A DNA stretch of 64,000 nt from Brevibacterium jeotgali. Its GTDB lineage: Bacteria > Actinomycetota > Actinomycetes > Actinomycetales > Brevibacteriaceae. Position numbers and translations under genes: made by a program. The stretch spans positions 1 through 64,000 of the forward strand of contig NZ_FXZM01000011.1 of assembly GCF_900169175.1 (NCBI RefSeq). Reading direction: 5' to 3'. This document shows positions 1 through 64,000 of this stretch, piece by piece; position 1 is the stretch's first letter; every line of letters starts with the position of its first letter. Below the pieces are notes generated by a model, which saw only the letters and a program-made list of their open reading frames with translations, ran no database searches and was not told the DNA's origin.

Positions 1-905
1 AAAGTAGGGTGGGACATGTCGAGGTCTTCCGGATGGGCAGTGTAGGAACTTCCATCTTCAGGGAGACCTCGACTCCTACACGGACAGCGACGCGCTCAAC
101 GGACTACACCCTCGTTCGAGAAGAGCCATTTTCGCCCCTGTGGCGGACTGACTGTGGAGAGTGCACTGCGGGCGCTGTCCTCCGGTGGTCGCCACTACGT
201 CTTCCGATTCGCGTCAGGCGACGTACCACGTTCCCCGGCCACCATCGTCGTGCTTCGGAACTGACCAGTCATCGGCATCGACGGGTCGCGCGACGGGGGG
301 CGCCCGAGGGCGGCGCGGAGCTGCCGAAGGACCTCTTCCAACACATCGAGGCTGGTTAGCCGACTCCTCGTCAACCGTCGGTCGCCGGACTCGACGATGC
401 GGATCGGGTCCTCACACCGATCCCTGATGGACGTGCGCGGAGGGTCCCAGTCCGGGCGAGCCGTAACACTCGATCTGCGGCTCATACCCGTAGCCGCAGG
501 CAAGGGGTACAGGCCGCCCAGCCCATCCTTCGCTATCGAGAGATCCGGACGATAGAGGCCCCTGTATGAGCATCTCAGTGCCGATCGGTTCGGACATGTC
601 GATGTCTTCAAGGACGAATCCTTGTCCAGCATCATTGGTGCCTGAAGCGCTCACCTCGGTGATTCTTCATTCACACTCAAGTTCTGAACTCCGAACCAAG
701 CACGATTGCGGCGGACTGCAGAAGCCGGAAGCGTCCTTGTCTCAGCAAGTTCTTCTTCCTCAAAGGCTGGTCTGAGTGGTGGACAATACATGCTCCCGCC
801 AGTAGCCCGGCCAACAGCGCCGCGAAAACCCCACTCACTCTCCCGATCACGCTGCCGGAAGCAAGGTGGTCGCGGGCTGTATGACCGGTCACGCGGTTCT
901 CATGA
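1..905. other. Gene-poor left end with possible mobile-element remnant
   Basis: No reading frame in this stretch has a convincing start, ribosome site and protein-like sequence together. Positions 40-47 and 74-81 are an inverted repeat (GTGTAGGA / TCCTACAC), so the first 100 bases could fold. The style of the sequence recalls the non-coding end of an insertion sequence, but I cannot confirm a family. Positions 555-654 hold a decayed dehydrogenase N-terminus, listed separately. A GTG-started minus frame at 677-892 has one hydrophobic segment but no ribosome site and is not called. Confidence 0.4.
555..654 (-). pseudogene. N-terminal fragment of a zinc-type alcohol dehydrogenase
   Basis: Read from 654 downward, the frame contains FVLEDIDMSEPIGTEMLIQ, which matches the first beta strands of MDR-family alcohol dehydrogenases (pattern F.LEDI.L..P...E.L). 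The similarity stops abruptly near 555: the expected Cys-His-Ser-Asp zinc-ligand segment never appears and the frame runs on into unrelated residues. It is therefore a broken relic of a second alcohol dehydrogenase lying just beyond the intact one at 906-2006. The two N-termini differ clearly, so it is not a simple recent duplication. Recognition rests on a motif of about 20 residues only. Confidence 0.45.
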
Positions 906-2006
906 TCAGAACGCGATGACGTTGCGGGCTACCGTGCCGGTCTTGAGCTCATCGAAACCAGTGTTGATATCAGCGAGAGAGATCGTCCGGGAGACCAGCT
1001 CGTCGAGCTTCAGCCGTCCCTGCAGGTACAGTTCGGCCAACTTCGGGACGTCGACGCGGAAGTTCGACGACCCCATCCAGACGCCTCGCACTCCGTGCTC
1101 GCGCTGCAGGAACGGCCCGCCGACGCCGTCGATGTTCAGGTCGAGCGTCGCACCGGGACGCTGAATGCCCACCAAGTAGGCAGTGCCGTGCGTCGTCAGC
1201 ATTCCTAGTGCCTGCTCAACTGTCGGCACAAGACCAATGACCTCCAAGGCGTGATCCACGCCGAGGCCGCCCGTGATCTCCTTGACTGCCGCGACCGGGT
1301 CCACCTCACCCGCGTGAATGACATCGGTCGCGCCGAAGTCGCGTGCCAACTCCAGTTTGCCCGGCTGCAGGTCGACGGCGATGATCCGCTCAGCACTGGT
1401 GATGCGGGCCATCTGGATGGCGTTGAGGCCGACGCCTCCGCAGCCGATGACCGCGACAGTCTCACCTGAACGGACCCTTGCGGAGTTGCTGATGGCACCA
1501 GCGCCGGTGAGCACGCCGCAGCCCAGCAGCGCGGCCCGATCGAACGGTACCGACTTGTCGATGGCGACGAGCTGGTTCTCATGGATGAGAGCCTGCTCTG
1601 CGAACCCGGCCATGCCAGCTGGCGTCGACACTGCTTCGCCGTTGATGCTCACACGTGGGTTCTCCGTACGGGCGCGGTATAGCTCGCGGCCGTTCCGGCA
1701 CGCATTGAGATAGCCCCGAGCGCAGGCATTGCAGTGCCCACACGACGTGATGAGGCAGGCGACGACGTGGTCACCGACCTGCAGGCCCGCAACATCGGGG
1801 CCGATCTCAGCTACCACTCCCGCGACTTCATGCCCCAGCATGATCGGAGCAGAGAAGCCGAAGTCGTTCTCACCGAGGTGGACATCGCTGTGGCACAGGC
1901 CGACCGCTTTGACATCCACGAGCACTTCGCGGCCGATCGGCGCATCGATGACGGCATCGCCGACGATGAACGGGCTGGCGATTTCGGACAGATATGCGGC
2001 TTTCAT
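906..2006 (-). CDS. Zinc-dependent alcohol dehydrogenase (MDR superfamily)
   Basis: A 366-residue NAD(P)-dependent alcohol dehydrogenase that interconverts an alcohol and its aldehyde in the cytoplasm. The catalytic-zinc motif is visible as Cys38-His-Ser-Asp with His59-Glu60 (GHE). Four structural-zinc cysteines lie at about 89, 92, 95 and 103, and the Rossmann motif GCGGVG is in the middle of the protein. The start at 2006 is chosen over an upstream GTG because AGAGGAA precedes this ATG and the sequence MKAAYL is typical of the family. It is the last gene of the minus-strand catabolic cluster, 129 bases after the enoyl-CoA hydratase, next to an aldehyde dehydrogenase. The likely job is the first oxidation of the imported or derived substrate, or reduction of an aldehyde intermediate. 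Substrate unknown. Confidence 0.9.
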   Translation of the reverse strand: MKAAYLSEIASPFIVGDAVIDAPIGREVLVDVKAVGLCHSDVHLGENDFGFSAPIMLGHEVAGVVAEIGPDVAGLQVGDHVVACLITSCGHCNACARGYLNACRNGRELYRARTENPRVSINGEAVSTPAGMAGFAEQALIHENQLVAIDKSVPFDRAALLGCGVLTGAGAISNSARVRSGETVAVIGCGGVGLNAIQMARITSAERIIAVDLQPGKLELARDFGATDVIHAGEVDPVAAVKEITGGLGVDHALEVIGLVPTVEQALGMLTTHGTAYLVGIQRPGATLDLNIDGVGGPFLQREHGVRGVWMGSSNFRVDVPKLAELYLQGRLKLDELVSRTISLADINTGFDELKTGTVARNVIAF

Positions 2007-2135
2007 GAAGTTCCTCTTTCTGCGGCTGCCCGCCGATGCTGCAGGCCGGTCGTATACACGGATGAATGGTGCGCAAGGCATGTGATCGCCCGTGGAGCCG
2101 GAGTGTTCCGGCTCCACGGGCGGCCTCGTCCCGCC

Positions 2136-3071
2136 TCAATCGATTCGGTCCTTGTCAGGAAAGGACGGGATGAAGTCCGGGTAGTCCTGCGGCACCGTCA
2201 GACTGAACGATGCGGCGCGCTTCTCGAGGAAGGATTCCACGCCTTCGGCCACGTCCGACTGCTGGCCCAGTTCGTAGACCGTGCGCGAATCTACTCGGTG
2301 CGCCTCCCACGGAGAATCCGCCGTGAGCATTCCCCACAACAGTTGCCGGGTCGCTCCCAAAGAAACGGCCGAGGCATTTGCGACGATGTCACGGGCCATC
2401 TCGAGCGCTGTGTCGAGGAGGTTCTCAGGCTCCACGATTCGGGAGATCAGTCCTGCTGCGAGAGCTTCGTCGACGCCGAAGACGCGACCCGTGTACGACC
2501 AATCGAGCGCCCGGCTCACTCCGACGATGCGGGGCAGGAACCAGCTCGAGGCTGCTTCTGGCACGAGCCCACGCCGGACGAAGACGAAACCGAATTTGGC
2601 CTCCGAGGAGGCGATCCGGATGTCCGTGGGAAGGGTGAATGTGGCCCCCACCCCCACAGCAGCGCCGTTGTACGCGGTGATGATCGGCTTACGCAGAGCG
2701 GCGAATGCCAGCGAGACCTGCCCACCGCCGTCCCGTCGGAAGCCGTCGACCAGCTGGACGGGCTCCGCCTGATCACTCTCGACGTTGTTCTCCGATTCGT
2801 AGTCGAATGTCGTTCCGCCAGAAGTCAGGTCAGCGCCGGGGCAGAAGAACCTGCCCTTTCCGGTGAGCACAACGACTCGAACATCATCATCTGAATCGGC
2901 GCGCTGCGCTGCGGCAATGAGCTCGTTGCGCATAGTGCCGTTGAATCCGTTCTTGTTCGTCGGACTGTCGATGGTGATGAGCGCGATATGGTCTGTCACC
3001 TCGAACGCGAGGGTCTCGTAGTCCCCAGTGGCCGACGAGCTCTTCGCTCGGTCCGCATATTCCACACTCAT
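2136..3071 (-). CDS. Enoyl-CoA hydratase/isomerase family protein
   Basis: A 311-residue crotonase-fold protein. The oxyanion-hole segments CPGADL and YNGAAVGVGATF are both present. One acidic catalytic residue is visible in RRGLVPEAASSWFLPR (the second glutamate of the family), while the position often holding the first glutamate is alanine. The family hydrates or isomerises 2-enoyl-CoA thioesters. The ATG at 3071 overlaps the aldehyde dehydrogenase stop (ATGA), implying translational coupling, and a longer GTG start at 3125 is therefore not used. It is slightly longer than the common 255-270 residues because of a charged insert after the first oxyanion strand (residues about 80-110) and an extended tail. 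The exact substrate cannot be read from sequence. Confidence 0.88.
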   Translation of the reverse strand: MSVEYADRAKSSSATGDYETLAFEVTDHIALITIDSPTNKNGFNGTMRNELIAAAQRADSDDDVRVVVLTGKGRFFCPGADLTSGGTTFDYESENNVESDQAEPVQLVDGFRRDGGGQVSLAFAALRKPIITAYNGAAVGVGATFTLPTDIRIASSEAKFGFVFVRRGLVPEAASSWFLPRIVGVSRALDWSYTGRVFGVDEALAAGLISRIVEPENLLDTALEMARDIVANASAVSLGATRQLLWGMLTADSPWEAHRVDSRTVYELGQQSDVAEGVESFLEKRAASFSLTVPQDYPDFIPSFPDKDRID

Positions 3072-4471
3072 GCGTCGTCCTTGACACGTACAAGGCGCTT
3101 GTTGAGGAACTCCTCGATCCCCCACGGCCCCAGCTCACGCCCGAAACCGGAACGCTTGATGCCCCCGAACGGAAGGAACTCCCGCGATTCCTCGACATTA
3201 TTGACGAACACCATTCCAGCGTTGATTTCGTCCCCCACTCGACGGGCACGCTCAACGTCGGTCGAGAACACCGTCGCACCGAGTCCGAAATCTGTGTCGT
3301 TGGCCAGTGCCACCGCCGCGTCGTCGGACTCCACTCTGAAGACGACGAACGCAGGACCGAAGATCTCCTCGCTATAGGCGACAGTGCCAGGCTTCACATC
3401 GACGAGCAGCGTCGGCTCGACGTAGGCGCCTGGTCCCTCGATGTGCCCACCACCGGCGAGCACCGTCGCACCGTCGGCCTCCGCTCGCTCAATCTGATCG
3501 ACGAACGTGTTGGCCGCCTGCTGTGAGGACAGCGGAGCCAGGGTCGTCTCCTTATCTAGCGGATCACCAGCGCTATATTCCAGCACACGCTCACGCAACT
3601 TCTCCACGAACGCGTCGTAGATGTCAGACATGACGATCATCCGCTTCGGACCGTTGCACGCCTGGCCCATATTCATCATCCGGATCTCATACGCCGTGTC
3701 GACGGACTCAGCCACGTCCTCTGAATCAAGAACAAGGTAAGGGTCTGATCCGCCCAGCTCGAGCACGACCTTCTTCAGGTGCTTACCCGCAGATTGCGCG
3801 ACGCTCGCCCCTGCGCCCTCACTGCCAGTGAGGGACACCCCGTGGATCCGAGGGTCGGCGATGATGTCGTCGACCTGCTGGTGCGAAGCGAAGACCTTCA
3901 CATAGGCACCCGTTGGAAGACCCGCCTCAGCGAAGATCTCCTCGATCACGGTCGCCGTACGCGGGCAGCTGTCCGCATGTTTGAGCACGATCGTGTTGCC
4001 CGCCATGAGGTTCGGCGCCGCGAAGCGAACGACCTGATACAAGGGGAAATTCCACGGCATGACACCCAACAGCGCGCCCAGCGGACGCCGCTGCACCACT
4101 GCTGGCAGGGTGCCGAACGTCTCGACGGGCTCATCAGCAAGCATCCGCTCCGCGTGCTCGGCATAGTATTTCATGATCAGTGAGGAGATGATCACCTCGC
4201 CCTTCGCTTCTCGGGCGCGCTTTCCCATTTCTTGAGAGATCGTCTCGACGAGTTCGGGGAGCCGCTCCTTGTAGATCTCCGCGACGCGCGCAATGACTTT
4301 GGCGCGTTCTGCGATCGGAGTCTTCGACCACCCCGTGAAGGCCGAATCCGCTGCGTCTACGGCCTGGGCGACCTGCGCGTCGTCCGCCTTGGCAAACTCT
4401 GCGAGCACTTCACCTGTAGCCGGGTTGATGGAAGCGCTGGTGGGCTGTGTCTGTATCAGACCCGCAGTCAT
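3068..4471 (-). CDS. NAD(P)-dependent aldehyde dehydrogenase, succinate-semialdehyde dehydrogenase-like
   Basis: A 467-residue aldehyde dehydrogenase that oxidises an aldehyde to its acid. It carries the N-terminal signature SINPATGE, the cofactor segment MPWNFPLYQ at about 138-146, the general base Glu238 in VVLELGGSDP and the catalytic Cys272 in NMGQACNGPKR. The order and wording of these motifs resemble the GabD1-type succinate-semialdehyde dehydrogenases of actinobacteria, although the aldehyde used here may differ. The ATG at 4471 follows a G-rich stretch. Its TGA overlaps the next gene's ATG. In context it should act on the aldehyde made by the nearby alcohol dehydrogenase or on a semialdehyde formed late in the pathway. 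Confidence 0.9.
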   Translation of the reverse strand: MTAGLIQTQPTSASINPATGEVLAEFAKADDAQVAQAVDAADSAFTGWSKTPIAERAKVIARVAEIYKERLPELVETISQEMGKRAREAKGEVIISSLIMKYYAEHAERMLADEPVETFGTLPAVVQRRPLGALLGVMPWNFPLYQVVRFAAPNLMAGNTIVLKHADSCPRTATVIEEIFAEAGLPTGAYVKVFASHQQVDDIIADPRIHGVSLTGSEGAGASVAQSAGKHLKKVVLELGGSDPYLVLDSEDVAESVDTAYEIRMMNMGQACNGPKRMIVMSDIYDAFVEKLRERVLEYSAGDPLDKETTLAPLSSQQAANTFVDQIERAEADGATVLAGGGHIEGPGAYVEPTLLVDVKPGTVAYSEEIFGPAFVVFRVESDDAAVALANDTDFGLGATVFSTDVERARRVGDEINAGMVFVNNVEESREFLPFGGIKRSGFGRELGPWGIEEFLNKRLVRVKDDA

Positions 4472-4576
4472 GCCGCCACCCCCGCACGGTTGCACACAAT
4501 CTTCGTGAAAATCGACTTCATCGTCTTTCCTCTATTCTTTCGTGGATGATCTGTTGTAGCGACTCGCTGTCTGCGC

Positions 4577-6151
4577 TTAGTCGCCCATCACGTCACGCAA
4601 CGACCGCTTGAGAATCTTCCCGGCCGCGCTCTTGGGCATTTCGTCGATGAAGCGCACGTGCTTTGGTGCTTTGAAACCAGCTAGCCCACCCTTGCAGTGC
4701 GCGATCACGTCACCGGCTGTGAAGTCGGCGTCCGGATGGCGCACAACGGCCACGGCGACTGCCTCGACCCACTTGGAATCGGCAATGGCCACAGCGGCCA
4801 CCTCGGCAACTCCTGGCAGGTCGTAGATGTGCTCTTCCACCTCTCTCGACGACACCAGCACCCCGCCTGTGTTGATGACGTCCTTGACCCGGTCGACGAC
4901 ATGGATGAAACGGTGCTCGTCCTGCCGGCCCAGGTCACCGGATCGGAACCATTCTCCGACAAACGCGTCCAATGTCGCCTCCGGATCATCCAGGTATCCG
5001 GAGAACAGCTGCGGAGATCTGTAGACGATCTCGCCCACGTCACCTACCTCAACGTCGTTGAAGTCCTCATCGACGATGCGGACATCGACGAACGTGACGG
5101 CCTTTCCGGCGGAAGTCGGTGAGATGTCGTGGCCTTTCGGCCCCAGCACCGTCGTTGTCGGACCGGCCTCTGTCTGACCGAAGACGTTGTAGAACTGCAC
5201 GCCTTCGAAGGTCGCGCGCAACCGAGCAAGGACGGGTGCCGGCATAATCGACGCACCATACTGCAACTTGCACATGCTGCTCAGATCGAACTCCGGTTGA
5301 CGGGAGTCATTGAGGAGGGCGATCCACACCGTCGGCGGCGCAAAGAAATTGTTGATCGAGTGCTTCTCGATGAGTGAGAACACCCGCCCCGGTTCCGGCT
5401 TCTCACTGATGACGACTGTCGCTCCCGCCATGAGCGCAGGCAGCGTGAAGCTATGCATCTGGCCCGCATGGTACAGCGGCAGTGCGGAGAGAACCCGATC
5501 ATCGGCGTGATGGTCGAGAGCGATAGTCGCCGACGCACAGTGGAACGACAGCGCGCTGTGCGACATCATCGCGCCCTTGGGCTTCGACGTCGTACCGGAC
5601 GTGAAGATGATCTGCGCAATGTCGTCACGCTCAACTCGCGCGGGAGTAAACGTAGCGTTCGACCTCGTCGACGTACGCGCAGTCAGGTCTCGCGCTGTCT
5701 CGAGGCCCCGACCGCGATAGATTAGGCGCTGATCCAGCGCCAGGACCTCCGTGCCATTCAACCAGCCGCCGCTTGCCTCGTCATACGCTCTTTCTAGGTC
5801 CACGAGGAACTCAGCGTCATCAGTGAGGATGAGTGACGGTGCCGTGCGGCGGATGAGGTCGACCGCTTCACCCGCTTTGAAGCCGACATTCATTGGGACG
5901 TGCACCGCGCCGAGCCGGAAGCAGGCGAACATCGCGATGATATACAGGTCCGAGTTGGCTCCCCGGACCACCACCCGGCCGCCATGTGCCAGACCACGTG
6001 CGGCGAACTCCATCGCCAGGGACTCGACCGCCTCCGTAAGCTGCGCGTAGGTCCACGTCCGATCGCCGAATACGAGCGCATCCTTGTCCGGGGTACGCCG
6101 GCAGGAGCGAACCAGAATATCGGCAAGGTTCAACTGTGCGTGGTCATGCAT
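4577..6151 (-). CDS. Class I adenylate-forming acyl-CoA synthetase
   Basis: A 524-residue AMP-forming ligase that activates a carboxylic acid to its CoA thioester with ATP. The phosphate loop TSGTTSKPKG is at about 184-193, the FGQTEAGP motif follows in the middle, the hinge region reads RSGDLGRQDE...VDRVKDVI, and the C-terminal catalytic lysine lies in SAAGKILKR. A GTG two codons upstream (6157) is an alternative start; ATG at 6151 is preferred. It is one of two CoA ligases in the same cluster, 32 bases after the CaiC-like one, which suggests two acids are activated or one acid at two stages. The specific acid is not identifiable; medium-chain, aromatic and isoprenoid acids are all possible. 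Confidence 0.9.
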   Translation of the reverse strand: MHDHAQLNLADILVRSCRRTPDKDALVFGDRTWTYAQLTEAVESLAMEFAARGLAHGGRVVVRGANSDLYIIAMFACFRLGAVHVPMNVGFKAGEAVDLIRRTAPSLILTDDAEFLVDLERAYDEASGGWLNGTEVLALDQRLIYRGRGLETARDLTARTSTRSNATFTPARVERDDIAQIIFTSGTTSKPKGAMMSHSALSFHCASATIALDHHADDRVLSALPLYHAGQMHSFTLPALMAGATVVISEKPEPGRVFSLIEKHSINNFFAPPTVWIALLNDSRQPEFDLSSMCKLQYGASIMPAPVLARLRATFEGVQFYNVFGQTEAGPTTTVLGPKGHDISPTSAGKAVTFVDVRIVDEDFNDVEVGDVGEIVYRSPQLFSGYLDDPEATLDAFVGEWFRSGDLGRQDEHRFIHVVDRVKDVINTGGVLVSSREVEEHIYDLPGVAEVAAVAIADSKWVEAVAVAVVRHPDADFTAGDVIAHCKGGLAGFKAPKHVRFIDEMPKSAAGKILKRSLRDVMGD

Positions 6152-6183
6152 TCTCACGAACTCGCTCTCTCATCAAACATCTC

Positions 6184-7848
6184 TCAATTAACGGAATACT
6201 CGAACTGAGCACGCAACTTGTACTTCTCGATCTTGTTCGTCGGGGTTCGAGGAATCTCATCGATCACAGTGATATACCGGGGGCGCATGAATTTTGGCAT
6301 CGTCTCTTCGCAGTATTTCCGGATTGCGTCGACATCAACATCGCCGCCCTGGATATACGCAGCAATATCATCTTCTTCACCCTCGACGCTCGGTACAGCG
6401 ATGACAGCGGCAACTTGGACTTGCTCGTGTTTAGTCAGCATCTCTTCGACGTGATAGCTCGAGATGTTCTCGCCTTTGACTCGCAAGCGACCGCTCATTC
6501 TGTCGACGAAGCGAAAGTATCCATCAGCACCACGACTCGCGGCGTCTCCGGAGTGGAACCACTGGTTCCGAAGTGCAGAAGCCGACGCGTCCGGCTTATT
6601 GATGTACTCATCGAGCAGAATCGCTGGCGCCTTGGAACGAATGACGAGCTCGCCCACCTCATCCGGCGCGCACACCTCATCGCGCTCATTGTGCACCTCG
6701 ACCTCGACGAACGGAGCCGCGGCGCCCATGAAGCCGCGACCTGTCACCGCAGCGGCAGGCAGCACTGGAACTCCTACTTCCTTCAACGTCTCAAGCGTCG
6801 CTGTCGGAACGCCTTCCACCCAGTCCTCGGATTCGCACACCACGACATTGAGGCTCATGCCGGACTCGGTTTGTCCGAACCCTGCCGTCGCGATATTGAT
6901 GCCGAATCGTGCGCAGAACTCTTGGTGGAAGAGGGGCAGCGGCTGCATGTGGACGAGCCGCAGCGTGTTATTACGATCAGCAGGGGATGGCTCGCCCCCC
7001 GACACCCACGGCACCATGACGTCGACGAGCGTCGCCGATGTCGCACCGGAATGAGCGACGCGCTTCCAGAACTCCGTCGTGCTGAACTTGTCCCACAGAC
7101 TCACAGTCGCACCGACCCACCACGCCGCGACGACATTGAACATCGCACCCCCCACGTGGTACATCGGCAGGTCGCAGTAGACGACATCCTCCGATGTGTG
7201 AAGCGATCTGCGCAGCCAGCTGTACTGATTCATCCAGCGATGCGACTGCAGCACCCCCTTGGCGGGTCCCGTCGTGCCGGACGTGTAGATGATGTTTGCT
7301 GGCGTATCAAAGCCCACTTCTACCTGAGGGTCCCTAGCCACCGGCGATTCCAACACGTCGTAATCGCTGGTGGTGAACGTGGAATCACTACCGTCGCTTC
7401 CGTCACCGTCGATGAGGTAGACGCGTGGGACAGCCAAGAGCTGTCCGCGGACAGCTTCCAGTTCGGACAGCAGAGACTTGTCCACGATGATTGCTTCTGC
7501 CTGCAGATCGTTGAGCTGGTAGGCGAGCAGATCCGTCCGGTACGCCGGGTTGATGGGGCTGTATACCATTCCGGCCGTCCAGATCCCGGCCATGGCCTTC
7601 ACCGACACGAACGATTGAGTGGTGTAGACGGCTACCCGGGCACCTATTGGAAGCCCGTCATCCCGGAGATTTACCGCAATCGACCGACGGATTCGTGCAA
7701 GATCGCTGTAAGTGAGGGAGCGTTCCGTGTACCGATAGTCAACTGCGACGGCTTCGGGACAGTCCGCTTCGACTGCTGCCAGCGCCTCGAGAACAGTCGC
7801 ACCGTCCTGTTCGACGACTTTGAGGAAGTTGTTGGTTGAGTGACTCAT
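6184..7848 (-). CDS. AMP-dependent CoA ligase, crotonobetaine/carnitine-CoA ligase (CaiC)-like
   Basis: A 554-residue adenylate-forming ligase. Motifs: TSGTTGPAKG at about 189-198, GFGQTESGMS in the middle, the HSGDAASRGADG...DRMSGRLRVKGENIS hinge region, and TPTNKIEKYKLR with the C-terminal lysine. The ENISSYHVEE wording and the segment before the QTESG motif resemble the CaiC branch (carnitine or crotonobetaine CoA ligases). That branch also includes ligases for other short branched acids, so the name is only a family label. AAAGAGG precedes the ATG. It sits 55 bases downstream of the TRAP permease, so the imported acid is probably its substrate. Confidence 0.88.
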   Translation of the reverse strand: MSHSTNNFLKVVEQDGATVLEALAAVEADCPEAVAVDYRYTERSLTYSDLARIRRSIAVNLRDDGLPIGARVAVYTTQSFVSVKAMAGIWTAGMVYSPINPAYRTDLLAYQLNDLQAEAIIVDKSLLSELEAVRGQLLAVPRVYLIDGDGSDGSDSTFTTSDYDVLESPVARDPQVEVGFDTPANIIYTSGTTGPAKGVLQSHRWMNQYSWLRRSLHTSEDVVYCDLPMYHVGGAMFNVVAAWWVGATVSLWDKFSTTEFWKRVAHSGATSATLVDVMVPWVSGGEPSPADRNNTLRLVHMQPLPLFHQEFCARFGINIATAGFGQTESGMSLNVVVCESEDWVEGVPTATLETLKEVGVPVLPAAAVTGRGFMGAAAPFVEVEVHNERDEVCAPDEVGELVIRSKAPAILLDEYINKPDASASALRNQWFHSGDAASRGADGYFRFVDRMSGRLRVKGENISSYHVEEMLTKHEQVQVAAVIAVPSVEGEEDDIAAYIQGGDVDVDAIRKYCEETMPKFMRPRYITVIDEIPRTPTNKIEKYKLRAQFEYSVN

Positions 7849-7903
7849 GGTCGACTGCCTCTTTCGGATTCGAAGATTTGCAGGAACAGACGAAGCAGAA
7901 CGT

Positions 7904-9355
7904 TCAGTGCTGGATCAGATTGGGCAACCAGAGCGTGATCTCGGGGAAGGCGAACAGGATGGCGATGATGACGACGTCGACGAGCAGAAACGGCAACACC
8001 CCTTTGAACACGGTCTCGACCCTGACGCCGGCCGTACCACTGACCACGTAGCAGGAGAGGCCGACGGGAGGTGACACCAGACCCACCTCGATGAGCTTGA
8101 CAACCAGAATGCCAAACCACACCCCGTCGTAGCCCAGGTCCATGACTACGGGGTACATCAGTGGCATCGCGATCACGAGGATTGAAATGGATTCGAGCCC
8201 CATTCCCATGGGGACCAGAATCGCGAGGAAAATTAGCAGGATGACATACGGTGGAATATCCAATTCGGAAACGTAGTCGGCCAACATGTTCGGCGCACGA
8301 GACGTGATGAGGAAAGCAGACAAGACGGAGGAACCGACGATAATGGAGAATATCATGCTGGTTGTCGAAGCCGTCTCCAGAAGGCCGGACCGAACGTTCT
8401 TCCAGATCTCTCCGAAACCCTGTGATCGAGCCTCCAAAAGCATCATGAGGAATGCGGCGATGGCCCCAATCGCACCGGACTCCGTCGCGGTGAAGATACC
8501 GGAGTAGATTCCGCCGAACACGATCGCGGCAATGATCAGGATCTTGATGAGACCGCGCCACGGCAGATCCCTCAGTCGCTCCGTTGGCGCCTGTGCCTCG
8601 CGGATCTCCTTCTCATCGATGGCGACGAGTGACTCCACAAGGTCTGCTTCAGAGCCTCCCGATTCGGATAGTCGGACAGATGCACCCCGTACCCCTGCTG
8701 CAGTTGCAGCAACCGCATCTGGCGGACCTGTGTTGCTAGCTCCCAGATTCAACCGCTTGGCTACGAAGAACACGTAGGTCATGTACGCGATCGCACTGAG
8801 CAGCCCCGGAATGACACCTGCCGCAAGCATCGCTGCGGTCGACTCTCCCGTCATCACTGAGTAGAAAACGAGAATCACGCTGGGGGGAATCATGACTCCG
8901 AGGGTTCCGGAAATCGCGACGAGACCGCTGGAAAAGGACTTGGGGTAGCCGTAACGGGTCATCTCGCCGATCGACAGCCTTGCCATGGTTGCTGACGTGG
9001 CGACGGAGGACCCGGTAACCGCGGCAAAGCCAGCACACGCCATAACAGTCGCTGCTCCAAGACCGCCCGGAACCTTGCGGAATAGATGGTTGGAGATCTT
9101 ATACACCTGGCTTGCGATCCCCCCATGAACAGCGAAGACCCCGATCATGATGAACGTTGGAATCACGGTGAGCGTGAACACGAAGGTCTCGTCGAACGGA
9201 GCGCTGCCTAAAACTGTTCCCACATACTGCCAATCGTGGAGGAGGAACAGCCCGAACGCGCCAGCGACGGCGAGGGCGTATGCGACCGGAGTTTCAATGG
9301 TCAGCAACAGTAACAACGTCGCTGTGACGACAAGTATGGCGATTAAGGGATCCAC
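7904..9355 (-). CDS. TRAP transporter large permease, DctM subunit
   Basis: A 483-residue integral membrane protein with about 12 hydrophobic segments. It forms the sodium-coupled channel of a tripartite ATP-independent periplasmic transporter with the DctQ and DctP proteins encoded just upstream. Family features visible are IPTFIMIGVFAVHGGIA, AVTGSSVATSATMARLSIGEM and GVMIPPSVILVFYSVMTGES. It is longer than the usual 425-440 residues because of a polar insert of about 60 residues in mid-protein (around NTGPPDAVAATAAGVRG), where subunits normally have a short loop. A GTG at 9472 would add a 39-residue Gly/Arg-rich leader. The GTG at 9355 gives the normal hydrophobic N-terminus MDPLIAILVV and is preferred. 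Confidence 0.9.
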   Translation of the reverse strand: MDPLIAILVVTATLLLLLTIETPVAYALAVAGAFGLFLLHDWQYVGTVLGSAPFDETFVFTLTVIPTFIMIGVFAVHGGIASQVYKISNHLFRKVPGGLGAATVMACAGFAAVTGSSVATSATMARLSIGEMTRYGYPKSFSSGLVAISGTLGVMIPPSVILVFYSVMTGESTAAMLAAGVIPGLLSAIAYMTYVFFVAKRLNLGASNTGPPDAVAATAAGVRGASVRLSESGGSEADLVESLVAIDEKEIREAQAPTERLRDLPWRGLIKILIIAAIVFGGIYSGIFTATESGAIGAIAAFLMMLLEARSQGFGEIWKNVRSGLLETASTTSMIFSIIVGSSVLSAFLITSRAPNMLADYVSELDIPPYVILLIFLAILVPMGMGLESISILVIAMPLMYPVVMDLGYDGVWFGILVVKLIEVGLVSPPVGLSCYVVSGTAGVRVETVFKGVLPFLLVDVVIIAILFAFPEITLWLPNLIQH

Positions 9356-9499
9356 AAAAGTGTGCTTTCTCTTCGCAGCTGAGGTCTGGTCAGCTCTGTG
9401 CTGGTGCCGACCGGACGGGTGGACGTCTGAACCTCCGCCACCGCGTCCGGTCGGATCGTTCGAGCGCCTCACGCGACGCTCGAGCGTTCAGCGATGGGG

Positions 9500-10024
9500 T
9501 CAAATCGCGGTGGCCTCTTCGCGCAACCGTCCACCGCGCACTAACCTCACGAGGTCGCGCAAAAGCTGGATGGCCAACGCCATCAGGCCGACGAACAGAA
9601 CGGCGCGCCACGGTGCGACAGGCCATCGGAGCAGGCCCTGCCGCGTCTCGTTCATGTCGAACGAGTCGAATGCGCGGAGACCAGACTGATACGCCATCCA
9701 CGTGATAATGAGGAGTGCCAACGCGTATGCCACGATCCTCATACCGTGGGCGACGCGGTCCGGGACCCTGTCAGTAACGAGGGTCATCCTCACCTGCGCA
9801 CCCTCCTTCTGGGTGTAAGCCATGCCGAGGAAGACAATCCACACCAGCATCGACTGGTTGAACTCAAGCATCCCCGGGATACTCGCATCAGTGAACTGGC
9901 GCGCGACGACGTCCGTCGTCGTCGTAATCACAAGGATGACGGTCCCGGCAGCAGCGAGAGTGCCCAGTCCTTCTACGAGGCGGTCGAGGACGCGTTCGAA
10001 ACCCGATTTGTGCTGAACGTTCAT
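9500..10024 (-). CDS. TRAP transporter small permease, DctQ subunit
   Basis: A 174-residue membrane protein with four predicted helices, the normal size of a DctQ subunit. The helix pattern is typical of the family: an N-terminal segment ending in TTDVVARQF, then a second helix MLVWIVFLGMAYTQKEGAQVRM, and a C-terminal pair. It is thought to bridge the binding protein and the large permease. GAAGGGAG lies before the ATG at 10024. It is 34 bases after the DctP stop, in the order DctP-DctQ-DctM, so the three form one transport unit. Confidence 0.88.
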   Translation of the reverse strand: MNVQHKSGFERVLDRLVEGLGTLAAAGTVILVITTTTDVVARQFTDASIPGMLEFNQSMLVWIVFLGMAYTQKEGAQVRMTLVTDRVPDRVAHGMRIVAYALALLIITWMAYQSGLRAFDSFDMNETRQGLLRWPVAPWRAVLFVGLMALAIQLLRDLVRLVRGGRLREEATAI

Positions 10025-10058
10025 TCCCAGCTCCCTTCACCCCGAAGGATGAGATCGG

Positions 10059-11165
10059 TCAGACCCTTTCGGAACAGCCGATTGCCGGAGAAACAAAATC
10101 GGAACTCGCTTCTGCTTCTTCGAGGTAAGTGAGGAATTCCTCGCGCAATGCATCCGGATCGTCAACTTTGCCCTCGACATTGCTCTTCCACTCCTCGACC
10201 ACGGTGTCGCCGAGCGCGTTCTCCCACTCATCCGTTGCGGAATCGTCCCAGGTCTCCCAGCTTTCGAGGGTCCCCGCATCAATGACCTTGTCGCACTGCT
10301 CCTGCATCGTCTCAGCCAAGACGTCATACCCGGCGCCCGCATTGAGATCGGTGACCGTCTCGTTGAATATCTGCTGGATATCGTCCGGGAGCGAATCCCA
10401 CGTCTCCTGGTTAATGACCTGAATCACGTTGATGTACGTACCAAAACCAGTGGTGCGCCAGTGCTCCGAGACTTCGAAGAGATTATAGTCAGAACCACCT
10501 GAGATCAAATTGAACCACACATCAATGACGCCGTTCTGCATGGCCTCGTACATTTCGCTCGCGGTGGTGTTCACTGGGCTGGCACCGATAGCCTCGAGAG
10601 CATAGGTCATTCCTTCGCCCGCACTGCGGGATCGCATATTGGCAAGTCCATCGATTCCCTCGATCGGTTCTGTTGCACCAAAGATCGAGACATCGGTCGA
10701 TGTCACCCACAGCTGCTTGAGTCCCATGGACTCACCCTCTGACGCCACTTCCTCGTTCGATTCGAGCAGCTTGGCATATGCCTGCCCGACCGCCTCAGCG
10801 TTCTGGCTCTGGAACGGCATGTTCATAATCTCCGAGATCTCGAACTCACCCGGCTTATAACTAGGGATCGTCGCTCCGATATCGGCTCGCCCATCCCGCA
10901 CGCATTCGGTCGTCTCCGCACCGCTGCACAGCTGCTCCTGGTCGTAGCGTTCGAATTCGACCCGCCCTTCGCTACGCTCCTCGACCTCGTCCAGGAACCA
11001 GTGAAGAACCGCGGACTCAGACGCGTCGATATGGTTGAAGTTAGTGACCGTCAGCTCGAACTCGGCGTCCGAAGCCGATGTTCCACACCCGCTGGCTCCA
11101 AAAGCTAGAGCAACGGCGGCCAGCAATCCCACGGCTCCTCGAGTGTGTCGACGTATATTATTCAT
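10059..11165 (-). CDS. TRAP transporter substrate-binding lipoprotein, DctP family
   Basis: A 368-residue extracytoplasmic solute-binding protein. A basic N-terminus (MNNIRRHTRG), a hydrophobic stretch and the lipobox ASGC at about 24-27 mark it as a lipoprotein anchored on the outer face of the membrane. The body follows the DctP pattern with VRDGRADIGATIPSYKP and the conserved segment NGVIDVWFNLISGG that normally contacts the ligand carboxylate region. GGGAG precedes the ATG. About 168 bases separate it from the thioesterase upstream, so an internal promoter is possible. The ligand is probably a carboxylate, as is usual for the family, but it cannot be named. Confidence 0.9.
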   Translation of the reverse strand: MNNIRRHTRGAVGLLAAVALAFGASGCGTSASDAEFELTVTNFNHIDASESAVLHWFLDEVEERSEGRVEFERYDQEQLCSGAETTECVRDGRADIGATIPSYKPGEFEISEIMNMPFQSQNAEAVGQAYAKLLESNEEVASEGESMGLKQLWVTSTDVSIFGATEPIEGIDGLANMRSRSAGEGMTYALEAIGASPVNTTASEMYEAMQNGVIDVWFNLISGGSDYNLFEVSEHWRTTGFGTYINVIQVINQETWDSLPDDIQQIFNETVTDLNAGAGYDVLAETMQEQCDKVIDAGTLESWETWDDSATDEWENALGDTVVEEWKSNVEGKVDDPDALREEFLTYLEEAEASSDFVSPAIGCSERV

Positions 11166-11333
11166 AGTATCTCCCAGATTGAAACTTCATTGTTTGTACT
11201 TCTGGACCAGACGCTCACTTTTCGACAAGAAAGAGCTTCTGCGTAAGACGCATGCTACGCGCTTGAAATAAGGGGCGGGCGCGACGATTGCAACGCTGCA
11301 TCGACGCAGATTACTGTTCGCTGCTTTATTCAG

Positions 11334-12233
11334 TCAAGCATGACCCACCTTAATCCCCAGCTGTCGAGTTGAAGCCACTCGGCGACCAGAGGAGGTCGTG
11401 ATAGTCCCCCTGGTCTCCACATACCTACCAGAAACGACATGAAGACGATTCGTGCAGGACAACCACTCGCCCGACTCAATCCGCTCGACGAACCGCATGG
11501 AATGCGACAGCGTGACAAATTTCGCGTCATCGTGAAACCACGACACTCCCTGCCCATTCAGAACTGGCTCCAGCGCGGAATCATCTGCTATGTAGCAAAG
11601 CGCCGCTTCGGAGAATGCACGTCCGGGATCGGCCGGTTCGACGACACGAGTCCAATTCTCTGACCCGCCGAAACGGCTCTCCGTTAGGTCTCCACTTTCA
11701 CAGGTCGCGAACGGCGGCTTAGTGATGTAACGAACGTCCAAACCGCGTGTGGCTGCGTAGTAAGTACGGTAACTGTCGGGCAGGTTTTCGAGTTCGGCAT
11801 CCGCGATCGAAGGAATATCACCCGGCTCTGTTCGCGGCGCCTCGTGACTGGGTGGCATCACGACCGGTACGTCAGTCGCGGCCGAGTCAGTTTCGTACAC
11901 GAGTATCGCTGTGAGCTTCTCCGACCCCGCTTGGTCCAGCGTGACACGGATGTGTCTGAGCGACCGACCTTCACGAACGGTCTCGGTGGACGCACTGACC
12001 TCACCGAGGGGATCGGAGGCGCGGAGGAACTCGAAGTTTGCGGAAATGAGCCGGCCCAGCTTCCGCCCATGTCGGGCGGCACCGATGCAGTGGCTCATGA
12101 GATCACCCCCGTATGCCCCGGTCCACGGGGTCGGCGTGCCTCGGAAGACCAGTCCCTCACGTCCGCTGACCGGTGTCATTGCACGCCGGATGGGTGCGTT
12201 CGGCGGCGTCTCGTCCAGCATCGCTTCAGACAT
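11334..12233 (-). CDS. Acyl-CoA thioesterase, double hotdog (TesB-like) family
   Basis: A 299-residue protein with the features of the two-hotdog acyl-CoA thioesterases that hydrolyse CoA thioesters. The segment GAYGGDLMSHCIGAARHG resembles the family's G..GG...A..L.AA helix, followed by SANFEFLRASDPLGEVSASTETVREGRS, the usual R.G+S strand-turn. A second similar half ends in FVTLSHSMRFVE. The ATG at 12233 overlaps the end of the carboxylase by 8 bases and has AGAAGGAG before it; longer versions only read the carboxylase in another frame. It may release a product acid or rescue CoA from a dead-end thioester. Assignment to a substrate is not possible. Confidence 0.75.
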   Translation of the reverse strand: MSEAMLDETPPNAPIRRAMTPVSGREGLVFRGTPTPWTGAYGGDLMSHCIGAARHGRKLGRLISANFEFLRASDPLGEVSASTETVREGRSLRHIRVTLDQAGSEKLTAILVYETDSAATDVPVVMPPSHEAPRTEPGDIPSIADAELENLPDSYRTYYAATRGLDVRYITKPPFATCESGDLTESRFGGSENWTRVVEPADPGRAFSEAALCYIADDSALEPVLNGQGVSWFHDDAKFVTLSHSMRFVERIESGEWLSCTNRLHVVSGRYVETRGTITTSSGRRVASTRQLGIKVGHA

Positions 12234-15200
12234 GCAGCGACTCCTTCTCTGCGTGACCCGGGGACGCCGTGGAGTGTCGAAACGTGCGAATGATGAATGC
12301 ACGAGTTTCAGCGGGGTCGATGACATCGTCGATCTCATACGCCTGGGCCATGCGGATTGCTTTTCCGTCCTCGTAGGCCTTCGCGACGAGCTCGTCGTAC
12401 TTCGCCTTCTGTGCAATAGGATCGGCGATCGCTTCGAGCTCCTGTCGGAAGCCCAGCTGTACACTTCCCTCGAGCCCCATAGCACCGAACTCTCCAGTAG
12501 GCCAGCTCACGGTCATAGTGGTGGCCCGGAAGCTGCCGGCCGCCATGGATACCGCTCCAAGCCCGTACCCCTTGCGCAGGATGATGGTGATCATCGGTGA
12601 GCTCACGCCGGCGCCGGCAACAAAATACTCACCGAAAGCACGCACAGCGCCGGATTCCTCCGATGCAGGCCCCACCATGAAACCGGGAGTGTCGCAGAGG
12701 GACACGATAGGGATATCGTGGCTGCCGCAGATCCGCAAGAAGCGCGTCGCCTTGATCGCAGCCTCAGTATCGATCGCCCCGCCCAGGTGCAGCGGATTGT
12801 TTGCGACTATGCCGACGGTCTGCCCCTCGATCCGAGCGAGGCTCGTGACGATTCCTCGTCCGTATTGGGGTCGGAGTTCCATCACGGTTCCGACATCGGC
12901 GAGCCCGTCGATGACCTCTCGCACCTCATACGCACGCAACCGGTCCTCGGGGATGATGTGCCGCAGGGCTCGCTGGTCCCCCGCCGCGAAGGTATCGATC
13001 TTGGGCACTGTGAGTAGCTCGAGGAGCTCCTGCGCCGCGTCGATCGCCGCCGCATCGTCCTCGACGAGGACATCCACGACACCGTTTTTGACCTGCGTAT
13101 CCATAGGACCCACTTCGTCCGGGTGGTACGTGCCCAGCCCTCCCCCCTCGATCATCGCGGGGCCTCCCATACCCAGACTGGTGTCCTTCGTCGCGATCGT
13201 GAAGTCGCAGACCGCAGCCAGCGCGGCATTGCCTGCGAAGCAGTATCCGGACACCACTGCGATCGTCGGGACCTTGCCGCTGAGCTCGGCAGCGAGGTGG
13301 AACGTGGGCAAATCCAGCAGCGCGATCTGCACAGTGTCTGTCTCGCCGGGCCGACCGCCGCCGCCTTCGGCAAAGACCACGAGCGGCAGTCGGTTCTTTC
13401 GCGCGAGGTGATACATCCGGTCGGTCTTGCGATGGCTCTGGACGCCTTGCGTGCCTGCCATCACAGTGAAGTCGTAGGAGAGCAGGGCGACATCGCGGTC
13501 ACGCACGGTGGCGACTCCGGTGACCAGTCCGTCAGCAGGTGACCGGTTCACCAGCTCTTCACGCGACTTCCTCTGAGCCTGAGCAGCAACGGCCAATGCT
13601 CCGTACTCGACGAAGGACCCATCGTCGACGAACCGGTCGACGGCCTCTCGAGCAGTCATGCGATTCCGCTGTCGCCGCTTCGCCACTGCATCGGGACGAT
13701 ACTCGTCAAGCCCGATGTTGTGGACGTCGATCACTGACTGGAGGTCGGGTCGAATGTAGTCCGGATCGGTGATACTGCTTTCCTCGATCGTCGCGCCGAC
13801 AGAGCCGTCCGCCCGGACTGCGGCGATCACCTGCGTGGCGTCGACAGCATCGCCGGCCTCTACATAGATATCAGCCACGACACCGGCAGCAGGAGCAACC
13901 ACGGTCTGCTCCATCTTCATTGCTTCGATTACTGCGATCGTCGCGCCAGCGGCGACCTCGTCACCCGCCGTCACAAGCACATTTACGACAACGCCCACCT
14001 GCGGTGATTCGACTGAATCCGTACCCGGGGGAATGTCGACCGATCCTATGTGCGCCTGCTCTTCGACCGTGGACGAAGCTGCGAGGCGACACGAGTTCAA
14101 TACCGCATCTTCATGCTCCGAGGACTCAGCGAGAGCCGCTGCGAGTTCATCATCGAGATATGCGGTCGTCAGCGTGCCGTCAAAGACTGCATGTGTGGCA
14201 AGAAGCGCGCGAGTCAGCGGCAAGGTTGTCTGCACGCCGCGGATGTAGAAGTCCGCCGCCGCGCGGTATGCAGCGTTTCGGAGAGCACTGAAGTCCGAAT
14301 CCGGCACTGACACGATCAGCTTGGCCAATAGGGAATCGTACCGACTGCCGACTGAATAGCCTTCGTACGCATGGGTGTCGACGCGGATGCCTCGACCAGT
14401 CGGTGGCTCGAAGCTGGTCAGCATTCCACCGGAGGGGGTCACTGCGCCGTCTTCTGCCAAGAGTTCGCTGTTGACCCGCATCTGGACTGCGGTCCCACGA
14501 GGCGTGATCTCGGCCGGAATGTGCAAGTCTGCCAGCGTGTCGCCGCAAGCCACCGAAACGCCCAGGTGGACCAGGTCCAGTCCCGTGACCTGCTCTGTCA
14601 CCGTGTGCTCGACCTGGATACGTGGATTCACCTCGAGGAAGACGATGTCCTCCCCTGTGACGAGGAACTCCACCGTTGCAAGACCGCGGTACGCGACTTC
14701 AGACGTCACGCGACGAGCGGAGTCGTGAAGGGCACTTCGAGTCTGGGTCGACAAACCGGGCGCCGGCGCGATCTCGACGAGCTTCTGACGATTGCGCTGG
14801 AGACTGCAGTCGCGGTCCCCCAGCACGCCGACGGCCCCGGTGCCATCACCGAGGATCTGCACCTCGATGTGCCGCGCGTTTGCGATGAGCTCTTCAACAT
14901 AGACATCGCCATTGCCGAACGACCGTAACGCTTCCGACGTACAACGATCGTACGCGTCGCTCAGCTCAGCCTCGTCCATGACGACCCTGATGCCCTTGCC
15001 GCCACCGCCGGCCATGGCCTTCACCATCACGCCGCTGCCGCGGGGCAGCGAACGCATGAATGCGGCGGCTTCGTCCAAGTTCGTCTTTTCGCGGGTGGCG
15101 CGCGCCACCGGGACGCCCACCCCTTCCGCCAACTGCCGTGCCGACGTCTTGCTTCCAAGCTGCAGCAGAACGTCGGCCGTCGGCCCCACGAATTCGATCC

Positions 15201-15501
15201 CGGCATCGTGGCACGCTGCGGAGAATTCGGCATTCTCTGCAAGGAACCCATATCCGGGATGGATTAGGGTGCACCGCATTGAGGTGGCTATAGCGAGCAC
15301 GGCTTCGACGTCGAGGTAGGCGGAGGGCCCGCTCCCCTGTAGTTCGACTGAGTGGTCCGCAGCGGTCACGTGGGCAGACGCACGATCGTCTGCCGCGAAG
15401 ATCGCAACCGTCTCGATCCCCATATAAGCGGCAGTCGAAGCGATCCGTTTTGCAATCTCGCCCCGGTTCGCAATGAGCATGCGCTGGGCACCGTGCATCA
15501 T
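12226..15501 (-). CDS. Single-chain biotin-dependent acyl-CoA carboxylase (BC-BCCP-CT)
   Basis: A 1,091-residue enzyme carrying all parts of an acyl-CoA carboxylase in one chain. Biotin carboxylase occupies about 1-450 (IANRGEIAKRI, the Gly-rich ATP-grasp loop AMAGGGGKGIRV at about 163-173, EVNPRIQVEHTVTEQ at about 290-304). A biotinyl domain follows with the EAMKMEQ motif and biotin-accepting Lys529. A carboxyltransferase domain fills about 600-1080 (GGGGRPGETD; NNPLHLGGAID; CDTPGFMVGP). It fixes bicarbonate onto an acyl- or enoyl-CoA. Actinobacteria more often split these domains over two or more proteins. The single-chain form resembles long-chain or geranyl-type carboxylases described in mycobacteria and pseudomonads. 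GGGGGA precedes the ATG at 15501. It heads the cluster and has candidate TetR operators 230 bases upstream. Confidence 0.92.
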   Translation of the reverse strand: MMHGAQRMLIANRGEIAKRIASTAAYMGIETVAIFAADDRASAHVTAADHSVELQGSGPSAYLDVEAVLAIATSMRCTLIHPGYGFLAENAEFSAACHDAGIEFVGPTADVLLQLGSKTSARQLAEGVGVPVARATREKTNLDEAAAFMRSLPRGSGVMVKAMAGGGGKGIRVVMDEAELSDAYDRCTSEALRSFGNGDVYVEELIANARHIEVQILGDGTGAVGVLGDRDCSLQRNRQKLVEIAPAPGLSTQTRSALHDSARRVTSEVAYRGLATVEFLVTGEDIVFLEVNPRIQVEHTVTEQVTGLDLVHLGVSVACGDTLADLHIPAEITPRGTAVQMRVNSELLAEDGAVTPSGGMLTSFEPPTGRGIRVDTHAYEGYSVGSRYDSLLAKLIVSVPDSDFSALRNAAYRAAADFYIRGVQTTLPLTRALLATHAVFDGTLTTAYLDDELAAALAESSEHEDAVLNSCRLAASSTVEEQAHIGSVDIPPGTDSVESPQVGVVVNVLVTAGDEVAAGATIAVIEAMKMEQTVVAPAAGVVADIYVEAGDAVDATQVIAAVRADGSVGATIEESSITDPDYIRPDLQSVIDVHNIGLDEYRPDAVAKRRQRNRMTAREAVDRFVDDGSFVEYGALAVAAQAQRKSREELVNRSPADGLVTGVATVRDRDVALLSYDFTVMAGTQGVQSHRKTDRMYHLARKNRLPLVVFAEGGGGRPGETDTVQIALLDLPTFHLAAELSGKVPTIAVVSGYCFAGNAALAAVCDFTIATKDTSLGMGGPAMIEGGGLGTYHPDEVGPMDTQVKNGVVDVLVEDDAAAIDAAQELLELLTVPKIDTFAAGDQRALRHIIPEDRLRAYEVREVIDGLADVGTVMELRPQYGRGIVTSLARIEGQTVGIVANNPLHLGGAIDTEAAIKATRFLRICGSHDIPIVSLCDTPGFMVGPASEESGAVRAFGEYFVAGAGVSSPMITIILRKGYGLGAVSMAAGSFRATTMTVSWPTGEFGAMGLEGSVQLGFRQELEAIADPIAQKAKYDELVAKAYEDGKAIRMAQAYEIDDVIDPAETRAFIIRTFRHSTASPGHAEKESLHV

Positions 15502-16314
15502 GACTGTCCCCCACCCGTTAGATCTGCTCGGAACTCCACATTTGAACAACTGTTCACTTTCAGCGCGATCGCCGCCCTTCTGCCCTTAGTTGCGGATTAC
15601 TGGCTCTCCGGGGCAACCTCGCGCCCCCGCCGCAATCAGCGAACCCTGTACCTGTGACCGCACGCTCGTCGGGCGGGAGTCCAGATGCACGCTTGCGTCA
15701 TTGCAGCGTCTCGCGTTCACAGTAGCTCTGGCTGACGGAGTCGTCAACCACTTCTGACAGATTCGTCAATCGCTTTTGACGACTCCGTCAACGTGACTCA
15801 ATCCGGCCGATCCTCACCGTCGTGGAACCCCAGCGCCGCGCCGCCGCATCCCCTCGACGCACAGAGGACGATTCCGCCGTGGCACCCTCAGAACGCATAG
15901 AGAGCCAGCCGGCAGCCGGCTGGCTCAGCACAATCCCGGCCGCAGGACGACCCACGGAGTGACCCAGAAGGCAGACACGCAGCTGCCCCGGCGTGGCGCC
16001 CCGATCGGGCACCACGCGCAACCAATCCGTCCAGGGCGCACCCAATAGTTGGCAGATCCAGGCGATGATCGCGTGGACGACGACGGCGTCGTGGTTGATC
16101 AGAGCATGTCCGTCGCAGCGAGTGGCGAGCCCGCGCGACCCCTTGACGTGGCCGCAGCCTCCATCATCCTGCGGATGCCCGAGGACGGTCGACGCGACCT
16201 GCCGGTGTCGCGTGGCAGGATGTCCTCGATCAGCGACAAAGGGTCATCCGGCAGCAACCAAAACGTGGCGTGCGCCATCGCCTCTGGCGCGGCACACGGG
16301 TGATTGTCAGTCAC
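15502..16314. other. Intergenic region between carboxylase and TetR gene
   Basis: No intact gene. The part nearest the carboxylase (15502-15800) is the promoter region and holds the double palindrome annotated separately. The minus strand from about 16314 to 15788 reads as two adjoining open frames with protein-like stretches (ATFWLLPDDPLSLIEDILP, then GHALINHDAVVVHAIIAWI) that would need a frame change near 16105 to join. This looks like a decayed gene, but I do not recognise the family. Confidence 0.4.
15732..15791. promoter_or_regulatory. Double palindromic operator upstream of the carboxylase cluster
   Basis: Positions 15733-15747 (TGACGGAGTCGTCAA) are the exact reverse complement of 15776-15790, giving a perfect 15-base inverted repeat around a 28-base spacer. 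Each arm is itself a near-palindrome of the form TTGACG-N4-CGTCAA (15776-15791 is complete; 15732-15747 has C for the first T). Between them, TCGTCAA at 15763-15769 adds a further half-site. The layout fits two dimers of a TetR-type repressor. A third copy lies before the TetR gene. Confidence 0.6.
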
Positions 16315-17022
16315 CTAATTGCGCGGATCGGCCTCGGCCCACGAATCGCCCTCGACTTGCACTGCGGACATCGCATCAATCCCCGCAAGGTCACCGGTGA
16401 ATCCAATGAGGGCGAAGAAGACGCGAGTCGCCTGGTCGACGAAGTAATCGAACCTCTCCGGACTGTCCCGAGCCGCCGTCGCCGCATCGAGAAGCACTGC
16501 ACGCATGAGCCTGGCGGAGTAGTCCTCCGAGACCGAGGGCTTCGCCAACCCCTCTTCACGCAGTCGCACCATAAATCGCAGGATCCGTCGGGCCGGCCTG
16601 TCGACCATCTCCGCCTGCAACGCAGCAACGGTCGAATCAGCGTGCGCTCGCTTCGCGATCTCGTCCAAGATCGCGACGTTTCTCGAGTAGAGATCGACGA
16701 ATGCCTCCGTCGACGCACGGGCAAGCATGAGAGGTTCATCCGCGATCTGGCCAGTGAAGTGGTGCGCTTCGAGCACTTCGTCTCGCAACTGGGATGTCAC
16801 GACGCGGAACATCTCCGACTTGGTCGCAAAGTACACATAGAAGGTCGCGCGGGACACGTCGGCCCGAGTCGTTATCTCGCCGATTGTGGTCCCTCCGAAA
16901 CCCTCTTCGGAGAAGACCCTCCGCGCGGCAGTGATCAGCGCGCTCTTTGTTTCAGACTCCACGTCTCTGCGGATGTCGCGCGCATTCGTCCACCCCGCAT
17001 CGCGCATCGGCCGCGATTTCAT
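16315..17022 (-). CDS. TetR family transcriptional regulator
   Basis: A 235-residue repressor. The N-terminal helix-turn-helix is clear at about 30-75 (ALITAARRVFSEEGFGG, then TTIGEITTRADVSRATFYVYF), followed by an all-helical ligand-binding domain of normal length. The ATG at 17022 has GGAGG eight bases ahead; the frame continues upstream but without protein-like sequence. It is the nearest regulator to the catabolic cluster and is transcribed in the same direction. A copy of the palindrome found before the carboxylase lies about 270 bases upstream of this start. I infer it represses the cluster and itself and responds to a pathway metabolite, perhaps an acyl-CoA. Confidence 0.88.
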   Translation of the reverse strand: MKSRPMRDAGWTNARDIRRDVESETKSALITAARRVFSEEGFGGTTIGEITTRADVSRATFYVYFATKSEMFRVVTSQLRDEVLEAHHFTGQIADEPLMLARASTEAFVDLYSRNVAILDEIAKRAHADSTVAALQAEMVDRPARRILRFMVRLREEGLAKPSVSEDYSARLMRAVLLDAATAARDSPERFDYFVDQATRVFFALIGFTGDLAGIDAMSAVQVEGDSWAEADPRN

Positions 17023-17453
17023 TCGATGCCTCCGAGCTCGCGCGCGTCTAAGCCGCGAGCGATGGCCACGACTCGCGCCGCCCCCGCCCGGATTGCGCTT
17101 TGCCGTTCGACCGCTCGATACTTCGTCACCGTCTACCCTCAGCCACTCTCGTCGATCTCCGTTCTCACCACTACTCTCCGGGCCTACGGAACCCTCGCAC
17201 CGGCTTCGGGCAGGCACACAAGCACCCACTTCACACCCGGGGCACGTTCCCACCGGTCGCGCAATCACCCGACACCCAATAATCACCTCGATTGACGAAC
17301 ATGTCAATCCGACTCTGCAGGCATATCCTCGATAGTCACCGCCCACCGCGGGAAGAACCGTATACCCACCAGGCGAGGCGGCGGTGCCGCGACTTACCGA
17401 ACATCCAGGAAGGAACCCCTTTCGTACGCACCGTTTCCGTGAACAATGGCTCC
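17023..17453. other. Divergent intergenic region, TetR gene / DadA-like gene
   Basis: No gene seen. It must contain the promoters of the minus-strand TetR gene and the plus-strand oxidoreductase. The only clear element is the palindrome at 17290-17309. Base composition rises to the high-GC level of the rest of the window at the right edge of this region. Confidence 0.45.
17290..17309. promoter_or_regulatory. Palindromic operator upstream of the TetR gene
   Basis: GATTGAC and GTCAATC are perfect 7-base arms around GAACAT. Read as TTGACG-AACA-TGTCAA (17292-17307) it matches the TTGACG-N4-CGTCAA element before the carboxylase with one difference. It is therefore a likely autoregulatory site of the TetR protein. 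Confidence 0.55.
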
Positions 17454-18722
17454 ATGAGCACTCGTTCCACGAATACGACACAGCAGGCCCGCCGCCACGT
17501 CGCCGTGGTCGGCGGTGGCGTCATCGGACTCGCCAGCGCGTACCGCCTGGCACGGGCCGGTCTGGATGTGACCGTGCTGGAACGGAACGAGATCGGCCGC
17601 GGCGCCTCGTGGGGCAATGCGGGATGGATCGTGCCCACCCTCATCCAGCCCTTCAACTCCCCCGGCGTCGCCGCTGACGCGTTCCGGACGTTCCTCCGAC
17701 GCGGCGGCTACGCGGCACTCCGGCAGCTCCCCAGCCCGCGCCTCGCGCTCTGGGGACTGTCGTTCCTGCGCCACAGCAGCGCCGGGAGGAGCGAGGATTC
17801 GCTTCAGACCCTGGCCGTGATGGCGCACGACACCGCCGAGGCCACGGGCCGCCTGGCCGAGGAACTCGACTTCGAGGTCCACCGGACCGGCCTGCTCATC
17901 CCGTTTGCATCCGAGGAGGCGCTCGCCGGCTACAGCGGCACCCAGGCGCGGGTGGAAGAGCTGGGCTATGAGGGCCGGGGCGAGTGGCTGGATCCCGAGC
18001 AGCTCGCCCAGCGCGAACCGTCGCTGAGCGACGATCTTGCCGGCGGTGTCCACCTGCTCGATGAGCTGACCGTCCGACCGGATTCGATGACTAGCGCCCT
18101 GGCCCGTGGGTTCCGCGAAGCCGGCGGCGAGCTGCGCGAGCACACGTCCGTGACCGGGCTCGACGAACAGCCGGGCGGGCGCTGGACGGTGGCGACCGCC
18201 TCGGGCGCGGATCTGCTGGTCGACGCCGTCGTGGTCGCCGCAGGCGAGCACTCCCCGAGCCTGCTGCGGAAGGGCGGCGCCCGCATCCTGCTGCAGTCCG
18301 GCCGCGGGTGCAGCGTGACGCTGCCGGGGAACCTTTCGCTGCGACAGGCGGTGAAGATCGCCGAGGTCCAGGTCGCCTGCGCGCCGTTCGACAGCGGCGA
18401 GGTGCGCATATCCGGAACCTTCGATCTGGTGGGGAGGGACGCACCGACGAACCGTGCGCGCATGCAGCACGTGCTCGATGCGGCGGCGCCCTATCTGCCG
18501 GGTCTGGCCGAGGTCAGCCTCGACGACCATGAGGTGTGGAGCGGCGCCCGCCCCACCACGCCGGACAGCGTGCCCGTCGTCGGACCCGTCGGGAAGAAGC
18601 CCGGACTCTTCGCAGCGACCGGCCACGGAACCCTGGGGATGACACTGGCCGCAGGCACCGCGAACAGCATCAGCACGCACGTCACACGACTCATGCGCAG
18701 CAGGGGCGTGCACACGACGTGA
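17454..18722 (+). CDS. FAD-dependent D-amino-acid dehydrogenase-like oxidoreductase (DadA family)
   Basis: A 422-residue flavoprotein of the DAO superfamily. The FAD-binding GGGVIG is at about 20-25, followed by the Glu of VTVLERNEIG and the DadA-type segment GASWGNAGWIVPTLIQPFNSPGV. The C-terminal flavin motif is GHGTLGMTLAAGTA. Members oxidise D-amino acids, proline derivatives or related amines at the membrane or in the cytosol. The ATG at 17454 is chosen although its ribosome site is weak; the frame is open further upstream but without homology. It converges with the GntR gene across 40 bases. It is one of five amine/amino-acid-type flavin oxidoreductases in this window. Confidence 0.85.
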   Translation: MSTRSTNTTQQARRHVAVVGGGVIGLASAYRLARAGLDVTVLERNEIGRGASWGNAGWIVPTLIQPFNSPGVAADAFRTFLRRGGYAALRQLPSPRLALWGLSFLRHSSAGRSEDSLQTLAVMAHDTAEATGRLAEELDFEVHRTGLLIPFASEEALAGYSGTQARVEELGYEGRGEWLDPEQLAQREPSLSDDLAGGVHLLDELTVRPDSMTSALARGFREAGGELREHTSVTGLDEQPGGRWTVATASGADLLVDAVVVAAGEHSPSLLRKGGARILLQSGRGCSVTLPGNLSLRQAVKIAEVQVACAPFDSGEVRISGTFDLVGRDAPTNRARMQHVLDAAAPYLPGLAEVSLDDHEVWSGARPTTPDSVPVVGPVGKKPGLFAATGHGTLGMTLAAGTANSISTHVTRLMRSRGVHTT

Positions 18723-18762
18723 CAGCGGCTTCACGCTGGGACGTCGACGAGCCCAGGATCCG

Positions 18763-19479
18763 TCACACATCCCCCATGCCGTCGATGTGGCGGAACGTGC
18801 GATCGAACTGATCGAGGTGACGCCGCATCTCCTGCATGGCCGTCATCGAGTCGCCCGCCGCGATTGCTTCGTAGACCCGTCGGTGCTCGTCATCCACCTG
18901 GTCCCGATAACCTTCTGGCACTCTGTCGCTGCGGAAGCGGTTGTGCAGCACACTGAAGACGGGCGCCGTCACGAGTTCGAGGAGCGGATTGCCCGCGGCC
19001 TGCAGGACGACGAAGTGGAAGTCCTGATTGCGGTCATAGCTGCCCTCGTTGGGCGCGCTCTGGAACGTCGCGCGCATGGCCGCCAGCTGCTCATCGGTTC
19101 GTGAGAACGCCGCACGCCCTGCGGCCGGAACCTCGGTGAGCCGTCGGACCTCCATGAGCTGGTCCGCGCTCACGTGATCGGCAGCCGCGAGCAGTGTCAT
19201 CCCCGTCTCCATCTGGGCTGAGATCACACCCACGCTGGGCGTCGCGACGAAAGTGCCACCGGAGACACCGCGCGTCGTGTAGACGAGGTGCTCACTCTCC
19301 AGCGTCCGGATGGCCTCGCGAATCGTCCCACGTCCCTTCCCGACAGCCTCGATCAGCTGTGACTCGGTGGGCAGTCGCGTGCCCGGCCTGAGTTCTCCAG
19401 AGAGGATTCGTCCCCGAATGCTGTCGGCGACAGCTGCATATGCCGGTCCCGCCGCGCTCTTGCCTGCCATATCCACCAT
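18763..19479 (-). CDS. GntR family regulator, FadR/FCD subfamily
   Basis: A 238-residue regulator. The winged helix is at about 15-80 (RILSGELRPGTRLPTESQLIEAVGKGRGTIREAIRTLESEHLV, then a TRGVSGGTFVA wing). It is followed by an FCD effector domain with LMEVRRLTEVPAAGRAA, the metal or ligand histidine segment DFHFVVLQAAGNPLL, and DEHRRVYEAIAAGD. FCD regulators usually sense organic acids. GAGGGG precedes the ATG at 19479. It lies just downstream of the orphan TRAP binding protein on the same strand, so that gene and the divergent CoA-transferase gene are its probable targets. Confidence 0.88.
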   Translation of the reverse strand: MVDMAGKSAAGPAYAAVADSIRGRILSGELRPGTRLPTESQLIEAVGKGRGTIREAIRTLESEHLVYTTRGVSGGTFVATPSVGVISAQMETGMTLLAAADHVSADQLMEVRRLTEVPAAGRAAFSRTDEQLAAMRATFQSAPNEGSYDRNQDFHFVVLQAAGNPLLELVTAPVFSVLHNRFRSDRVPEGYRDQVDDEHRRVYEAIAAGDSMTAMQEMRRHLDQFDRTFRHIDGMGDV

Positions 19480-19595
19480 TCGCACCCCTCGTGTCCGACA
19501 TCGACCATTCACTGCTGCACATCACACCATCGCTCTCACCGCGGCGCGCCCCGCCCGTCCTGGAGCGGACGGACGGGGCGCGCCAGAGCGGTCAA

Positions 19596-20855
19596 TCAGC
19601 TCGGACGGTGGGGAAGGTAGATCTCCTCGAACATTCTCTTCGCATAGGAGTCGACATCCAAAGGGTCGTCCGACACGTCGTCGGCCAGAGCATGCCAGTC
19701 CTCATAGCTCTCGAAGCCCTCTTCCGCAGCAATCTCGGACCACTTCTCGATGGCGGCATCCAGCTCAGCACCCACAGCCTGCCCATCCAGCGTATTCATC
19801 GAATCCGCTTCGCGCAGCGTTCGCACTCCCTCCTGCAGCGCGTCCTCCGCGTCATCGTCCAGGCGGTGGAATGTGCCCCCGAACTCCTCGACATCGGCGA
19901 CCGAGTCGACGGTCCACGCGGCGCTGGTGCTGATCTGACCGCCCAACGAGCCCTGGAGCTTGTCGAAGACCAGCTGGCGCGCCGCCAGCGGCAGGCCGGA
20001 GAACTTCGGGCTGGCGACCAGCGCAGTCGAACTGCGTCCCCACGACACGCCGTTCGGGAAGATCACCTCAGGCGCGACTTCGAGGAGACCCTGCGACGCA
20101 GCGATCTTCAACGACAGCACTGCGCAGTCGATGACATTGCGCTGGAGCGCTTCGTAGACCTCGCCCAGCTGCAGCGACACGGCGGAGGCACCCACCGATT
20201 CGATGAGCGCGAAGTCCGCTGCCGAGCCCGCACGGATCTGCTTGCCGTCGAAATCGTCCAGCGACGTGATCGGTTCCCCGCAGATCAGGGCATTCGAGAA
20301 CTCGAACTCTGCCGGGACGAGGACCTCCACACCCAGGTCTCGCAGGTTGTCGAGAATCGCGTCATTGTTCCACGCGACTTCCTGAGTGGCCGCGATGTTG
20401 ACCATCTCCGGCACCAGGGGGCCCACTTCTGGAGCCGCGGACAGTGTGCTGAGGTCGGTGATCGCCGGGTACTTGGACGGGTTGTAGATCGGAATCTCCA
20501 GGCCGATGTCGATACGGCCATCGGACACCGCCTCCACCACTTCGTCGTAGGGCGCGATCGGATTGCCCCAGAGGGTCTCAATGGTGATCTTGCCGTCCGA
20601 CCATTCTTCGATCGACTCGGCAAAGGCCTCCTCCCTTTCAGCAGTGTGGCCCGTCGCCGAACTGCCCGCCTGGTACACGAGCTCGACCGGCTCCATGTCG
20701 GCCAGGGCCTCGGCGTACTCCTCCTGGGACGCGCCGTACGGCACGCCCTCCCCTTCGGCTTCGGTCACCTCTCCACCGGCAGCGCCGGCACAGCCTGCCG
20801 TCACGGCCAGGGCCGCGGCCATGGCTGCTGCAACTCCGATTCGTCCTGTGTGCAC
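19596..20855 (-). CDS. Orphan TRAP-type substrate-binding lipoprotein (DctP family)
   Basis: A 419-residue solute-binding protein with a lipoprotein signal (RIGVAAAMAAALAVTAGC, lipobox TAGC). DctP features include SDGRIDIGLEIPIYNPSKYP and ALQRNVIDCAVLSLKIAA. The GTG at 20855 has AAAGGAG ahead; an upstream start would run into the divergent promoter. No DctQ or DctM gene is adjacent, so it must use permeases encoded elsewhere or act as a sensor. It ends in LPHRPS, exactly like the binding protein at 47260-48552, and several internal segments match, so the two are paralogues of one subfamily that is longer than usual DctP proteins (about 330-370). Confidence 0.85.
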   Translation of the reverse strand: MHTGRIGVAAAMAAALAVTAGCAGAAGGEVTEAEGEGVPYGASQEEYAEALADMEPVELVYQAGSSATGHTAEREEAFAESIEEWSDGKITIETLWGNPIAPYDEVVEAVSDGRIDIGLEIPIYNPSKYPAITDLSTLSAAPEVGPLVPEMVNIAATQEVAWNNDAILDNLRDLGVEVLVPAEFEFSNALICGEPITSLDDFDGKQIRAGSAADFALIESVGASAVSLQLGEVYEALQRNVIDCAVLSLKIAASQGLLEVAPEVIFPNGVSWGRSSTALVASPKFSGLPLAARQLVFDKLQGSLGGQISTSAAWTVDSVADVEEFGGTFHRLDDDAEDALQEGVRTLREADSMNTLDGQAVGAELDAAIEKWSEIAAEEGFESYEDWHALADDVSDDPLDVDSYAKRMFEEIYLPHRPS

Positions 20856-20948
20856 GCGTCGATCTCCTTTGAACTCTGCGGATACGAAAGATGTTCTCAC
20901 CATGTGACAGCCATCACTGTTCTCCGTTGACCCAGCTAGACACATCGC

Positions 20949-20967
20949 GTAAACATATGATGTTTAC
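20949..20967. promoter_or_regulatory. Palindrome in the divergent binding-protein / CoA-transferase promoter
   Basis: GTAAACAT and ATGTTTAC are perfect 8-base arms around ATG. It lies between the divergent genes starting at 20855 (minus) and 21071 (plus). It is AT-rich against a GC-rich background, as expected for an operator. The FCD GntR protein at 18763-19479 is the most likely binder. Confidence 0.5.
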
Positions 20968-21070
20968 TTCCATTTTCTCCGCATCTGGCGCATACTCGAC
21001 CGAGGAACCTGCAGATGCGTACCTGAATCATAGCGATACATCTGACCTTTTCAAGGACGAAAGAGGGAAC

Positions 21071-23608
21071 ATGGCGTTTCTCACGGGGACCAAGGTCCTC
21101 GATCTCAGCGATGAACGAGGCCTTCTCGCAGGCAGGATGCTCGCCGATCTAGGCGCAGACGTCGTGCGGGTGGAACCTCCAGGCGGCAACAGTGCCCGGC
21201 ACTGCGCACCGCTGGGCGACGACGAGGGCTCTGCTTCGTACTACTGGCAGGCCTACGCGGCGAACTCCCGCAGTCTGATCGCCGATCCGACCACTGCGGA
21301 CGGCAGGGAGCTGATCCACGGCCTGGTGAGGGAGGCTGATGTCTTCATCACGACCGACCTCCGTGCCGTGTCCACGTCGCGCGGATTGGACTATGCGGAC
21401 ATCGTGCAGCTGAATCCACGCCTGGTCTATGTGTCCGTGACACCCTTCGGCCGCACCGGCCCGAAGGCAGACCTCCCGGCATCGGATATCACGATATGGG
21501 CGGCCGGCGGAGTCCTCGATGAGCACCGGCCGGATGGCGGCTCGCCGCTGCGCCCCTCAGTCCCTCAGGCGTTCCTCCACGCCGCCGCAGATGCAGCGGC
21601 GGGTGCGCAGCTCGCGCTTCTCTCCCGCGCCGAAACCGGCCGAGGACAGCTGGTGGACGTGTCTGCCCAGGTCAGCATGGGAGCCTCCACCCTTGCCCGC
21701 GTGCTCACCGACAAGACCGGGGACACTCCGGATGAGCTGTTCAAAGGCATGCGCTTGGAGGAGAAGCACGTGGATCAGTCCGGGAGCGGCAGCGGCACGA
21801 CGCCATCCCTGAAGAAGTGGGAATGCAGAGATGGGCTCATCGAGTATCACCTGAGTATCGGCCCAGCCACCGGGAACTTCACCAACCGCTTCGTCGCGTG
21901 GCTCGCCGACGAAGGCGTGGACCTCGGGAAGTTCGGTGAGATCGACTTCCGGGGTGTCCCCGACCTCATCGCACAGGGCGAGTTCACCGACGCCGACACC
22001 AGCGACCTGCGCCAGCGGGTGCGCACGTTCTTCGCCTCGAAGACGAAGGCCGAGGTCCTGGCAGCAGCAGTCGAGCGGAAACTGCTGTGCGTACCCATCC
22101 TCGACGCCACGGACATCGCAGCCTCGGAACAGCTGGAGAGTCGGAATTTCTGGGCCACCGTGGGCGACGGGGACCGCGAACTCACGCTGCCCGGGCCGTT
22201 CGCGCAGATCGATGCCGACGCCTTCGACATCTCCCGTCCCGCTCCGCTGCTCGGCGAGCACACCGACGAAGTCGTCCGCGCGTGGCTGGGAGCTGACCAC
22301 GCCGCGAACCCTCCGTCCGCCGTTGAAAGCTCCGACGACGGCAGCGAGCTGAGTCCCGACCATGATGCCGGGCTCCCGCTCGCGGGCCTCAAGGTCCTCG
22401 ACCTCAGTTGGGTCGTGGCCGGCCCATCGATCACTCGTGCCTTGGCTGACTTCGGAGCCACAGTCATCCGAGTGGAGAATCCGCACAGCCCCGAAACCGC
22501 ACGTCTCATGCAGCCCTTCTACGGGGGTGTGGCCGGACCGGAGAACTCCGCACTGTTCGGAACCTGGAACGCCGGAAAGCTCGGAATCACCCTCGATCTC
22601 ACTGGAGAGGCGGGCCAGCAGGCGGCTCGCGACCTGGCGGGGTGGGCGGATGTCGTCGTGGAATCGTTCTCACCGGGGATGCTCGCACAATGGAACCTCG
22701 ACTACGACAGCCTCCGAGAGGTGAACCCCGGTCTCATCATGCTCAGCGCTTCGCTCAATGGTCAGCGAGGGCCCCTGGCGAAGATGGCAGGGTTCGGCAA
22801 CATCGGGGCCGCGCTGTCCGGCTTTCAGACGGTCGTCGGTCGCGCTGACGGCCCACCCCTGGGCCCGTTCGGTCCCTACACCGACTTCGTCGCCCCGAGG
22901 TTCGGTCTGTCCGCGCTCATCGGGGCGATCTCTCACCGCCGTTCAACCGGCGCTGGCTGCTTCATCGACCTATCGCAGGTCGAGGCCGGGGTGTGGATGC
23001 AGTCATCGGAGATGGCGCAGTTCCGCCGCGACGGAACCGTCATGTCTCGGATGGGCAATGCGGATCGCGAGTTCGCACCGCACGGCGTCTTCCCGACTGC
23101 GGCGGATTCGGATGCCGAGCGGACGCCGCATATCGCGATCGCCGTCACCGACGACGCGCAGTGGGCCGCCCTCGCGGACCTGATCGACCGGCCGGACCTC
23201 GGCAGCGACCCCGATCTGCGCACGAGCGCCGGGCGTCGTTCCCGGGAGAGCGACATCGACGCCGCAGTGGCCGCGTGGACAGCGACTCTGCCTGGCCCGC
23301 GTGCCGCACAACTGCTCCAGGACGCGGGGATACCCGCCCATGAGTCAGCCGACAGCGCGGCCTTCTGCAACGATCCGCAGCTGATCCACCACGGTCATAT
23401 CGTCCCCCTGCCGCACTCGATCCACGGCACCGTGCATGTAGAAGGTCCGCGCTGCTCCCTTTCGGAGACGCCTGGTCGCGTCACGGCCCCTGCCCCACTC
23501 CTCGGAGAACACAACGCCTTCGTCTTCTCAGAGATCCTCGGATACGACGATGCACTGGTGGACCAGCTCACCACCACCCGAACCGCGACAGCACCTTCCG
23601 TCCGCTGA
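21071..23608 (+). CDS. Fused two-domain CaiB/BaiF (class III) CoA-transferase
   Basis: An 845-residue protein of two consecutive class III CoA-transferase domains, about 1-405 and 430-840. Each begins with the family's opening strand (TKVLDLSDERGLLAGRMLADLGADVVRVE; LKVLDLSWVVAGPSITRALADFGATVIRVE). The second domain keeps the catalytic aspartate, Asp605 in GPYTDFVAPRFG. By alignment the first domain has phenylalanine there, so it seems inactive. The family moves CoA between carboxylic acids through an aspartyl anhydride. The DMSP-cleaving enzyme DddD has the same double-domain plan and length, but other actinobacterial fusions do too, so function is open. AAGAGGG precedes the ATG. Confidence 0.85.
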   Translation: MAFLTGTKVLDLSDERGLLAGRMLADLGADVVRVEPPGGNSARHCAPLGDDEGSASYYWQAYAANSRSLIADPTTADGRELIHGLVREADVFITTDLRAVSTSRGLDYADIVQLNPRLVYVSVTPFGRTGPKADLPASDITIWAAGGVLDEHRPDGGSPLRPSVPQAFLHAAADAAAGAQLALLSRAETGRGQLVDVSAQVSMGASTLARVLTDKTGDTPDELFKGMRLEEKHVDQSGSGSGTTPSLKKWECRDGLIEYHLSIGPATGNFTNRFVAWLADEGVDLGKFGEIDFRGVPDLIAQGEFTDADTSDLRQRVRTFFASKTKAEVLAAAVERKLLCVPILDATDIAASEQLESRNFWATVGDGDRELTLPGPFAQIDADAFDISRPAPLLGEHTDEVVRAWLGADHAANPPSAVESSDDGSELSPDHDAGLPLAGLKVLDLSWVVAGPSITRALADFGATVIRVENPHSPETARLMQPFYGGVAGPENSALFGTWNAGKLGITLDLTGEAGQQAARDLAGWADVVVESFSPGMLAQWNLDYDSLREVNPGLIMLSASLNGQRGPLAKMAGFGNIGAALSGFQTVVGRADGPPLGPFGPYTDFVAPRFGLSALIGAISHRRSTGAGCFIDLSQVEAGVWMQSSEMAQFRRDGTVMSRMGNADREFAPHGVFPTAADSDAERTPHIAIAVTDDAQWAALADLIDRPDLGSDPDLRTSAGRRSRESDIDAAVAAWTATLPGPRAAQLLQDAGIPAHESADSAAFCNDPQLIHHGHIVPLPHSIHGTVHVEGPRCSLSETPGRVTAPAPLLGEHNAFVFSEILGYDDALVDQLTTTRTATAPSVR

Positions 23609-23670
23609 GCATCGCTCAGCACCGCGCCTCAGCAGGCGTGTGCAACCCAGCAACGATCACAGGAGTCCTC

Positions 23671-24675
23671 ATGCCAGTCCCCCCGATCTTGAGTCAGTCC
23701 CTGTCCCTTCCCGTTCTCGCCGCACCACTCTTCATCGTGTCCGGTCCGTCGCTCGTCGCCGCCCAGTGCCAGGCGGGAGTCATCGGATCCTTCCCCGCGC
23801 TCAACGCGAGGCCCGCCGAGCTCCTCAACGACTGGCTCGCGCAGATCACGGAGGAGAACGCCTCGTTCGCCGCGGCCAACCCTTCACGTCCAGTGGCCCC
23901 GTTCGCGGTGAACCAGATCGTCCACCATTCCAATGTGCGGCTGGAACAGGACATGGAGGTCATCGTCGACCACCAGGTGCCGATCGTCATCACATCGCTC
24001 GGCGCACGGCCCGAGATCTACGAAGCTGTGCACTCCTACGGCGGCATCGTGCTCCATGACGTGATCAACAACGAGTTCGCGCACAAGGCCATCGAGAAGG
24101 GAGCCGACGGGCTCATCGCCGTGGCCGCAGGTGCGGGAGGTCATGCAGGAACGCAGTCCCCCTTCGCCCTCCTGCGCGAGATCCGCGACTGGTTCGACGG
24201 GCCTCTGGTCCTCTCCGGTGCCCTTGCCCACGGCAGCTCGATCCTGGCGGCCCAGGCGGCGGGCGCCGATCTGGCCTATGTCGGATCGGCGTTCCTCCCC
24301 ACCCACGAGGCGAACGCGATTGAAACCCACAAGAACATGGTGCTCGAAAGCAGCGCGTCGGACATCGTCTACAGCAATCTGTTCACGGGCGTACACGGCA
24401 ACTACCTGCGCCGCAGCGTGGAGGCGGCGGGCCTCGATCCGGATGATCTGCCCCAGTCCGATGCGTCGAAGATGAACTTCTCACAGGGAGCGGTCAAGGC
24501 CAAGGCGTGGAAGGACATCTGGGGCGCCGGCCAGGGCATCGGCGCAGTGAAGACGTCGATGTCGACCGAGGAGCTCGTCGCTCAGCTCCGCAGTCAGTAC
24601 CAGGACACTCGCGACGAGCTGGACACCGTTCTCAGGTCCGGTACCACCGCACCGACTCCCCAGATGCAGGTGTAG
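23671..24675 (+). CDS. Nitronate monooxygenase-like flavoprotein (NMO / 2-nitropropane dioxygenase family)
   Basis: A 334-residue TIM-barrel flavoenzyme. It begins with LPVLAAPLFIVSGPSLVAAQCQAGVIGSFP, the family's PM/PL..VS.P.L..A segment. The FMN-binding Gly-rich motif AAGAGGHAG is at about 152-160 and the SGALAHG and GADLAYVGSAFLPTHEA strands follow. Such proteins oxidise nitronates or reduce enoyl groups; many members are misnamed. AGGAG lies just ahead of the ATG. The 62-base gap and same strand suggest co-transcription with the fused CoA-transferase, so it may act on the CoA ester or on the acid released. Confidence 0.85.
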   Translation: MPVPPILSQSLSLPVLAAPLFIVSGPSLVAAQCQAGVIGSFPALNARPAELLNDWLAQITEENASFAAANPSRPVAPFAVNQIVHHSNVRLEQDMEVIVDHQVPIVITSLGARPEIYEAVHSYGGIVLHDVINNEFAHKAIEKGADGLIAVAAGAGGHAGTQSPFALLREIRDWFDGPLVLSGALAHGSSILAAQAAGADLAYVGSAFLPTHEANAIETHKNMVLESSASDIVYSNLFTGVHGNYLRRSVEAAGLDPDDLPQSDASKMNFSQGAVKAKAWKDIWGAGQGIGAVKTSMSTEELVAQLRSQYQDTRDELDTVLRSGTTAPTPQMQV

Positions 24676-25069
24676 ATGGCAAGCGGTCCCGGTAGACCTG
24701 GCGGGGGCTACGTCTCGATCGCGTAGGCGGCGACCGTCGATCGGACACTGGCGCGCCTTCGCCGCCGGCGCCGCGATCAGAGTGCCCCTCGTGGCCACAG
24801 CACCGCGCAGATGAACCTGCGCGGTGCAGTGGCCACGATGATCGCACCACAGCTGCCGATGGTGCGTCGGGGGTTTCCCCGAACCGGGAGGAGAACGGGG
24901 AGTTCGTCGGGCTGCTGTATGCCGAGCCCGGCGGAATCCTAGTGGGAAGCTGTACGGGAGGCTGAGTACGTGTGCCCCTCCGCCACGATCCAGATCGAGG
25001 ACCATCCGATCCCGACGACGTGACCGAGCCAGAGATCTCGTGAAGTTCTCGAACGGGACCCCGGGCTCG
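24676..25069. other. Intergenic region with a strong hairpin
   Basis: This separates the plus-strand monooxygenase from the convergent minus-strand HNH gene. No gene is seen. The long inverted repeat at 24791-24836 probably ends transcription from one or both sides. Confidence 0.5.
24791..24836. terminator. 20-base-pair hairpin, probable bidirectional terminator
   Basis: Arms 24791-24810 and 24817-24836 pair at 19 of 20 positions (single A/A mismatch) around a 6-base loop (ATGAAC). No T-run follows, which is common in high-GC actinobacterial terminators. It lies between two convergent genes. Confidence 0.55.
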
Positions 25070-26095
25070 TCAGTAGGTGTGTGACGAATCCACGAACTTG
25101 AAAGACGTGAGCTCGTGGTTGGCTGAGACGTCGCCACCAGCGATCACGAGATGGATCTCAGCCTGCGCCACGGTGTCCGTCTCGAGCTGCCCGCTCACCA
25201 ATGTCGCGTCGTTGTCCGTCAGTGCTGTCGAGCAGACGAATAATGCCCGCATCTCGACGATGAACATCATCTCCAGTCCAGCCGACTCATCGAACCCCCA
25301 CCTGACGAGCGAGAAGCTCAGGTCCGGAAGGCGGTCTGCGGTGAAAGTGCTCCGGGCATCGTACGCGTCGGTCCGATCGGAGAACTCGTCCTCGATCTGG
25401 TCCACGACCTCGGCGAAAGCTGCTTCAACCGGCTCGCCCAGGTGCTCCTCGACGCGGACGCCGTACAGTCGGCGGGCAGCGTCGAAGGCGAAGCGCCCGT
25501 CACTGTTCACCAGCAGCGAGGCTGGCGCCGGCGCGTCAAACCCATTCGTCCGTAGTGCATGGAAGTCCACCTCCACACCGTGTGATGACGTGTATTCGTC
25601 CACGCTTTGTGGGTCAATCGCATACAGGCGCTGGAGGATCTGCGGACCGTACTCAGCACCCAGCCGAGCGATCCGGTCGTCGATATCGCTCGCGATGAAC
25701 TTCACGAGTCCCGCTTCAACGCCCCTTGCTGACCGGACGCGACGTACTCTGTCCCGCACTGCAGGCGCGCGCTGCTCAGCACGTGCGACCGCAGTCTGGA
25801 TGGGGCCCAGGATGCCGGAGATGTCCTCGGGCTTCGTCTGGTTGCACCGCGATCCGGAACCGCATATCGGCGCAAGGTTCTCCACCGCGTGGAGTTCGAA
25901 CGACGACGGAAGCCCCGCACGACTCCGTGCCGCGTCGAAACCCCTCTGAGGGATCAGGTGATCGATGTCTGCCCACGTCGAATCCAACAAGGGCCGAGTG
26001 CACCAATAGCACTTCCGGTCCCACTCCAGCCAGAGACTGTGCCGCAGGACCACGTTCGAGCCGTTCGGTTTGTACGCGATCACGCCACCGGCCAT
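25070..26095 (-). CDS. HNH endonuclease family protein with unknown C-terminal domain
   Basis: A 341-residue protein. The N-terminal third carries a zinc-type HNH nuclease core: Cys29-x2-Cys32, then Asp45-His46 in DIDHLIPQ, Asn73 in ENLAPICG, and Cys78 with Cys84-Asn85-x2-Lys88. Residues from about 120 to the end are not recognisable; they end in a mixed alpha/beta section rich in acidic residues. The ATG at 26095 is preferred over a TTG at 26119. It stands alone between metabolic genes. It could be a defence or mobile-element nuclease, but no partner modification or restriction gene is seen nearby, so the role stays open. Confidence 0.75.
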   Translation of the reverse strand: MAGGVIAYKPNGSNVVLRHSLWLEWDRKCYWCTRPLLDSTWADIDHLIPQRGFDAARSRAGLPSSFELHAVENLAPICGSGSRCNQTKPEDISGILGPIQTAVARAEQRAPAVRDRVRRVRSARGVEAGLVKFIASDIDDRIARLGAEYGPQILQRLYAIDPQSVDEYTSSHGVEVDFHALRTNGFDAPAPASLLVNSDGRFAFDAARRLYGVRVEEHLGEPVEAAFAEVVDQIEDEFSDRTDAYDARSTFTADRLPDLSFSLVRWGFDESAGLEMMFIVEMRALFVCSTALTDNDATLVSGQLETDTVAQAEIHLVIAGGDVSANHELTSFKFVDSSHTY

Positions 26096-26182
26096 GTCAT
26101 CTCTCTGTCCGTCAATCAACTGCGTCGATCAGTCCGGGTCCACTCTGACGATTTCGACTCGCAGAGCTTCAGATCACTGCTC

Positions 26183-27571
26183 TCAGATTTCCGCGAGCAT
26201 CTTTCCCGGATTGAGGATGTTCTTCGGGTCCAGCGCGTCCTTCACCGCGCGCTGGGCCCAGCGGGATCCCTCGTCGAGCTCCTTCGCAAGCCACCCCTTC
26301 TTGAGGTAGCCGACTCCGTGCTCGCCGGTGATCGTGCCGCCCAGGTCCAGACCGATCTGCATGATCTGTGCAAACGCGGCCTCCGCCGTCGCGGTCTGCT
26401 GCGCGTCGGAGGAGTCGAAGAAGACTGACGGGTGGGTGTTGCCGTCGCCCGCATGGGCGACCAGGGCGATCGTGAGCCCCGTCGACTCGCGCAGCTCGTC
26501 GAGCCGGTCGCAGAACTCCGGCATCGCCGCCCGGGGGATGCACACGTCGTCCAGCAGCTGTCCTCCACCGTGCGCATGCGCGAAGTGTTCATACGCAGGC
26601 TGGATCGACCGACGGGCGGCGACCAGAGCAGCGGAGTCCGCCGGATCATCGGAGACGGCTACGTCCACGGCGCCCGCGGCCTCGGCGACGGCGCCGAAGG
26701 CACCCAGCATGTCCGCAGCCTCCGCGGGCGACTGATCGAACTGGACCAGCAGCATCGCCCCGGCCTCATCGTCCAGGCCGAAGTCACCGTAGGAGTTGAG
26801 CATGGAGAGGCTGGCGCGGTCGAGGAACTCGAAAAGGCTCGGCTGCCCACCCGCGGTCATGAAGTCCGCGACGGCCTGCAGACCGGAACGCTCGTCGGGA
26901 AAGACGGCCACCGCCGTCACCGGATCCGGCATGAGCGGGATGAGGCGCAGCGTGGCTTCGACAACGATGCCCAGGGTGCCTTCGGAGCCGATGAAGAGCC
27001 CGCGCATATCCAGGCCGGCGACACCCTTCGCGGTCTGGGGTCCGAAGGTCGTGAGAGTGCCGTCTGCCAGCACGACATCAATGCTGCGGACGAAGTCGCG
27101 GGTCACCCCATACTTCACGCAGCACAGACCGCCCGCGTTCGTGGCGATGTTCCCGCCGATCGAGGAGATCCCCACGGATCCCGGGTCCGGCGGATAGGAC
27201 AGGTTGAACGGTCGCAGGTGGTCCTTGAGGTCCTGGTTGATGAGGCCCGGCTGGACGCGGACCGTGCGCTCCGACGTATTCACCTCCAGCACGTCCTTCA
27301 TCGCCGCGACGCTCAGCAGGATGGACCCCTCCGTCGCGTTCGCTCCCCCGGAGATTCCGCTGCGTGCACCCTGCGGGACGACGGGGATGCCCTGCGCGTG
27401 AGCGAAGCGGACCGTGGCCTGCACGTCCTCGACGGTCTTCGCGCGGACCAGCGCGATCGCACCGTCATGAGGACAGAAGAGCGCCTCGTCCCTCGAATGC
27501 GCAGCCACGACGTCCGGGTCGGTGGTCAGCGCGCCGTCGCTCAGCTGATCGGCAAGGGGATGCAGGTCCAT
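26183..27571 (-). CDS. FAD-linked oxidase, glycolate/D-lactate dehydrogenase (GlcD)-like
   Basis: A 462-residue flavoprotein of the VAO/PCMH family that oxidises 2-hydroxy acids. The FAD-binding half contains VVPQGARSGISGGANATEG and SSIGGNIATNAGGLCCVKYGVTRDFV, the usual diphosphate-binding segments. The cap half ends with the conserved active-site block VAHAGDGNTHP and ITGEHGVGYLKKGW, followed by DPKNILNPGKML. AAGGAG precedes the ATG at 27571; the frame is open further up but reads junk. It is divergent from the Ltp lipoprotein. The substrate is probably glycolate, D-lactate or D-2-hydroxyglutarate; the sequence does not distinguish between them. Confidence 0.9.
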   Translation of the reverse strand: MDLHPLADQLSDGALTTDPDVVAAHSRDEALFCPHDGAIALVRAKTVEDVQATVRFAHAQGIPVVPQGARSGISGGANATEGSILLSVAAMKDVLEVNTSERTVRVQPGLINQDLKDHLRPFNLSYPPDPGSVGISSIGGNIATNAGGLCCVKYGVTRDFVRSIDVVLADGTLTTFGPQTAKGVAGLDMRGLFIGSEGTLGIVVEATLRLIPLMPDPVTAVAVFPDERSGLQAVADFMTAGGQPSLFEFLDRASLSMLNSYGDFGLDDEAGAMLLVQFDQSPAEAADMLGAFGAVAEAAGAVDVAVSDDPADSAALVAARRSIQPAYEHFAHAHGGGQLLDDVCIPRAAMPEFCDRLDELRESTGLTIALVAHAGDGNTHPSVFFDSSDAQQTATAEAAFAQIMQIGLDLGGTITGEHGVGYLKKGWLAKELDEGSRWAQRAVKDALDPKNILNPGKMLAEI

Positions 27572-27790
27572 GGGTCTCCTTCGCGTGGGGCTCCTCCATT
27601 CTCCACCCCACCCGGGAGGGGGCGGCGTCCCGACCGTTCGCCCTGCCTCCCATCTCCTGAGACGGATCATGTGTTCACTCGCCGCACACGTACGATCACC
27701 TCGTAGGTGTCGTACGATTTACGAGAGACCTTGACGAACCGCCCGCGGTGTTCTCGTCACGGACCGGTTCCTACTGAGAGGACGTTCCCT

Positions 27791-28363
27791 GTGACAACGA
27801 AACCCTTGGTCGCCGTCGGCTCCCTCGCGCTCCTCACCCTGGCCGGATGCGGCGGTGGAAACAGCGCTGCCTCGGAAACTCCCGAGCCGGCCGTGACCGT
27901 CACGGTGACGGCGGCCGCAGAGCCTGCACCCACTGTCACCGTCACGAGGACCGTGACGGTCGAACCGGAGAACGACGAAGCCGAGCGCCCTGAGCCACCC
28001 GAGGAAGCCGAGGAGGTCGTCGCGGAGGACAGCGGCTCATCCGCGCAGGACGAGACGTCCGGACAGAGCAACGCCCGGGGATCCGCGGAATCGTACCTGG
28101 ACTACAGCGCGTTCTCGCGCCAGGGCCTGATCGATCAGCTGGAGTACGAGGGGTTCAGCACGGCCGACGCTGAACACGCAGTCGACTCCCTCGACGTCGA
28201 TTGGTCAGAGCAGGCTGTGCAGTCAGCGGAGTCCTACCTCGAGTACAGCTCGTTCTCCCTGCAGGGACTGATCGATCAGCTGGTCTATGAGGGCTTCACC
28301 GATGCACAGGCCGAATACGGGCGAACCAGGCGTACTGACGCTCGCCTCACGGCGTCAGCGTGA
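27791..28363 (+). CDS. Ltp family lipoprotein, C-terminus apparently frameshifted
   Basis: A 190-residue secreted lipoprotein. GTG start with GAGAGG ahead; signal and lipobox LAGC at about 17-20; a low-complexity Thr/Val then Glu-rich linker; then two Ltp repeats beginning AESYLDYSAFSRQGLIDQL (about 98) and AESYLEYSSFSLQGLIDQL (about 148). Ltp domains occur in surface proteins of actinobacteria and in phage superinfection-exclusion proteins. The second repeat should end EYG.NQA and stop. Here the frame reads EYGRTRRTDARL instead. Restoring one G in the run at 28318-28321 gives EYGANQAY and a stop at 28336-28338, which also removes the overlap with the convergent acylase. So the last 15 residues are probably wrong. 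Confidence 0.8.
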   Translation: MTTKPLVAVGSLALLTLAGCGGGNSAASETPEPAVTVTVTAAAEPAPTVTVTRTVTVEPENDEAERPEPPEEAEEVVAEDSGSSAQDETSGQSNARGSAESYLDYSAFSRQGLIDQLEYEGFSTADAEHAVDSLDVDWSEQAVQSAESYLEYSSFSLQGLIDQLVYEGFTDAQAEYGRTRRTDARLTASA

Positions 28364-31172
28364 GCGTGTCCTCCGCCGCATTGTGCACTGCGTCCTCCGA
28401 GTACGCCCACCCGTACTGCGTCCCGGTGGCCCAGTCGTCCGCCTGATCCGTGTAGTGATCGTGGAACGCGTGGCCGGACTGCCCCGTGAGGTTCTGCCAC
28501 GTCGAGGCGTCCCAGTCCCCCACGTCGACCACCATGCGGAACGACGGGACGGTCGTCGTCGCATACCCGTCGTCGAGGTCCCATCCCGTCGCGTTCACCA
28601 CGCCGGGCCCTCCTCCGGTCTCGTACGGACCCCTATTGAACAGCGCTTCGACAGGCGCGATGCCGCTCGTCCCGAACGTCTCGTGCGTGAGCGGCAGCGC
28701 GTGCAGCTCACCCCAGCTCCACTCATCCGGATCAGCCCCCTGCAGATCGACGAGCTCCGTGTGTGCATCCTCGGCGGCCTGCTGCAGGAGCTCGTCGCGC
28801 GCACCGCCCCACCACGGACTGTCCTCATCATCAGCCTGCTCTGCCAGGAACACCGCGAACCGCGACTGATCGCCGCGCGGGATCATCGTCCGCTCCGACG
28901 ACTCGTCGACACCGCCCGGTGCCGTGCCTGGTCCAGCACCGGCATCGGCCGTCGCCCCGTGCGTGTTGACCATGCCCGCCGTCACGTGGTCCCACAGCAC
29001 GTTCGCGTACGCGGCAGCCGCCGAGTCCGCATTGTTCTGTCCATCCCAGTTCGCGAGCAGGGCGAGCGCACCCTGCACGTCCTCATCCTCGACCAAGACA
29101 TCCGCGTACAGGTCCTGCAGCGAGTCCGCCGCGGGGAATTCGTTGTCCATCTGGATGTCCGCCATGTCCGCCGCCGTCACCGGACCGGCGTCGATCGCGC
29201 TCTCCAGCAGCTTGACGATGCGTGCACCGCGGTGCCCGTAGTCCCAGTCGCGGCTGAGAAAGTATTCGTAGTCATCGTCCACGATCGCGTTGTTGGCCGT
29301 GACGATGTAGCCCGAATCCGGGTTGAACACGACCGGCTGCTCCTCGAAGGGGATGAAGCCCTGCCAGTCGTACGCGCTGTCCCATCCGGGCTGCGGCAGC
29401 CATCCGTCGCCCTCGCCGCGGATGGGCAGCCGGCCCGGTGCCTGGTATCCGATGTTGCCGTCCGTGTCCGCGTAGATGAGGTTCTGCGCCGGCACGTCGA
29501 ACTGCGAGGCTGCGTGCCGGAAGTCGGAGAAGTCCTCGGCCAGGTTGAGGGAGAAGATGGCCTGCGCGGTCGAGCCTGCGTCCAGTGCGGTCCACCGCAG
29601 ACTCAGCGCGTAGTCGTCGGTCGACAGAGGGGTGTCCTCCGACGGTTCGCCATTGGGGATCGGGTCCGTTCCCGAGGCCGGGTCCAGCGGCCGCTCCTCC
29701 GCACCTCGCGTGGCCCCCACCCTGGGAGCCTCCGCGATCGCGGTGAACTCCGGTGTGAGGCCGGAGACGACCGGACCGTGCCCGGTCGAGCGCACCTCGA
29801 GGTCGACATCGTCTCCCCCGGCGACCTCGATGGTCTCCTGGCGGGTCTCGAACGGAACCGTCTCGCCGTCGCGCAGGTAGCCGTCATCCATGACGCGCTC
29901 GACGTAGAGGTCCGCGACATCCGTCGTGAGGTTCGTGAAGCCCCATGCGACCTGCTGGTTGTGGCCGATGACGATGCCGGGAAGCCCGGAGAAGCTGTAC
30001 CCGCCCACGTCGAAGGGACATTCGTCGGTGACGTCGGCGCAGCGCAGCTGCATCTGCGTCCACACCGACGGCAGGGCGGCGCCCAGGTGGGGGTCGTTCG
30101 CGAGCAGCGGACTGCCGCTGTCCGTGTGCTCGCCGCCGATCACCCACGAATTGGAGCCGATCCCCTCAGCCGCCCCACCGACCAGTGCGTCGACGCGCGC
30201 GAGCAGATCACTGAGAGCCGAGGTGTCGTAGCTCAAAGACGGCACAGCGCTCGCGCTGGCCTCGGTATCGGCCGCCTCGGCATCGGCCGCCTCGGCATCG
30301 GCGGCCGCGGCGTCTTCCGCAGCGGCGGCCTCGGCGTCGTCGTCAGTCGCCGGCCCGGAGGCCGGGGCAGGAATGTCCGCGTCGGTCACCTCCGAGGCGT
30401 CCGGGTCCTCCGCCATGATCACGGGGTGCTCGTCGAAGGGGTACCCCGGGTACAGATCGCCCAGCCTGTCGGGATCCAGACTCTGGCCCAGCAGTGCGCG
30501 GGTCGTCTCGTCCTCGATGTTCGTGCGCAGATCCCAGGCCATCGCCTTGAGCCAGGCGACGGAATCGGTGGGAGTCCACGGCTCTGGCTCATAGCCGCGG
30601 TTCTGCAGGCCGAGCACCGTGTACTCGAAGGCGAGCGCACCGCCCTGCCGCTCCTCCAGGTAGGCATTCACACCGTCGGCATACGCCTCGTAGTAGCTGA
30701 GCGCATCCGGCGGCAGCGCGTCGACCTCTTCCTGTGCGATGCGGTGCCACCCCAGGGTGCGGAGGAAGGAGTCGGTGCCCACCTGCGCCTCCCCGAACAG
30801 CTCAGACAGGCGACCGCCGGTCATGTGGCGGCGGAAGTCCATCTCCCAGAAGCGATCCTGCGCGTGGGCGAAGCCCTGCGCGCGGAAGAGATCGTCCGTG
30901 GTCTCAGCGGTCAGGGTGGGGATGCCGTGACTGTCGCGCTGCACGGTCACCGCGCTCTGGAGCCCTGCGACCTCGATCTCTCCGTCCGTCTGCGGGAAGG
31001 CGCGCATGACCGACCATGTGAGGACGGCGGTCAGGAGGAGTGCGAGGACGAGCAGACCCGCGAGAGTCGCGAGCAGGATCCGGCGGAGGCGGGAGCGCGG
31101 GGGCTTCGCGGTGTCGCGTGTCGTCTGGGAGTCCGTGATCGACTCGTCCTGCGACGTTCCGCGCTGCGCCAT
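28347..31172 (-). CDS. Penicillin acylase family protein (Ntn hydrolase)
   Basis: A 941-residue secreted or membrane-tethered amidohydrolase, normally self-cleaved into alpha and beta chains. An N-terminal hydrophobic segment lies at about 30-57. The alpha part contains DSHGIPTLTAETTDDLFRAQGFAHAQDRFWEMD. The maturation site GIGSNSWVIGG places the nucleophile at Ser340. Beta-chain markers include ANDPHLG and HNQQVAWGFTN. Family members cleave acyl amides such as penicillins, acyl-homoserine lactones or N-acyl amino acids. Just before the cleavage site sits an acidic Ala/Asp/Glu run (about 256-312) encoded by near-perfect repeats. Start at 31172 has GAAGGA ahead; the earlier ATG at 31214 lies inside a hairpin. 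Confidence 0.9.
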   Translation of the reverse strand: MAQRGTSQDESITDSQTTRDTAKPPRSRLRRILLATLAGLLVLALLLTAVLTWSVMRAFPQTDGEIEVAGLQSAVTVQRDSHGIPTLTAETTDDLFRAQGFAHAQDRFWEMDFRRHMTGGRLSELFGEAQVGTDSFLRTLGWHRIAQEEVDALPPDALSYYEAYADGVNAYLEERQGGALAFEYTVLGLQNRGYEPEPWTPTDSVAWLKAMAWDLRTNIEDETTRALLGQSLDPDRLGDLYPGYPFDEHPVIMAEDPDASEVTDADIPAPASGPATDDDAEAAAAEDAAAADAEAADAEAADTEASASAVPSLSYDTSALSDLLARVDALVGGAAEGIGSNSWVIGGEHTDSGSPLLANDPHLGAALPSVWTQMQLRCADVTDECPFDVGGYSFSGLPGIVIGHNQQVAWGFTNLTTDVADLYVERVMDDGYLRDGETVPFETRQETIEVAGGDDVDLEVRSTGHGPVVSGLTPEFTAIAEAPRVGATRGAEERPLDPASGTDPIPNGEPSEDTPLSTDDYALSLRWTALDAGSTAQAIFSLNLAEDFSDFRHAASQFDVPAQNLIYADTDGNIGYQAPGRLPIRGEGDGWLPQPGWDSAYDWQGFIPFEEQPVVFNPDSGYIVTANNAIVDDDYEYFLSRDWDYGHRGARIVKLLESAIDAGPVTAADMADIQMDNEFPAADSLQDLYADVLVEDEDVQGALALLANWDGQNNADSAAAAYANVLWDHVTAGMVNTHGATADAGAGPGTAPGGVDESSERTMIPRGDQSRFAVFLAEQADDEDSPWWGGARDELLQQAAEDAHTELVDLQGADPDEWSWGELHALPLTHETFGTSGIAPVEALFNRGPYETGGGPGVVNATGWDLDDGYATTTVPSFRMVVDVGDWDASTWQNLTGQSGHAFHDHYTDQADDWATGTQYGWAYSEDAVHNAAEDTLTLTP

Positions 31173-31197
31173 TGACCGGTCCTTCGCTGAGAGTCGA

Positions 31198-31225
31198 AGT
31201 GCACGGGGTTCCATCCCCGTGCACT
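31198..31225 (-). terminator. 11-base-pair hairpin between cutA and the acylase gene
   Basis: AGTGCACGGGG (31198-31208) and CCCCGTGCACT (31215-31225) are perfect arms around a 6-base loop. It lies after the cutA gene and 26 bases ahead of the acylase start on the same strand. It may end cutA transcription or be a leader structure of the acylase mRNA. Confidence 0.45.
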
Positions 31226-31379
31226 GAGAGTCGGTGCCCGTGAGCGGCCAGCTGCGGCACCTTCACCGAGTGGCCCGAGTCACGGCACCCCACAGTCTCC
31301 CACCGTTTACACAGGTAAGCGACAGGTTCGCACAGCTTGTTACAGAGGTGTGACGGTTGGCCCGTCCGGTGACGATCCG

Positions 31380-31757
31380 TCAGTCGACCGTGACGCTGTC
31401 CGCGATCCACGCGAGGTAGGAGTCGCTGCCGCCGATGATCGGAACGATGATGAGCTCCGGTTCGTCGTAGGGATGCTCGCGGTCGAGGAACTCCTTGAGC
31501 GGTCCGTCCGCAGCGGCCGCGGTCGTCTTGAACGTGAGGAGGAATTCCGGGTCGTTCTGCACCTCGCCCTCCCACCGGTAGTAGCTGCGGATCGCAGAGA
31601 TCTGGACGCACGCGGCGAGGCACTGGTCGACGGCGGTGGAGGCGAGGTGCTCCGCGACCTCGCGGGAGTCCGTCGTCGTCTCCGCAGCGACGCAGGCGGG
31701 CTGGGAGCCGGGCACCGCGCCGGGCTGCATGTCGGGCTGGTGTGGGGTGCCGGTCAT
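31380..31757 (-). CDS. cutA: Divalent-cation tolerance protein CutA
   Basis: A 125-residue small trimeric protein of the CutA1 family, which shares the ferredoxin-like fold of PII proteins. The conserved core is present: AACVQISAIRSYYRWEGEVQNDPEFLLTFKTT, then HPYDEPELIIVPIIGGSDSYLAWI. The first 20 or so residues are an extension beyond the usual 105-110. The ATG at 31757 has GGAAAGGA ahead. CutA was linked to copper tolerance in Escherichia coli, but its role in actinobacteria is not established. Confidence 0.92.
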   Translation of the reverse strand: MTGTPHQPDMQPGAVPGSQPACVAAETTTDSREVAEHLASTAVDQCLAACVQISAIRSYYRWEGEVQNDPEFLLTFKTTAAAADGPLKEFLDREHPYDEPELIIVPIIGGSDSYLAWIADSVTVD

Positions 31758-31931
31758 GACTCGGTCCTTTCCTCGACGTGCGCCCAGTCTGTCAGGCACT
31801 GCCACGGATCTCATGCCTCGTCAGGCGACTTCGCTTGTCGCCGCAGAGTCGATAAGGTTGAGGTGCGATTCTCGAGCCACCCGTCACCACGCGGCGAGTG
31901 GCATCCACACCTGTCTGGAAGGAGCGGCTCC

Positions 31932-32075
31932 ATGGGCGACGCCGACATCAGCACCATCATCTCCGTCCTCGGCCTTGCGGCACTCATGTTCTCTCCGATG
32001 CTGGCGCTGCTGGTGGTCCCGACCGCGGAGAAGCTGGGCACCAAGAAGCGCCTGAAGTGGGCCACGCGGGACTGA
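31932..32075 (+). CDS. Small single-span membrane protein
   Basis: A 47-residue protein with GGAAGGAG before its ATG. One hydrophobic segment (IISVLGLAALMFSPMLALLVVP) is followed by a basic tail KLGTKKRLKWATRD, so the C-terminus should face the cytoplasm. It lies in the 520-base gap between cutA and the DinB-like gene and is probably a real short gene because of its strong ribosome site and clean stop. No family recognised. Confidence 0.55.
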   Translation: MGDADISTIISVLGLAALMFSPMLALLVVPTAEKLGTKKRLKWATRD

Positions 32076-32276
32076 CAGGCACTCCCTCGCCCGGTTCCAC
32101 CCGGGCCAGCGTGGCGTTCGCCCGGTCGATCTGCTCCTGCACCCGGCGCCTCAGGTGCGGGTCGTCAACGTTGCCGCTGGCGACGGTCGCGTCACCGTCC
32201 AGACCTGGAGGGCATCCCCAAATGCCCGTACCCATTGGGCTAGCCGGGCGCGCAGTGCGACGTGCACACTGAGGAC

Positions 32277-32780
32277 ATGGACGCACGAGAACTCCTCACC
32301 GACCTTGCTCACCGCCCCCTGCAGGAACTCGACCATTTCTGGGACTCCGTGGACTCCGGGCAGCTCAACGAGCACCCCGCCGGTCATCCCAACTCGATCG
32401 CGTGGCTCGTCTGGCACACCGGTCGCGAGATCGACGTGCAGGTGGCCGACGCCTCGGGCCGTGAGCAGATCTGGGCACAGGGCTGGTCCGCACGCTTCGA
32501 CCTCGGCGTGCCGGACGACGACCTGGGCCTCGGCCAGACGGAGGACGAGGCGCGAGCGATCGTCGTCGAGAACAAGGACCTGCTGCGCGGCTACCTCTCC
32601 GCGGTGACGGACGAGTCCCTCGACTACATCAGTACGCTCCGCCCCGATGATCTGGCTGACGTGATCGATGAGAGCTGGAACCCGCCGGTCACGCGCGGTG
32701 CACGTCTGGTGAGCATCTACGCGGATGCCCTGCAGCACGTGGGCCAGGCGGCCTACGTGACGGGAACCCAGCGAGGCTGA
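32277..32780 (+). CDS. DinB-fold protein, DUF664 / mycothiol-dependent type
   Basis: A 167-residue four-helix-bundle protein. It starts MDARELLTDLAHRPLQELDHFWDSV and has the DinB-type histidine pattern: AWLVWHTGREIDVQV near 45-59 and ADALQHVGQAAYV near the C-terminus. In actinobacteria these metal-binding proteins often depend on mycothiol as cofactor for thiol transfer or isomerisation, though most are uncharacterised. GAGGA lies very close to the ATG at 32277, so the message may be nearly leaderless. It stands alone. Confidence 0.8.
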   Translation: MDARELLTDLAHRPLQELDHFWDSVDSGQLNEHPAGHPNSIAWLVWHTGREIDVQVADASGREQIWAQGWSARFDLGVPDDDLGLGQTEDEARAIVVENKDLLRGYLSAVTDESLDYISTLRPDDLADVIDESWNPPVTRGARLVSIYADALQHVGQAAYVTGTQRG

Positions 32781-32941
32781 GCGACCCCGTAAGACCCAGC
32801 TGGCTCGAGAGTCCTCCCGAGGCCTGATCCGCTCCCCACGAGGAGCCGGCTCCGACCTCGGCCAGGGCGGACCTCGGGTTCTCAGGCTTCGGGGCCTGAC
32901 GCCTCAGGTTCACAGGCTTCGAGGCCTCACGCCTCGGGCTC

Positions 32942-33182
32942 TCAGGCCTCCGCCGCGTCGGGGGCATCCCACCGCTCCCGCGCGAAGTCGTGGTGACGGC
33001 GGCGGATCTTGAGCCGCAGCGCCAGCAGCTCAACGCCGCCCTCTGCGAACGGCCCAGCGGCCCACCCAGACCTTCTTCCGCTCCGGAAGATCCTTCTGGA
33101 AGCAGCGATCGTGCAGCCGACACTCGTCGCATGGACCGAAGAGCGGACACTGCGCTGTGTTCGTTGACGGGGCTGGTGCCAC
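32942..33182 (-). pseudogene. Small Cys-rich protein, reading frame broken
   Basis: Read from a GTG at 33182, the first 44 codons give CPLFGPCDECRLHDRCFQKDLP and RKKVWVGRWA, a four-cysteine cluster followed by a basic segment. That frame stops at 33030. The +1 frame then continues directly as GGVELLALRLKIRRRHHDFARERWDAPDAAEA to 32942. Removing the A within CGCAGAGGG (about 33045) joins the two as RWAVREGGVELLALRL, a natural-looking small protein of about 80 residues. It may bind zinc or a cluster through the cysteines. Either a real frameshift or a sequence error. No family recognised. Confidence 0.5.
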
Positions 33183-33239
33183 CGTACGTGAACCGTCAAC
33201 GGGCGGGCTGATCCGGCTGCTCAGGAGTGGTGGCCCTGC

Positions 33240-33527
33240 TCAGGACGAGTGACCGCGGGCCGCGTACTCCTCGACAGCGCGCTTCGCATCGATCAGTCCG
33301 GCACCGGTGGCCCTGCGGTACTGCTTGATCGCCTCGATGGTGCGGTCCTCTGCGACCAGTCGTCGCACCTCAGGAGTCAGCCCCGGGTTCGAGGCCTGAC
33401 GCAGTTCTGCGACCTCGTCCTGTGAGATGCCCGCATCGTCGACGAGCCGCTCGACCAGCGCCTCGAGCGCAGTGACTCGTCGGGTGAGTGCATCGATGCG
33501 GGCGTGAGCCAGGTTGTCTCCGAACAT
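33240..33527 (-). CDS. Small protein with ribosomal L7/L12 C-terminal-like domain
   Basis: A 95-residue protein. An N-terminal heptad-like helix (NLAHARIDALTRRVTALEALVERLVDDAG) is followed by VRRLVAEDRTIEAIKQYRRATGAGLIDAKRAVEEYAARG. The latter has the V..L...G...AIK..R..TG.GL.+AK..V+ pattern of the ClpS/L7-L12 C-terminal fold. Actinobacteria carry several such stand-alone small proteins of unknown role. The ATG at 33527 is clear. It lies 19 bases beyond the stop of the acyl-CoA ligase gene on the same strand. Confidence 0.75.
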   Translation of the reverse strand: MFGDNLAHARIDALTRRVTALEALVERLVDDAGISQDEVAELRQASNPGLTPEVRRLVAEDRTIEAIKQYRRATGAGLIDAKRAVEEYAARGHSS

Positions 33528-33546
33528 GGGTCGAGTCTACGGACCG

Positions 33547-35064
33547 TCACCCAGCGGCGACCGTCCGCAGCTCGTGCTTGAGCAGCTTGCCGGACGGGTT
33601 CCGCGGCAGTGACTCTTCGATGACGACCTCCCGCGGCAGCTTGTAGCGCGCCAGCTTCGATTCGAGGAACCCGCGCAGGCCCTCCGTCGTGAGGCCTGTT
33701 CCCGCGTCACCCTCTGCGGGGGTCACGAACGCGACGACCTGCTGGCCCCACTCGGGATCCGGCTTCCCGACCACGGCCACGTCCGCCACGCCCGGATGCA
33801 GTGCGATCGCCTCCTCGACCTCAAGGGAGAACACGTTCTCACCGCCCACGATGATGACGTCCTTGAGCCGGTCGACGACGTAGTAGTAGCCGTCCTCATC
33901 CACTCGCGCGATGTCGCCGGTCTTGTACCAGCGTCCTTCGAATGCGGCCTCGGTCGCCTCGGGGTTCCCCAGGTATCCCTTCATGACGGTGTCCGACAGG
34001 AACCAGATCTCGCCCGACTCCCCCGGCCCCGCCTCCGTCCCGTCCGCGGTGACGACGCGCATCTGCACTCCGATCATCCCGGTTCTCCCGATGCTTCCCG
34101 GCTTCTCCAGCTGCTCGTGCGGCCGCAGCATGCTGCCGCTGGGACCCGTCTCCGACATCCCGAACAGCTGGTAGTGCGCTCCCGGCTGGTAGGACTCGAG
34201 GATCGTGCCGGTCCCCGCGGCGTCGATCGGTGCACCTCCGAACGTCCAGCGCCGCACCGACGAGAAGTCGAAGTCCGCGAAGTCCTTCCCGTGCGCCGCG
34301 GCCGCACGCAGGGGCGCCAGGTACGCGACCGTCGGACCGAAGAACGTCGTGATCCGCTCCGCGCCGATCAGTTCGAGCGTCTCGATCGGGTGGTACTCCC
34401 TCTGCAGCACGACCGTGCCGCCCATCAGCAGCACCGGCAGCATGCAGACGTTGAGCGGTGCGGAATGCCAGATGGGCATCGCGATGAGGATCCGCTCGTC
34501 TGATTCGTACCCCAGGTTCAGCGAGATCTGCGTCGCCAGCCGCACCAGGGAGTCGTGCGTGTGCACGCATCCCTTGGGCGCGCTCGTCGTCCCGGATGTG
34601 TAGAGAACCTCCGCGGGCGCTCGGTCGTCGTCGTGGGTCTCCGTCCAGGGCTTGGCCTCTGCGAGGAGCTCCTCGAACGTTCCGCCCGCTCCGGTCGTCA
34701 GCCAGTCGACGTCCGGCGCACCCGCCAGTGCCGTCTCCGCGAGCTCTCCGCTCACGACGCCCACGGTCGCTCCGCTGTGGCCGACCGTGTAGGCGACCTC
34801 CGGGACCTGCAGCTTGTGGTTCACCGGGACGAATGTCGCACCCAGCATCCACGCGCCGAAGGCCGTGAAGACGAACGCCGGTTCGTTGAACGTCATCGCC
34901 GCGACGGTGTCGCCGGACCTCACTCCGCGATCGGCCAGCACTCCGGCGGCCTTCTCGGATTCCCCCACGAGCTCCGTGTACGTCCATGTCGTGTCACCGC
35001 TGACCAGTGCCTGTGCCTGGGGCGCCCGCATCGCGGACCCGCGAAGCATCGTGCTGAGCTTCAT
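33547..35064 (-). CDS. AMP-dependent fatty acid/acyl-CoA ligase
   Basis: A 505-residue adenylate-forming ligase. Motifs: phosphate loop TSGTTSAPKG at about 156-165, FGMSETGPSGS, YKTGDIARVDEDGYYYVVDRLKDVIIVGGENV, and the C-terminal RNPSGKLLKHEL with the catalytic lysine. It activates an acid to acyl-CoA. The ATG at 35064 has AAGAAGTGGG ahead. It is divergent from a TetR gene whose downstream partner is an acyl-CoA dehydrogenase, so ligase and dehydrogenase probably work on the same acid and share the TetR control. Chain-length preference cannot be read. Confidence 0.9.
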   Translation of the reverse strand: MKLSTMLRGSAMRAPQAQALVSGDTTWTYTELVGESEKAAGVLADRGVRSGDTVAAMTFNEPAFVFTAFGAWMLGATFVPVNHKLQVPEVAYTVGHSGATVGVVSGELAETALAGAPDVDWLTTGAGGTFEELLAEAKPWTETHDDDRAPAEVLYTSGTTSAPKGCVHTHDSLVRLATQISLNLGYESDERILIAMPIWHSAPLNVCMLPVLLMGGTVVLQREYHPIETLELIGAERITTFFGPTVAYLAPLRAAAAHGKDFADFDFSSVRRWTFGGAPIDAAGTGTILESYQPGAHYQLFGMSETGPSGSMLRPHEQLEKPGSIGRTGMIGVQMRVVTADGTEAGPGESGEIWFLSDTVMKGYLGNPEATEAAFEGRWYKTGDIARVDEDGYYYVVDRLKDVIIVGGENVFSLEVEEAIALHPGVADVAVVGKPDPEWGQQVVAFVTPAEGDAGTGLTTEGLRGFLESKLARYKLPREVVIEESLPRNPSGKLLKHELRTVAAG

Positions 35065-35100
35065 TGCCCACTTCTTGTGATCGGTGTCATACTCTACTGA

Positions 35101-35116
35101 TTGAACCACGGTTCAA
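35101..35116. promoter_or_regulatory. TetR-type operator palindrome between ligase and TetR genes
   Basis: TTGAACC-AC-GGTTCAA is a perfect palindrome with 7-base arms. It lies 36 bases upstream of the ligase start (minus) and 45 upstream of the TTG start of the TetR gene (plus), the classic position for a divergent self-regulating repressor. Confidence 0.6.
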
Positions 35117-35160
35117 ACCTTGGCGGCAATCGCGGGACGGCAGAGGAGGTCGAGCGGACG

Positions 35161-35793
35161 TTGTATCGGCAGACGGACGCCACCCGGCGCAACGCCGCCC
35201 AGCGCGAGTACGCCATTGCGGAGGCCGCGCGCGCCCTCGTGACCGCCTCCGGATTCTCTGCGGCCACCGTCAAGTCCGTCGCAGCCAGCGCTGGCTGCTC
35301 GGCGGGCCTGATCTACACGTACTTCCCTCATCGCGACGCACTGCTGTGCGGCACCTTCGCCCACGCCTCCGGCCACGAACTCGCCGCCGTCACCCACGCC
35401 CTCGACACCGCCCCCACCGCCGCCGAGGCCGTCGCCGCCCTCGTCGACACCTTCCTCACCAGAGCGCTGGCGGGTGCGCGACTCGCCGACGCACTCCTCT
35501 TCGAAGCGCTCCCGCCCGCCGTCGAGGCCGAACGCCTGCGCTTCCGCGCAGACTACGCCGCCGCGATCGCGCGGCGCCTGGACGCGGGCATCTCCACGGG
35601 CGACGTCCCGGCACAGGACACCTCCGTCACCGCCCGCGCACTCGTGGGGGCGCTGTCCGGCTGCCTCCAGGAGCCCGTCCACGACGAGGGCCGCACGGAC
35701 TTCACCGATGCCGAGGCCGGCCGCCTCATCACGTCCATGACCACCTTCTGCCTCGCCGCAGTCGGCGCACCCCCGCGAAAGGACTCGCCATGA
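35161..35793 (+). CDS. TetR family transcriptional regulator
   Basis: A 210-residue regulator. The helix-turn-helix is at about 15-60: YAIAEAARALVTASGFSAATVKSVAASAGCSAGLIYTYFPHRDALL. The C-terminal domain is rich in Ala and Asp. The start is a TTG at 35161, chosen because AGGAGG lies 11 bases ahead and because the only other option, a TTG at 35101, would put the operator palindrome inside the gene. Its stop overlaps the ATG of the AidB-like dehydrogenase (ATGA), so the two are translated together. It probably represses this pair and the divergent ligase, released by an acyl-CoA. Confidence 0.85.
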   Translation: MYRQTDATRRNAAQREYAIAEAARALVTASGFSAATVKSVAASAGCSAGLIYTYFPHRDALLCGTFAHASGHELAAVTHALDTAPTAAEAVAALVDTFLTRALAGARLADALLFEALPPAVEAERLRFRADYAAAIARRLDAGISTGDVPAQDTSVTARALVGALSGCLQEPVHDEGRTDFTDAEAGRLITSMTTFCLAAVGAPPRKDSP

Positions 35794-37505
35794 CCCACAC
35801 CGTCCTCAACCAGTCCGCACCCCGCATCGACGTCGACGAGTACACCTCGAACACCGCGCTCGTCGATGCCGTCACCGCACTCGCACCGCAGGCGGACGCC
35901 GACGAACTGGGCCGCATCGGCCGCCTAGTGGGCAGCGAGTCGTTCCAGCGCGACGCCGCCGTCGCCCACCGGATCACCCCGCAGCTGTCCACGCACGACC
36001 GGTGGGGCCATCGGGTCGACGACGTCGAGTTCCACCCCGGCTACCACCGCATCATCGACGACGCGCTGTCCGCAGGCGCCCACTCCCACGCATGGGCACA
36101 CCCCGGCCCGGGTGCGAACGTCGAGCGCGCGGCGCGGTTCATGCTCTTCAGCCAGATCGAACCCGGACATGCCTGCCCCGTCTCCATGACGCATTCCGCA
36201 GCCGCCGCTCTCCAGGACACTCCGCACGCGGAGTTCTGGCTGCCGCGCCTGCTCGAGACGACGTACGACCCGCGCCTCGTCGACGCCCATGACAAGCGCG
36301 CGGTGACGTTCGGGATGGCGATGACGGAGAAGCAGGGCGGCTCCGACGTGCGCGCGAACACGACCCGTGCCGTCCCGGCGACCGGCGCCTCGGGCATCGA
36401 GGCGGCCGGCACCTCGGCGGCGGACACTCCCCTGGGTTTCGGAGGAGTGACAGGCGGCCACTGCCTGCTCACGGGGCACAAATGGTTCTGCTCCGCGCCG
36501 CAGTCCGACGCCTTCCTGGTGCTGGCGCAGCTGGAGGAGGGCGTGAGCTGCTTCCTGGTCCCCCGGATCCTGCCCGGCGGCGAGCGCAATCCGTTCCGCA
36601 TCCAGCGGCTCAAGGACAAGCTGGGCAACAGGTCGAACGCCTCCAGCGAGATCGAGCTGGAGGACACGCACGGGTGGCTGGTCGGCGAACCGGGACGCGG
36701 CGTGCGCACGATCATCGAGATGGTGAACCGGACCCGCCTGGACTGCATCCTCGGGTCCACTGCCGGCATGCGACAGGGCGTCGCCGAGGCCGTCTGGCAC
36801 GCCCAGCACCGGTCCGCCTTCGGCGCCCGCCTGGTCGACCAGCCGCTCATGCGGTCCGTGCTCGCGGACCTGCAGCTGGAGGCCGAGGCCGCCGTCTGGA
36901 CCGCCATTCACCTCGCCAGGGCCCATGACGATGAGAGCGCGGACACGGCGGACTTCCGCCGGATCGCCACCGCAGTCGCCAAGTACTGGATCTGCAAGCG
37001 AGGGCCGGAGCACGCCTACGAATCGCTGGAGTGCCTGGGCGGAAACGGCTACACCGAGGACTTCCCCTTGGCCATGCGGTACCGCGAGCAGCCGGTGATG
37101 GCGGTGTGGGAGGGGTCCGGCAACGTCATCGTGCTCGACGTCATCCGCGCGATGGCGAAGGACCCGGCGAGCGCGAAGGCGTTCCTCGCGTACGTGGAGA
37201 CCGGGCTCGGGCGGGTCGATGCGTACGACCGGGCCGTCGAGCGCCTGTCGGCTGATCTGACCGCGGCAGGCCAGGTGGTCGCCGGCGGTGATGCCGGCGC
37301 TGTGGCCCGGCTGCAGTCGAGTGGCCGCGTGCTCGTCGAGCGCATGGCTCTGCTGCTGCAGGCAGCAGTGCTGGTGGAGCACGCCCCGGCCGAGGTGGCG
37401 GAGTCGTTCGTGCACGCACGCATCGGTGAGGACCGCGGACGCGAGTACGGTGCGCTGCCGGACGGCGTCGCGATCGATCTGCTGGTCGAGCGGGCTGCGG
37501 GCTGA
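35790..37505 (+). CDS. AidB-like acyl-CoA dehydrogenase
   Basis: A 571-residue flavoprotein. It has the acyl-CoA dehydrogenase motifs AMTEKQGGSDVRANTT and LTGHKWFCSAPQSDAFLVLAQ, the mid-domain KLGNRSNASSEIELEDTHGWLVGE, and the helical RMRDxx-like end ALECLGGNGYTEDFPLAMRYREQPVMAVWEGSGNV. The extra N-terminal region and length place it with AidB, the alkylation-response protein, rather than with the 380-residue dehydrogenases. It is translationally coupled to the TetR gene. Whether it protects DNA or oxidises an acyl-CoA is uncertain; the neighbouring ligase favours the second. Confidence 0.88.
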   Translation: MTHTVLNQSAPRIDVDEYTSNTALVDAVTALAPQADADELGRIGRLVGSESFQRDAAVAHRITPQLSTHDRWGHRVDDVEFHPGYHRIIDDALSAGAHSHAWAHPGPGANVERAARFMLFSQIEPGHACPVSMTHSAAAALQDTPHAEFWLPRLLETTYDPRLVDAHDKRAVTFGMAMTEKQGGSDVRANTTRAVPATGASGIEAAGTSAADTPLGFGGVTGGHCLLTGHKWFCSAPQSDAFLVLAQLEEGVSCFLVPRILPGGERNPFRIQRLKDKLGNRSNASSEIELEDTHGWLVGEPGRGVRTIIEMVNRTRLDCILGSTAGMRQGVAEAVWHAQHRSAFGARLVDQPLMRSVLADLQLEAEAAVWTAIHLARAHDDESADTADFRRIATAVAKYWICKRGPEHAYESLECLGGNGYTEDFPLAMRYREQPVMAVWEGSGNVIVLDVIRAMAKDPASAKAFLAYVETGLGRVDAYDRAVERLSADLTAAGQVVAGGDAGAVARLQSSGRVLVERMALLLQAAVLVEHAPAEVAESFVHARIGEDRGREYGALPDGVAIDLLVERAAG

Positions 37506-37671
37506 GCCGCCGGTCGGGGACGCGGGCAGGTGACGCGGGCAGGTGACGCTGGCCGCCCTGCAGCAGGCAAGCGACCCTGTCAATCCGCTGACAACGTGGC
37601 GCGGCACTGGGCGACATCGCTCATGTCCCACATGATGGGGACAGGTATCGCAGACTTCAAGGGAGGCTGTC

Positions 37672-38448
37672 ATGGACACAACACTGCTCTGGATCATCAT
37701 CGCGATCGTCGTCATCCTCGCCGTCCTGGTGGTGATGTCCTTCGTCTTCCGCAACCGGAACCAGAAGGCCGACCGCGTCAAGGCAGAGGAGAAGCGCGCA
37801 GCCGCCCTGCAGCGTGAAGAACAGCTGCGACGAGAGGAGGCGCAGGCCGCCGAGACGGAGGCTGCCGCGCGGAAGGCCCGCGCCGAGGCTGACGAGAAGT
37901 CCGCACGTGCGGAGCGCCTCGAGATGGACGCTCAGACCACAGGCGCGAACGCAGACCACCTGCGGCACGAGCACGACGAGAACCTGCGGGAAGCCGACCG
38001 GATCGACCCGGACATCAAGACCAACCGGCAGGGCGACCGGGCGAGCGGAGCGCCGACTCCAGGCTCAGCCGCAGCTCCAGGTGCAGGTGCAGCCGCGGCT
38101 GCACCGGGGACCGCTCACGCGCCCGGACCGGCTGAGCAGCCGACACAGCCGTTCCAGGCAGACGAAGCGGTCCAGCCGCCACCGGCGGAGCACGCTCCGG
38201 ACGGCCAGCCGACGCCGTATGTCCCATCGGCAGAGCCAGCCCCGCACGCTGCTCCGCAGGGCCAGCCGACTCCCGAGCAGCCCGCGCCGCAGCAGCCGGC
38301 GACGGAGGGCCCGCCCGCCGCGCCCGCGCGTCCCACACCGCACGGCCAGCCGGCGCCGCAGGATCAGAATGCCGCCCCTCAGTCGCTGCCACCGGAGGAT
38401 GACCCGAACGCGCCACTGCACGATCGGGGCCACCCGCCGCAGCACTGA
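37672..38448 (+). CDS. Membrane-anchored coiled-coil protein with Pro/Gln-rich tail
   Basis: A 258-residue protein of unknown function. An N-terminal helix (LLWIIIAIVVILAVLVVMSFVF) anchors it in the membrane. Residues about 32-90 are a highly charged Ala/Glu/Arg coiled coil (KAEEKRAAALQREEQLRREE and onward). From about 120 to the end the chain is disordered, rich in Pro, Ala and Gln with repeated QP/PQ pairs. GGGAGG precedes the ATG. Such proteins in actinobacteria are often annotated only as hypothetical; a role in the cell envelope is plausible. Confidence 0.7.
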   Translation: MDTTLLWIIIAIVVILAVLVVMSFVFRNRNQKADRVKAEEKRAAALQREEQLRREEAQAAETEAAARKARAEADEKSARAERLEMDAQTTGANADHLRHEHDENLREADRIDPDIKTNRQGDRASGAPTPGSAAAPGAGAAAAAPGTAHAPGPAEQPTQPFQADEAVQPPPAEHAPDGQPTPYVPSAEPAPHAAPQGQPTPEQPAPQQPATEGPPAAPARPTPHGQPAPQDQNAAPQSLPPEDDPNAPLHDRGHPPQH

Positions 38449-38899
38449 CAGCCGCAGCACTGGCCCCGGTGGACACCGACACGACCACCCACGATGACGG
38501 CGCCGCCGCTCCACTGCGGAGCGGCGGCGCCGTCGTTCTGCCGTCAGAGGGCAGTTCCTCCTCGCGACCCTCCCGGTGACTCGGCGCAGCGGACCCGGCT
38601 TCCTCCGACGCGCCTGTGAGCTGACCGTGCCGGGCCGGGCGGTCGTCAGCGGTGGTGCAGTGCACGCCCTTCGGCGCGGGTGCAGCCGAACGGCCGCGTG
38701 ATCGTCGAGCGCACAGCACTGTGGCTGAAGGCAGCAGTGCTGCTGGACCTCACGCCGGCAGAGGCCGCAGAATCGCACTACCTGGCGCGTGCGGGCGAGG
38801 TACCGGGGCGGGGTGTACGGGAAGGTCGCCCGCAGGAGTGGCGGTCGAACCGCTGACCCCCGGTCTTCATCCGGTGGAATCGTCGGGTAGCTTCAGCAC
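38449..38899. other. Intergenic region with a dehydrogenase relic
   Basis: No intact gene. It contains the broken copy of an AidB-type C-terminus at 38674-38856. The remaining part shows nothing recognisable; the promoter of the PucR gene should lie just before 38900. Confidence 0.5.
38674..38856 (+). pseudogene. C-terminal remnant of an AidB-like acyl-CoA dehydrogenase
   Basis: The plus frame reads NGRVIVERTALWLKAAVLLD then LTPAEAAESHYLARAGEVPGRG and stops at 38854-38856. The end of the intact AidB-like protein reads SGRVLVERMALLLQAAVLVE then HAPAEVAESFVHARIGEDRGRE. The two align without gaps over about 45 residues with roughly half identical. There is no start and nothing upstream matches the rest of the protein. 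It is the tail of a second, largely deleted dehydrogenase gene located 1.2 kb beyond the intact one. Confidence 0.7.
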
Positions 38900-40099
38900 A
38901 TGTCACAACAGGATGCCATCGTCGACGCGATCGAACAGCTCGCACACCGCATCCGCCGCAGCGTAGCGGTCGACGACGCCGACCTGGTCCACATCGGGCA
39001 CAGCTCGCACCAGTTCGGCGACGACGACCCGCTGCGCCATCAGACTCTGATTGAGCGGCAGACACCCGCGGAGATCCGTGACCACGTCATCGCGCACGGG
39101 CTGTACACGGCGAGAAGTCGTTTCCGAGTTCCGGCGACGGGACGGGCGGGCTTCGTCAACGATCGCCTGGGTTTCCCCCTGCGGTCCTCGACAGAGCTGG
39201 TCGGACTCATGTGGATCATCCTCGATGACCACTTCACCGACGAGGACCTGCGCGAATGCGACGCCACTGCCGCGATTGTCGAAGGCCTCCTGCTCGACAG
39301 GAGCGAAGAACGGGAAGGCGCGGAAGCACACCTCAATCGGGTCGTGGCTCTGGCAGTGTCCGGCGACGCCGATGAACGCGCACGTGGCATCGACGCTCTT
39401 CGCGACTTCGGTGAGCTCCCCAGCGCCACGATCGCCGTGCTCTCCATGAGCTTCGCCCATGACGCAGACACCCCTGCATCGGTCGACCACATGCGACTGC
39501 TCAGGCGTGTGTGGGGACAGACCACCGCGACCTTCGACACCAGTGCGTTCGCGGAGAACACCCACACGCAGGGCTTCGGCATCGTGTGGATGTCGGGGCC
39601 TCCTCGCCAGACCGACCTGATCTCGCTCGCGGACAGGGTCCATGATCGGGTCCGATCTCTCGATTCGACGGGCGGTGCGAAACTCCACATCGGGGTGGGC
39701 GATGTGGTCGAGATGGACCGTGCTCATGTGTCCTTCGCCCACGCGGAACATGCTCTGCTCATTGCTATCGATGAGGACTCTCCCCGTGTCGCGTGGGAAG
39801 AGCGCCCGTTCGAAGCATTCGTCACGGCGGTCATCCGTCCCCACATCGACGAGCAGGACCTCCCTCCTCGACTCATCGACGCATTGGGGCGCCAATCAGA
39901 CGAGGTACTGACGACGCTGCGCACCTATCTTGATACCAGCGCCAACGCCGCGATGACCGCAGAACGGCTCTATATCCATCGCGCAACCGTCTACTACCGG
40001 CTCAAGCAGTTCGAGGACTCCACCGGAATCAGCCTGGCAGATGGCCGCAATCGCCTGATCGTGCACCTGTGGCTGCTGGTGGCGAACCGGATCCGCTGA
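38900..40099 (+). CDS. PucR/CdaR-type transcriptional regulator
   Basis: A 399-residue regulator. The C-terminal helix-turn-helix is typical of the PucR family: LRTYLDTSANAAMTAERLYI followed by HRATVYYRLKQFEDSTGISLADG. The central part (about 150-300) resembles the GGDEF-like domain found in these proteins, with GVGDVVEMDRAHVSFAHAEHAL. The ribosome site is weak, so translation may be near-leaderless. It converges on the TRAP/oxidase operon at 40120-45560 with a 20-base gap and is the obvious candidate activator of that operon. PucR-type regulators usually respond to nitrogen compounds such as purines or amino acids. Confidence 0.85.
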   Translation: MSQQDAIVDAIEQLAHRIRRSVAVDDADLVHIGHSSHQFGDDDPLRHQTLIERQTPAEIRDHVIAHGLYTARSRFRVPATGRAGFVNDRLGFPLRSSTELVGLMWIILDDHFTDEDLRECDATAAIVEGLLLDRSEEREGAEAHLNRVVALAVSGDADERARGIDALRDFGELPSATIAVLSMSFAHDADTPASVDHMRLLRRVWGQTTATFDTSAFAENTHTQGFGIVWMSGPPRQTDLISLADRVHDRVRSLDSTGGAKLHIGVGDVVEMDRAHVSFAHAEHALLIAIDEDSPRVAWEERPFEAFVTAVIRPHIDEQDLPPRLIDALGRQSDEVLTTLRTYLDTSANAAMTAERLYIHRATVYYRLKQFEDSTGISLADGRNRLIVHLWLLVANRIR

Positions 40100-40119
40100 T
40101 CGGCCGATACCGGAGTCAT

Positions 40120-41271
40120 TCACCCACCGAAGTCCAGATACGGCAGGATCGTGAACCGGTCGGGCCGGAAGCCGTCCAGGTCCGGGTGCGTCTCGCCCGA
40201 CTCCAGCAGATCCGCTACAGCCGCGCCCGTGGCAGGGCTCATTTTGAACCCGTGCCCTGCCTGCCCCAGGGCTACGACGATGTTCGGCAGCTCGGGAAGG
40301 AACCCCAGCACGAAATCGCGGTCAGGCGTGTGCCCGTCCATACCCACTGCGTGTCGAACGCTGTGCGGGATGACGTGGTCGAGCCACTGTGCCACGTACG
40401 CATCGGTGACCTGAGCCGCCTTCTGCGAGTATCCCTGATGCATGTCCGCCGCATCGCGCAGCGTATCGAGCGGCGCCGCGAATCCGACCTTGACACTGGT
40501 CCCGTCGGTCGATGGCCAGCTGCCGAAGATGTACTCGTCGCCCTGCCGTTCGAAGATGGGAGTTCCGGGGCGAGTCCACGGTGACCCCTGCACTGTCGGG
40601 TACCACGACACGAGGAACCGCTCGATCTCAAGGTGAGGAATGTGATCCGGAAGCAGAACCCTGCCCCACGCTCCGGTCGCAATGACGACGCGGTCGAAGG
40701 ACCAATCCTCTCCGTCCACAGTGACGAGTACGCCATCATCTGTGGGCTGCACTGCTGTGACGGTCGAGTAGGGGTGGATGACGGCTCCGTGTGCCTCCGC
40801 TGCACGTGCCGCCGCCACAACGGAGGCGCTGGCCTGCACGTGCCCGGCGTCAGCCTCGTAGATGCCCACTTCGTCGTCACCCACCCGCAGGTGCGGGTAG
40901 CGCGTACGGATCTCTTCCGGTCGCAGCACGTCGTGCGGCAGATCGAACCGCTCGCAGTTCGCTCGAACGGAGCGGATGAATGCTCCGCCGGGCGGCCCCA
41001 CGTACAGTCCGCCGCACTGGTCCAAGAGCGACATACCACTGTCATCCTCGAGCTCCCGCCACAGAGGAAGCGCCCGCTGAACGAGCGGAATGTACCTCTC
41101 GCCCTCAGACGCGACCCGCACCCATCGAGTATCCCCGGCGGCGCCTCCCAGCTGATGCCCGGGGGCATGCTGCTCGAATCCGATGACGCTGTGCCCGCGG
41201 CGGGCCACCTGCCACATCGTCATAGCACCGATCGTTCCGATGCCGATCACTCCGACTGCTGCAGTTCGCAC
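40120..41271 (-). CDS. FAD-dependent oxidase, monomeric sarcosine / N-methyltryptophan oxidase family
   Basis: A 383-residue flavoprotein of the MSOX/SoxA type that oxidises secondary amines or N-methyl amino acids. The FAD site is VGVIGIGTIGAMTMWQVARRG, followed by GFEQ and the SRMFR-like segment GDTRWVRVASEG. The C-terminal flavin motif is ALGQAGHGFKMSP. In characterised MSOX the flavin is bound to a cysteine shortly before the M.TPD segment; here the sequence is AVGMDGHTPDRDF with no cysteine, so the flavin may be non-covalent. The GTG at 41271 has GAGGAGAG ahead. It is the last gene of the TRAP operon. Confidence 0.85.
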   Translation of the reverse strand: MRTAAVGVIGIGTIGAMTMWQVARRGHSVIGFEQHAPGHQLGGAAGDTRWVRVASEGERYIPLVQRALPLWRELEDDSGMSLLDQCGGLYVGPPGGAFIRSVRANCERFDLPHDVLRPEEIRTRYPHLRVGDDEVGIYEADAGHVQASASVVAAARAAEAHGAVIHPYSTVTAVQPTDDGVLVTVDGEDWSFDRVVIATGAWGRVLLPDHIPHLEIERFLVSWYPTVQGSPWTRPGTPIFERQGDEYIFGSWPSTDGTSVKVGFAAPLDTLRDAADMHQGYSQKAAQVTDAYVAQWLDHVIPHSVRHAVGMDGHTPDRDFVLGFLPELPNIVVALGQAGHGFKMSPATGAAVADLLESGETHPDLDGFRPDRFTILPYLDFGG

Positions 41272-41370
41272 GTCATCTCTCCTCGTCGTGCCACGGCGCT
41301 TTCGCCCCACCGGCCCCTGGTCCCGCGGCCTCTTTCGATTGCCGCGTGCGGCGCTCCACGGCGCTGAATG

Positions 41371-42774
41371 TCAATACCCCAGAATCACCCGTGGGAGCCA
41401 GAGAGACAGGTCCGGAATGTACGTGGTGAGAATGAGGGTGGGAATCCACGCGCACACGATCATCATCAGTGCAGGCTTGAGCATCTCGTTGATGGGCGCA
41501 TTGCCCAACTGGCTGCCGAAGTACAGCAAGGGGGCGGTGGGCGGCGTGATGTTCGCCAGCCCGAGGTTCACCCCGAGGATCGCGGCGAAATGTATCGGAT
41601 CGACCCCGATGCTCATAGCGACAGGCAACAGGATCGGAGTGATGAGCAGTGTTCCGCTGACGTCATCGATGAGCATCCCCAGAATGAGGATAGAGAGGTT
41701 GATCATGATGAGGATGACCGCAGGATTGCTCGATACGGACAGCAGCACGCCGTTGATCTTCTCCGGCAGCTTCTCCATCGTGAACACTCGGCTGAGGATC
41801 ATCATCGAGTAGGCCATCACCATCACCACGCCGGTCGTCGTGGCGGCTTCGATGAGCACCGGCCTGAGCTCGCCTATCCGCAGCCTTCGATAGATCCACA
41901 GCCCCACGGGGATCGTGTACACGGCAGCGACGGCCGCGGCTTCCACTGTGGTGAAGAGGCCACTGTAGATGCCACCCAGGATGATGACGGGCAGGAGCAG
42001 CGCAGGGATTCCCCTGAAAGTCACCTTCGCGAATGCCTTGGCCCGTGAAGCTACCGTCGGCGGCTCCACCGCGGTCATGAGCACGGACTCCTGCCGTGCA
42101 GGCACGAAGCTCGGAGCACCGGCGAATCCCCGTGGCGCCGCTCCCCCGCCAGGCACCGGTCCGTCCGTCCCTGAGCCTGCGGCGGTCGAACGATTCCGCA
42201 TGTAGATCATGGTGATCACGCTCAGGATGACCGTGAGGATGATCCCCGGGATCAGCGTCGAGAGGAACGCAGCAAGGACAGACACGTTCGCAATCCACGC
42301 GTACAGGATCATGATCCCGCTGGGCGGGATCAGCAGACCCAGGACTGACGCATTGGCAACGAGCGCGGTCGCAAACCCTCGCGGGTAGTTCGCCCTGTGA
42401 AGCTTGCCGAACATGATCGATCCGATGGTCGACAGTGCGGCGAGCGCGCTTCCAGAGATGGAGCCGAACACCGCACATGCGACGACGGTCGTGACACCCA
42501 GCCCACCCTTGACCCTGCCGATCAGAAGCTCGGTCCATTCCACGATCACATCGCCGATGCCACCGCGCTCGATGAGCTTCCCGGCGATGATGAAGAGCGG
42601 AATCGCCAGCAGCAGCGAGGAGTTGAGCTGACTGTATCCGTACGGCAGCAGGAAGTTCGGGTCGTATCCCAGACTGACGACCAGGAAGAGCGTCACCCCG
42701 AGGAACGTCCAGAAGACCGGCACTCCGACGATGAGGAGAGCGAAGAGGATGACAAGGCCGATGAAGATCTCCAT
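41371..42774 (-). CDS. TRAP transporter large permease, DctM subunit
   Basis: A 467-residue membrane protein starting directly in the first helix (MEIFIGLVILFALLIVGVPV). Family signatures: IPLFIIAGKLIERGGIGDVIVEW, GSISGSALAALSTIGSIMF and GLLIPPSGIMILYAW. A polar loop of about 40 residues (around GSGTDGPVPGGGAAPRG) is inserted in mid-protein, similar in place to that of the other DctM in this window. The ATG lies two bases after the DctQ stop, inside its ribosome site GAGGAGTAG, so the two subunits are coupled. Confidence 0.92.
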   Translation of the reverse strand: MEIFIGLVILFALLIVGVPVFWTFLGVTLFLVVSLGYDPNFLLPYGYSQLNSSLLLAIPLFIIAGKLIERGGIGDVIVEWTELLIGRVKGGLGVTTVVACAVFGSISGSALAALSTIGSIMFGKLHRANYPRGFATALVANASVLGLLIPPSGIMILYAWIANVSVLAAFLSTLIPGIILTVILSVITMIYMRNRSTAAGSGTDGPVPGGGAAPRGFAGAPSFVPARQESVLMTAVEPPTVASRAKAFAKVTFRGIPALLLPVIILGGIYSGLFTTVEAAAVAAVYTIPVGLWIYRRLRIGELRPVLIEAATTTGVVMVMAYSMMILSRVFTMEKLPEKINGVLLSVSSNPAVILIMINLSILILGMLIDDVSGTLLITPILLPVAMSIGVDPIHFAAILGVNLGLANITPPTAPLLYFGSQLGNAPINEMLKPALMMIVCAWIPTLILTTYIPDLSLWLPRVILGY

Positions 42775-42776
42775 CG

Positions 42777-43298
42777 CTACTCCTCCACTGCCGTCGGTAT
42801 GCCCTGTGGGGCGCGGACATCACGCGCCGCCTTCGCCACGTCGACGGCCGTGTACAAGACCATCAGCACGAAGCTCAGGACGACTGCGCTCTGGGGAATG
42901 ACGAGTGGAATGTCGAAGATGCTCGTCGTGCCGCCGCGTTGAACGCTGTCCATCACGTAATAGGTCGCCCAATAGGCGAAGATGACGCCGAGAATCATGC
43001 TGATGACTGCGATCATCAATCGGAGGACTGCTTTGGCCCGCTCGCTCCGCAGGTACACCTGGAGGACGTTCGCGGAAATGTGCGAACCCTGGTGCGCCGC
43101 ATACGAAGCTCCCATGAAGTACATCCAGATCGCCGGTATGAGCACCAACTCGTTCATGCCGAAGATGCTCGTCCTCAAGACGTAGCGACAGATGACCTCA
43201 GCGAACAGTCCGATGATGATCGCGGCGCATGACAGGAACATGACCCACTTCTGGAACCGAACCAATCCGGCCCAGATCGCCTGCAGTACCGGTTTCAC
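42777..43298 (-). CDS. TRAP transporter small permease, DctQ subunit
   Basis: A 173-residue, four-helix membrane protein. The pattern VICRYVLRTSIFGMNELVLI followed by WMYFMGASYAAHQGSHISANVL is typical of DctQ. The GTG at 43298 has AAGGAGG ahead. It lies between the binding protein (36 bases upstream) and the large permease (2 bases downstream) in the standard order. Confidence 0.9.
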   Translation of the reverse strand: MKPVLQAIWAGLVRFQKWVMFLSCAAIIIGLFAEVICRYVLRTSIFGMNELVLIPAIWMYFMGASYAAHQGSHISANVLQVYLRSERAKAVLRLMIAVISMILGVIFAYWATYYVMDSVQRGGTTSIFDIPLVIPQSAVVLSFVLMVLYTAVDVAKAARDVRAPQGIPTAVEE

Positions 43299-43334
43299 GT
43301 GGACTCACCTCCTTCTCGCGTCGCGACCCCGCCT

Positions 43335-44369
43335 TCAGTAGTCCACGCCCATGGAATCGGTGACCTCTTCCAGCAGCTCGATCTGGCCCGGGTCATCCAG
43401 CGTGGGCCATGACGTCTCGCGCGAGTACTCGGCAAGTCCCTCGAGTTCCTCGTCGCTGAACTCGACGACTTCGATGCCTTCCTCTGCCAGTTTGTCGCGG
43501 TACTCGATCTCCATGTCTTCCGCGATCGTGTAGCTGTTCTCCGTCAGCTGAAGACCAGCGTCGGTCAGAACCTGCTGATCTCCCTCGTCCAATCCCTCGA
43601 ACGTGTCCTGATTGATGAGGACGTGTGTGGCTTCGAAGTTGTTGTTGTACTGGTAATAGTGATTGATCACGTCTTCGAACTGCAGATAGTTCACCAGTGG
43701 ATGCCCACCGGTCCATCCGTCGACTGCACCGGTCTGGAGGCCCTGATAGACGTCGGCGTATGGCATTGACACGGTGTTGTAACCGATGTCCTGTGTGTTC
43801 TGCGCCGTGATCGGGATCTCCGGGACTCGGACCACGACATCCTTGCCGACCGTCGGGTCCGCCGGGTCGGTCGCGGGCTGATTCGTCGCGATGCCGCCGA
43901 ACCCTTCTGCGAAGAAGCCCAGCAGCTCGATGCTCTGCTCGCTGTGGATCTCTCTCATCGCCTCTCCCAGGACAGAGTCGAGGGTGAAGTGCTCGTGGAC
44001 ATCCTCGTATGTTGTGAAGAGGTACGGGAGGAACTGGATCTCAAGACGACTGTCGAGGTGGGACGGTGTCGAGATGAGCCCCATGTCGACGGTCCCCTGG
44101 CTGATCTCTTCGTACATCAGCGTGTAGTCACCCAGCTGGTTGTTGGGGAAGATCTCCATCGTCACGCGGCCGTCCGTCTCTGCTTCGACGGTTTCGGCCA
44201 TGGCTTCCAGCTCAGTCGTGTTGGGATGTTCCTCATTGTTCTGTCCAGCCACCCGGAGAGTGATCTGACCGCCGTCGTCGCCCGTGCCACCACTTCCGGC
44301 ACAGCCTGACGCGACCAGTCCAACCGCAAGCAGTGCAGCAGCTGTCGTGATCTTCTTCGATGTCTTCAT
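43335..44369 (-). CDS. TRAP transporter substrate-binding lipoprotein, DctP family
   Basis: A 344-residue extracytoplasmic binding protein of normal family length. Signal MKTSKKITTAAALLAVGL with lipobox ASGC at about 20-23. The mature part has GQNNEEHPNTTELEAMAE, FPNNQLGDYTLMYEEISQGTVDMG and LQTGAVDGWTGG, the usual DctP ligand region. It delivers substrate to the DctQM pair encoded downstream. The two flavin oxidases flanking the transporter suggest an N-methylated or secondary amino acid rather than a plain dicarboxylate, which is an inference. Confidence 0.9.
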   Translation of the reverse strand: MKTSKKITTAAALLAVGLVASGCAGSGGTGDDGGQITLRVAGQNNEEHPNTTELEAMAETVEAETDGRVTMEIFPNNQLGDYTLMYEEISQGTVDMGLISTPSHLDSRLEIQFLPYLFTTYEDVHEHFTLDSVLGEAMREIHSEQSIELLGFFAEGFGGIATNQPATDPADPTVGKDVVVRVPEIPITAQNTQDIGYNTVSMPYADVYQGLQTGAVDGWTGGHPLVNYLQFEDVINHYYQYNNNFEATHVLINQDTFEGLDEGDQQVLTDAGLQLTENSYTIAEDMEIEYRDKLAEEGIEVVEFSDEELEGLAEYSRETSWPTLDDPGQIELLEEVTDSMGVDY

Positions 44370-44429
44370 GGTTATATGTCCGTTCTGGAATGCGGGTGCG
44401 AATGCGAGGACGTGACCGACGGTCCGTCG

Positions 44430-45560
44430 TCAGGCGTCAAAGCGCTGCGGATTCATGTGAGGAATAGCAAAGGATGTCTCACCGGTTGTTGCGAGCTCAC
44501 ACCCGATCCTTCCCATCACCGGTGCGAGCTTGAAGCCGTGCCCGGAGTATCCGCCCATGACAGTGATCCGTTCACTGCCCTGCGCCTTGCCGACCACTGG
44601 GTGCTCGTCCGTCGTGTACCCGTCCATGTGCACAGAGATCCGTGCGGGGTCCGGCCTGAGGCCGTTGATGCAGCGACTCACCTCGTTGTTGATGTGCGTG
44701 AGCTCGTCGAGTTCGATGTCGCGGCCCAGCCGATCCGGATCTGAGATGTCACCGAAGGTATTCACACTGCCGATCTTCGTCATAGTGCCTTCAAGGCTCG
44801 GCACGCCGAACGTGTCTATGACACCGCCCACGCGGCCGAAGACGGGGAACGCGCCGGGCGTGAACCGAGCGGGGTCGTCCGACAGGTACCAGGTCATCAC
44901 GATCTTCCGTGCCACCAGATCGTCTGCGAGAGCGGGGAAGAATCGCGGAGTCCACGGTCCCGCGGTGACGACGACGGCGTCGAAGTCGTGGACGTCGTCC
45001 CCGACGACCACCTGCACGCGGTCTGCGTCTTCCACGATGTCGTCGACGCGCGCGTGGCGATGGACCACTGCTCCGCGCCGTTCGGCGGCGTCGACTGCCG
45101 CGAAGACCGCCAGCTCCGGACGGATCAGCCCCGCTTCGTGATCAAGGACTGCGACCTCACCCTCGTCGAGGATGTGCTGGGGAAAGCGTTCCGCCACATC
45201 AGCAGGCTCCAGAATCTCGTGCTCGATATCGAAGTCCTGCGTCGATTGAATGACGTTCGCGATCTTGTAGTGATCACGCGGACCGATCATCAGCCCGCCC
45301 GTCATCGTGAGGAGCTCGAGTCCTGATTCGTCCTCCAGCTCCGCCCACAGTTTGCGCGCTTCCTTGAGGAGGGGCACGTAGTTCGCGCCCTCCATGTAGG
45401 CAGTGCGGAACATCCGGGACTCCCCACCTGCGGCTGAGCGGTCGTGCGCAGTCCCGAACTGCTCGAAGCCGACAGCGTCGAATCCCGACCTGGACAACTG
45501 CCAGAGGACCATGCTTCCGATGGATCCCACACCGACGACTGCGACTCTGGGTGCTCTCAT
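44430..45560 (-). CDS. FAD-dependent oxidase, monomeric sarcosine / N-methyltryptophan oxidase family
   Basis: A 376-residue relative of the oxidase at 40120-41271. FAD site VAVVGVGSIGSMVLWQLSRSG, then GFEQFG and the SRMFRTAYMEG segment. The C-terminal flavin motif is GGYSGHGFKLAP. Again the covalent-flavin cysteine of characterised MSOX is absent (VHMDGYTTDEHPVVG). CAGGAG lies about 12 bases before the ATG. It is the first gene of the operon that continues with the TRAP transporter, so this enzyme and the second oxidase probably act on the imported amine, perhaps on different methyl or alkyl groups. Confidence 0.86.
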   Translation of the reverse strand: MRAPRVAVVGVGSIGSMVLWQLSRSGFDAVGFEQFGTAHDRSAAGGESRMFRTAYMEGANYVPLLKEARKLWAELEDESGLELLTMTGGLMIGPRDHYKIANVIQSTQDFDIEHEILEPADVAERFPQHILDEGEVAVLDHEAGLIRPELAVFAAVDAAERRGAVVHRHARVDDIVEDADRVQVVVGDDVHDFDAVVVTAGPWTPRFFPALADDLVARKIVMTWYLSDDPARFTPGAFPVFGRVGGVIDTFGVPSLEGTMTKIGSVNTFGDISDPDRLGRDIELDELTHINNEVSRCINGLRPDPARISVHMDGYTTDEHPVVGKAQGSERITVMGGYSGHGFKLAPVMGRIGCELATTGETSFAIPHMNPQRFDA

Positions 45561-45932
45561 GCGTATTCCGGCTCCTGCTCTGTGTGATGTGACTTACACC
45601 TCCAGACATGCAATCAAACAGGATTCCCACAGTCTTCATTCAGCGTTCAAAACCTGACCCGCGGCATTGCGACACCTGTCGCATCCAGCGTGCGCGGCAG
45701 ACTCGCAGTCGTCACGGGCGCGGGCAGGCGTCGCCGGCGCGGGCGGGGCCTCGGCGCACGGCCCTCCCGGTGACACGTCCACGCAGCACTGGCGCGACCC
45801 GTGATAGGAAGACAAGGTCGGGTGTGACCTCAGAGGAGAGGCCACAGCATGCCAGAGGGCTCGTGAGCACGATGTCTGGTGAGCACGACGCCCCGTGGCC
45901 CCGGCTACCTCCGACTCGCAAGTGAGCTGACC
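45561..45932. other. Divergent intergenic region
   Basis: It lies between the minus-strand oxidase/TRAP operon and the plus-strand MFS gene. No gene or strong repeat is seen. It must carry the operon promoter near 45561-45650. Confidence 0.45.
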
Positions 45933-47087
45933 GTGGATTCCCACCGCTTGACCGGGCTGCGCCTCGGCACCCTGGCCTTCGCCCTGTTCGTCGTCGGCAC
46001 GAACGCCTTCGTCGTCGCCGGCGTCCTGCCCGCGATCGGTGAATCGCTCAGCGTGACGCCCACTCTCGTGAGCTATGCGATCAGCGCCTATGCAGTTCTC
46101 GTGGCGATCCTCGCCCCCGTCTTCTCGACGCTGCTGGCCCATGTGCCGCCGGAGCGCGTCATGGCCGTCGGCATGATCGTGTTCGCGGTGGGCACCGGCG
46201 CATCGGCCCTCTCGCCCAACTACCTCGTCTTCTTCATCGCCCGCGCGGTCGCGGGAATCGGCGCCGCCGGCCTCGTCCCGCTCGCCACGGCCATCGCTCC
46301 CCGCCTGGCCGAACCGGGCAAGCAGGGGCGGGCGATGGCGGTCGTCGCACTGGGCTTCACGATGGCGGTGGCTCTCGGATCGCCGGTCGGAACCGGTCTG
46401 GCGGAGATCACGAACTGGCGAGTGGCGATCGGCGGCCTGGCGGTCCTCGGTGCTGTCCTGGGAATCGCGATCGCGCCTCTCCTGCGGGGCGTGCCGCGGA
46501 ACCCGAAGGTAGCCCTCGCCGAACGCCTGGGGGTCCTCACCGATCCCCGCGTCATCATGGGCGTCATCGCCATCATGATGATGATCATGTCGTTCAACCT
46601 CATCTACGTCTTCAGCAGTGAGGTCACGCTGCGGGTGACGGACGGCGACGGCGCGATCCTGGCAGTCCTGCTGCTGGTGTTCGGCCTCTCCGGGGCGGTG
46701 GGCAACCAGCTCGGAGGCTGGCTGATCGACACGTGGGGTGATGTCACGACGATGCGGATCGCGCTCGTCATCGAGATCGGCGCGTTCCTCCTCATGCTCG
46801 TCACCCTCGACTCCCTGGCGGGCACGGCGCTCGTCTTCGCGCTGTGGGGCGCATCCGGCTTCTCATCCGTCGTCGCCCTGCAGCACCGCCTCGCCTCACT
46901 CAGGCCCCAGCACTCCGGGATCATCCTGTCCTGGTACTCGACCGGCATGTACGTCGGCATCTCGCTGGCGCCTGTGATCGGGGCAGCAGTCCTGCTGGGC
47001 CAGGGTCCGGCAGGACTGGCCGTGGCCGCTGCGATCGCCGCCGCCATCGCACTGCTCATGACCACGCCCGTGCGCAGTCGATCCTGA
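45933..47087 (+). CDS. MFS transporter, AraJ/Bcr-type efflux family
   Basis: A 384-residue protein with about 12 transmembrane helices. Helix 1 reads TLAFALFVVGTNAFVVAGVLPAIG, a form typical of drug/H+ antiporters and sugar exporters of the AraJ/CmlA group. Other signatures are FIARAVAGIGAAGLVPLATAIAPRLAEPGKQGRAM and GSPVGTGLAEITNWRVAIG. The GTG at 45933 is preferred; a GTG at 45879 would add 18 residues. Neither has a strong ribosome site. It should export a small molecule; substrate unknown. Confidence 0.82.
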   Translation: MDSHRLTGLRLGTLAFALFVVGTNAFVVAGVLPAIGESLSVTPTLVSYAISAYAVLVAILAPVFSTLLAHVPPERVMAVGMIVFAVGTGASALSPNYLVFFIARAVAGIGAAGLVPLATAIAPRLAEPGKQGRAMAVVALGFTMAVALGSPVGTGLAEITNWRVAIGGLAVLGAVLGIAIAPLLRGVPRNPKVALAERLGVLTDPRVIMGVIAIMMMIMSFNLIYVFSSEVTLRVTDGDGAILAVLLLVFGLSGAVGNQLGGWLIDTWGDVTTMRIALVIEIGAFLLMLVTLDSLAGTALVFALWGASGFSSVVALQHRLASLRPQHSGIILSWYSTGMYVGISLAPVIGAAVLLGQGPAGLAVAAAIAAAIALLMTTPVRSRS

Positions 47088-47165
47088 CCGCCCAGAGACC
47101 GTCTCGTCGTCCCGCATGCGGACGAACCTCTTGACGGAAACTTATCGAACAATCACACTATGACA

Positions 47166-47185
47166 GACTTGATCCGATTCAAGTC
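47166..47185. promoter_or_regulatory. Palindrome upstream of the orphan binding-protein gene
   Basis: GACTTGA and TCAAGTC are perfect 7-base arms around TCCGAT. It lies about 75 bases upstream of the ATG at 47260, downstream of a TTGACG hexamer at 47133 that could be a -35 box. Possible operator. Confidence 0.4.
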
Positions 47186-47259
47186 TCGCTATTGTCTCTT
47201 TCGGAACCATTCCGGAGCGACAGCATCAGCGACACGTCACTGACAGGAGTAGAGGCGCA

Positions 47260-48552
47260 ATGAAGCACTCACGGATGGATCTGCGCCGCGGTCGGGCGCT
47301 TGCGGCAGCGGCCGCGACGGCGATTGTGCTCTCCGGCTGCGCGGGAGGCGCCGGCGGCGGGTCGAGCGCGGGCGCCGGCGGCGGAAGCGGCGACGGATAC
47401 GAGCACGGTGCGACACCGGAGGAGATCCAGGAGGTCTTCGAGGACGTCGATCCGGTCACGATCACCTACCAGCCGTCCGCACAGTCCTCCGAAGGCATCG
47501 ACGCCTACCGCGCAGAGGCCTTCATCGAGAACCTCGAGACGCTCTCCGGCGGGAAGATCACGGTCGAGACGACGTACGGTCAGGGAATCGCGGGCTACAC
47601 GGAGCTGCCGGATGCGCTGGTCGACGGCCGTGTGGACATCGCCTACATGCTGCCCATCTACCAGCCGGACGAGTTCCCCGTCTTCCAGGCCTGGGTCACA
47701 GGCACGACCCTCACCGGGGCGTCTCCGCTCGTCGACGAGATCGCGGCGAACGCCGCGATCGGCGAACTCACGTACGACGACGAGAACCTCATGAGCGAGT
47801 TCCGCGATCGCGGCATCGAGCCGCTCAACATGTTCAATTCGGCTGGTGCGGTCTTCGCCCTGTGCGGTGAGGAGCACGTGAGCCCGGACGATTGGGACGG
47901 CAACCAGGTGCGCGCCTCGTCGCAGGCACAGACCGCACAGCTCAACGCACTGTCGGCAAGCCCTGTTTCGCTGCAGTACACGGAGACCTTCGAAGCGCTG
48001 CAGCGCGGCACGGTCGACTGCACGCTGTCGACCACTCTCGCCGCCGACGCCGCGGGCTTCCTCGAAGTCGCGCCTCACATCGCCTACACGTCGGAGGTGA
48101 CCTTCGCACGCGGTCCGGGCGGGGTCTACGCCGGGAGCGCATGGGAGTCATGGCCGCTCGCAGTGCAGCAGCTGGTGTTCGATTCGATGCAGGATGAGTT
48201 CGTCCAGGCTCGCCGCGGCGATCTCGACGCGAACCACATCGCCGCAGAGATGGTGCGCGAGGAGGGCGGGTCGTTCACGGAGATGGACGACGGCCTGCAG
48301 GACGACCTGCAGTCGGCTTCCGAGGGCCTCGTCGAGGAGGAGGTCAGCGAGGGCCTGCTGCCGGAGGGCTCTGCGGACGCGATCCCCGAATCCGTCGACA
48401 AGTGGCGCGGGATCGCCGCAGAACTGGGCTATGAGGACGAGGGATCGTTCGAGGACTTCGACGAGTGGTACTCGATGGAGGACGAGGACTACCTCGAGCC
48501 GATGGGTGAGAAGTTCTTCAACGAGGTCATGCTCCCGCACCGCCCCAGCTGA
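47260..48552 (+). CDS. Orphan TRAP-type substrate-binding lipoprotein (DctP family)
   Basis: A 430-residue binding protein. Lipoprotein signal with lipobox LSGC at about 24-27, followed by a Gly/Ser-rich linker. DctP-type segments: LVDGRVDIAYMLPIYQPDEFP and ALQRGTVDCTLSTTLAADAAGFLEVAPHI. It aligns along most of its length with the binding protein at 19596-20855 and shares its LPHRPS end. No permease gene is adjacent. AGGAG lies before the ATG. Two long orphan binding proteins suggest that one DctQM pair elsewhere serves several of them, or that they feed sensors. Confidence 0.87.
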   Translation: MKHSRMDLRRGRALAAAAATAIVLSGCAGGAGGGSSAGAGGGSGDGYEHGATPEEIQEVFEDVDPVTITYQPSAQSSEGIDAYRAEAFIENLETLSGGKITVETTYGQGIAGYTELPDALVDGRVDIAYMLPIYQPDEFPVFQAWVTGTTLTGASPLVDEIAANAAIGELTYDDENLMSEFRDRGIEPLNMFNSAGAVFALCGEEHVSPDDWDGNQVRASSQAQTAQLNALSASPVSLQYTETFEALQRGTVDCTLSTTLAADAAGFLEVAPHIAYTSEVTFARGPGGVYAGSAWESWPLAVQQLVFDSMQDEFVQARRGDLDANHIAAEMVREEGGSFTEMDDGLQDDLQSASEGLVEEEVSEGLLPEGSADAIPESVDKWRGIAAELGYEDEGSFEDFDEWYSMEDEDYLEPMGEKFFNEVMLPHRPS

Positions 48553-48571
48553 CGGGAATGGACTGAACGGT

Positions 48572-48587
48572 CGGGCCGGCAGGCCCG
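48572..48587 (+). terminator. Short GC-rich hairpin after the binding-protein gene
   Basis: CGGGCC-GGCA-GGCCCG forms a 6-base-pair stem with a 4-base loop, 20 bases after the stop codon. Probable terminator. Confidence 0.4.
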
Positions 48588-48592
48588 GCTGA

Positions 48593-48636
48593 GAGTGCAT
48601 GGGCCGGTCGTCCCGATACCATCGGCCCATGCACTC
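48593..48636. promoter_or_regulatory. Perfect 14-base inverted repeat spanning a start codon
   Basis: GAGTGCATGGGCCG (48593-48606) is the exact reverse complement of 48623-48636, with a 16-base spacer. The right arm contains the ATG (48629) of the next gene, and the spacer contains a GATACCAT stretch resembling a -10 box. It could be an operator overlapping a leaderless promoter or an mRNA hairpin hiding the start. Confidence 0.45.
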
Positions 48637-49159
48637 ACTGTGGAGCCACCCGCACCCCACGGACCCGGCGATGACGTGCAGCATCCACCGCCGGGTCACG
48701 GACGGGGGTCTCGCCGAGGCCGCCGAGCTGCTGTCACAGATCGCGAGCGGTGACGACACTCTCTGGCCCACCTGGCGATGGCCCGCGCTGCTGCTCGACA
48801 ACGGCCTCGAGGTGGACAGCCTGGGCGGTCACGGTTCCGTCCGGTACCGGGTCGCTGACATCGAGTCGCACCGCGTGCGGTTCGTCTTCACGAGCGCCGG
48901 CCCGTTCGCGGGCGAGCACACATTCCTCATCGCGCAGGCGGAGCCCGGGGCGGTGGAGTGGATGCACCACCTCGACATCAGCTCCTCCCTGCGGCCGTGG
49001 GCGATGCGGCAGGTGATCCGCCTGCACGACGGCCTGCTGGAGGACCTCTTCGACACCGCGCAGGCCCGCATGGCGGGACGCCCTGTGCGGCCTCGCCCGC
49101 TTTCGCCGGGGTTCGCCCTGCTCCAGCGCGCGTACCGGATGCTCGAGCGTGAGCCGTGA
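48629..49159 (+). CDS. SRPBCC (START-like) superfamily protein
   Basis: A 176-residue protein. The pattern of an N-terminal helix, a W.TWRWPALLLDNGLEVDS loop, strands SVRYRVADIESHRVRFVFT and GEHTFLIAQAEPGAVEWMHHLDI, and a long C-terminal helix fits the SRPBCC fold, a cavity that binds hydrophobic ligands. Similarity is structural in style and not strong. The ATG at 48629 lies within an inverted repeat and has no ribosome site; the in-frame ATG at 48671 is an alternative. Stands alone between transport and amidase genes. Confidence 0.6.
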   Translation: MHSLWSHPHPTDPAMTCSIHRRVTDGGLAEAAELLSQIASGDDTLWPTWRWPALLLDNGLEVDSLGGHGSVRYRVADIESHRVRFVFTSAGPFAGEHTFLIAQAEPGAVEWMHHLDISSSLRPWAMRQVIRLHDGLLEDLFDTAQARMAGRPVRPRPLSPGFALLQRAYRMLEREP

Positions 49160-49262
49160 GGTTCTGTGTCCCACCTCACGTCCAGGTCTCACCTCACTGC
49201 TAGCATCGGGAGTACCCGCTGTTCTGGCAATGGCAGTCATCTGATGTCGTCGAGAGGGCACT

Positions 49263-50654
49263 GTGGACACTGACGTCGCATACCTGGAGATTTCCGCACT
49301 CGCAGAGCTGATCCGCTCGCGTCAGATCACGTCGACGGAGGTGACGACGGGACTCCTGCAGCGGATCGAAGCACTTGATCCCCGCCTGCAGTCCTATGCG
49401 ACCGTCACCTCTGAGCGGGCGCTCTCCGACGCCGCCGCAGCTGATGCGGAGATCGCCCGCGGACACTACCGCGGACCACTCCACGGCGTGCCGATCGCGC
49501 TGAAGGACCTCGTCCACACGGACGGCATCACGACGACGGCCGGCATGACGATCCACGCTGACTTCGTTCCGGACAAGGACGGCACGGTCGCTGCTCGACT
49601 GCGCGCCGCCGGCTCGGTCCTGCTGGGCAAGGTCCACATGACAGAGGGCGCCTTCTCCGGTCACCACCCCGATCTGCCCACTCCGGTGAACCCGTGGGAC
49701 GAGGGCACCTGGTCCGGCGTGTCCTCGAGCGGGTCGGGCGTCTCCGTCGCCGCAGGTCTGGCCTTCGGCGCAGTCGGGTCGGACACGGGCGGATCGATCC
49801 GCCTGCCGTCGGGCGCGAACGGCGTGACCGGCATGAAGCCCACGTGGGGGCGAGTGAGCCGCGCAGGGATCTTCGACCTCGCGCCCAGCCTGGACCACCT
49901 CGGGCCGATGACCCGCAGTGCACGGGACGCCGCCATCATGCTGTCCGCCGTCGCCGGGTGGGACCCCGCGGACCCCACCACCTCGCCGCAGCCCGTCCCG
50001 GACTACGCGGATCGACTGCGCCTCGACCGTCCACCCGTCGTCGGTGTCGATCGAGGGCTGAACGCACGCTTCGATCCGGAGACGCAGTCGATGCTCGTCT
50101 CCGTCGAGTACGTGCTGCGTGACCTGGGCTGGCGGATCGTCGACGTCGACGCCCCGGACTTCCTCACCGTCGCCGCCGACTGGTCCGCGATGTGCGGTGC
50201 GGAGACCGCGCTCGTCCACGACGCGACGTATCCGTCGCGACAGGAGGAGTACGGGCCCGTCCTGGGCGGTCTCATCGAGCTGGGCCGCTCACTCAGCGCC
50301 GTCGATCTGGAGCGGATGTCGCAGCGCCGCCGGCATTTCACCGGCGCGATGAACCGTCTGATGGAGGACATCGACATCTTCCTGCTGCCGTCCATCGGCA
50401 AGGCATCTCCGACCATCGCAGATCTGGAGGGCCTGTCCGCCGGAACGGAACTGTTCGAGCAGATCACGGGTCCGACCGCGCCGATCGACATGTGCGGACT
50501 GCCCGCGCTCACCCTGCCGTCCGGCTTCACGGTCCGGGACACTCCGCTGGGCGTCCAGTTCGTGGGCCCCGCGTTCGCCGAGGCCGCGCTCTTCGCCGCG
50601 GGAGACGCCTACCAGCGGGCCACCGACCACCACCTCCGTCGCCCGCCTGTGTGA
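49263..50654 (+). CDS. Amidase signature family hydrolase
   Basis: A 463-residue amidase. The Ser-cisSer-Lys triad is visible: Lys81 in GVPIALKDLVHT, the cis-serine in the loop SGVSSSGSGVSVAAG at about 151-165, and the nucleophile Ser178 in GSDTGGSIRLPSG. The family hydrolyses amides, including those of carboxylic acids, ureas and amino acids; GatA is a relative but no GatB or GatC gene is here, so this is a stand-alone amidase. GTG start with GAGAGGG ahead. It converges with the LysR gene. Confidence 0.9.
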   Translation: MDTDVAYLEISALAELIRSRQITSTEVTTGLLQRIEALDPRLQSYATVTSERALSDAAAADAEIARGHYRGPLHGVPIALKDLVHTDGITTTAGMTIHADFVPDKDGTVAARLRAAGSVLLGKVHMTEGAFSGHHPDLPTPVNPWDEGTWSGVSSSGSGVSVAAGLAFGAVGSDTGGSIRLPSGANGVTGMKPTWGRVSRAGIFDLAPSLDHLGPMTRSARDAAIMLSAVAGWDPADPTTSPQPVPDYADRLRLDRPPVVGVDRGLNARFDPETQSMLVSVEYVLRDLGWRIVDVDAPDFLTVAADWSAMCGAETALVHDATYPSRQEEYGPVLGGLIELGRSLSAVDLERMSQRRRHFTGAMNRLMEDIDIFLLPSIGKASPTIADLEGLSAGTELFEQITGPTAPIDMCGLPALTLPSGFTVRDTPLGVQFVGPAFAEAALFAAGDAYQRATDHHLRRPPV

Positions 50655-50672
50655 GGCGCGGGCCGAAGCGAG

Positions 50673-51572
50673 TCAGTGATTCTCCCCGACCACGCTCTTC
50701 AGAGCTCGCAGCGCGTCGAGGACCGCGTCGGTGCGCGGCCCGTCGGTGCACCAGACCGCGTGGATCCGCCGGGTCATGGGCGGATCCACGATATCGAGGA
50801 CCGCTGTGCCGTCGCCGGGATCCGTCAGGCCCAGCTTCGGCAGGACGGTGGCGCCGAGGCCCCGGTCGACCATGTCGAGCGCCGTCCTGTAGTCGTGTGC
50901 CTGGTGCCGGAACGACAGGTCCACGCCGGACGTCCGGCACGCGTCGATGAACACCTGGCGACAGCGGCCGTTCGACGCGGCCAGGTCGTCGTTGTCGATC
51001 CACGGCAGGTCGCGCAGAGCCGCGAGGCTCACGGTCGAGCTGTTCGCGATCGGGTGGTCACGCGGGACGGCGGCGACGTAGGGGTCGACCAGGAGGAGTT
51101 CGGACCCCATCGACGGCGGGAGGGGAAGCTCCTCGTCCCCCGACACGACGAGCTGGAGGTCGACTCCGTGCTCGACGATGCCGCCGTCCGTGAGTCGGAG
51201 ACGCACGGACATGTCTGAGTGGGCGTTCTCGAGATAGGCCACGAGGTCGGCGATCCAGCGTGCGCCCGCACTGGAGAAGTAGCCGATGACCAGCCGCCGT
51301 GCGCGGGAGTCCCGCAGTTCCGTCGCCCGGTCCTCGAGGTCTCCGAGCGATTCGAACACCCGCTCCACATCGACGAGCAGTTCCCGTCCTGTGGGGGTGA
51401 GCACCAGCCGACGGCGGTCGCGGGTGAACAGTTCGAGCCCCAGTTCGGCCTCCAGTGCACGGATCTGGTGACTGACGGCCGACGGGGCCGTGGCCAGATG
51501 CTCGGCCGCACCGCGGACGCTGCCCGCCAGCGCGGTGGAGCGGAATGACTGGAGCTGTCGCAGGTCCCTCAT
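50673..51572 (-). CDS. LysR family transcriptional regulator
   Basis: A 299-residue LysR-type protein. The winged helix-turn-helix opens MRDLRQLQSFRSTALAGSVRGAAEHLATAPSAVSHQIRALEAELGLELF and is followed by TRDRRRLVLTPTGRELL. The effector domain reads RRLVIGYFSSAGARWIADLV onward, with typical two-lobe organisation. The ATG at 51572 gives the normal family length; a nearby ATG at 51587 is possible and neither has a good ribosome site. It is divergent from an EamA exporter over about 80 bases, a common pair in which the regulator controls the exporter. Confidence 0.88.
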   Translation of the reverse strand: MRDLRQLQSFRSTALAGSVRGAAEHLATAPSAVSHQIRALEAELGLELFTRDRRRLVLTPTGRELLVDVERVFESLGDLEDRATELRDSRARRLVIGYFSSAGARWIADLVAYLENAHSDMSVRLRLTDGGIVEHGVDLQLVVSGDEELPLPPSMGSELLLVDPYVAAVPRDHPIANSSTVSLAALRDLPWIDNDDLAASNGRCRQVFIDACRTSGVDLSFRHQAHDYRTALDMVDRGLGATVLPKLGLTDPGDGTAVLDIVDPPMTRRIHAVWCTDGPRTDAVLDALRALKSVVGENH

Positions 51573-51654
51573 GGCCGCACTGTACATGTTCTGCGCACAT
51601 GTGTGCGTGTTGGGCCTCTTGGAACGAACAACTCCCCGCGGGCACCATATCTGC

Positions 51655-52635
51655 ATGAGCCTGCCGCAGAATCTCCGCACCCACCCCGCGCTCCCGTGGA
51701 TCGCCGCACTCGCCGTCATGCTCATGTGGGCGTCGTCGTTCGTGGTCATCCGGGCCGGCGGCCTGCACCTGTCGCCCGGCGCGATGTCGCTGCTGAGAAT
51801 CGGGGCCGCTGCCGTCGCCCTGCTGCCCCTCGTCGTCCTGGGCCGGGTGCGTGTCCCGCGCACGGGTCGTCTGCGGGTGGCCGTCGCGGTGTGGGGCGTC
51901 GCGTGGTTCGCCGCCTACACGATCGTCCTCAACGCCAGCGAAGCCCTCATCGACGCGGCGACTGCGGCGATGGTCGTCAACATCGCTCCCCTGATCGTCG
52001 CGGTCGTCTCCGGCGCAGTGTTCGGCGAGGGACTGCCACCGCGCCTCATCGCGGGAGTGCTCGTCGCATTCGGCGGAATCGCGCTCATCACCGTCGCGAC
52101 GTCCACCGGGCACGTATCCGGACTGGGGATCGTGCTGGGCATCGTCGCGGCACTGCTGTACGCGGGCAGCGTCCTTGCGCAGAAGCGCCTGCTGGCACAT
52201 ATCGACTCGACGTCGATGACGGTGATCGGGATCGGCGCCGGCTTCCTCGCGTGCCTGCCGTACTCCCCGCAGCTCGTCTCCGAGTTCGGCGACGTGCCCC
52301 GCGGATTCGTCATCGCGGTCATCTACATGGGCGTGTTCCCCACAGCGGTCGCATTCCTCGTGTGGGGCTACGCACTCACCCGCACACCCGCGGGGGTCCT
52401 CACATCCTCGTCACTCCTGGTCCCCGCGTTCACGGTGGGCCTCGCCTGGCTGCTCCTCGGCGAGATGCCTCCGCTGCTCGCAGGGATCGGCGGCATCCTC
52501 TGCGTGACCGGCGCCGGGTTCGCGATCGTGCCGAGCGTGGTCGCCGCCCTCCGGAGCAGACGCGACGACCCGTCACTTGAGCACACTGACCCGTCACCCC
52601 GGCACGGAGAATCGCCTCTGCGCGTGCAGGAGTGA
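51655..52635 (+). CDS. EamA/DMT family transporter
   Basis: A 326-residue membrane protein with ten predicted helices in two EamA halves. Helix 1 begins ALPWIAALAVMLMWASSFVVIRAGGLHLSPGAMSLLRIG, the signature of amino-acid or metabolite exporters of the drug/metabolite superfamily. The second half has a similar start after residue 150. No ribosome site precedes the ATG; the message may be leaderless (CATATC lies nine bases upstream). Paired with the divergent LysR gene. Export of an amino acid or its derivative is the usual role. Confidence 0.87.
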   Translation: MSLPQNLRTHPALPWIAALAVMLMWASSFVVIRAGGLHLSPGAMSLLRIGAAAVALLPLVVLGRVRVPRTGRLRVAVAVWGVAWFAAYTIVLNASEALIDAATAAMVVNIAPLIVAVVSGAVFGEGLPPRLIAGVLVAFGGIALITVATSTGHVSGLGIVLGIVAALLYAGSVLAQKRLLAHIDSTSMTVIGIGAGFLACLPYSPQLVSEFGDVPRGFVIAVIYMGVFPTAVAFLVWGYALTRTPAGVLTSSSLLVPAFTVGLAWLLLGEMPPLLAGIGGILCVTGAGFAIVPSVVAALRSRRDDPSLEHTDPSPRHGESPLRVQE

Positions 52636-52642
52636 CGGGTCA
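52587..52642 (+). terminator. Inverted repeat at the end of the EamA gene
   Basis: TGACCCGTCA (52587-52596) and TGACGGGTCA (52633-52642) are perfect 10-base arms; CACG/CGTG inside them can extend the fold. The right arm includes the stop codon. Likely terminator structure. Confidence 0.35.
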
Positions 52643-52707
52643 CTGCCCTTCACACCGTTTCACTGCCCTTCACACCGCTTCACTGCCCTTCACACCGCTT
52701 CACTGCC
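52641..52707. repeat. 20-base tandem repeat, about 3.3 copies
   Basis: The unit CACTGCCCTTCACACCGCTT occurs at 52641, 52661 and 52681 (first copy has one base change) and a partial fourth reaches 52707. It lies between the convergent EamA and FAD-oxidoreductase genes and overlaps the last codons of the latter. Length could vary between strains. Confidence 0.85.
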
Positions 52708-53854
52708 TCCCGATGAAGTAGTCGAAGTCCGCAGACTCGACGTCGCGGTCGGCGAACCGCGACGGGCGGAAGTCGGACAGCAGCTCCGACTCCGCGCCCT
52801 CGAGCTCCTCAGCAGTGAGCCTGCCGAACAGCGGACCCAGTGTCATGCCGGAGTGCGTGACGACCGCGTACACCTTCTGCGCGTCGTCCAGGAACCCGAC
52901 GATCGAGCGTCCGTCCTCGGGGAAGCTGCGGCCGGAGTAGATGACCTTCTCCATCGGCACCCGCTGCCCGAACAGCGTCTCCAGCTCCTCCTCCATCACG
53001 GCGGAGACCTCCGCGAGCATCTGCGGGTCCTCCCCCTCGTCGACCCGCTGCTCGATGCGGGCGACCTGCACCCACATCCGGCCGTCGTGGCGCGGGCGGA
53101 CGTTGACCCGGTCGGAGATGATGATCCCCTCGAGCGGCACGTCGACCGGTTCGGTGAGGCCCAGGAGGCTGTGCGTCCGGGGTGACTGCTCCGCCAGGTC
53201 GGCGACCGGGACGAACATGCCGGAGGCGGCGGCCAGCTCCCGCGACCACGCGCCGGTGGCGAGCACCACGGAGTCGGCTGCGACCTCGGCGCCGTCGGAC
53301 AGGACCGCACGAGCACCGGAGTCATCGGAATCGATGCGGACGACCTCGGCGATCTGCGGTTCGACCCCGCGATCGGCGAGCACGCGCAGCAGCTCGGATC
53401 CCAGCACATCGTTGTCCAGCCACGCCTCCTCCGGGTACAGCAGTGCTGAGTCCAGGTCGTCGGGCCACTGCACAGCGGGCTCGATCTGCCGCAGCCGTGC
53501 CAGATCGACGGTCTCGACCGGGTACCCCATGCTGTCCGCGTCGGCGACGCGCTGCGCATACGTCTCCGGTCGTGCCTCGCCGAAGTCGACCAGCAGATTG
53601 CCCGACGGGTGGAACCAGGTCCGATCCGACTGCAGGTCTGCCTGCAGGCGCTTGTGCTCCTCGATGCCCTCGCGGTTGATGCGGTAGTAGGACGCCGGGA
53701 ATTTGTTGTTCGCGTTCAGCCACGCGAACGACCGGTGGCTCGCCCCGGAGAAGGGCTCATCCTTCTCCAGCAGCACCACCTCGTGGCCACGCAGCGACAG
53801 GGAGTGCGCAGCGGTCAGCCCGAGGATCCCTGCTCCGATGACGATGGTCTTCAT
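52700..53854 (-). CDS. FAD-dependent amino-acid/amine oxidoreductase (DAO family)
   Basis: A 384-residue flavoprotein. FAD site TIVIGAGILGLTAAHSLSLRGHEVVLLEKD, followed by SGASHRSFAWLNANNKFPASYY. The C-terminal motif is THSGMTLGPLFGRLTAEEL. It differs from the sarcosine-oxidase type and is closer to glycine oxidase/DadA relatives, so it may act on an amino acid released by the first oxidase. Its ATG overlaps the symporter stop (ATGA), so it is the last gene of a coupled four-gene operon. Ribosome site GGAAGG. Confidence 0.83.
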   Translation of the reverse strand: MKTIVIGAGILGLTAAHSLSLRGHEVVLLEKDEPFSGASHRSFAWLNANNKFPASYYRINREGIEEHKRLQADLQSDRTWFHPSGNLLVDFGEARPETYAQRVADADSMGYPVETVDLARLRQIEPAVQWPDDLDSALLYPEEAWLDNDVLGSELLRVLADRGVEPQIAEVVRIDSDDSGARAVLSDGAEVAADSVVLATGAWSRELAAASGMFVPVADLAEQSPRTHSLLGLTEPVDVPLEGIIISDRVNVRPRHDGRMWVQVARIEQRVDEGEDPQMLAEVSAVMEEELETLFGQRVPMEKVIYSGRSFPEDGRSIVGFLDDAQKVYAVVTHSGMTLGPLFGRLTAEELEGAESELLSDFRPSRFADRDVESADFDYFIGRQ

Positions 53855-55332
53855 ACCTGCTCACCTTCCGGAGCGCCGATGCGCTCGTTCGAATCCTCCG
53901 GCGTGCCGTCGGGCGCGAGCCCGCCTGGGACACGGACCGGCTTCCATATCGCCATCGCGATGACGTAGGCGACGGAGCTCGCCACGATGCCGAAGACTGC
54001 GTACGGGACGGTCGTGCCCATGAGGTGGGCGATGCCGCAGCCCACGAGCCCGACGCCCATCGAGGCGAACGATACCTGCACGGGGATGCGGAAGCGCTTC
54101 GCCAGGATGATGCCCACCAGCATCGGCACCGCCAGGATCGACGCGGAGTACGCGTAGGTGGCCACGAGCCAGTCGAGAGCACTGGGGTAGGCGATCGCGA
54201 GGACGGCGGCGAGGGCGGTGACGCCCACCGTGCACCAGCGCGACAGCGCGATGGTCTGCTGGGGGGACGACTTCTCCTTGATGAACGCACCGCGGAGGTC
54301 GTTGATGAGGTTCGCGACGACCGACTGCAGCGCCGAGCCCGTGGTGGACACGATCGTCGCCATGAGGAACGCGCCGTAGAGCGCCAGCAGCCAGGTGGGC
54401 ACCTGTGTGAGGAACCAACCGGCGGCCAGCTCACGGCCGTCCTCCCCCAGTGTCGGGTTCATCGCGCGGATGGAGACGCCGATGAAGAACGCGTACACAC
54501 CGGCGATCATGACCATGACGGCACCGAGGTACAGGGAGGTGCGCGCATCCTTCCCGGAGCGCGACGCGAACACGCGCTGGTAGTACAGCTGGTTGGTCAG
54601 CGTGCCGGGGACGATCGCGAAGAACCACAGGACGATCGTGCCGGCTCCCGCGAGGGTGAGGCCCTCCGGCATCGTGAAGACGTCGTCCGGCACGCGCTCG
54701 ACGACCTCATTCCAGCCACCGGCGCTCATGACCGCGTAGATCGCGATGACGATGGAGATGCCGACCATGAAGACGCCGAAGAAGAAGTCCGACCACGCCA
54801 CGGATGTGAGGCCGCCGGGCAGGACGAACAGCAGGCTGATGATCGCCATCGCGACGATGAGCGGGGTGAACGGGATGCCGGTGACCTCGCTGAAGAGGCT
54901 GGCGAAGGCGACGAACTGGGTGGCGAGCCAGCCGAAGGGCACCAGGATGACGGCGATCGCGACGACGGAGAGCAGGGTCTTGTTCCGCCCGTAGAGGCGC
55001 ACGAAGATGTCCGGGATCGTGGAGAAGCGCCCCTTGCGCAGCCAGTTCGCGAAGGCCGCGATGATGAGCATGCCGGCGACGACGAACAGTTCGTACCAGA
55101 AGATGGACAGTCCCCACGCGTAGCCGATGCCCACGTGGGCGACGAGGACACCGCCGCCCACCGCGGTGGCGTACTGCGTGAAGGCGACGACGTACATGGG
55201 CAGGCTGCGGCCGCCCACCAGCCAGGCCTCTTCCGTCTTGTTCTTCCTGCCGACGTAGAAGGAGATCCAGACGCCGATGCCCAGGACGATGAAGGCGGTG
55301 GTGGCGATGAGTGCGATGGTGCCTGTGTTCAT
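53851..55332 (-). CDS. Sodium:solute symporter (SSS family)
   Basis: A 493-residue membrane protein with about 13 helices. The start MNTGTIALIATTAFIVLGIGVWI is followed by EEAWLVGGRSLPMYVVAFTQYATAVGGGVLVAHVGIGYAWG, the conserved opening of the SSS family. Other signatures: SVAWSDFFFGVFMVG and TIVSTTGSALQSVVANLINDL, which carry the Na+-site serines and threonines. It should import an organic solute with sodium. Its ATG overlaps the stop of the upstream oxidase and its stop overlaps the next ATG, with CAGGAG ahead. The substrate is likely that of the flanking flavin oxidases. Confidence 0.9.
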   Translation of the reverse strand: MNTGTIALIATTAFIVLGIGVWISFYVGRKNKTEEAWLVGGRSLPMYVVAFTQYATAVGGGVLVAHVGIGYAWGLSIFWYELFVVAGMLIIAAFANWLRKGRFSTIPDIFVRLYGRNKTLLSVVAIAVILVPFGWLATQFVAFASLFSEVTGIPFTPLIVAMAIISLLFVLPGGLTSVAWSDFFFGVFMVGISIVIAIYAVMSAGGWNEVVERVPDDVFTMPEGLTLAGAGTIVLWFFAIVPGTLTNQLYYQRVFASRSGKDARTSLYLGAVMVMIAGVYAFFIGVSIRAMNPTLGEDGRELAAGWFLTQVPTWLLALYGAFLMATIVSTTGSALQSVVANLINDLRGAFIKEKSSPQQTIALSRWCTVGVTALAAVLAIAYPSALDWLVATYAYSASILAVPMLVGIILAKRFRIPVQVSFASMGVGLVGCGIAHLMGTTVPYAVFGIVASSVAYVIAMAIWKPVRVPGGLAPDGTPEDSNERIGAPEGEQV

Positions 55333-56549
55333 GAGGAGGCTCCTGAGGTGAAGCGGGCCGGGTCCATGATGTCGAGTGCATCGGAGGAGGATCCCGTGGT
55401 GACGAGGTCGGCGACCACGGAGCCGACCATCGGTGAGAACTTGAAGCCCTGGCCGGACATGCCGACGGCCAGCACGATGCGATCGTCGACCGGGCCGACA
55501 CCCACGATCGGGGCGCCGTCCGGCGTGTAGCCGTCCGTCCAGGTCGAGACGCGGACGGCCGTCGGATCGAGGTGGGGCATGAGGCGGGCGACCGCGGCCT
55601 CGGTGGAGCGGACGAAGTCCGGGGCCACGAACCGGGCGAGGTCGTCGACCTGGTCGATCGTCGGCCACTCGAGGTGGTGGTTGAGGATCTTCACGCCGGC
55701 CCCGTCCAGACTCGGGAACGCGGAGAAGGCGCCCTCCGGGTGCCGACGGACCGAGATCGGCATCCGGTCAGGCGTATGGAGTGAGAGATCCTTGACCGGG
55801 AACCAGCTGCCCACCAGCTGCTTGGGGCGGATGACACCGTCGCCGAGGCCGGACAGGGCCCCAGCCCAGGGTCCTGTCGCGAGGACGACGGAGTCGAAGG
55901 CGTCGGAGCCCTCCGCGGTGTGGACCATGACGCGGTCCGGGAACGGCCGGACGTGGAGGACCTCGGTGTAGGGCCGATACGTCGCGCCCAGCCGGATGGC
56001 CTCGTCACGGGCGGCGAGGACCGCGAGCTCCGGGCGGAAGACGCCGGCGTTCGGGTCGAGGACGCCGATCTCGTCGTCGTCGACGCCGTAGGCCGGGAAC
56101 TCCTCACGCATCGCAGTCGCGTTGAGCACGCGGTGATCGAGGCCCAGCTCATGGGCGCATGCGAGGACCGCAGCGACGTCGGGGTGGTCGGGTCGGCCGA
56201 TCGTGAGCCCGCCGCACCAGTCGAGCACCTGCGTGTCCTGGGCGGCTTCCAGCTCCTTCCACTTCTGGCCGGCGCGCTGGATGAAGGCGACGTACTCCGG
56301 GCCCTCTTTGTACAGGGTGCGGAAGATGCGGGATTCCCCGGCGGAGGCGCCCCGATCGTTGGGGGTGTTCCACTGGTCCAGGACGGTGACGGTGTGGCCG
56401 CGCTGCGCGAGCTGCCAGGCGGTCATCGTTCCGACGATGCCTCCGCCGACGACGGCGACGCGCTTGTGTGCGGCAGCCGTCGGTGGTGTGCCCGCGGCTG
56501 CGTCGGCTGATGTGTCAGCGACTGGGCCTGTGGCCGTGTCAGTGTTCAA
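55329..56549 (-). CDS. FAD-dependent oxidase, monomeric sarcosine / N-methyltryptophan oxidase family
   Basis: A 406-residue flavoprotein. FAD site VAVVGGGIVGTMTAWQLAQRG, then VLDQW and SRIFRTLYKEGPEYV. The C-terminal flavin motif is AVGMSGQGFKFSP. The covalent-flavin cysteine position reads VSTWTDGYTPDG, without cysteine, as in the two related enzymes at 40-45 kb. The start is a TTG at 56549: GGAGG lies about nine bases ahead and no ATG or GTG is available before the FAD motif. It overlaps the GntR gene by 11 bases. The first 28 or so residues form an Ala/Thr-rich leader. Stop overlaps the symporter ATG. Confidence 0.83.
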   Translation of the reverse strand: MNTDTATGPVADTSADAAAGTPPTAAAHKRVAVVGGGIVGTMTAWQLAQRGHTVTVLDQWNTPNDRGASAGESRIFRTLYKEGPEYVAFIQRAGQKWKELEAAQDTQVLDWCGGLTIGRPDHPDVAAVLACAHELGLDHRVLNATAMREEFPAYGVDDDEIGVLDPNAGVFRPELAVLAARDEAIRLGATYRPYTEVLHVRPFPDRVMVHTAEGSDAFDSVVLATGPWAGALSGLGDGVIRPKQLVGSWFPVKDLSLHTPDRMPISVRRHPEGAFSAFPSLDGAGVKILNHHLEWPTIDQVDDLARFVAPDFVRSTEAAVARLMPHLDPTAVRVSTWTDGYTPDGAPIVGVGPVDDRIVLAVGMSGQGFKFSPMVGSVVADLVTTGSSSDALDIMDPARFTSGASS

Positions 56550-57246
56550 TCTGGGTGACCTCCAGGGTGAGTTTGGTGGGGTGGAAGAGCATCTCGAGAC
56601 GCTCGATCGGCAGGCCGTTGCCGGTGTGGAGCGTTCGCAGCTGCCGCACGACGGGTGTCGTCGTGTCGAGCTCGAGGTGCTTCGCGTCATCAGCCGTGAG
56701 GTGTGCGGCGGAGAGGACGCTCGAGGCGTGGAGCTGTTCGATCCCGTGGGACGAGTAGTAGGCCGCGGTGGTGAGCACGGCGAGGTCCTGGTTGAGGATG
56801 TCCGGGACGAGTGTGAGGTCGACGACGCACCGTTCGACGACGATCCCCGCGCCGGTGCTGTCGAGCTTGATCCGCACCAGTTCCGCCACGGGCGTGCCGG
56901 CTGAGAACAGATCGGCGGAGAGAGGGTGGGACTCCGCCGCGACCACGCGGGTGCCGACGACCCGGTGGATGCCCTCGACCTCCGGCCCGTCCGTCGATGC
57001 GTGGAGCAAGCGGAGCAGACTGCTGCGCAGGCCGGTCGAGGCGACGATGGTGCCGGAACCGCGGCGCCGCTGGACGAGGCCGGTCTCGACCAGCTTGGAC
57101 ATCGCCGTCTGCACGGGGTTCCGACTCACGTCGAACTGGTCCATGAGTTCCCGCTCCGTGGGCAGGCGGTCGCCGATCGAGAGCCGTCCGCTCTGGATCT
57201 CATGCTCGATCCATTCGCGGATCTCGACGTGCTTCGCCCGTGCCAT
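56539..57246 (-). CDS. GntR family regulator, HutC/UTRA subfamily
   Basis: A 235-residue regulator. The winged helix is at the N-terminus (EIREWIEHEIQSGRLSIGDRLPTERELMDQFDVSRNPVQTAMSKLVETGLV, wing RRRGSGTIV), followed by a UTRA effector domain (VVGTRVVAAESHPLSADLF; the VVERCVVDLTLVPDI core). HutC-type regulators sense small metabolites such as amino acids or sugars phosphates. The ATG at 57246 lies just beyond a good -10 box, which suggests a leaderless message; GTG at 57264 is an alternative. First gene of the oxidase-symporter-oxidase operon, so it is probably its self-regulating repressor. Confidence 0.86.
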   Translation of the reverse strand: MARAKHVEIREWIEHEIQSGRLSIGDRLPTERELMDQFDVSRNPVQTAMSKLVETGLVQRRRGSGTIVASTGLRSSLLRLLHASTDGPEVEGIHRVVGTRVVAAESHPLSADLFSAGTPVAELVRIKLDSTGAGIVVERCVVDLTLVPDILNQDLAVLTTAAYYSSHGIEQLHASSVLSAAHLTADDAKHLELDTTTPVVRQLRTLHTGNGLPIERLEMLFHPTKLTLEVTQIEH

Positions 57247-57253
57247 GCGTGTG

Positions 57254-57282
57254 ATCGTAGACACACCGCGACTTCATGGCAA
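57254..57282 (-). promoter_or_regulatory. Sigma70-type promoter of the GntR-led operon, leaderless layout
   Basis: On the minus strand TTGCCA (77-82 of 57200s) is followed after exactly 17 bases by TACGAT (57254-57259). The -10 box ends seven bases before the ATG at 57246, so transcription would begin at or next to the start codon. Confidence 0.55.
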
Positions 57283-57419
57283 CTGGATAATTGTCATGTC
57301 ATTTGAAGGTGATTGTCGCTGCGCCCGGTCGGCGGCGCCGATGACATGAGATGACGCCCGGTAACGGAAGATGACGCTCGGCCATAGTGCCGGCCGCAGG
57401 CGCTCCTACCGTCGACGTC

Positions 57420-57977
57420 ATGACGACCACAGCAATCACCCAGTCCGCCGTCCCTGATATCACCGGCGACGATCGCGCCGCTCGCCTGACGGAAGCCGGA
57501 AGTGCGTGGGCCGAGCGCATCGAGGCCGATCGATCGAACGCGCACCTGACCTACAGGGTCGATGGTGCCGGTGCCGGTTCAGTGGCCACGACAGTGCGCG
57601 CCGGCAAGCACTCCTTCATCGTCGACGAGCCCGCTGCGCTGGCCGGTGATGACGCCGGGACGAGTCCGGTCGAGTACGCCCTCGGCGCGCTGGCCGGCTG
57701 CCAGGTCGTCGTCTACCGCCTCTACGCGCAGCAGCTCGGCATACCCTTCGACGACATCGTCGTCAGGGCCGAGGCGGATCTGGACGCGGCGCGACTGTTC
57801 GGCGCCGACGAGTCCGTCCGCGCCGGGTTCTCCGAGGTCCGACTCGCCATCGAGCTCTCGGGACCGGAGTCGGACGAGCGCTACGACGAGCTGCGCGAGG
57901 CCGTCGATGCCCACTGCCCGGTGCTCGACATCTTCCAGAATCCGACTCCGGTCACGACCACCGTCACCCGCGCCTGA
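57420..57977 (+). CDS. OsmC/Ohr family peroxiredoxin-like protein
   Basis: A 185-residue protein of the OsmC superfamily, thiol peroxidases that reduce organic hydroperoxides. The two redox cysteines are present: Cys94 in GALAGCQVVVYRL and Cys166 in DAHCPVLDIF. The segment DAGTSPVEYALGALAGC is typical of the YhfA/OsmC branch. It is about 40 residues longer than Ohr at the N-terminus. No ribosome site precedes the ATG; TACCGT ten bases upstream suggests a leaderless message. Divergent from the GntR operon. Two hairpins follow its stop. Confidence 0.88.
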   Translation: MTTTAITQSAVPDITGDDRAARLTEAGSAWAERIEADRSNAHLTYRVDGAGAGSVATTVRAGKHSFIVDEPAALAGDDAGTSPVEYALGALAGCQVVVYRLYAQQLGIPFDDIVVRAEADLDAARLFGADESVRAGFSEVRLAIELSGPESDERYDELREAVDAHCPVLDIFQNPTPVTTTVTRA

Positions 57978-57984
57978 TCACTCG

Positions 57985-58010
57985 CCGGGTGCGGCAATCG
58001 CCGCACCCGG
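57985..58010 (+). terminator. 11-base-pair hairpin after osmC-like gene
   Basis: CCGGGTGCGGC and GCCGCACCCGG are perfect arms around AATC, starting eight bases after the stop codon. Strong terminator for the OsmC-like gene. Confidence 0.7.
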
Positions 58011-58022
58011 ATCTGCCCTTCA

Positions 58023-58054
58023 GCTGCCCTGACGGTCGCGACCGTCAGGGCAGC
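58023..58054. terminator. Perfect 32-base palindrome at the end of the serine hydrolase gene
   Basis: Positions 58023-58038 (GCTGCCCTGACGGTCG) are the exact reverse complement of 58039-58054. It includes the stop and last codons of the minus-strand hydrolase and follows the OsmC terminator, so it probably ends transcription from both sides. Confidence 0.6.
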
Positions 58055-59184
58055 GCTCTGTAGATCTCGCGGAGGTACTGCTCGCTTCGCTCGGAGCCGA
58101 CGACTCCCGGCCCCATCTTGTTCATCATGTAGGAGATGGTCATCCGCCGGTCGAGGTCCATGATGATGACGGATCCGCCCCAGCCGCCCCAGTAGCAGAT
58201 GCGGCCTTCCGGCAGGGAGGGCATCGCCTCAGGATCGGCGAGCGCGAAGCCCATCCCTCGACGAATCGGAACGCCGAGGACGAGGTCCGGGCCGGTGGTC
58301 TGCACCTCGAACACCTGCTCGATCGTGTCCGGCGACAGCAGGCGCATGCCGTCGACCTCTCCGCCGAGGGAGATCGCTGAGAGTATGCGAGCGACCGAGC
58401 GGGCGTTGCCGTGGCCGTTCGTGGCCCCCATATCGGCATTGCGCCACGCCGCCGTATTGGCGGCGGACGCGTCCGCCGCCGGCTGGGTGAAGGTTCTGAT
58501 CATCGGATGGTCAGCGGGGATCGACGGATCGATCTCCAGTGGAGGCGGAGGGATCACGTCGGAGATCCGCCCCCAGTCCTCCTCGCGGGCGCCGATCTGG
58601 AAGTCAGCGCCCAGTGGACCGGCGATCTCCTCATCGACGAACTGCTTGAACGTCAAGCCAGTGGTGCGTCGAACGACCTCACCGATGAGGTGCCCCTGGT
58701 TCTGGGCGTGGTATCCGCCTGCACTTCCCGGCTGCCACCACGGCGCCTGCGCGGCCAGCGCCGCTGTCGACTTCTCCCAGTCGTACATGTCCTCGAGGGT
58801 GAAGGGTGCATCCCAGCCGGAGACCCCGGAGGTGTGTGCCATGAGGTGGCGCACCTCGATATCGGCTTTCCCATTGGCCGAGAACTCCGGCCAGTACGTG
58901 GCCACTGGGGCGTGCAGGTCGATCTCCCCCTGATCGGCGAGCATGAGCGCGGCGAGGTAGGTGACGGTCTTCGTCGTCGACCACACGTTCACGAGGGTGT
59001 CACTCGTCCAGGGAACGGTGCGGTCTGCGTCCCGATAGCCGCCCCACAGGTCGACGACGTTCTCCCCGTCCAGATTGATCACGAGGGATCCGCCGAGGTC
59101 CTCCCCGGTCTCGAGGTTCGCTGCGAACGCGGAGCGGAGTCCGTCGAACTGGTCTGTGCTCGTGCCGTGGAGTATTGACTGCAT
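58045..59184 (-). CDS. Serine hydrolase, class C beta-lactamase / esterase family
   Basis: A 379-residue hydrolase with the penicillin-binding fold. The nucleophile motif S-x-x-K is Ser69-Thr-Thr-Lys72 in VWSTTKTVTYLAALML. The Y-x-N-like element is the YHAQN at about 158-162. The C-terminal part (GEVDGMRLLSPDTIEQVFEVQTTGPDLVLGVP, YWGGWGGSVIIMDLDRRM) matches the EstB/LACTB type, and the usual KTG is replaced by WGG. No signal peptide is seen, so it is likely a cytoplasmic esterase rather than a drug-resistance lactamase. GAGGAGG precedes the ATG at 59184; upstream frame is junk. Confidence 0.9.
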   Translation of the reverse strand: MQSILHGTSTDQFDGLRSAFAANLETGEDLGGSLVINLDGENVVDLWGGYRDADRTVPWTSDTLVNVWSTTKTVTYLAALMLADQGEIDLHAPVATYWPEFSANGKADIEVRHLMAHTSGVSGWDAPFTLEDMYDWEKSTAALAAQAPWWQPGSAGGYHAQNQGHLIGEVVRRTTGLTFKQFVDEEIAGPLGADFQIGAREEDWGRISDVIPPPPLEIDPSIPADHPMIRTFTQPAADASAANTAAWRNADMGATNGHGNARSVARILSAISLGGEVDGMRLLSPDTIEQVFEVQTTGPDLVLGVPIRRGMGFALADPEAMPSLPEGRICYWGGWGGSVIIMDLDRRMTISYMMNKMGPGVVGSERSEQYLREIYRALP

Positions 59185-59304
59185 ATTCTGGCCTCCTCTG
59201 CGCGAGGCCCCGTTGCCTCGTTCAAGCGACAGTCTAGGGCCCGTACTCTGGCGCTGACATCCAACGACAAGTAGGCTTGCGATGTGACGCAAGGAGGGGT
59301 CACT

Positions 59305-59874
59305 GTGGATGAAGAAGCGAACGCCATCATGGATGTCGTTGACATCCTCACCGCCGACCACCGGGACATGCTGGATCTGCTGCGGCAGGTCGAGACCACT
59401 GCGGAAGCAGAACTCCGACGAGACATCGTGGACACGGTGATCGCTGAGGTGATGCGCCATTCCGTCGCCGAGGAGATGATCGTCTACCCCGTCGTCGAGG
59501 AGTACGTTCCCAACGGCTCCGAGGAAGTCGCTCACGACAAGGAGGAGCACGAAGAGCTTGTCAGCGTGATGAAGCAGCTGGAGGACGTGGACGCCTCCGA
59601 ACCGGCCTTCACGGAGAGGGTCCGCGAGCTTGCGGAACTGCTGGACCACCACGCGCATGACGAAGAGGATGAGCAGTTCCCCAAGCTCCGCGAGAGCATC
59701 CCCCGGCGGGAACTCGTCGAGATGGGCGCGAAGGTGGAGAACGCGAAGAAGGTGGCTCCCACGCGACCGCACCCGAGCGCGCCGCATGCGGAGCTGTTCC
59801 ACAAGACGGCAGGCCCGGGTCTGGGCATGGTGGACCGCCTGCGCGACGCACTCACGAGCCGGCACACCGGCTGA
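59305..59874 (+). CDS. Hemerythrin domain protein
   Basis: A 189-residue protein with a hemerythrin-type four-helix bundle in its first 135 residues. The iron-ligand pattern is visible: ILTADHRDMLDLL, EVMRHSVAEEMIVYPVVEEYVP, HDKEEHEELVSVM and LLDHHAHDEEDEQFPKLRES. Such bacterial proteins bind a non-haem di-iron centre and are linked to oxygen, NO or iron homeostasis. A basic, Pro-rich tail follows. The GTG at 59305 has AAGGAGG seven bases ahead and is preferred over the GTG at 59284. Divergent from the serine hydrolase. Confidence 0.88.
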   Translation: MDEEANAIMDVVDILTADHRDMLDLLRQVETTAEAELRRDIVDTVIAEVMRHSVAEEMIVYPVVEEYVPNGSEEVAHDKEEHEELVSVMKQLEDVDASEPAFTERVRELAELLDHHAHDEEDEQFPKLRESIPRRELVEMGAKVENAKKVAPTRPHPSAPHAELFHKTAGPGLGMVDRLRDALTSRHTG

Positions 59875-59930
59875 CCGACGGCGGTGAGTGTCCCTCCTCG
59901 AGGACGAGGAGCGGGATGCCGAGGAGGAGC

Positions 59931-61578
59931 ATGCACGCGCAAGGATCCGCTCGCCAGGACGGCTCCGTACGGCGGAACGGCGTCACCGCCCGGATACTCG
60001 ACGTCATCGAGCGGGCGGGCAATCGCATCCCGCACCCGTTCTGGCTGTTCCTGATCCTCGGCCTGGTCGTCCTGGTGCTGAGCCTGGTGCTCTCAGCACT
60101 GGGGGTGAGTGTCAGGTCGCCCACCGGCGAGGGGACGATTCAGGTCGTCAATCTGCTGTCCGTGGACGGAATCCGGCAGATCGTGTCGGAGGCGATCACC
60201 AACTTCACAGCGTTCCCACCGCTGGGCATCGTGCTCGTGGTCATGATGGGGGTGGCCGTCGCCGAAGGCAGCGGGCTGATCGCCGCAGCGGTGCGCAGGG
60301 TCGTCTCCACAGTGTCGGGCCGGTGGCTCACCTTCGCCGTCGCACTCACCGGAATCACAGGTTCCGTCGCGTCCGACGCCGTCATCATCGTCCTTCCGCC
60401 GTTGGCCGCGATGGCCTTCCTCGCCGCCGGCCGCAACCCGCTGCTCGGCATCGTTCTGGCCTTCGCGAGCGTGGACGCGGGCTTCAACGCGTCCCTGGTC
60501 ATCACTGCGGCAGAACCGCTCTATGCGGGCATCAGCACAAGTGCCGCGCAGCTGGTCGACCCGGAGTACGTGGTCTCTCCCCTGTCGAACATCTACTTCA
60601 CGGTGCCGTCGTCGATCCTCCTCGCAGCTCTTATCTCGTGGGTGGTGGAGAGATGGGTGGCACCGCGGGTCGAAGGACTCGAACTGGACGGGCCTCGGGC
60701 GCCGGGCAATCGTGAGAAGTCCTCGCTCGGGACCGCCGGCAGCACGGCTGCCGCCGATTCGACGGAGCGCACGGACGACACCGCGGACTCCGCCCAGCGA
60801 GCGGACGAGGAATCGATGGAACTGAGCTCCGCAGAGAAGCGCGGAGTCCGCAATGCGCTCATCGCGCTGCTCGCCTTCCTGGCGCTGGTGGCCGGCGCGG
60901 TCGCCCTCCCGGGCTCACCTCTGCGCGGCGAGGACGGTGGCATCCTCACGGGCCCCGCGCTCATGCATGTCTCCATACTGATCGCGATCATGTTCGTCGT
61001 GCTCGGTGTGGCCTACGGGGCGACCGTCGGCACCGTCACGTGGGCGAAGCTCCCGGAGTTCATGGTGAACGGGATGAAGGACGTCGCCCCCCGTCCTGGT
61101 CCTGTTCTTCGTGGCCGCCCAGTTCATAGCCTGGTTCGAATGGTCCAACATCGGTGCCGTCCTGGCCGTCACCGGAGCGGACCTCGTCGAAGCGCTGGGA
61201 GTCGCCACGCCGCTGCTCTTCATCGGCGTCATCCTCATGACGTTCCTGCTGAACCTGTTCATCACGAGCGGGTCAGCACAGTGGACGCTCATGGCGCCGG
61301 TCATCGTGCCGGCGATGATGCTGCTGAATGTGAATCCAGAAGTGAGCCAGGTGCTCTTCCGCATCGGTGATTCGGGCTCGCACCTCATCACCCCGCTCAA
61401 CGTGTACTTCGCCCTCATGCTGACCTACCTCCAGCGATACCGGAGGGATGCCGGCATCGGCACCCTCGTGTCCATGACACTGCCGATCTGCATCGCAGTG
61501 CTCGTCGGATGGACCGCGTTCTTCCTGCTCTGGTACGTGATCGGCATCCCACTGGGCCCCGGCGTCCCCGTCCGGTGA
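59931..61578 (+). pseudogene. AbgT family transporter, broken by a one-base frameshift
   Basis: Two overlapping frames together encode a complete AbgT (p-aminobenzoyl-glutamate / drug exporter) protein. The first runs from an ATG at 59931 with AGGAGG ahead (PHPFWLFLILGLVVLVLSLVLSALGV, then ITGSVASDAVIIVLPPLAAMAF and VDAGFNASLVITAAEPLYAG) to KDVAP near 61090. The second continues FFVAAQFIAWFEWSNIGAVLA to IPLGPGVPVR at 61578. At the junction, 61087-61092 is a run of six C; five would give DVAPVLVLFFVAAQF, which is the family sequence. A natural loss of function or a sequencing homopolymer error are both possible. The corrected protein would have about 548 residues. Confidence 0.8.
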
Positions 61579-61600
61579 CAGACGCATACCTGGTCACGGA

Positions 61601-62764
61601 TCAGGTCCGGGAGGTGACGACGGCTGCCCCGGTGAGCAGAACGGCCATGACGACAGCCATCATCGGGTAGCCGTTCAGCAGGCCGGCGACTGCAGGACCG
61701 GCCACTGGCGCGAAGGCTCCGACGAACGTCATCGGTGCCGTGAAGACGCCGTTGATCGTTCCGAAGTTCTGCGTTCCCCACCGATCCGACACCGCAGTCG
61801 CCTGGAGCAGCGTGTGACACCCGCGCACTGCACCGGCCAGCACGGCGACGACGATCAGCAGCCAGACCGGTCCGGGCAGCAGTGCCAGCGCCCAGAGCCC
61901 TGCCGCACCGGCGGCGAAGATCACGACCGTCCGCGCCCTTGCACTCGTCACTCGGGCGAACTGCGGATAGCCGAGCCTTCCGACGACCTGGCCGGCACCG
62001 ATGAGCCCCAGCGCCCAGGCGGCGGTGCCGTAGGACATGCCGCGCTCCAAGAACATCGGAATGATGTTGATAGTGACGGCGAAGAGGGTGAAGGTCGCAG
62101 TCGCCATCGTGATCTGCAGGGTGATGAACTGCCGCGACCTGGTCACCGCCCGGATCGTCGCAGTCGGATTCTCCTCCGCACGCGCTGCAGAGGCATCGGT
62201 CCACCGACTGTTGAGGAAGAGCGCGTGCAGGGGCACGGTGGTGACAGCCAGGATGCCCGCCACCACGACGTAGCTCATCCGCCACCCCAACTGGTCGATC
62301 AGGGACGCGACCAGTGGTGCGAACACCGTCGAAGCCAGGCCGCCGACCAGCGTCACCGTCGTCAGCGGGCCCACCCTGCGCGGCCCGTACCAGCGGGTGA
62401 TGACCGCGAATGCCGGTGGATAGAGCACCGCGGACTGGGCGAAGCCGGCCACGACCCACGCGACGAAGAACATCACCAGATTCGGTGACCACGCGACCAG
62501 CAGCATCGCGCCGACCCCGACGAGGGAGCCGGTCGTCATGACAGCGCGCGGACTCTGACGGTCCAGGAGCCGGCCCACGCGGATCCCCGCCAGCGCGGAC
62601 ACGATCAGTCCCGCGGACAGCGCCGCGGTGATGACGGTATGGCTCCAGCCGGTCTCCTCCGAGATCGGAGCGACGGCCACCGGGAGGGAGTAGTAGAGCA
62701 GCCCCCAGCTGACGATCTGTGCCGCGCACAGTGCGGGGAGACCACCACGGGGACGATCAGTCAT
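61601..62764 (-). CDS. MFS transporter
   Basis: A 387-residue membrane protein of about 12 helices. Opening LPALCAAQIVSWGLLYYSLPVAVAPISEETGW, then GIRVGRLLDRQSPRAVMTTGSLVGVGAMLL with the loop 2-3 signature, and FAVITRWYGPRRVGPLTTVTLVGGLASTVFAPL. This subtype is often found beside the flavoprotein encoded upstream, in gene sets linked to arsenic; that link is from memory of such neighbourhoods and is tentative. The ribosome site is weak, and GACGAT nine bases before the ATG hints at a leaderless message. It converges with the AbgT gene and is 118 bases downstream of the flavoprotein. Confidence 0.83.
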   Translation of the reverse strand: MTDRPRGGLPALCAAQIVSWGLLYYSLPVAVAPISEETGWSHTVITAALSAGLIVSALAGIRVGRLLDRQSPRAVMTTGSLVGVGAMLLVAWSPNLVMFFVAWVVAGFAQSAVLYPPAFAVITRWYGPRRVGPLTTVTLVGGLASTVFAPLVASLIDQLGWRMSYVVVAGILAVTTVPLHALFLNSRWTDASAARAEENPTATIRAVTRSRQFITLQITMATATFTLFAVTINIIPMFLERGMSYGTAAWALGLIGAGQVVGRLGYPQFARVTSARARTVVIFAAGAAGLWALALLPGPVWLLIVVAVLAGAVRGCHTLLQATAVSDRWGTQNFGTINGVFTAPMTFVGAFAPVAGPAVAGLLNGYPMMAVVMAVLLTGAAVVTSRT

Positions 62765-62882
62765 GAGAGGGATCGTCCGCCGAGCCTGAAGGTGGTCTCA
62801 TCTCTCCAGTATGTCTGTGCCGGTCGATAGGTCTGTGCCGGTCGATGTCCGTGCGATCGCGGGCGGGTGGAAGGCCGACGGC

Positions 62883-64000
62883 TCAGCAGCACGTGGACGA
62901 TGCCGGCGCAGCCCCGCCGACCGCTACCAGCAGGGGCTCGTCAGACGCGTCACAGGACGGTCCGAGGTCGGCGCTGCACACGCCGGTCTCAGGAAGGTCC
63001 AGGTGCACGGCGTCCGCAGCCGCGCGGTCGCCCGCCAGTGCCGCTGCGATGGAACGGACCTGCTCGTATCCGGTGGCCATGAGGAAAGTCGGCGCCCGGC
63101 CGTAGCTCTTCATCCCGACGATGTAGAAGCCCGGTTCGGGGTGGGACAGGACCTGTTCGCCGTGCGGTTCGACGCTTCCGCACGAATGGAATTCCGGGTC
63201 GATGAGCGGGCCGAGCTGTCGCGGGGCCTCGACTGCAGGATCCAGGTCGAGGCGAAGCTCGCTCAGGATCGACAGGTCAGGGCGGAAGCCGGTGGCGGGC
63301 ACGAGCACGTCCACGGTCAGGTCTTCGGGTCCAGCGGCCCCCGTCGCCAGGACACGGAGCCGGTCACCGGCGGCTTCGAATCCTGAGATCACGAAGGAGG
63401 TGTGGACGTCGATGGCGCCGGATTCGACGAGTGTGCGCAGTCGGGACCCGATCGCACCGCGTGCCGCGAGCTCGACATCGGCCTCGCCGCCGTACGTGCC
63501 GGCGACGTCAGCAGAGCGCACTGCCCAGCTGACACGGGTCTCGGGAACGTCTGCAGCCAGCTCGGCCAGGTCGAGCAGTGTGTTCGCCGCCGAATGCCCG
63601 GCCCCGACCACGAGGACGTGACGGCCCGCGAACCGTTCGCGCTCGGTGCCGTTGACCGCGGGCAGGGGCTGGGTGATGAGTCCCTGCGCCGCGGCGCGCT
63701 TCTCTCCGGCTGCGGGCAGACCCGATCGTCCCAGCGGGTTCGGCTGTGACCAGGTGCCGGACGCGTCGATCACGCTTCGGGCACGGACGTCCTCGTGCGA
63801 TCCATCGGTACGGGCGATGCGCACGAGGAGCGGAGTGGCATCACGGTTCGCGCTGCGCGTCTTGTCGATGCCCTCCCGGGAGACTGCGACGACGCGCGAG
63901 TCGGTGCGGATGGCGTCATGCAGTGCCGCAGCCAGCGGGATGAGGTAGTCATCGACCAGGTCGTGGCCGGTGGGCAGGACGTCCAGGTCCGGCTCCTGCC
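62883..64000 (-). CDS. FAD/NAD(P)-binding flavoprotein monooxygenase, 5' end outside window
   Basis: The frame is open from 64000 to the stop at 62883, giving at least 372 residues; the start and the N-terminal FAD motif lie beyond the window. Visible parts are VIDASGTWSQPNPLG, an NADPH-binding GXGXXA segment VLVVGAGHSAANTLLDLAELA, and the C-terminal FAD strand LVPATGFRPDLSILSELRLDLDP with FYIVGMKSYGRAPTFLMATGYEQVRS. The protein ends with several cysteines, including a terminal Cys-Cys pair. It resembles flavin monooxygenase-like proteins encoded near ArsR and MFS genes in actinobacteria. A role with thiol-reactive metalloids is possible but unproven. Confidence 0.82.
   Translation of the reverse strand, partial: QEPDLDVLPTGHDLVDDYLIPLAAALHDAIRTDSRVVAVSREGIDKTRSANRDATPLLVRIARTDGSHEDVRARSVIDASGTWSQPNPLGRSGLPAAGEKRAAAQGLITQPLPAVNGTERERFAGRHVLVVGAGHSAANTLLDLAELAADVPETRVSWAVRSADVAGTYGGEADVELAARGAIGSRLRTLVESGAIDVHTSFVISGFEAAGDRLRVLATGAAGPEDLTVDVLVPATGFRPDLSILSELRLDLDPAVEAPRQLGPLIDPEFHSCGSVEPHGEQVLSHPEPGFYIVGMKSYGRAPTFLMATGYEQVRSIAAALAGDRAAADAVHLDLPETGVCSADLGPSCDASDEPLLVAVGGAAPASSTCC

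Follow-up and report, generated by a model that had tools for sequence, protein, structure and literature searches.

A ten-gene unit at positions 906–15501 of the window (the whole 64,000-nucleotide stretch of Brevibacterium jeotgali DNA analysed) appears to be a catabolic operon, gained by horizontal transfer and repressed by TetR, whose core is the pair of a single-chain long-chain-type acyl-CoA carboxylase (LCC) and a CoA ligase; it would serve import, oxidation, CoA activation and carboxylation. We give this reading somewhat more than even weight and consider a peripheral catabolic route the most likely role of the genes.

Layout and gene content of the operon

All ten genes lie on the minus strand, from the carboxylase (start 15501) to the alcohol dehydrogenase (ADH; stop 906), in the common direction given in the original prediction, and strong family matches in Pfam and NCBIfam (Table 1) confirm every gene name given there. 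The TRAP transporter is present with DctP, DctQ and DctM. The ADH is kin to NDMA-/mycothiol-dependent ADHs; its start has GAGG upstream, and an alternative earlier start is possible at 2117.

Table 1. Coordinates of the operon genes, the regulator gene, the promoter-like sites and the contig-end repeat.
Feature	Position	Strand	Evidence or remark
Contig end, repeat terminus	1..127	.	Exact match to C18 and C42, partly C35
Zinc alcohol dehydrogenase (ADH)	906..2006	-	Pfam ADH_N/ADH_zinc_N; TIGR03989 296 bits, below cutoff 440
Crotonase-family protein, PRK08260 subfamily	2136..3071	-	NF006109 378.6 bits, above cutoff 320
Aldehyde dehydrogenase (ALDH), succinate-semialdehyde-dehydrogenase-like	3068..4495	-	Pfam Aldedh 449 bits; NF006915 479 bits, below cutoff 730
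AMP-forming acyl-CoA ligase 1, PRK08316-like	4577..6157	-	Pfam AMP-binding 278 bits; NF006182 600 bits, cutoff 663
AMP-forming acyl-CoA ligase 2	6184..7848	-	Pfam AMP-binding 175 bits
TRAP large permease DctM	7904..9472	-	TIGR00786 286 bits, above cutoff 268; exact start uncertain
TRAP small permease DctQ	9500..10024	-	Pfam DctQ 83 bits
TRAP solute-binding protein DctP	10059..11165	-	Pfam DctP 118 bits; NF037995 above cutoff
TesB-type double-hotdog acyl-CoA thioesterase	11334..12233	-	Pfam 4HBT_3 and 4HBT_3C
Single-chain long-chain-type acyl-CoA carboxylase (LCC), BC-BCCP-CT, 1091 aa	12226..15501	-	4RCN alignment, Pfam domains, motifs
Putative LCC promoter, TTGACG-17-TACTGT	15719..15747	-	Predicted from sequence; first hexamer within the nearest operator
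TetR-family repressor, proposed regulator	16315..17022	-	Pfam TetR_N; RBS GGAGG
Promoter-like site before the TetR gene, TTGACA-17-GATTAT	17307-17279	-	Overlain by the fourth palindrome

The junctions are tight: the LCC and TesB genes overlap by 8 nt, the ALDH and crotonase genes by 4 nt, and the remaining gaps are 26–168 nt, the widest lying between the TesB and DctP genes. No terminator-like site was found in this 168-nt gap, so a single transcript is likely; nor does the gap hold an operator-like palindrome, with one mismatch allowed. Co-expression of the genes is likely given the tight spacing and the TetR operators described below. The same gap, as the largest in the run, could instead separate two co-directional neighbors, an LCC-TesB unit under TetR and a distinct TRAP-ligase-ALDH-crotonase-ADH catabolic operon starting at 11165, and most relatives do have LCC, ligase and TetR genes without TRAP, ADH or ALDH genes. 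Besides the lack of a palindrome or terminator in the gap, a low GC3 common to both halves and the position in the second half of ligase 2, the type paired with LCC elsewhere, speak against this arrangement, which we regard as unlikely.

The unit extends past 15501, as the TetR gene and operators to about 17310 also belong to it. The 17.3–25 kb stretch (DAO, GntR/FCD, DctP2, fused CaiB, NMO) was rejected as part of the operon, having ordinary G+C and no operator beyond 17307. At 20891–24675, a gene for a 905-residue protein that joins two CoA-transferase family III domains is followed by a nitronate-monooxygenase-like gene; plasmids of Pseudonocardia and Rhodococcus (L172, L175) carry genes for long CoA-transferases resembling this fusion protein in the vicinity of TRAP genes. 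The window also holds members of a DctP-type family (about 33–40% identical) at 19596–20945 and 47260–48552; others are found at L106, L107, L111 and L113, mostly without an adjacent permease set, and the family adjoins an LCC in four cases. With about 18 DctP-family genes in 3.3 Mb, the genome is that of a very TRAP-rich Brevibacterium. Positions 38900–50654, with a second TRAP set (41371–44369) between two FAD-dependent (DAO) oxidoreductases, a PucR-type regulator, and then DctP and amidase genes, are probably another catabolic unit.

Aligned to E. coli TesB, whose catalytic residues are Asp204, Thr228 and Gln278, the thioesterase retains the catalytic Asp, Thr and Gln. When the crotonase is aligned to PaaF and PaaG of E. 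coli, Phe replaces the Glu of the PaaF FGLPE motif, the catalytic hydratase residue, and Glu stands in place of PaaG Asp136. A Rhodococcus crotonase homologue has the same Phe/Glu pattern. The pattern suggests an isomerase-type enzyme (perhaps a double-bond isomerase) or an unusual reaction, and falls short of proving the loss of hydration. The enoyl-CoA hydratase of the original prediction is a crotonase-family protein whose hydratase activity is doubtful with Phe in place of the classical Glu. By inspection, DctP carries an Arg in the part of the sequence that binds the carboxylate in TRAP binding proteins; its PDB relatives did not fix a ligand.

The carboxylase class and the predicted TetR operators

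Residues 24–1088 of the LCC (P0001) align with residues 5–1071 of PDB 4RCN (1052 bits), and the protein also aligns with the carboxyltransferase part of 5FIF. The biotinyl Lys529 in EAMKM and the motifs GGGGKG, HIEVQ, VNPRIQVEHTVTE and GPAMIEGGG are all present. Judged by sequence, the enzyme is a member of the LCC class, a known class of single-chain BC-BCCP-CT carboxylases, and the differing architecture noted in the original prediction is not new. According to PMC6491548 (citing Tran et al., 2015), LCC is active on C2 to C16 acyl-CoAs, with a Km far lower for palmitoyl-CoA. Since known LCCs accept this whole range, assignment to the class leaves the substrate unfixed. The structure and promiscuous activity of LCC have already been described.

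We rejected the possibility that this is the housekeeping acetyl/propionyl-CoA carboxylase of the organism, an outcome that would have spoken against the original prediction. The genome has five more carboxyltransferase loci, at C6, C37 and C14 and in two LCCs at C4 and C20, together with a BC-BCCP chain at C6, and the nearest LCCs in other Brevibacterium species are only 45–50% identical to that of the window. The LCC operon at C4 includes three acyl-CoA dehydrogenases, two short-chain dehydrogenases, a thiolase and a ligase. As had been noted before, the ten genes of the window operon encode neither an acyl-CoA dehydrogenase nor a lyase or thiolase; the presence of acyl-CoA dehydrogenases and a thiolase in the sister operon makes their absence here less strange.

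Three TTGACN6GTCA(A/G) palindromes lie before the LCC gene at an exact 22-bp spacing (15732–15747, 15754–15769 and 15776–15791), and a fourth (17292–17307) lies before the TetR gene. The operator pattern has six strand-matches in the window, where 0.22 are expected, and none of 100 shuffles reached six. Elsewhere in the genome the strict pattern occurs in two places, in a surface-protein-like gene and in a permease-like gene (short-contig end).

The TGAC-N6-GTCA motif was first found in the window and then tested at other loci. The window TetR is 52–58% identical to the TetRs adjoining other Brevibacterium LCCs, and TGACN6GTCA occurs directly before the LCC gene or its ligase gene at all six further Brevibacterium LCC loci that have a related TetR and at none of the 11 that lack one (Fisher p = 8e-5). 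The six are not fully independent: they come from related species, and one of them is another LCC of the genome that holds the window. Three of the 11 are short contigs from which a regulator was possibly cut off; with these omitted, the counts are 6/6 and 0/8 (p about 3e-4). The more distant loci L144 and L160 also carry TGAC-N6-GTCA sites. We propose that the palindromes are operators of the TetR protein, placed before the regulator gene and its target and conserved with the regulator.

The second LCC-ligase-TetR unit of the same genome (L102; C20, 46.8–52.7 kb) has a pair of TGAC-N6-GTCA sites, spaced by 35 bp, in front of its LCC. Near the LCC-ligase-TetR units of L115 and L116, palindromes 23 bp apart (19091/19114 and 367/390, respectively) precede an oligopeptide-type solute-binding protein gene, so the regulon there may include a peptide-type ABC transporter.

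Relatives in other genomes and origin of the operon

The LCC and an AMP-forming CoA ligase are a recurrent pair. At 34 of 51 full-LCC loci overall and at 17/17 in Brevibacterium, the LCC gene has a ligase gene no more than about 6.5 kb away, against a chance rate of about 15% (from 40 AMP-binding hits in the 3.3-Mb genome). Ligase 2 of the window is 43–46% identical to the LCC-adjoining ligases of L102, L115, L116 and Marinobacter. Within the same distance at the 51 loci, TetR genes were found 13 times, a TRAP component five times and an ALDH once; by the queries used, ADH and TesB genes were found at none (0/51 each).

Searches with the thioesterase did not recover the full cluster elsewhere in the genus or class, and the parallels are partial: the LCC-ligase-TetR loci and a region of the Rhodococcus opacus PD630 plasmid pRoPD630_1 (NZ_CP080955.1). 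That region encodes a PaaI thioesterase, an AMP ligase, an NDMA-type ADH, an ALDH, an HpaB-family protein, CaiB, a further AMP ligase, an LCC, a TetR and an MFS transporter, with TGAC-N6-GTCA before the ADH gene, a two-chain carboxylase and a third ligase. Identity to the window proteins is 38% for the ADH, 37% for the ALDH, about 30–32% for the ligases and 50.5% for the LCC. In a tree of LCCs, the window enzyme groups with those of R. opacus and G372 in a single clade (SH-aLRT 99, by a quick method without bootstrap). When plasmids were searched with TesB, DctP, DctM, ligase and crotonase, only partial parallels emerged.

The operon looks acquired, and near an insertion sequence: its GC3 is low, its thioesterase is without a close relative, and its left edge is at an ISL3-type repeat. 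GC3 is 0.65–0.78 in the operon, atypical beside a mean of 0.853 (sd 0.054) for 94 ORFs taken from eight stretches elsewhere in the genome. At E<=1e-30 the thioesterase had itself as sole match in 394 class genomes, and its relatives within the genus (57 Brevibacterium genomes) are only about 25–33% identical, with the best match at about 29%. An ISL3-family transposase adjoins the C42 copy of the repeat, and bases 128–905 contain no recognisable gene. Because base 1 of the window is the contig end, inside the repeat, genes past the left edge are out of view, and the cluster can no longer be called complete.

Proposed route and comparison with known systems

The route would begin with uptake of a carboxylate ligand by the TRAP transporter, while the ADH and ALDH would oxidise the corresponding alcohol through the aldehyde to the acid. 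The ligases would form the acyl-CoA, which the LCC would carboxylate to a 2-carboxyacyl-CoA, and the crotonase, with unlinked beta-oxidation or lyase enzymes, would carry the route onward. The TesB thioesterase might release CoA from dead-end intermediates. TetR would bind TGAC-N6-GTCA and let go when acyl-CoA or the substrate builds up. What the sequence itself shows is the gene set and its order, the class of the LCC, the catalytic motifs, the palindromes with their link to this type of TetR, the recurring LCC-ligase pair and the unusual composition; we infer the direction and order of the steps, carboxylation as the committed step, the TetR ligand and the substrate class. Against the preferred reading of an acquired TetR-repressed catabolic operon are the modest likeness to R. 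opacus (30–50% identity, with MFS and PaaI for TRAP and TesB), the rarity of ADH and ALDH genes near LCCs elsewhere, and the missing later steps.

The operon could represent an inducible degradation route not described before, whose committed step, for an imported acid or the corresponding alcohol, would be carboxylation by the LCC; the TetR/TGAC-N6-GTCA regulon would then mark this route across actinobacteria. We put this forward tentatively, as somewhat less than an even chance. The import-activation-carboxylation cluster of the original prediction, which matched no nameable pathway, is upheld to the extent that we could name none, and a literature search found no described cluster matching the operon. 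If the committed-step reading is true, the LCC class gains a physiological role. As the operon links the LCC with a transporter, ligases, ADH/ALDH and a single TetR operator, finding the inducer would be a direct way to the substrate, and the operator motif lets further LCC regulons be listed.

The resemblance to the Atu and Liu pathways noted in the original prediction survives as a loose logic. CoA-level biotin carboxylation and a crotonase are shared with both pathways, and prior alcohol and aldehyde oxidation and CoA activation with Atu. Nothing closer holds: the operon differs in its single-chain LCC-class carboxylase and in its crotonase, whose lack of the usual hydratase Glu weakens the analogy. 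The two-subunit geranyl-CoA carboxylase AtuC/AtuF is not in the cluster, AtuA, acyl-CoA dehydrogenase and lyase have no Pfam match among the ten genes (the contig end bounding the view), and none of the Liu set (two-subunit 3-methylcrotonyl-CoA carboxylase, isovaleryl-CoA dehydrogenase, HMG-CoA lyase) is in the operon. A single-chain replacement of Atu/Liu would oxidise and activate an alcohol of the isoprenoid or methyl-branched kind, carboxylate the enoyl-CoA at its gamma carbon, use the crotonase for hydration and leave cleavage to an unlinked HMG-CoA-lyase-like enzyme; such a route is improbable in our estimation. It would fit the ADH-ALDH-ligase-carboxylase-crotonase order, the HMG-CoA lyase-family gene at C20:124206 (281 bits, above the cutoff of 246) and a Pseudonocardia plasmid on which an AtuA-family gene adjoins a TRAP set related to DctM. 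However, that unlinked lyase gene adjoins a CaiB-type CoA-transferase gene, and the carboxylase is of the LCC class, known (PMC6491548) for activity on saturated acyl-CoAs, rather than a two-subunit MCC/GCC. A role in biosynthesis or lipid tailoring, with the LCC supplying 2-carboxyacyl-CoA extender units that the thioesterase releases, is very improbable: the carboxylase, fatty-acyl ligase and thioesterase resemble acyl activation and carboxylation in lipid synthesis, but no PKS or FAS gene is among the window genes examined, the importer, ADH and ALDH point to catabolism, and no close thioesterase copy was found in the 56 other Brevibacterium genomes searched.

Besides the Atu and Liu pathways, three known systems stand closest to the unit. 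The R. opacus region shares the NDMA-type ADH, ALDH, AMP ligases, a thioesterase, LCC, TetR and TGAC-N6-GTCA sites, but has HpaB-family, CaiB, MFS and two-chain carboxylase genes in addition, PaaI for TesB, and neither TRAP nor crotonase. The six Brevibacterium LCC-ligase-TetR loci (C20 of the same genome; G016, G031, G008, G023 and G027) share LCC, ligase, related TetR and palindrome, whereas their LCCs are only about 35–47% identical and no ADH, ALDH or TesB was found alongside. With the 4RCN enzyme of M. avium subsp. paratuberculosis, the window LCC shares the full-length collinear BC-BCCP-CT chain and its catalytic motifs; it differs in that only about half of its residues are identical and in its setting, an operon with TRAP, TesB, ADH and ALDH. 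The operon elaborates a known class of carboxylase in an unusual way and does not amount to a new kind of system.
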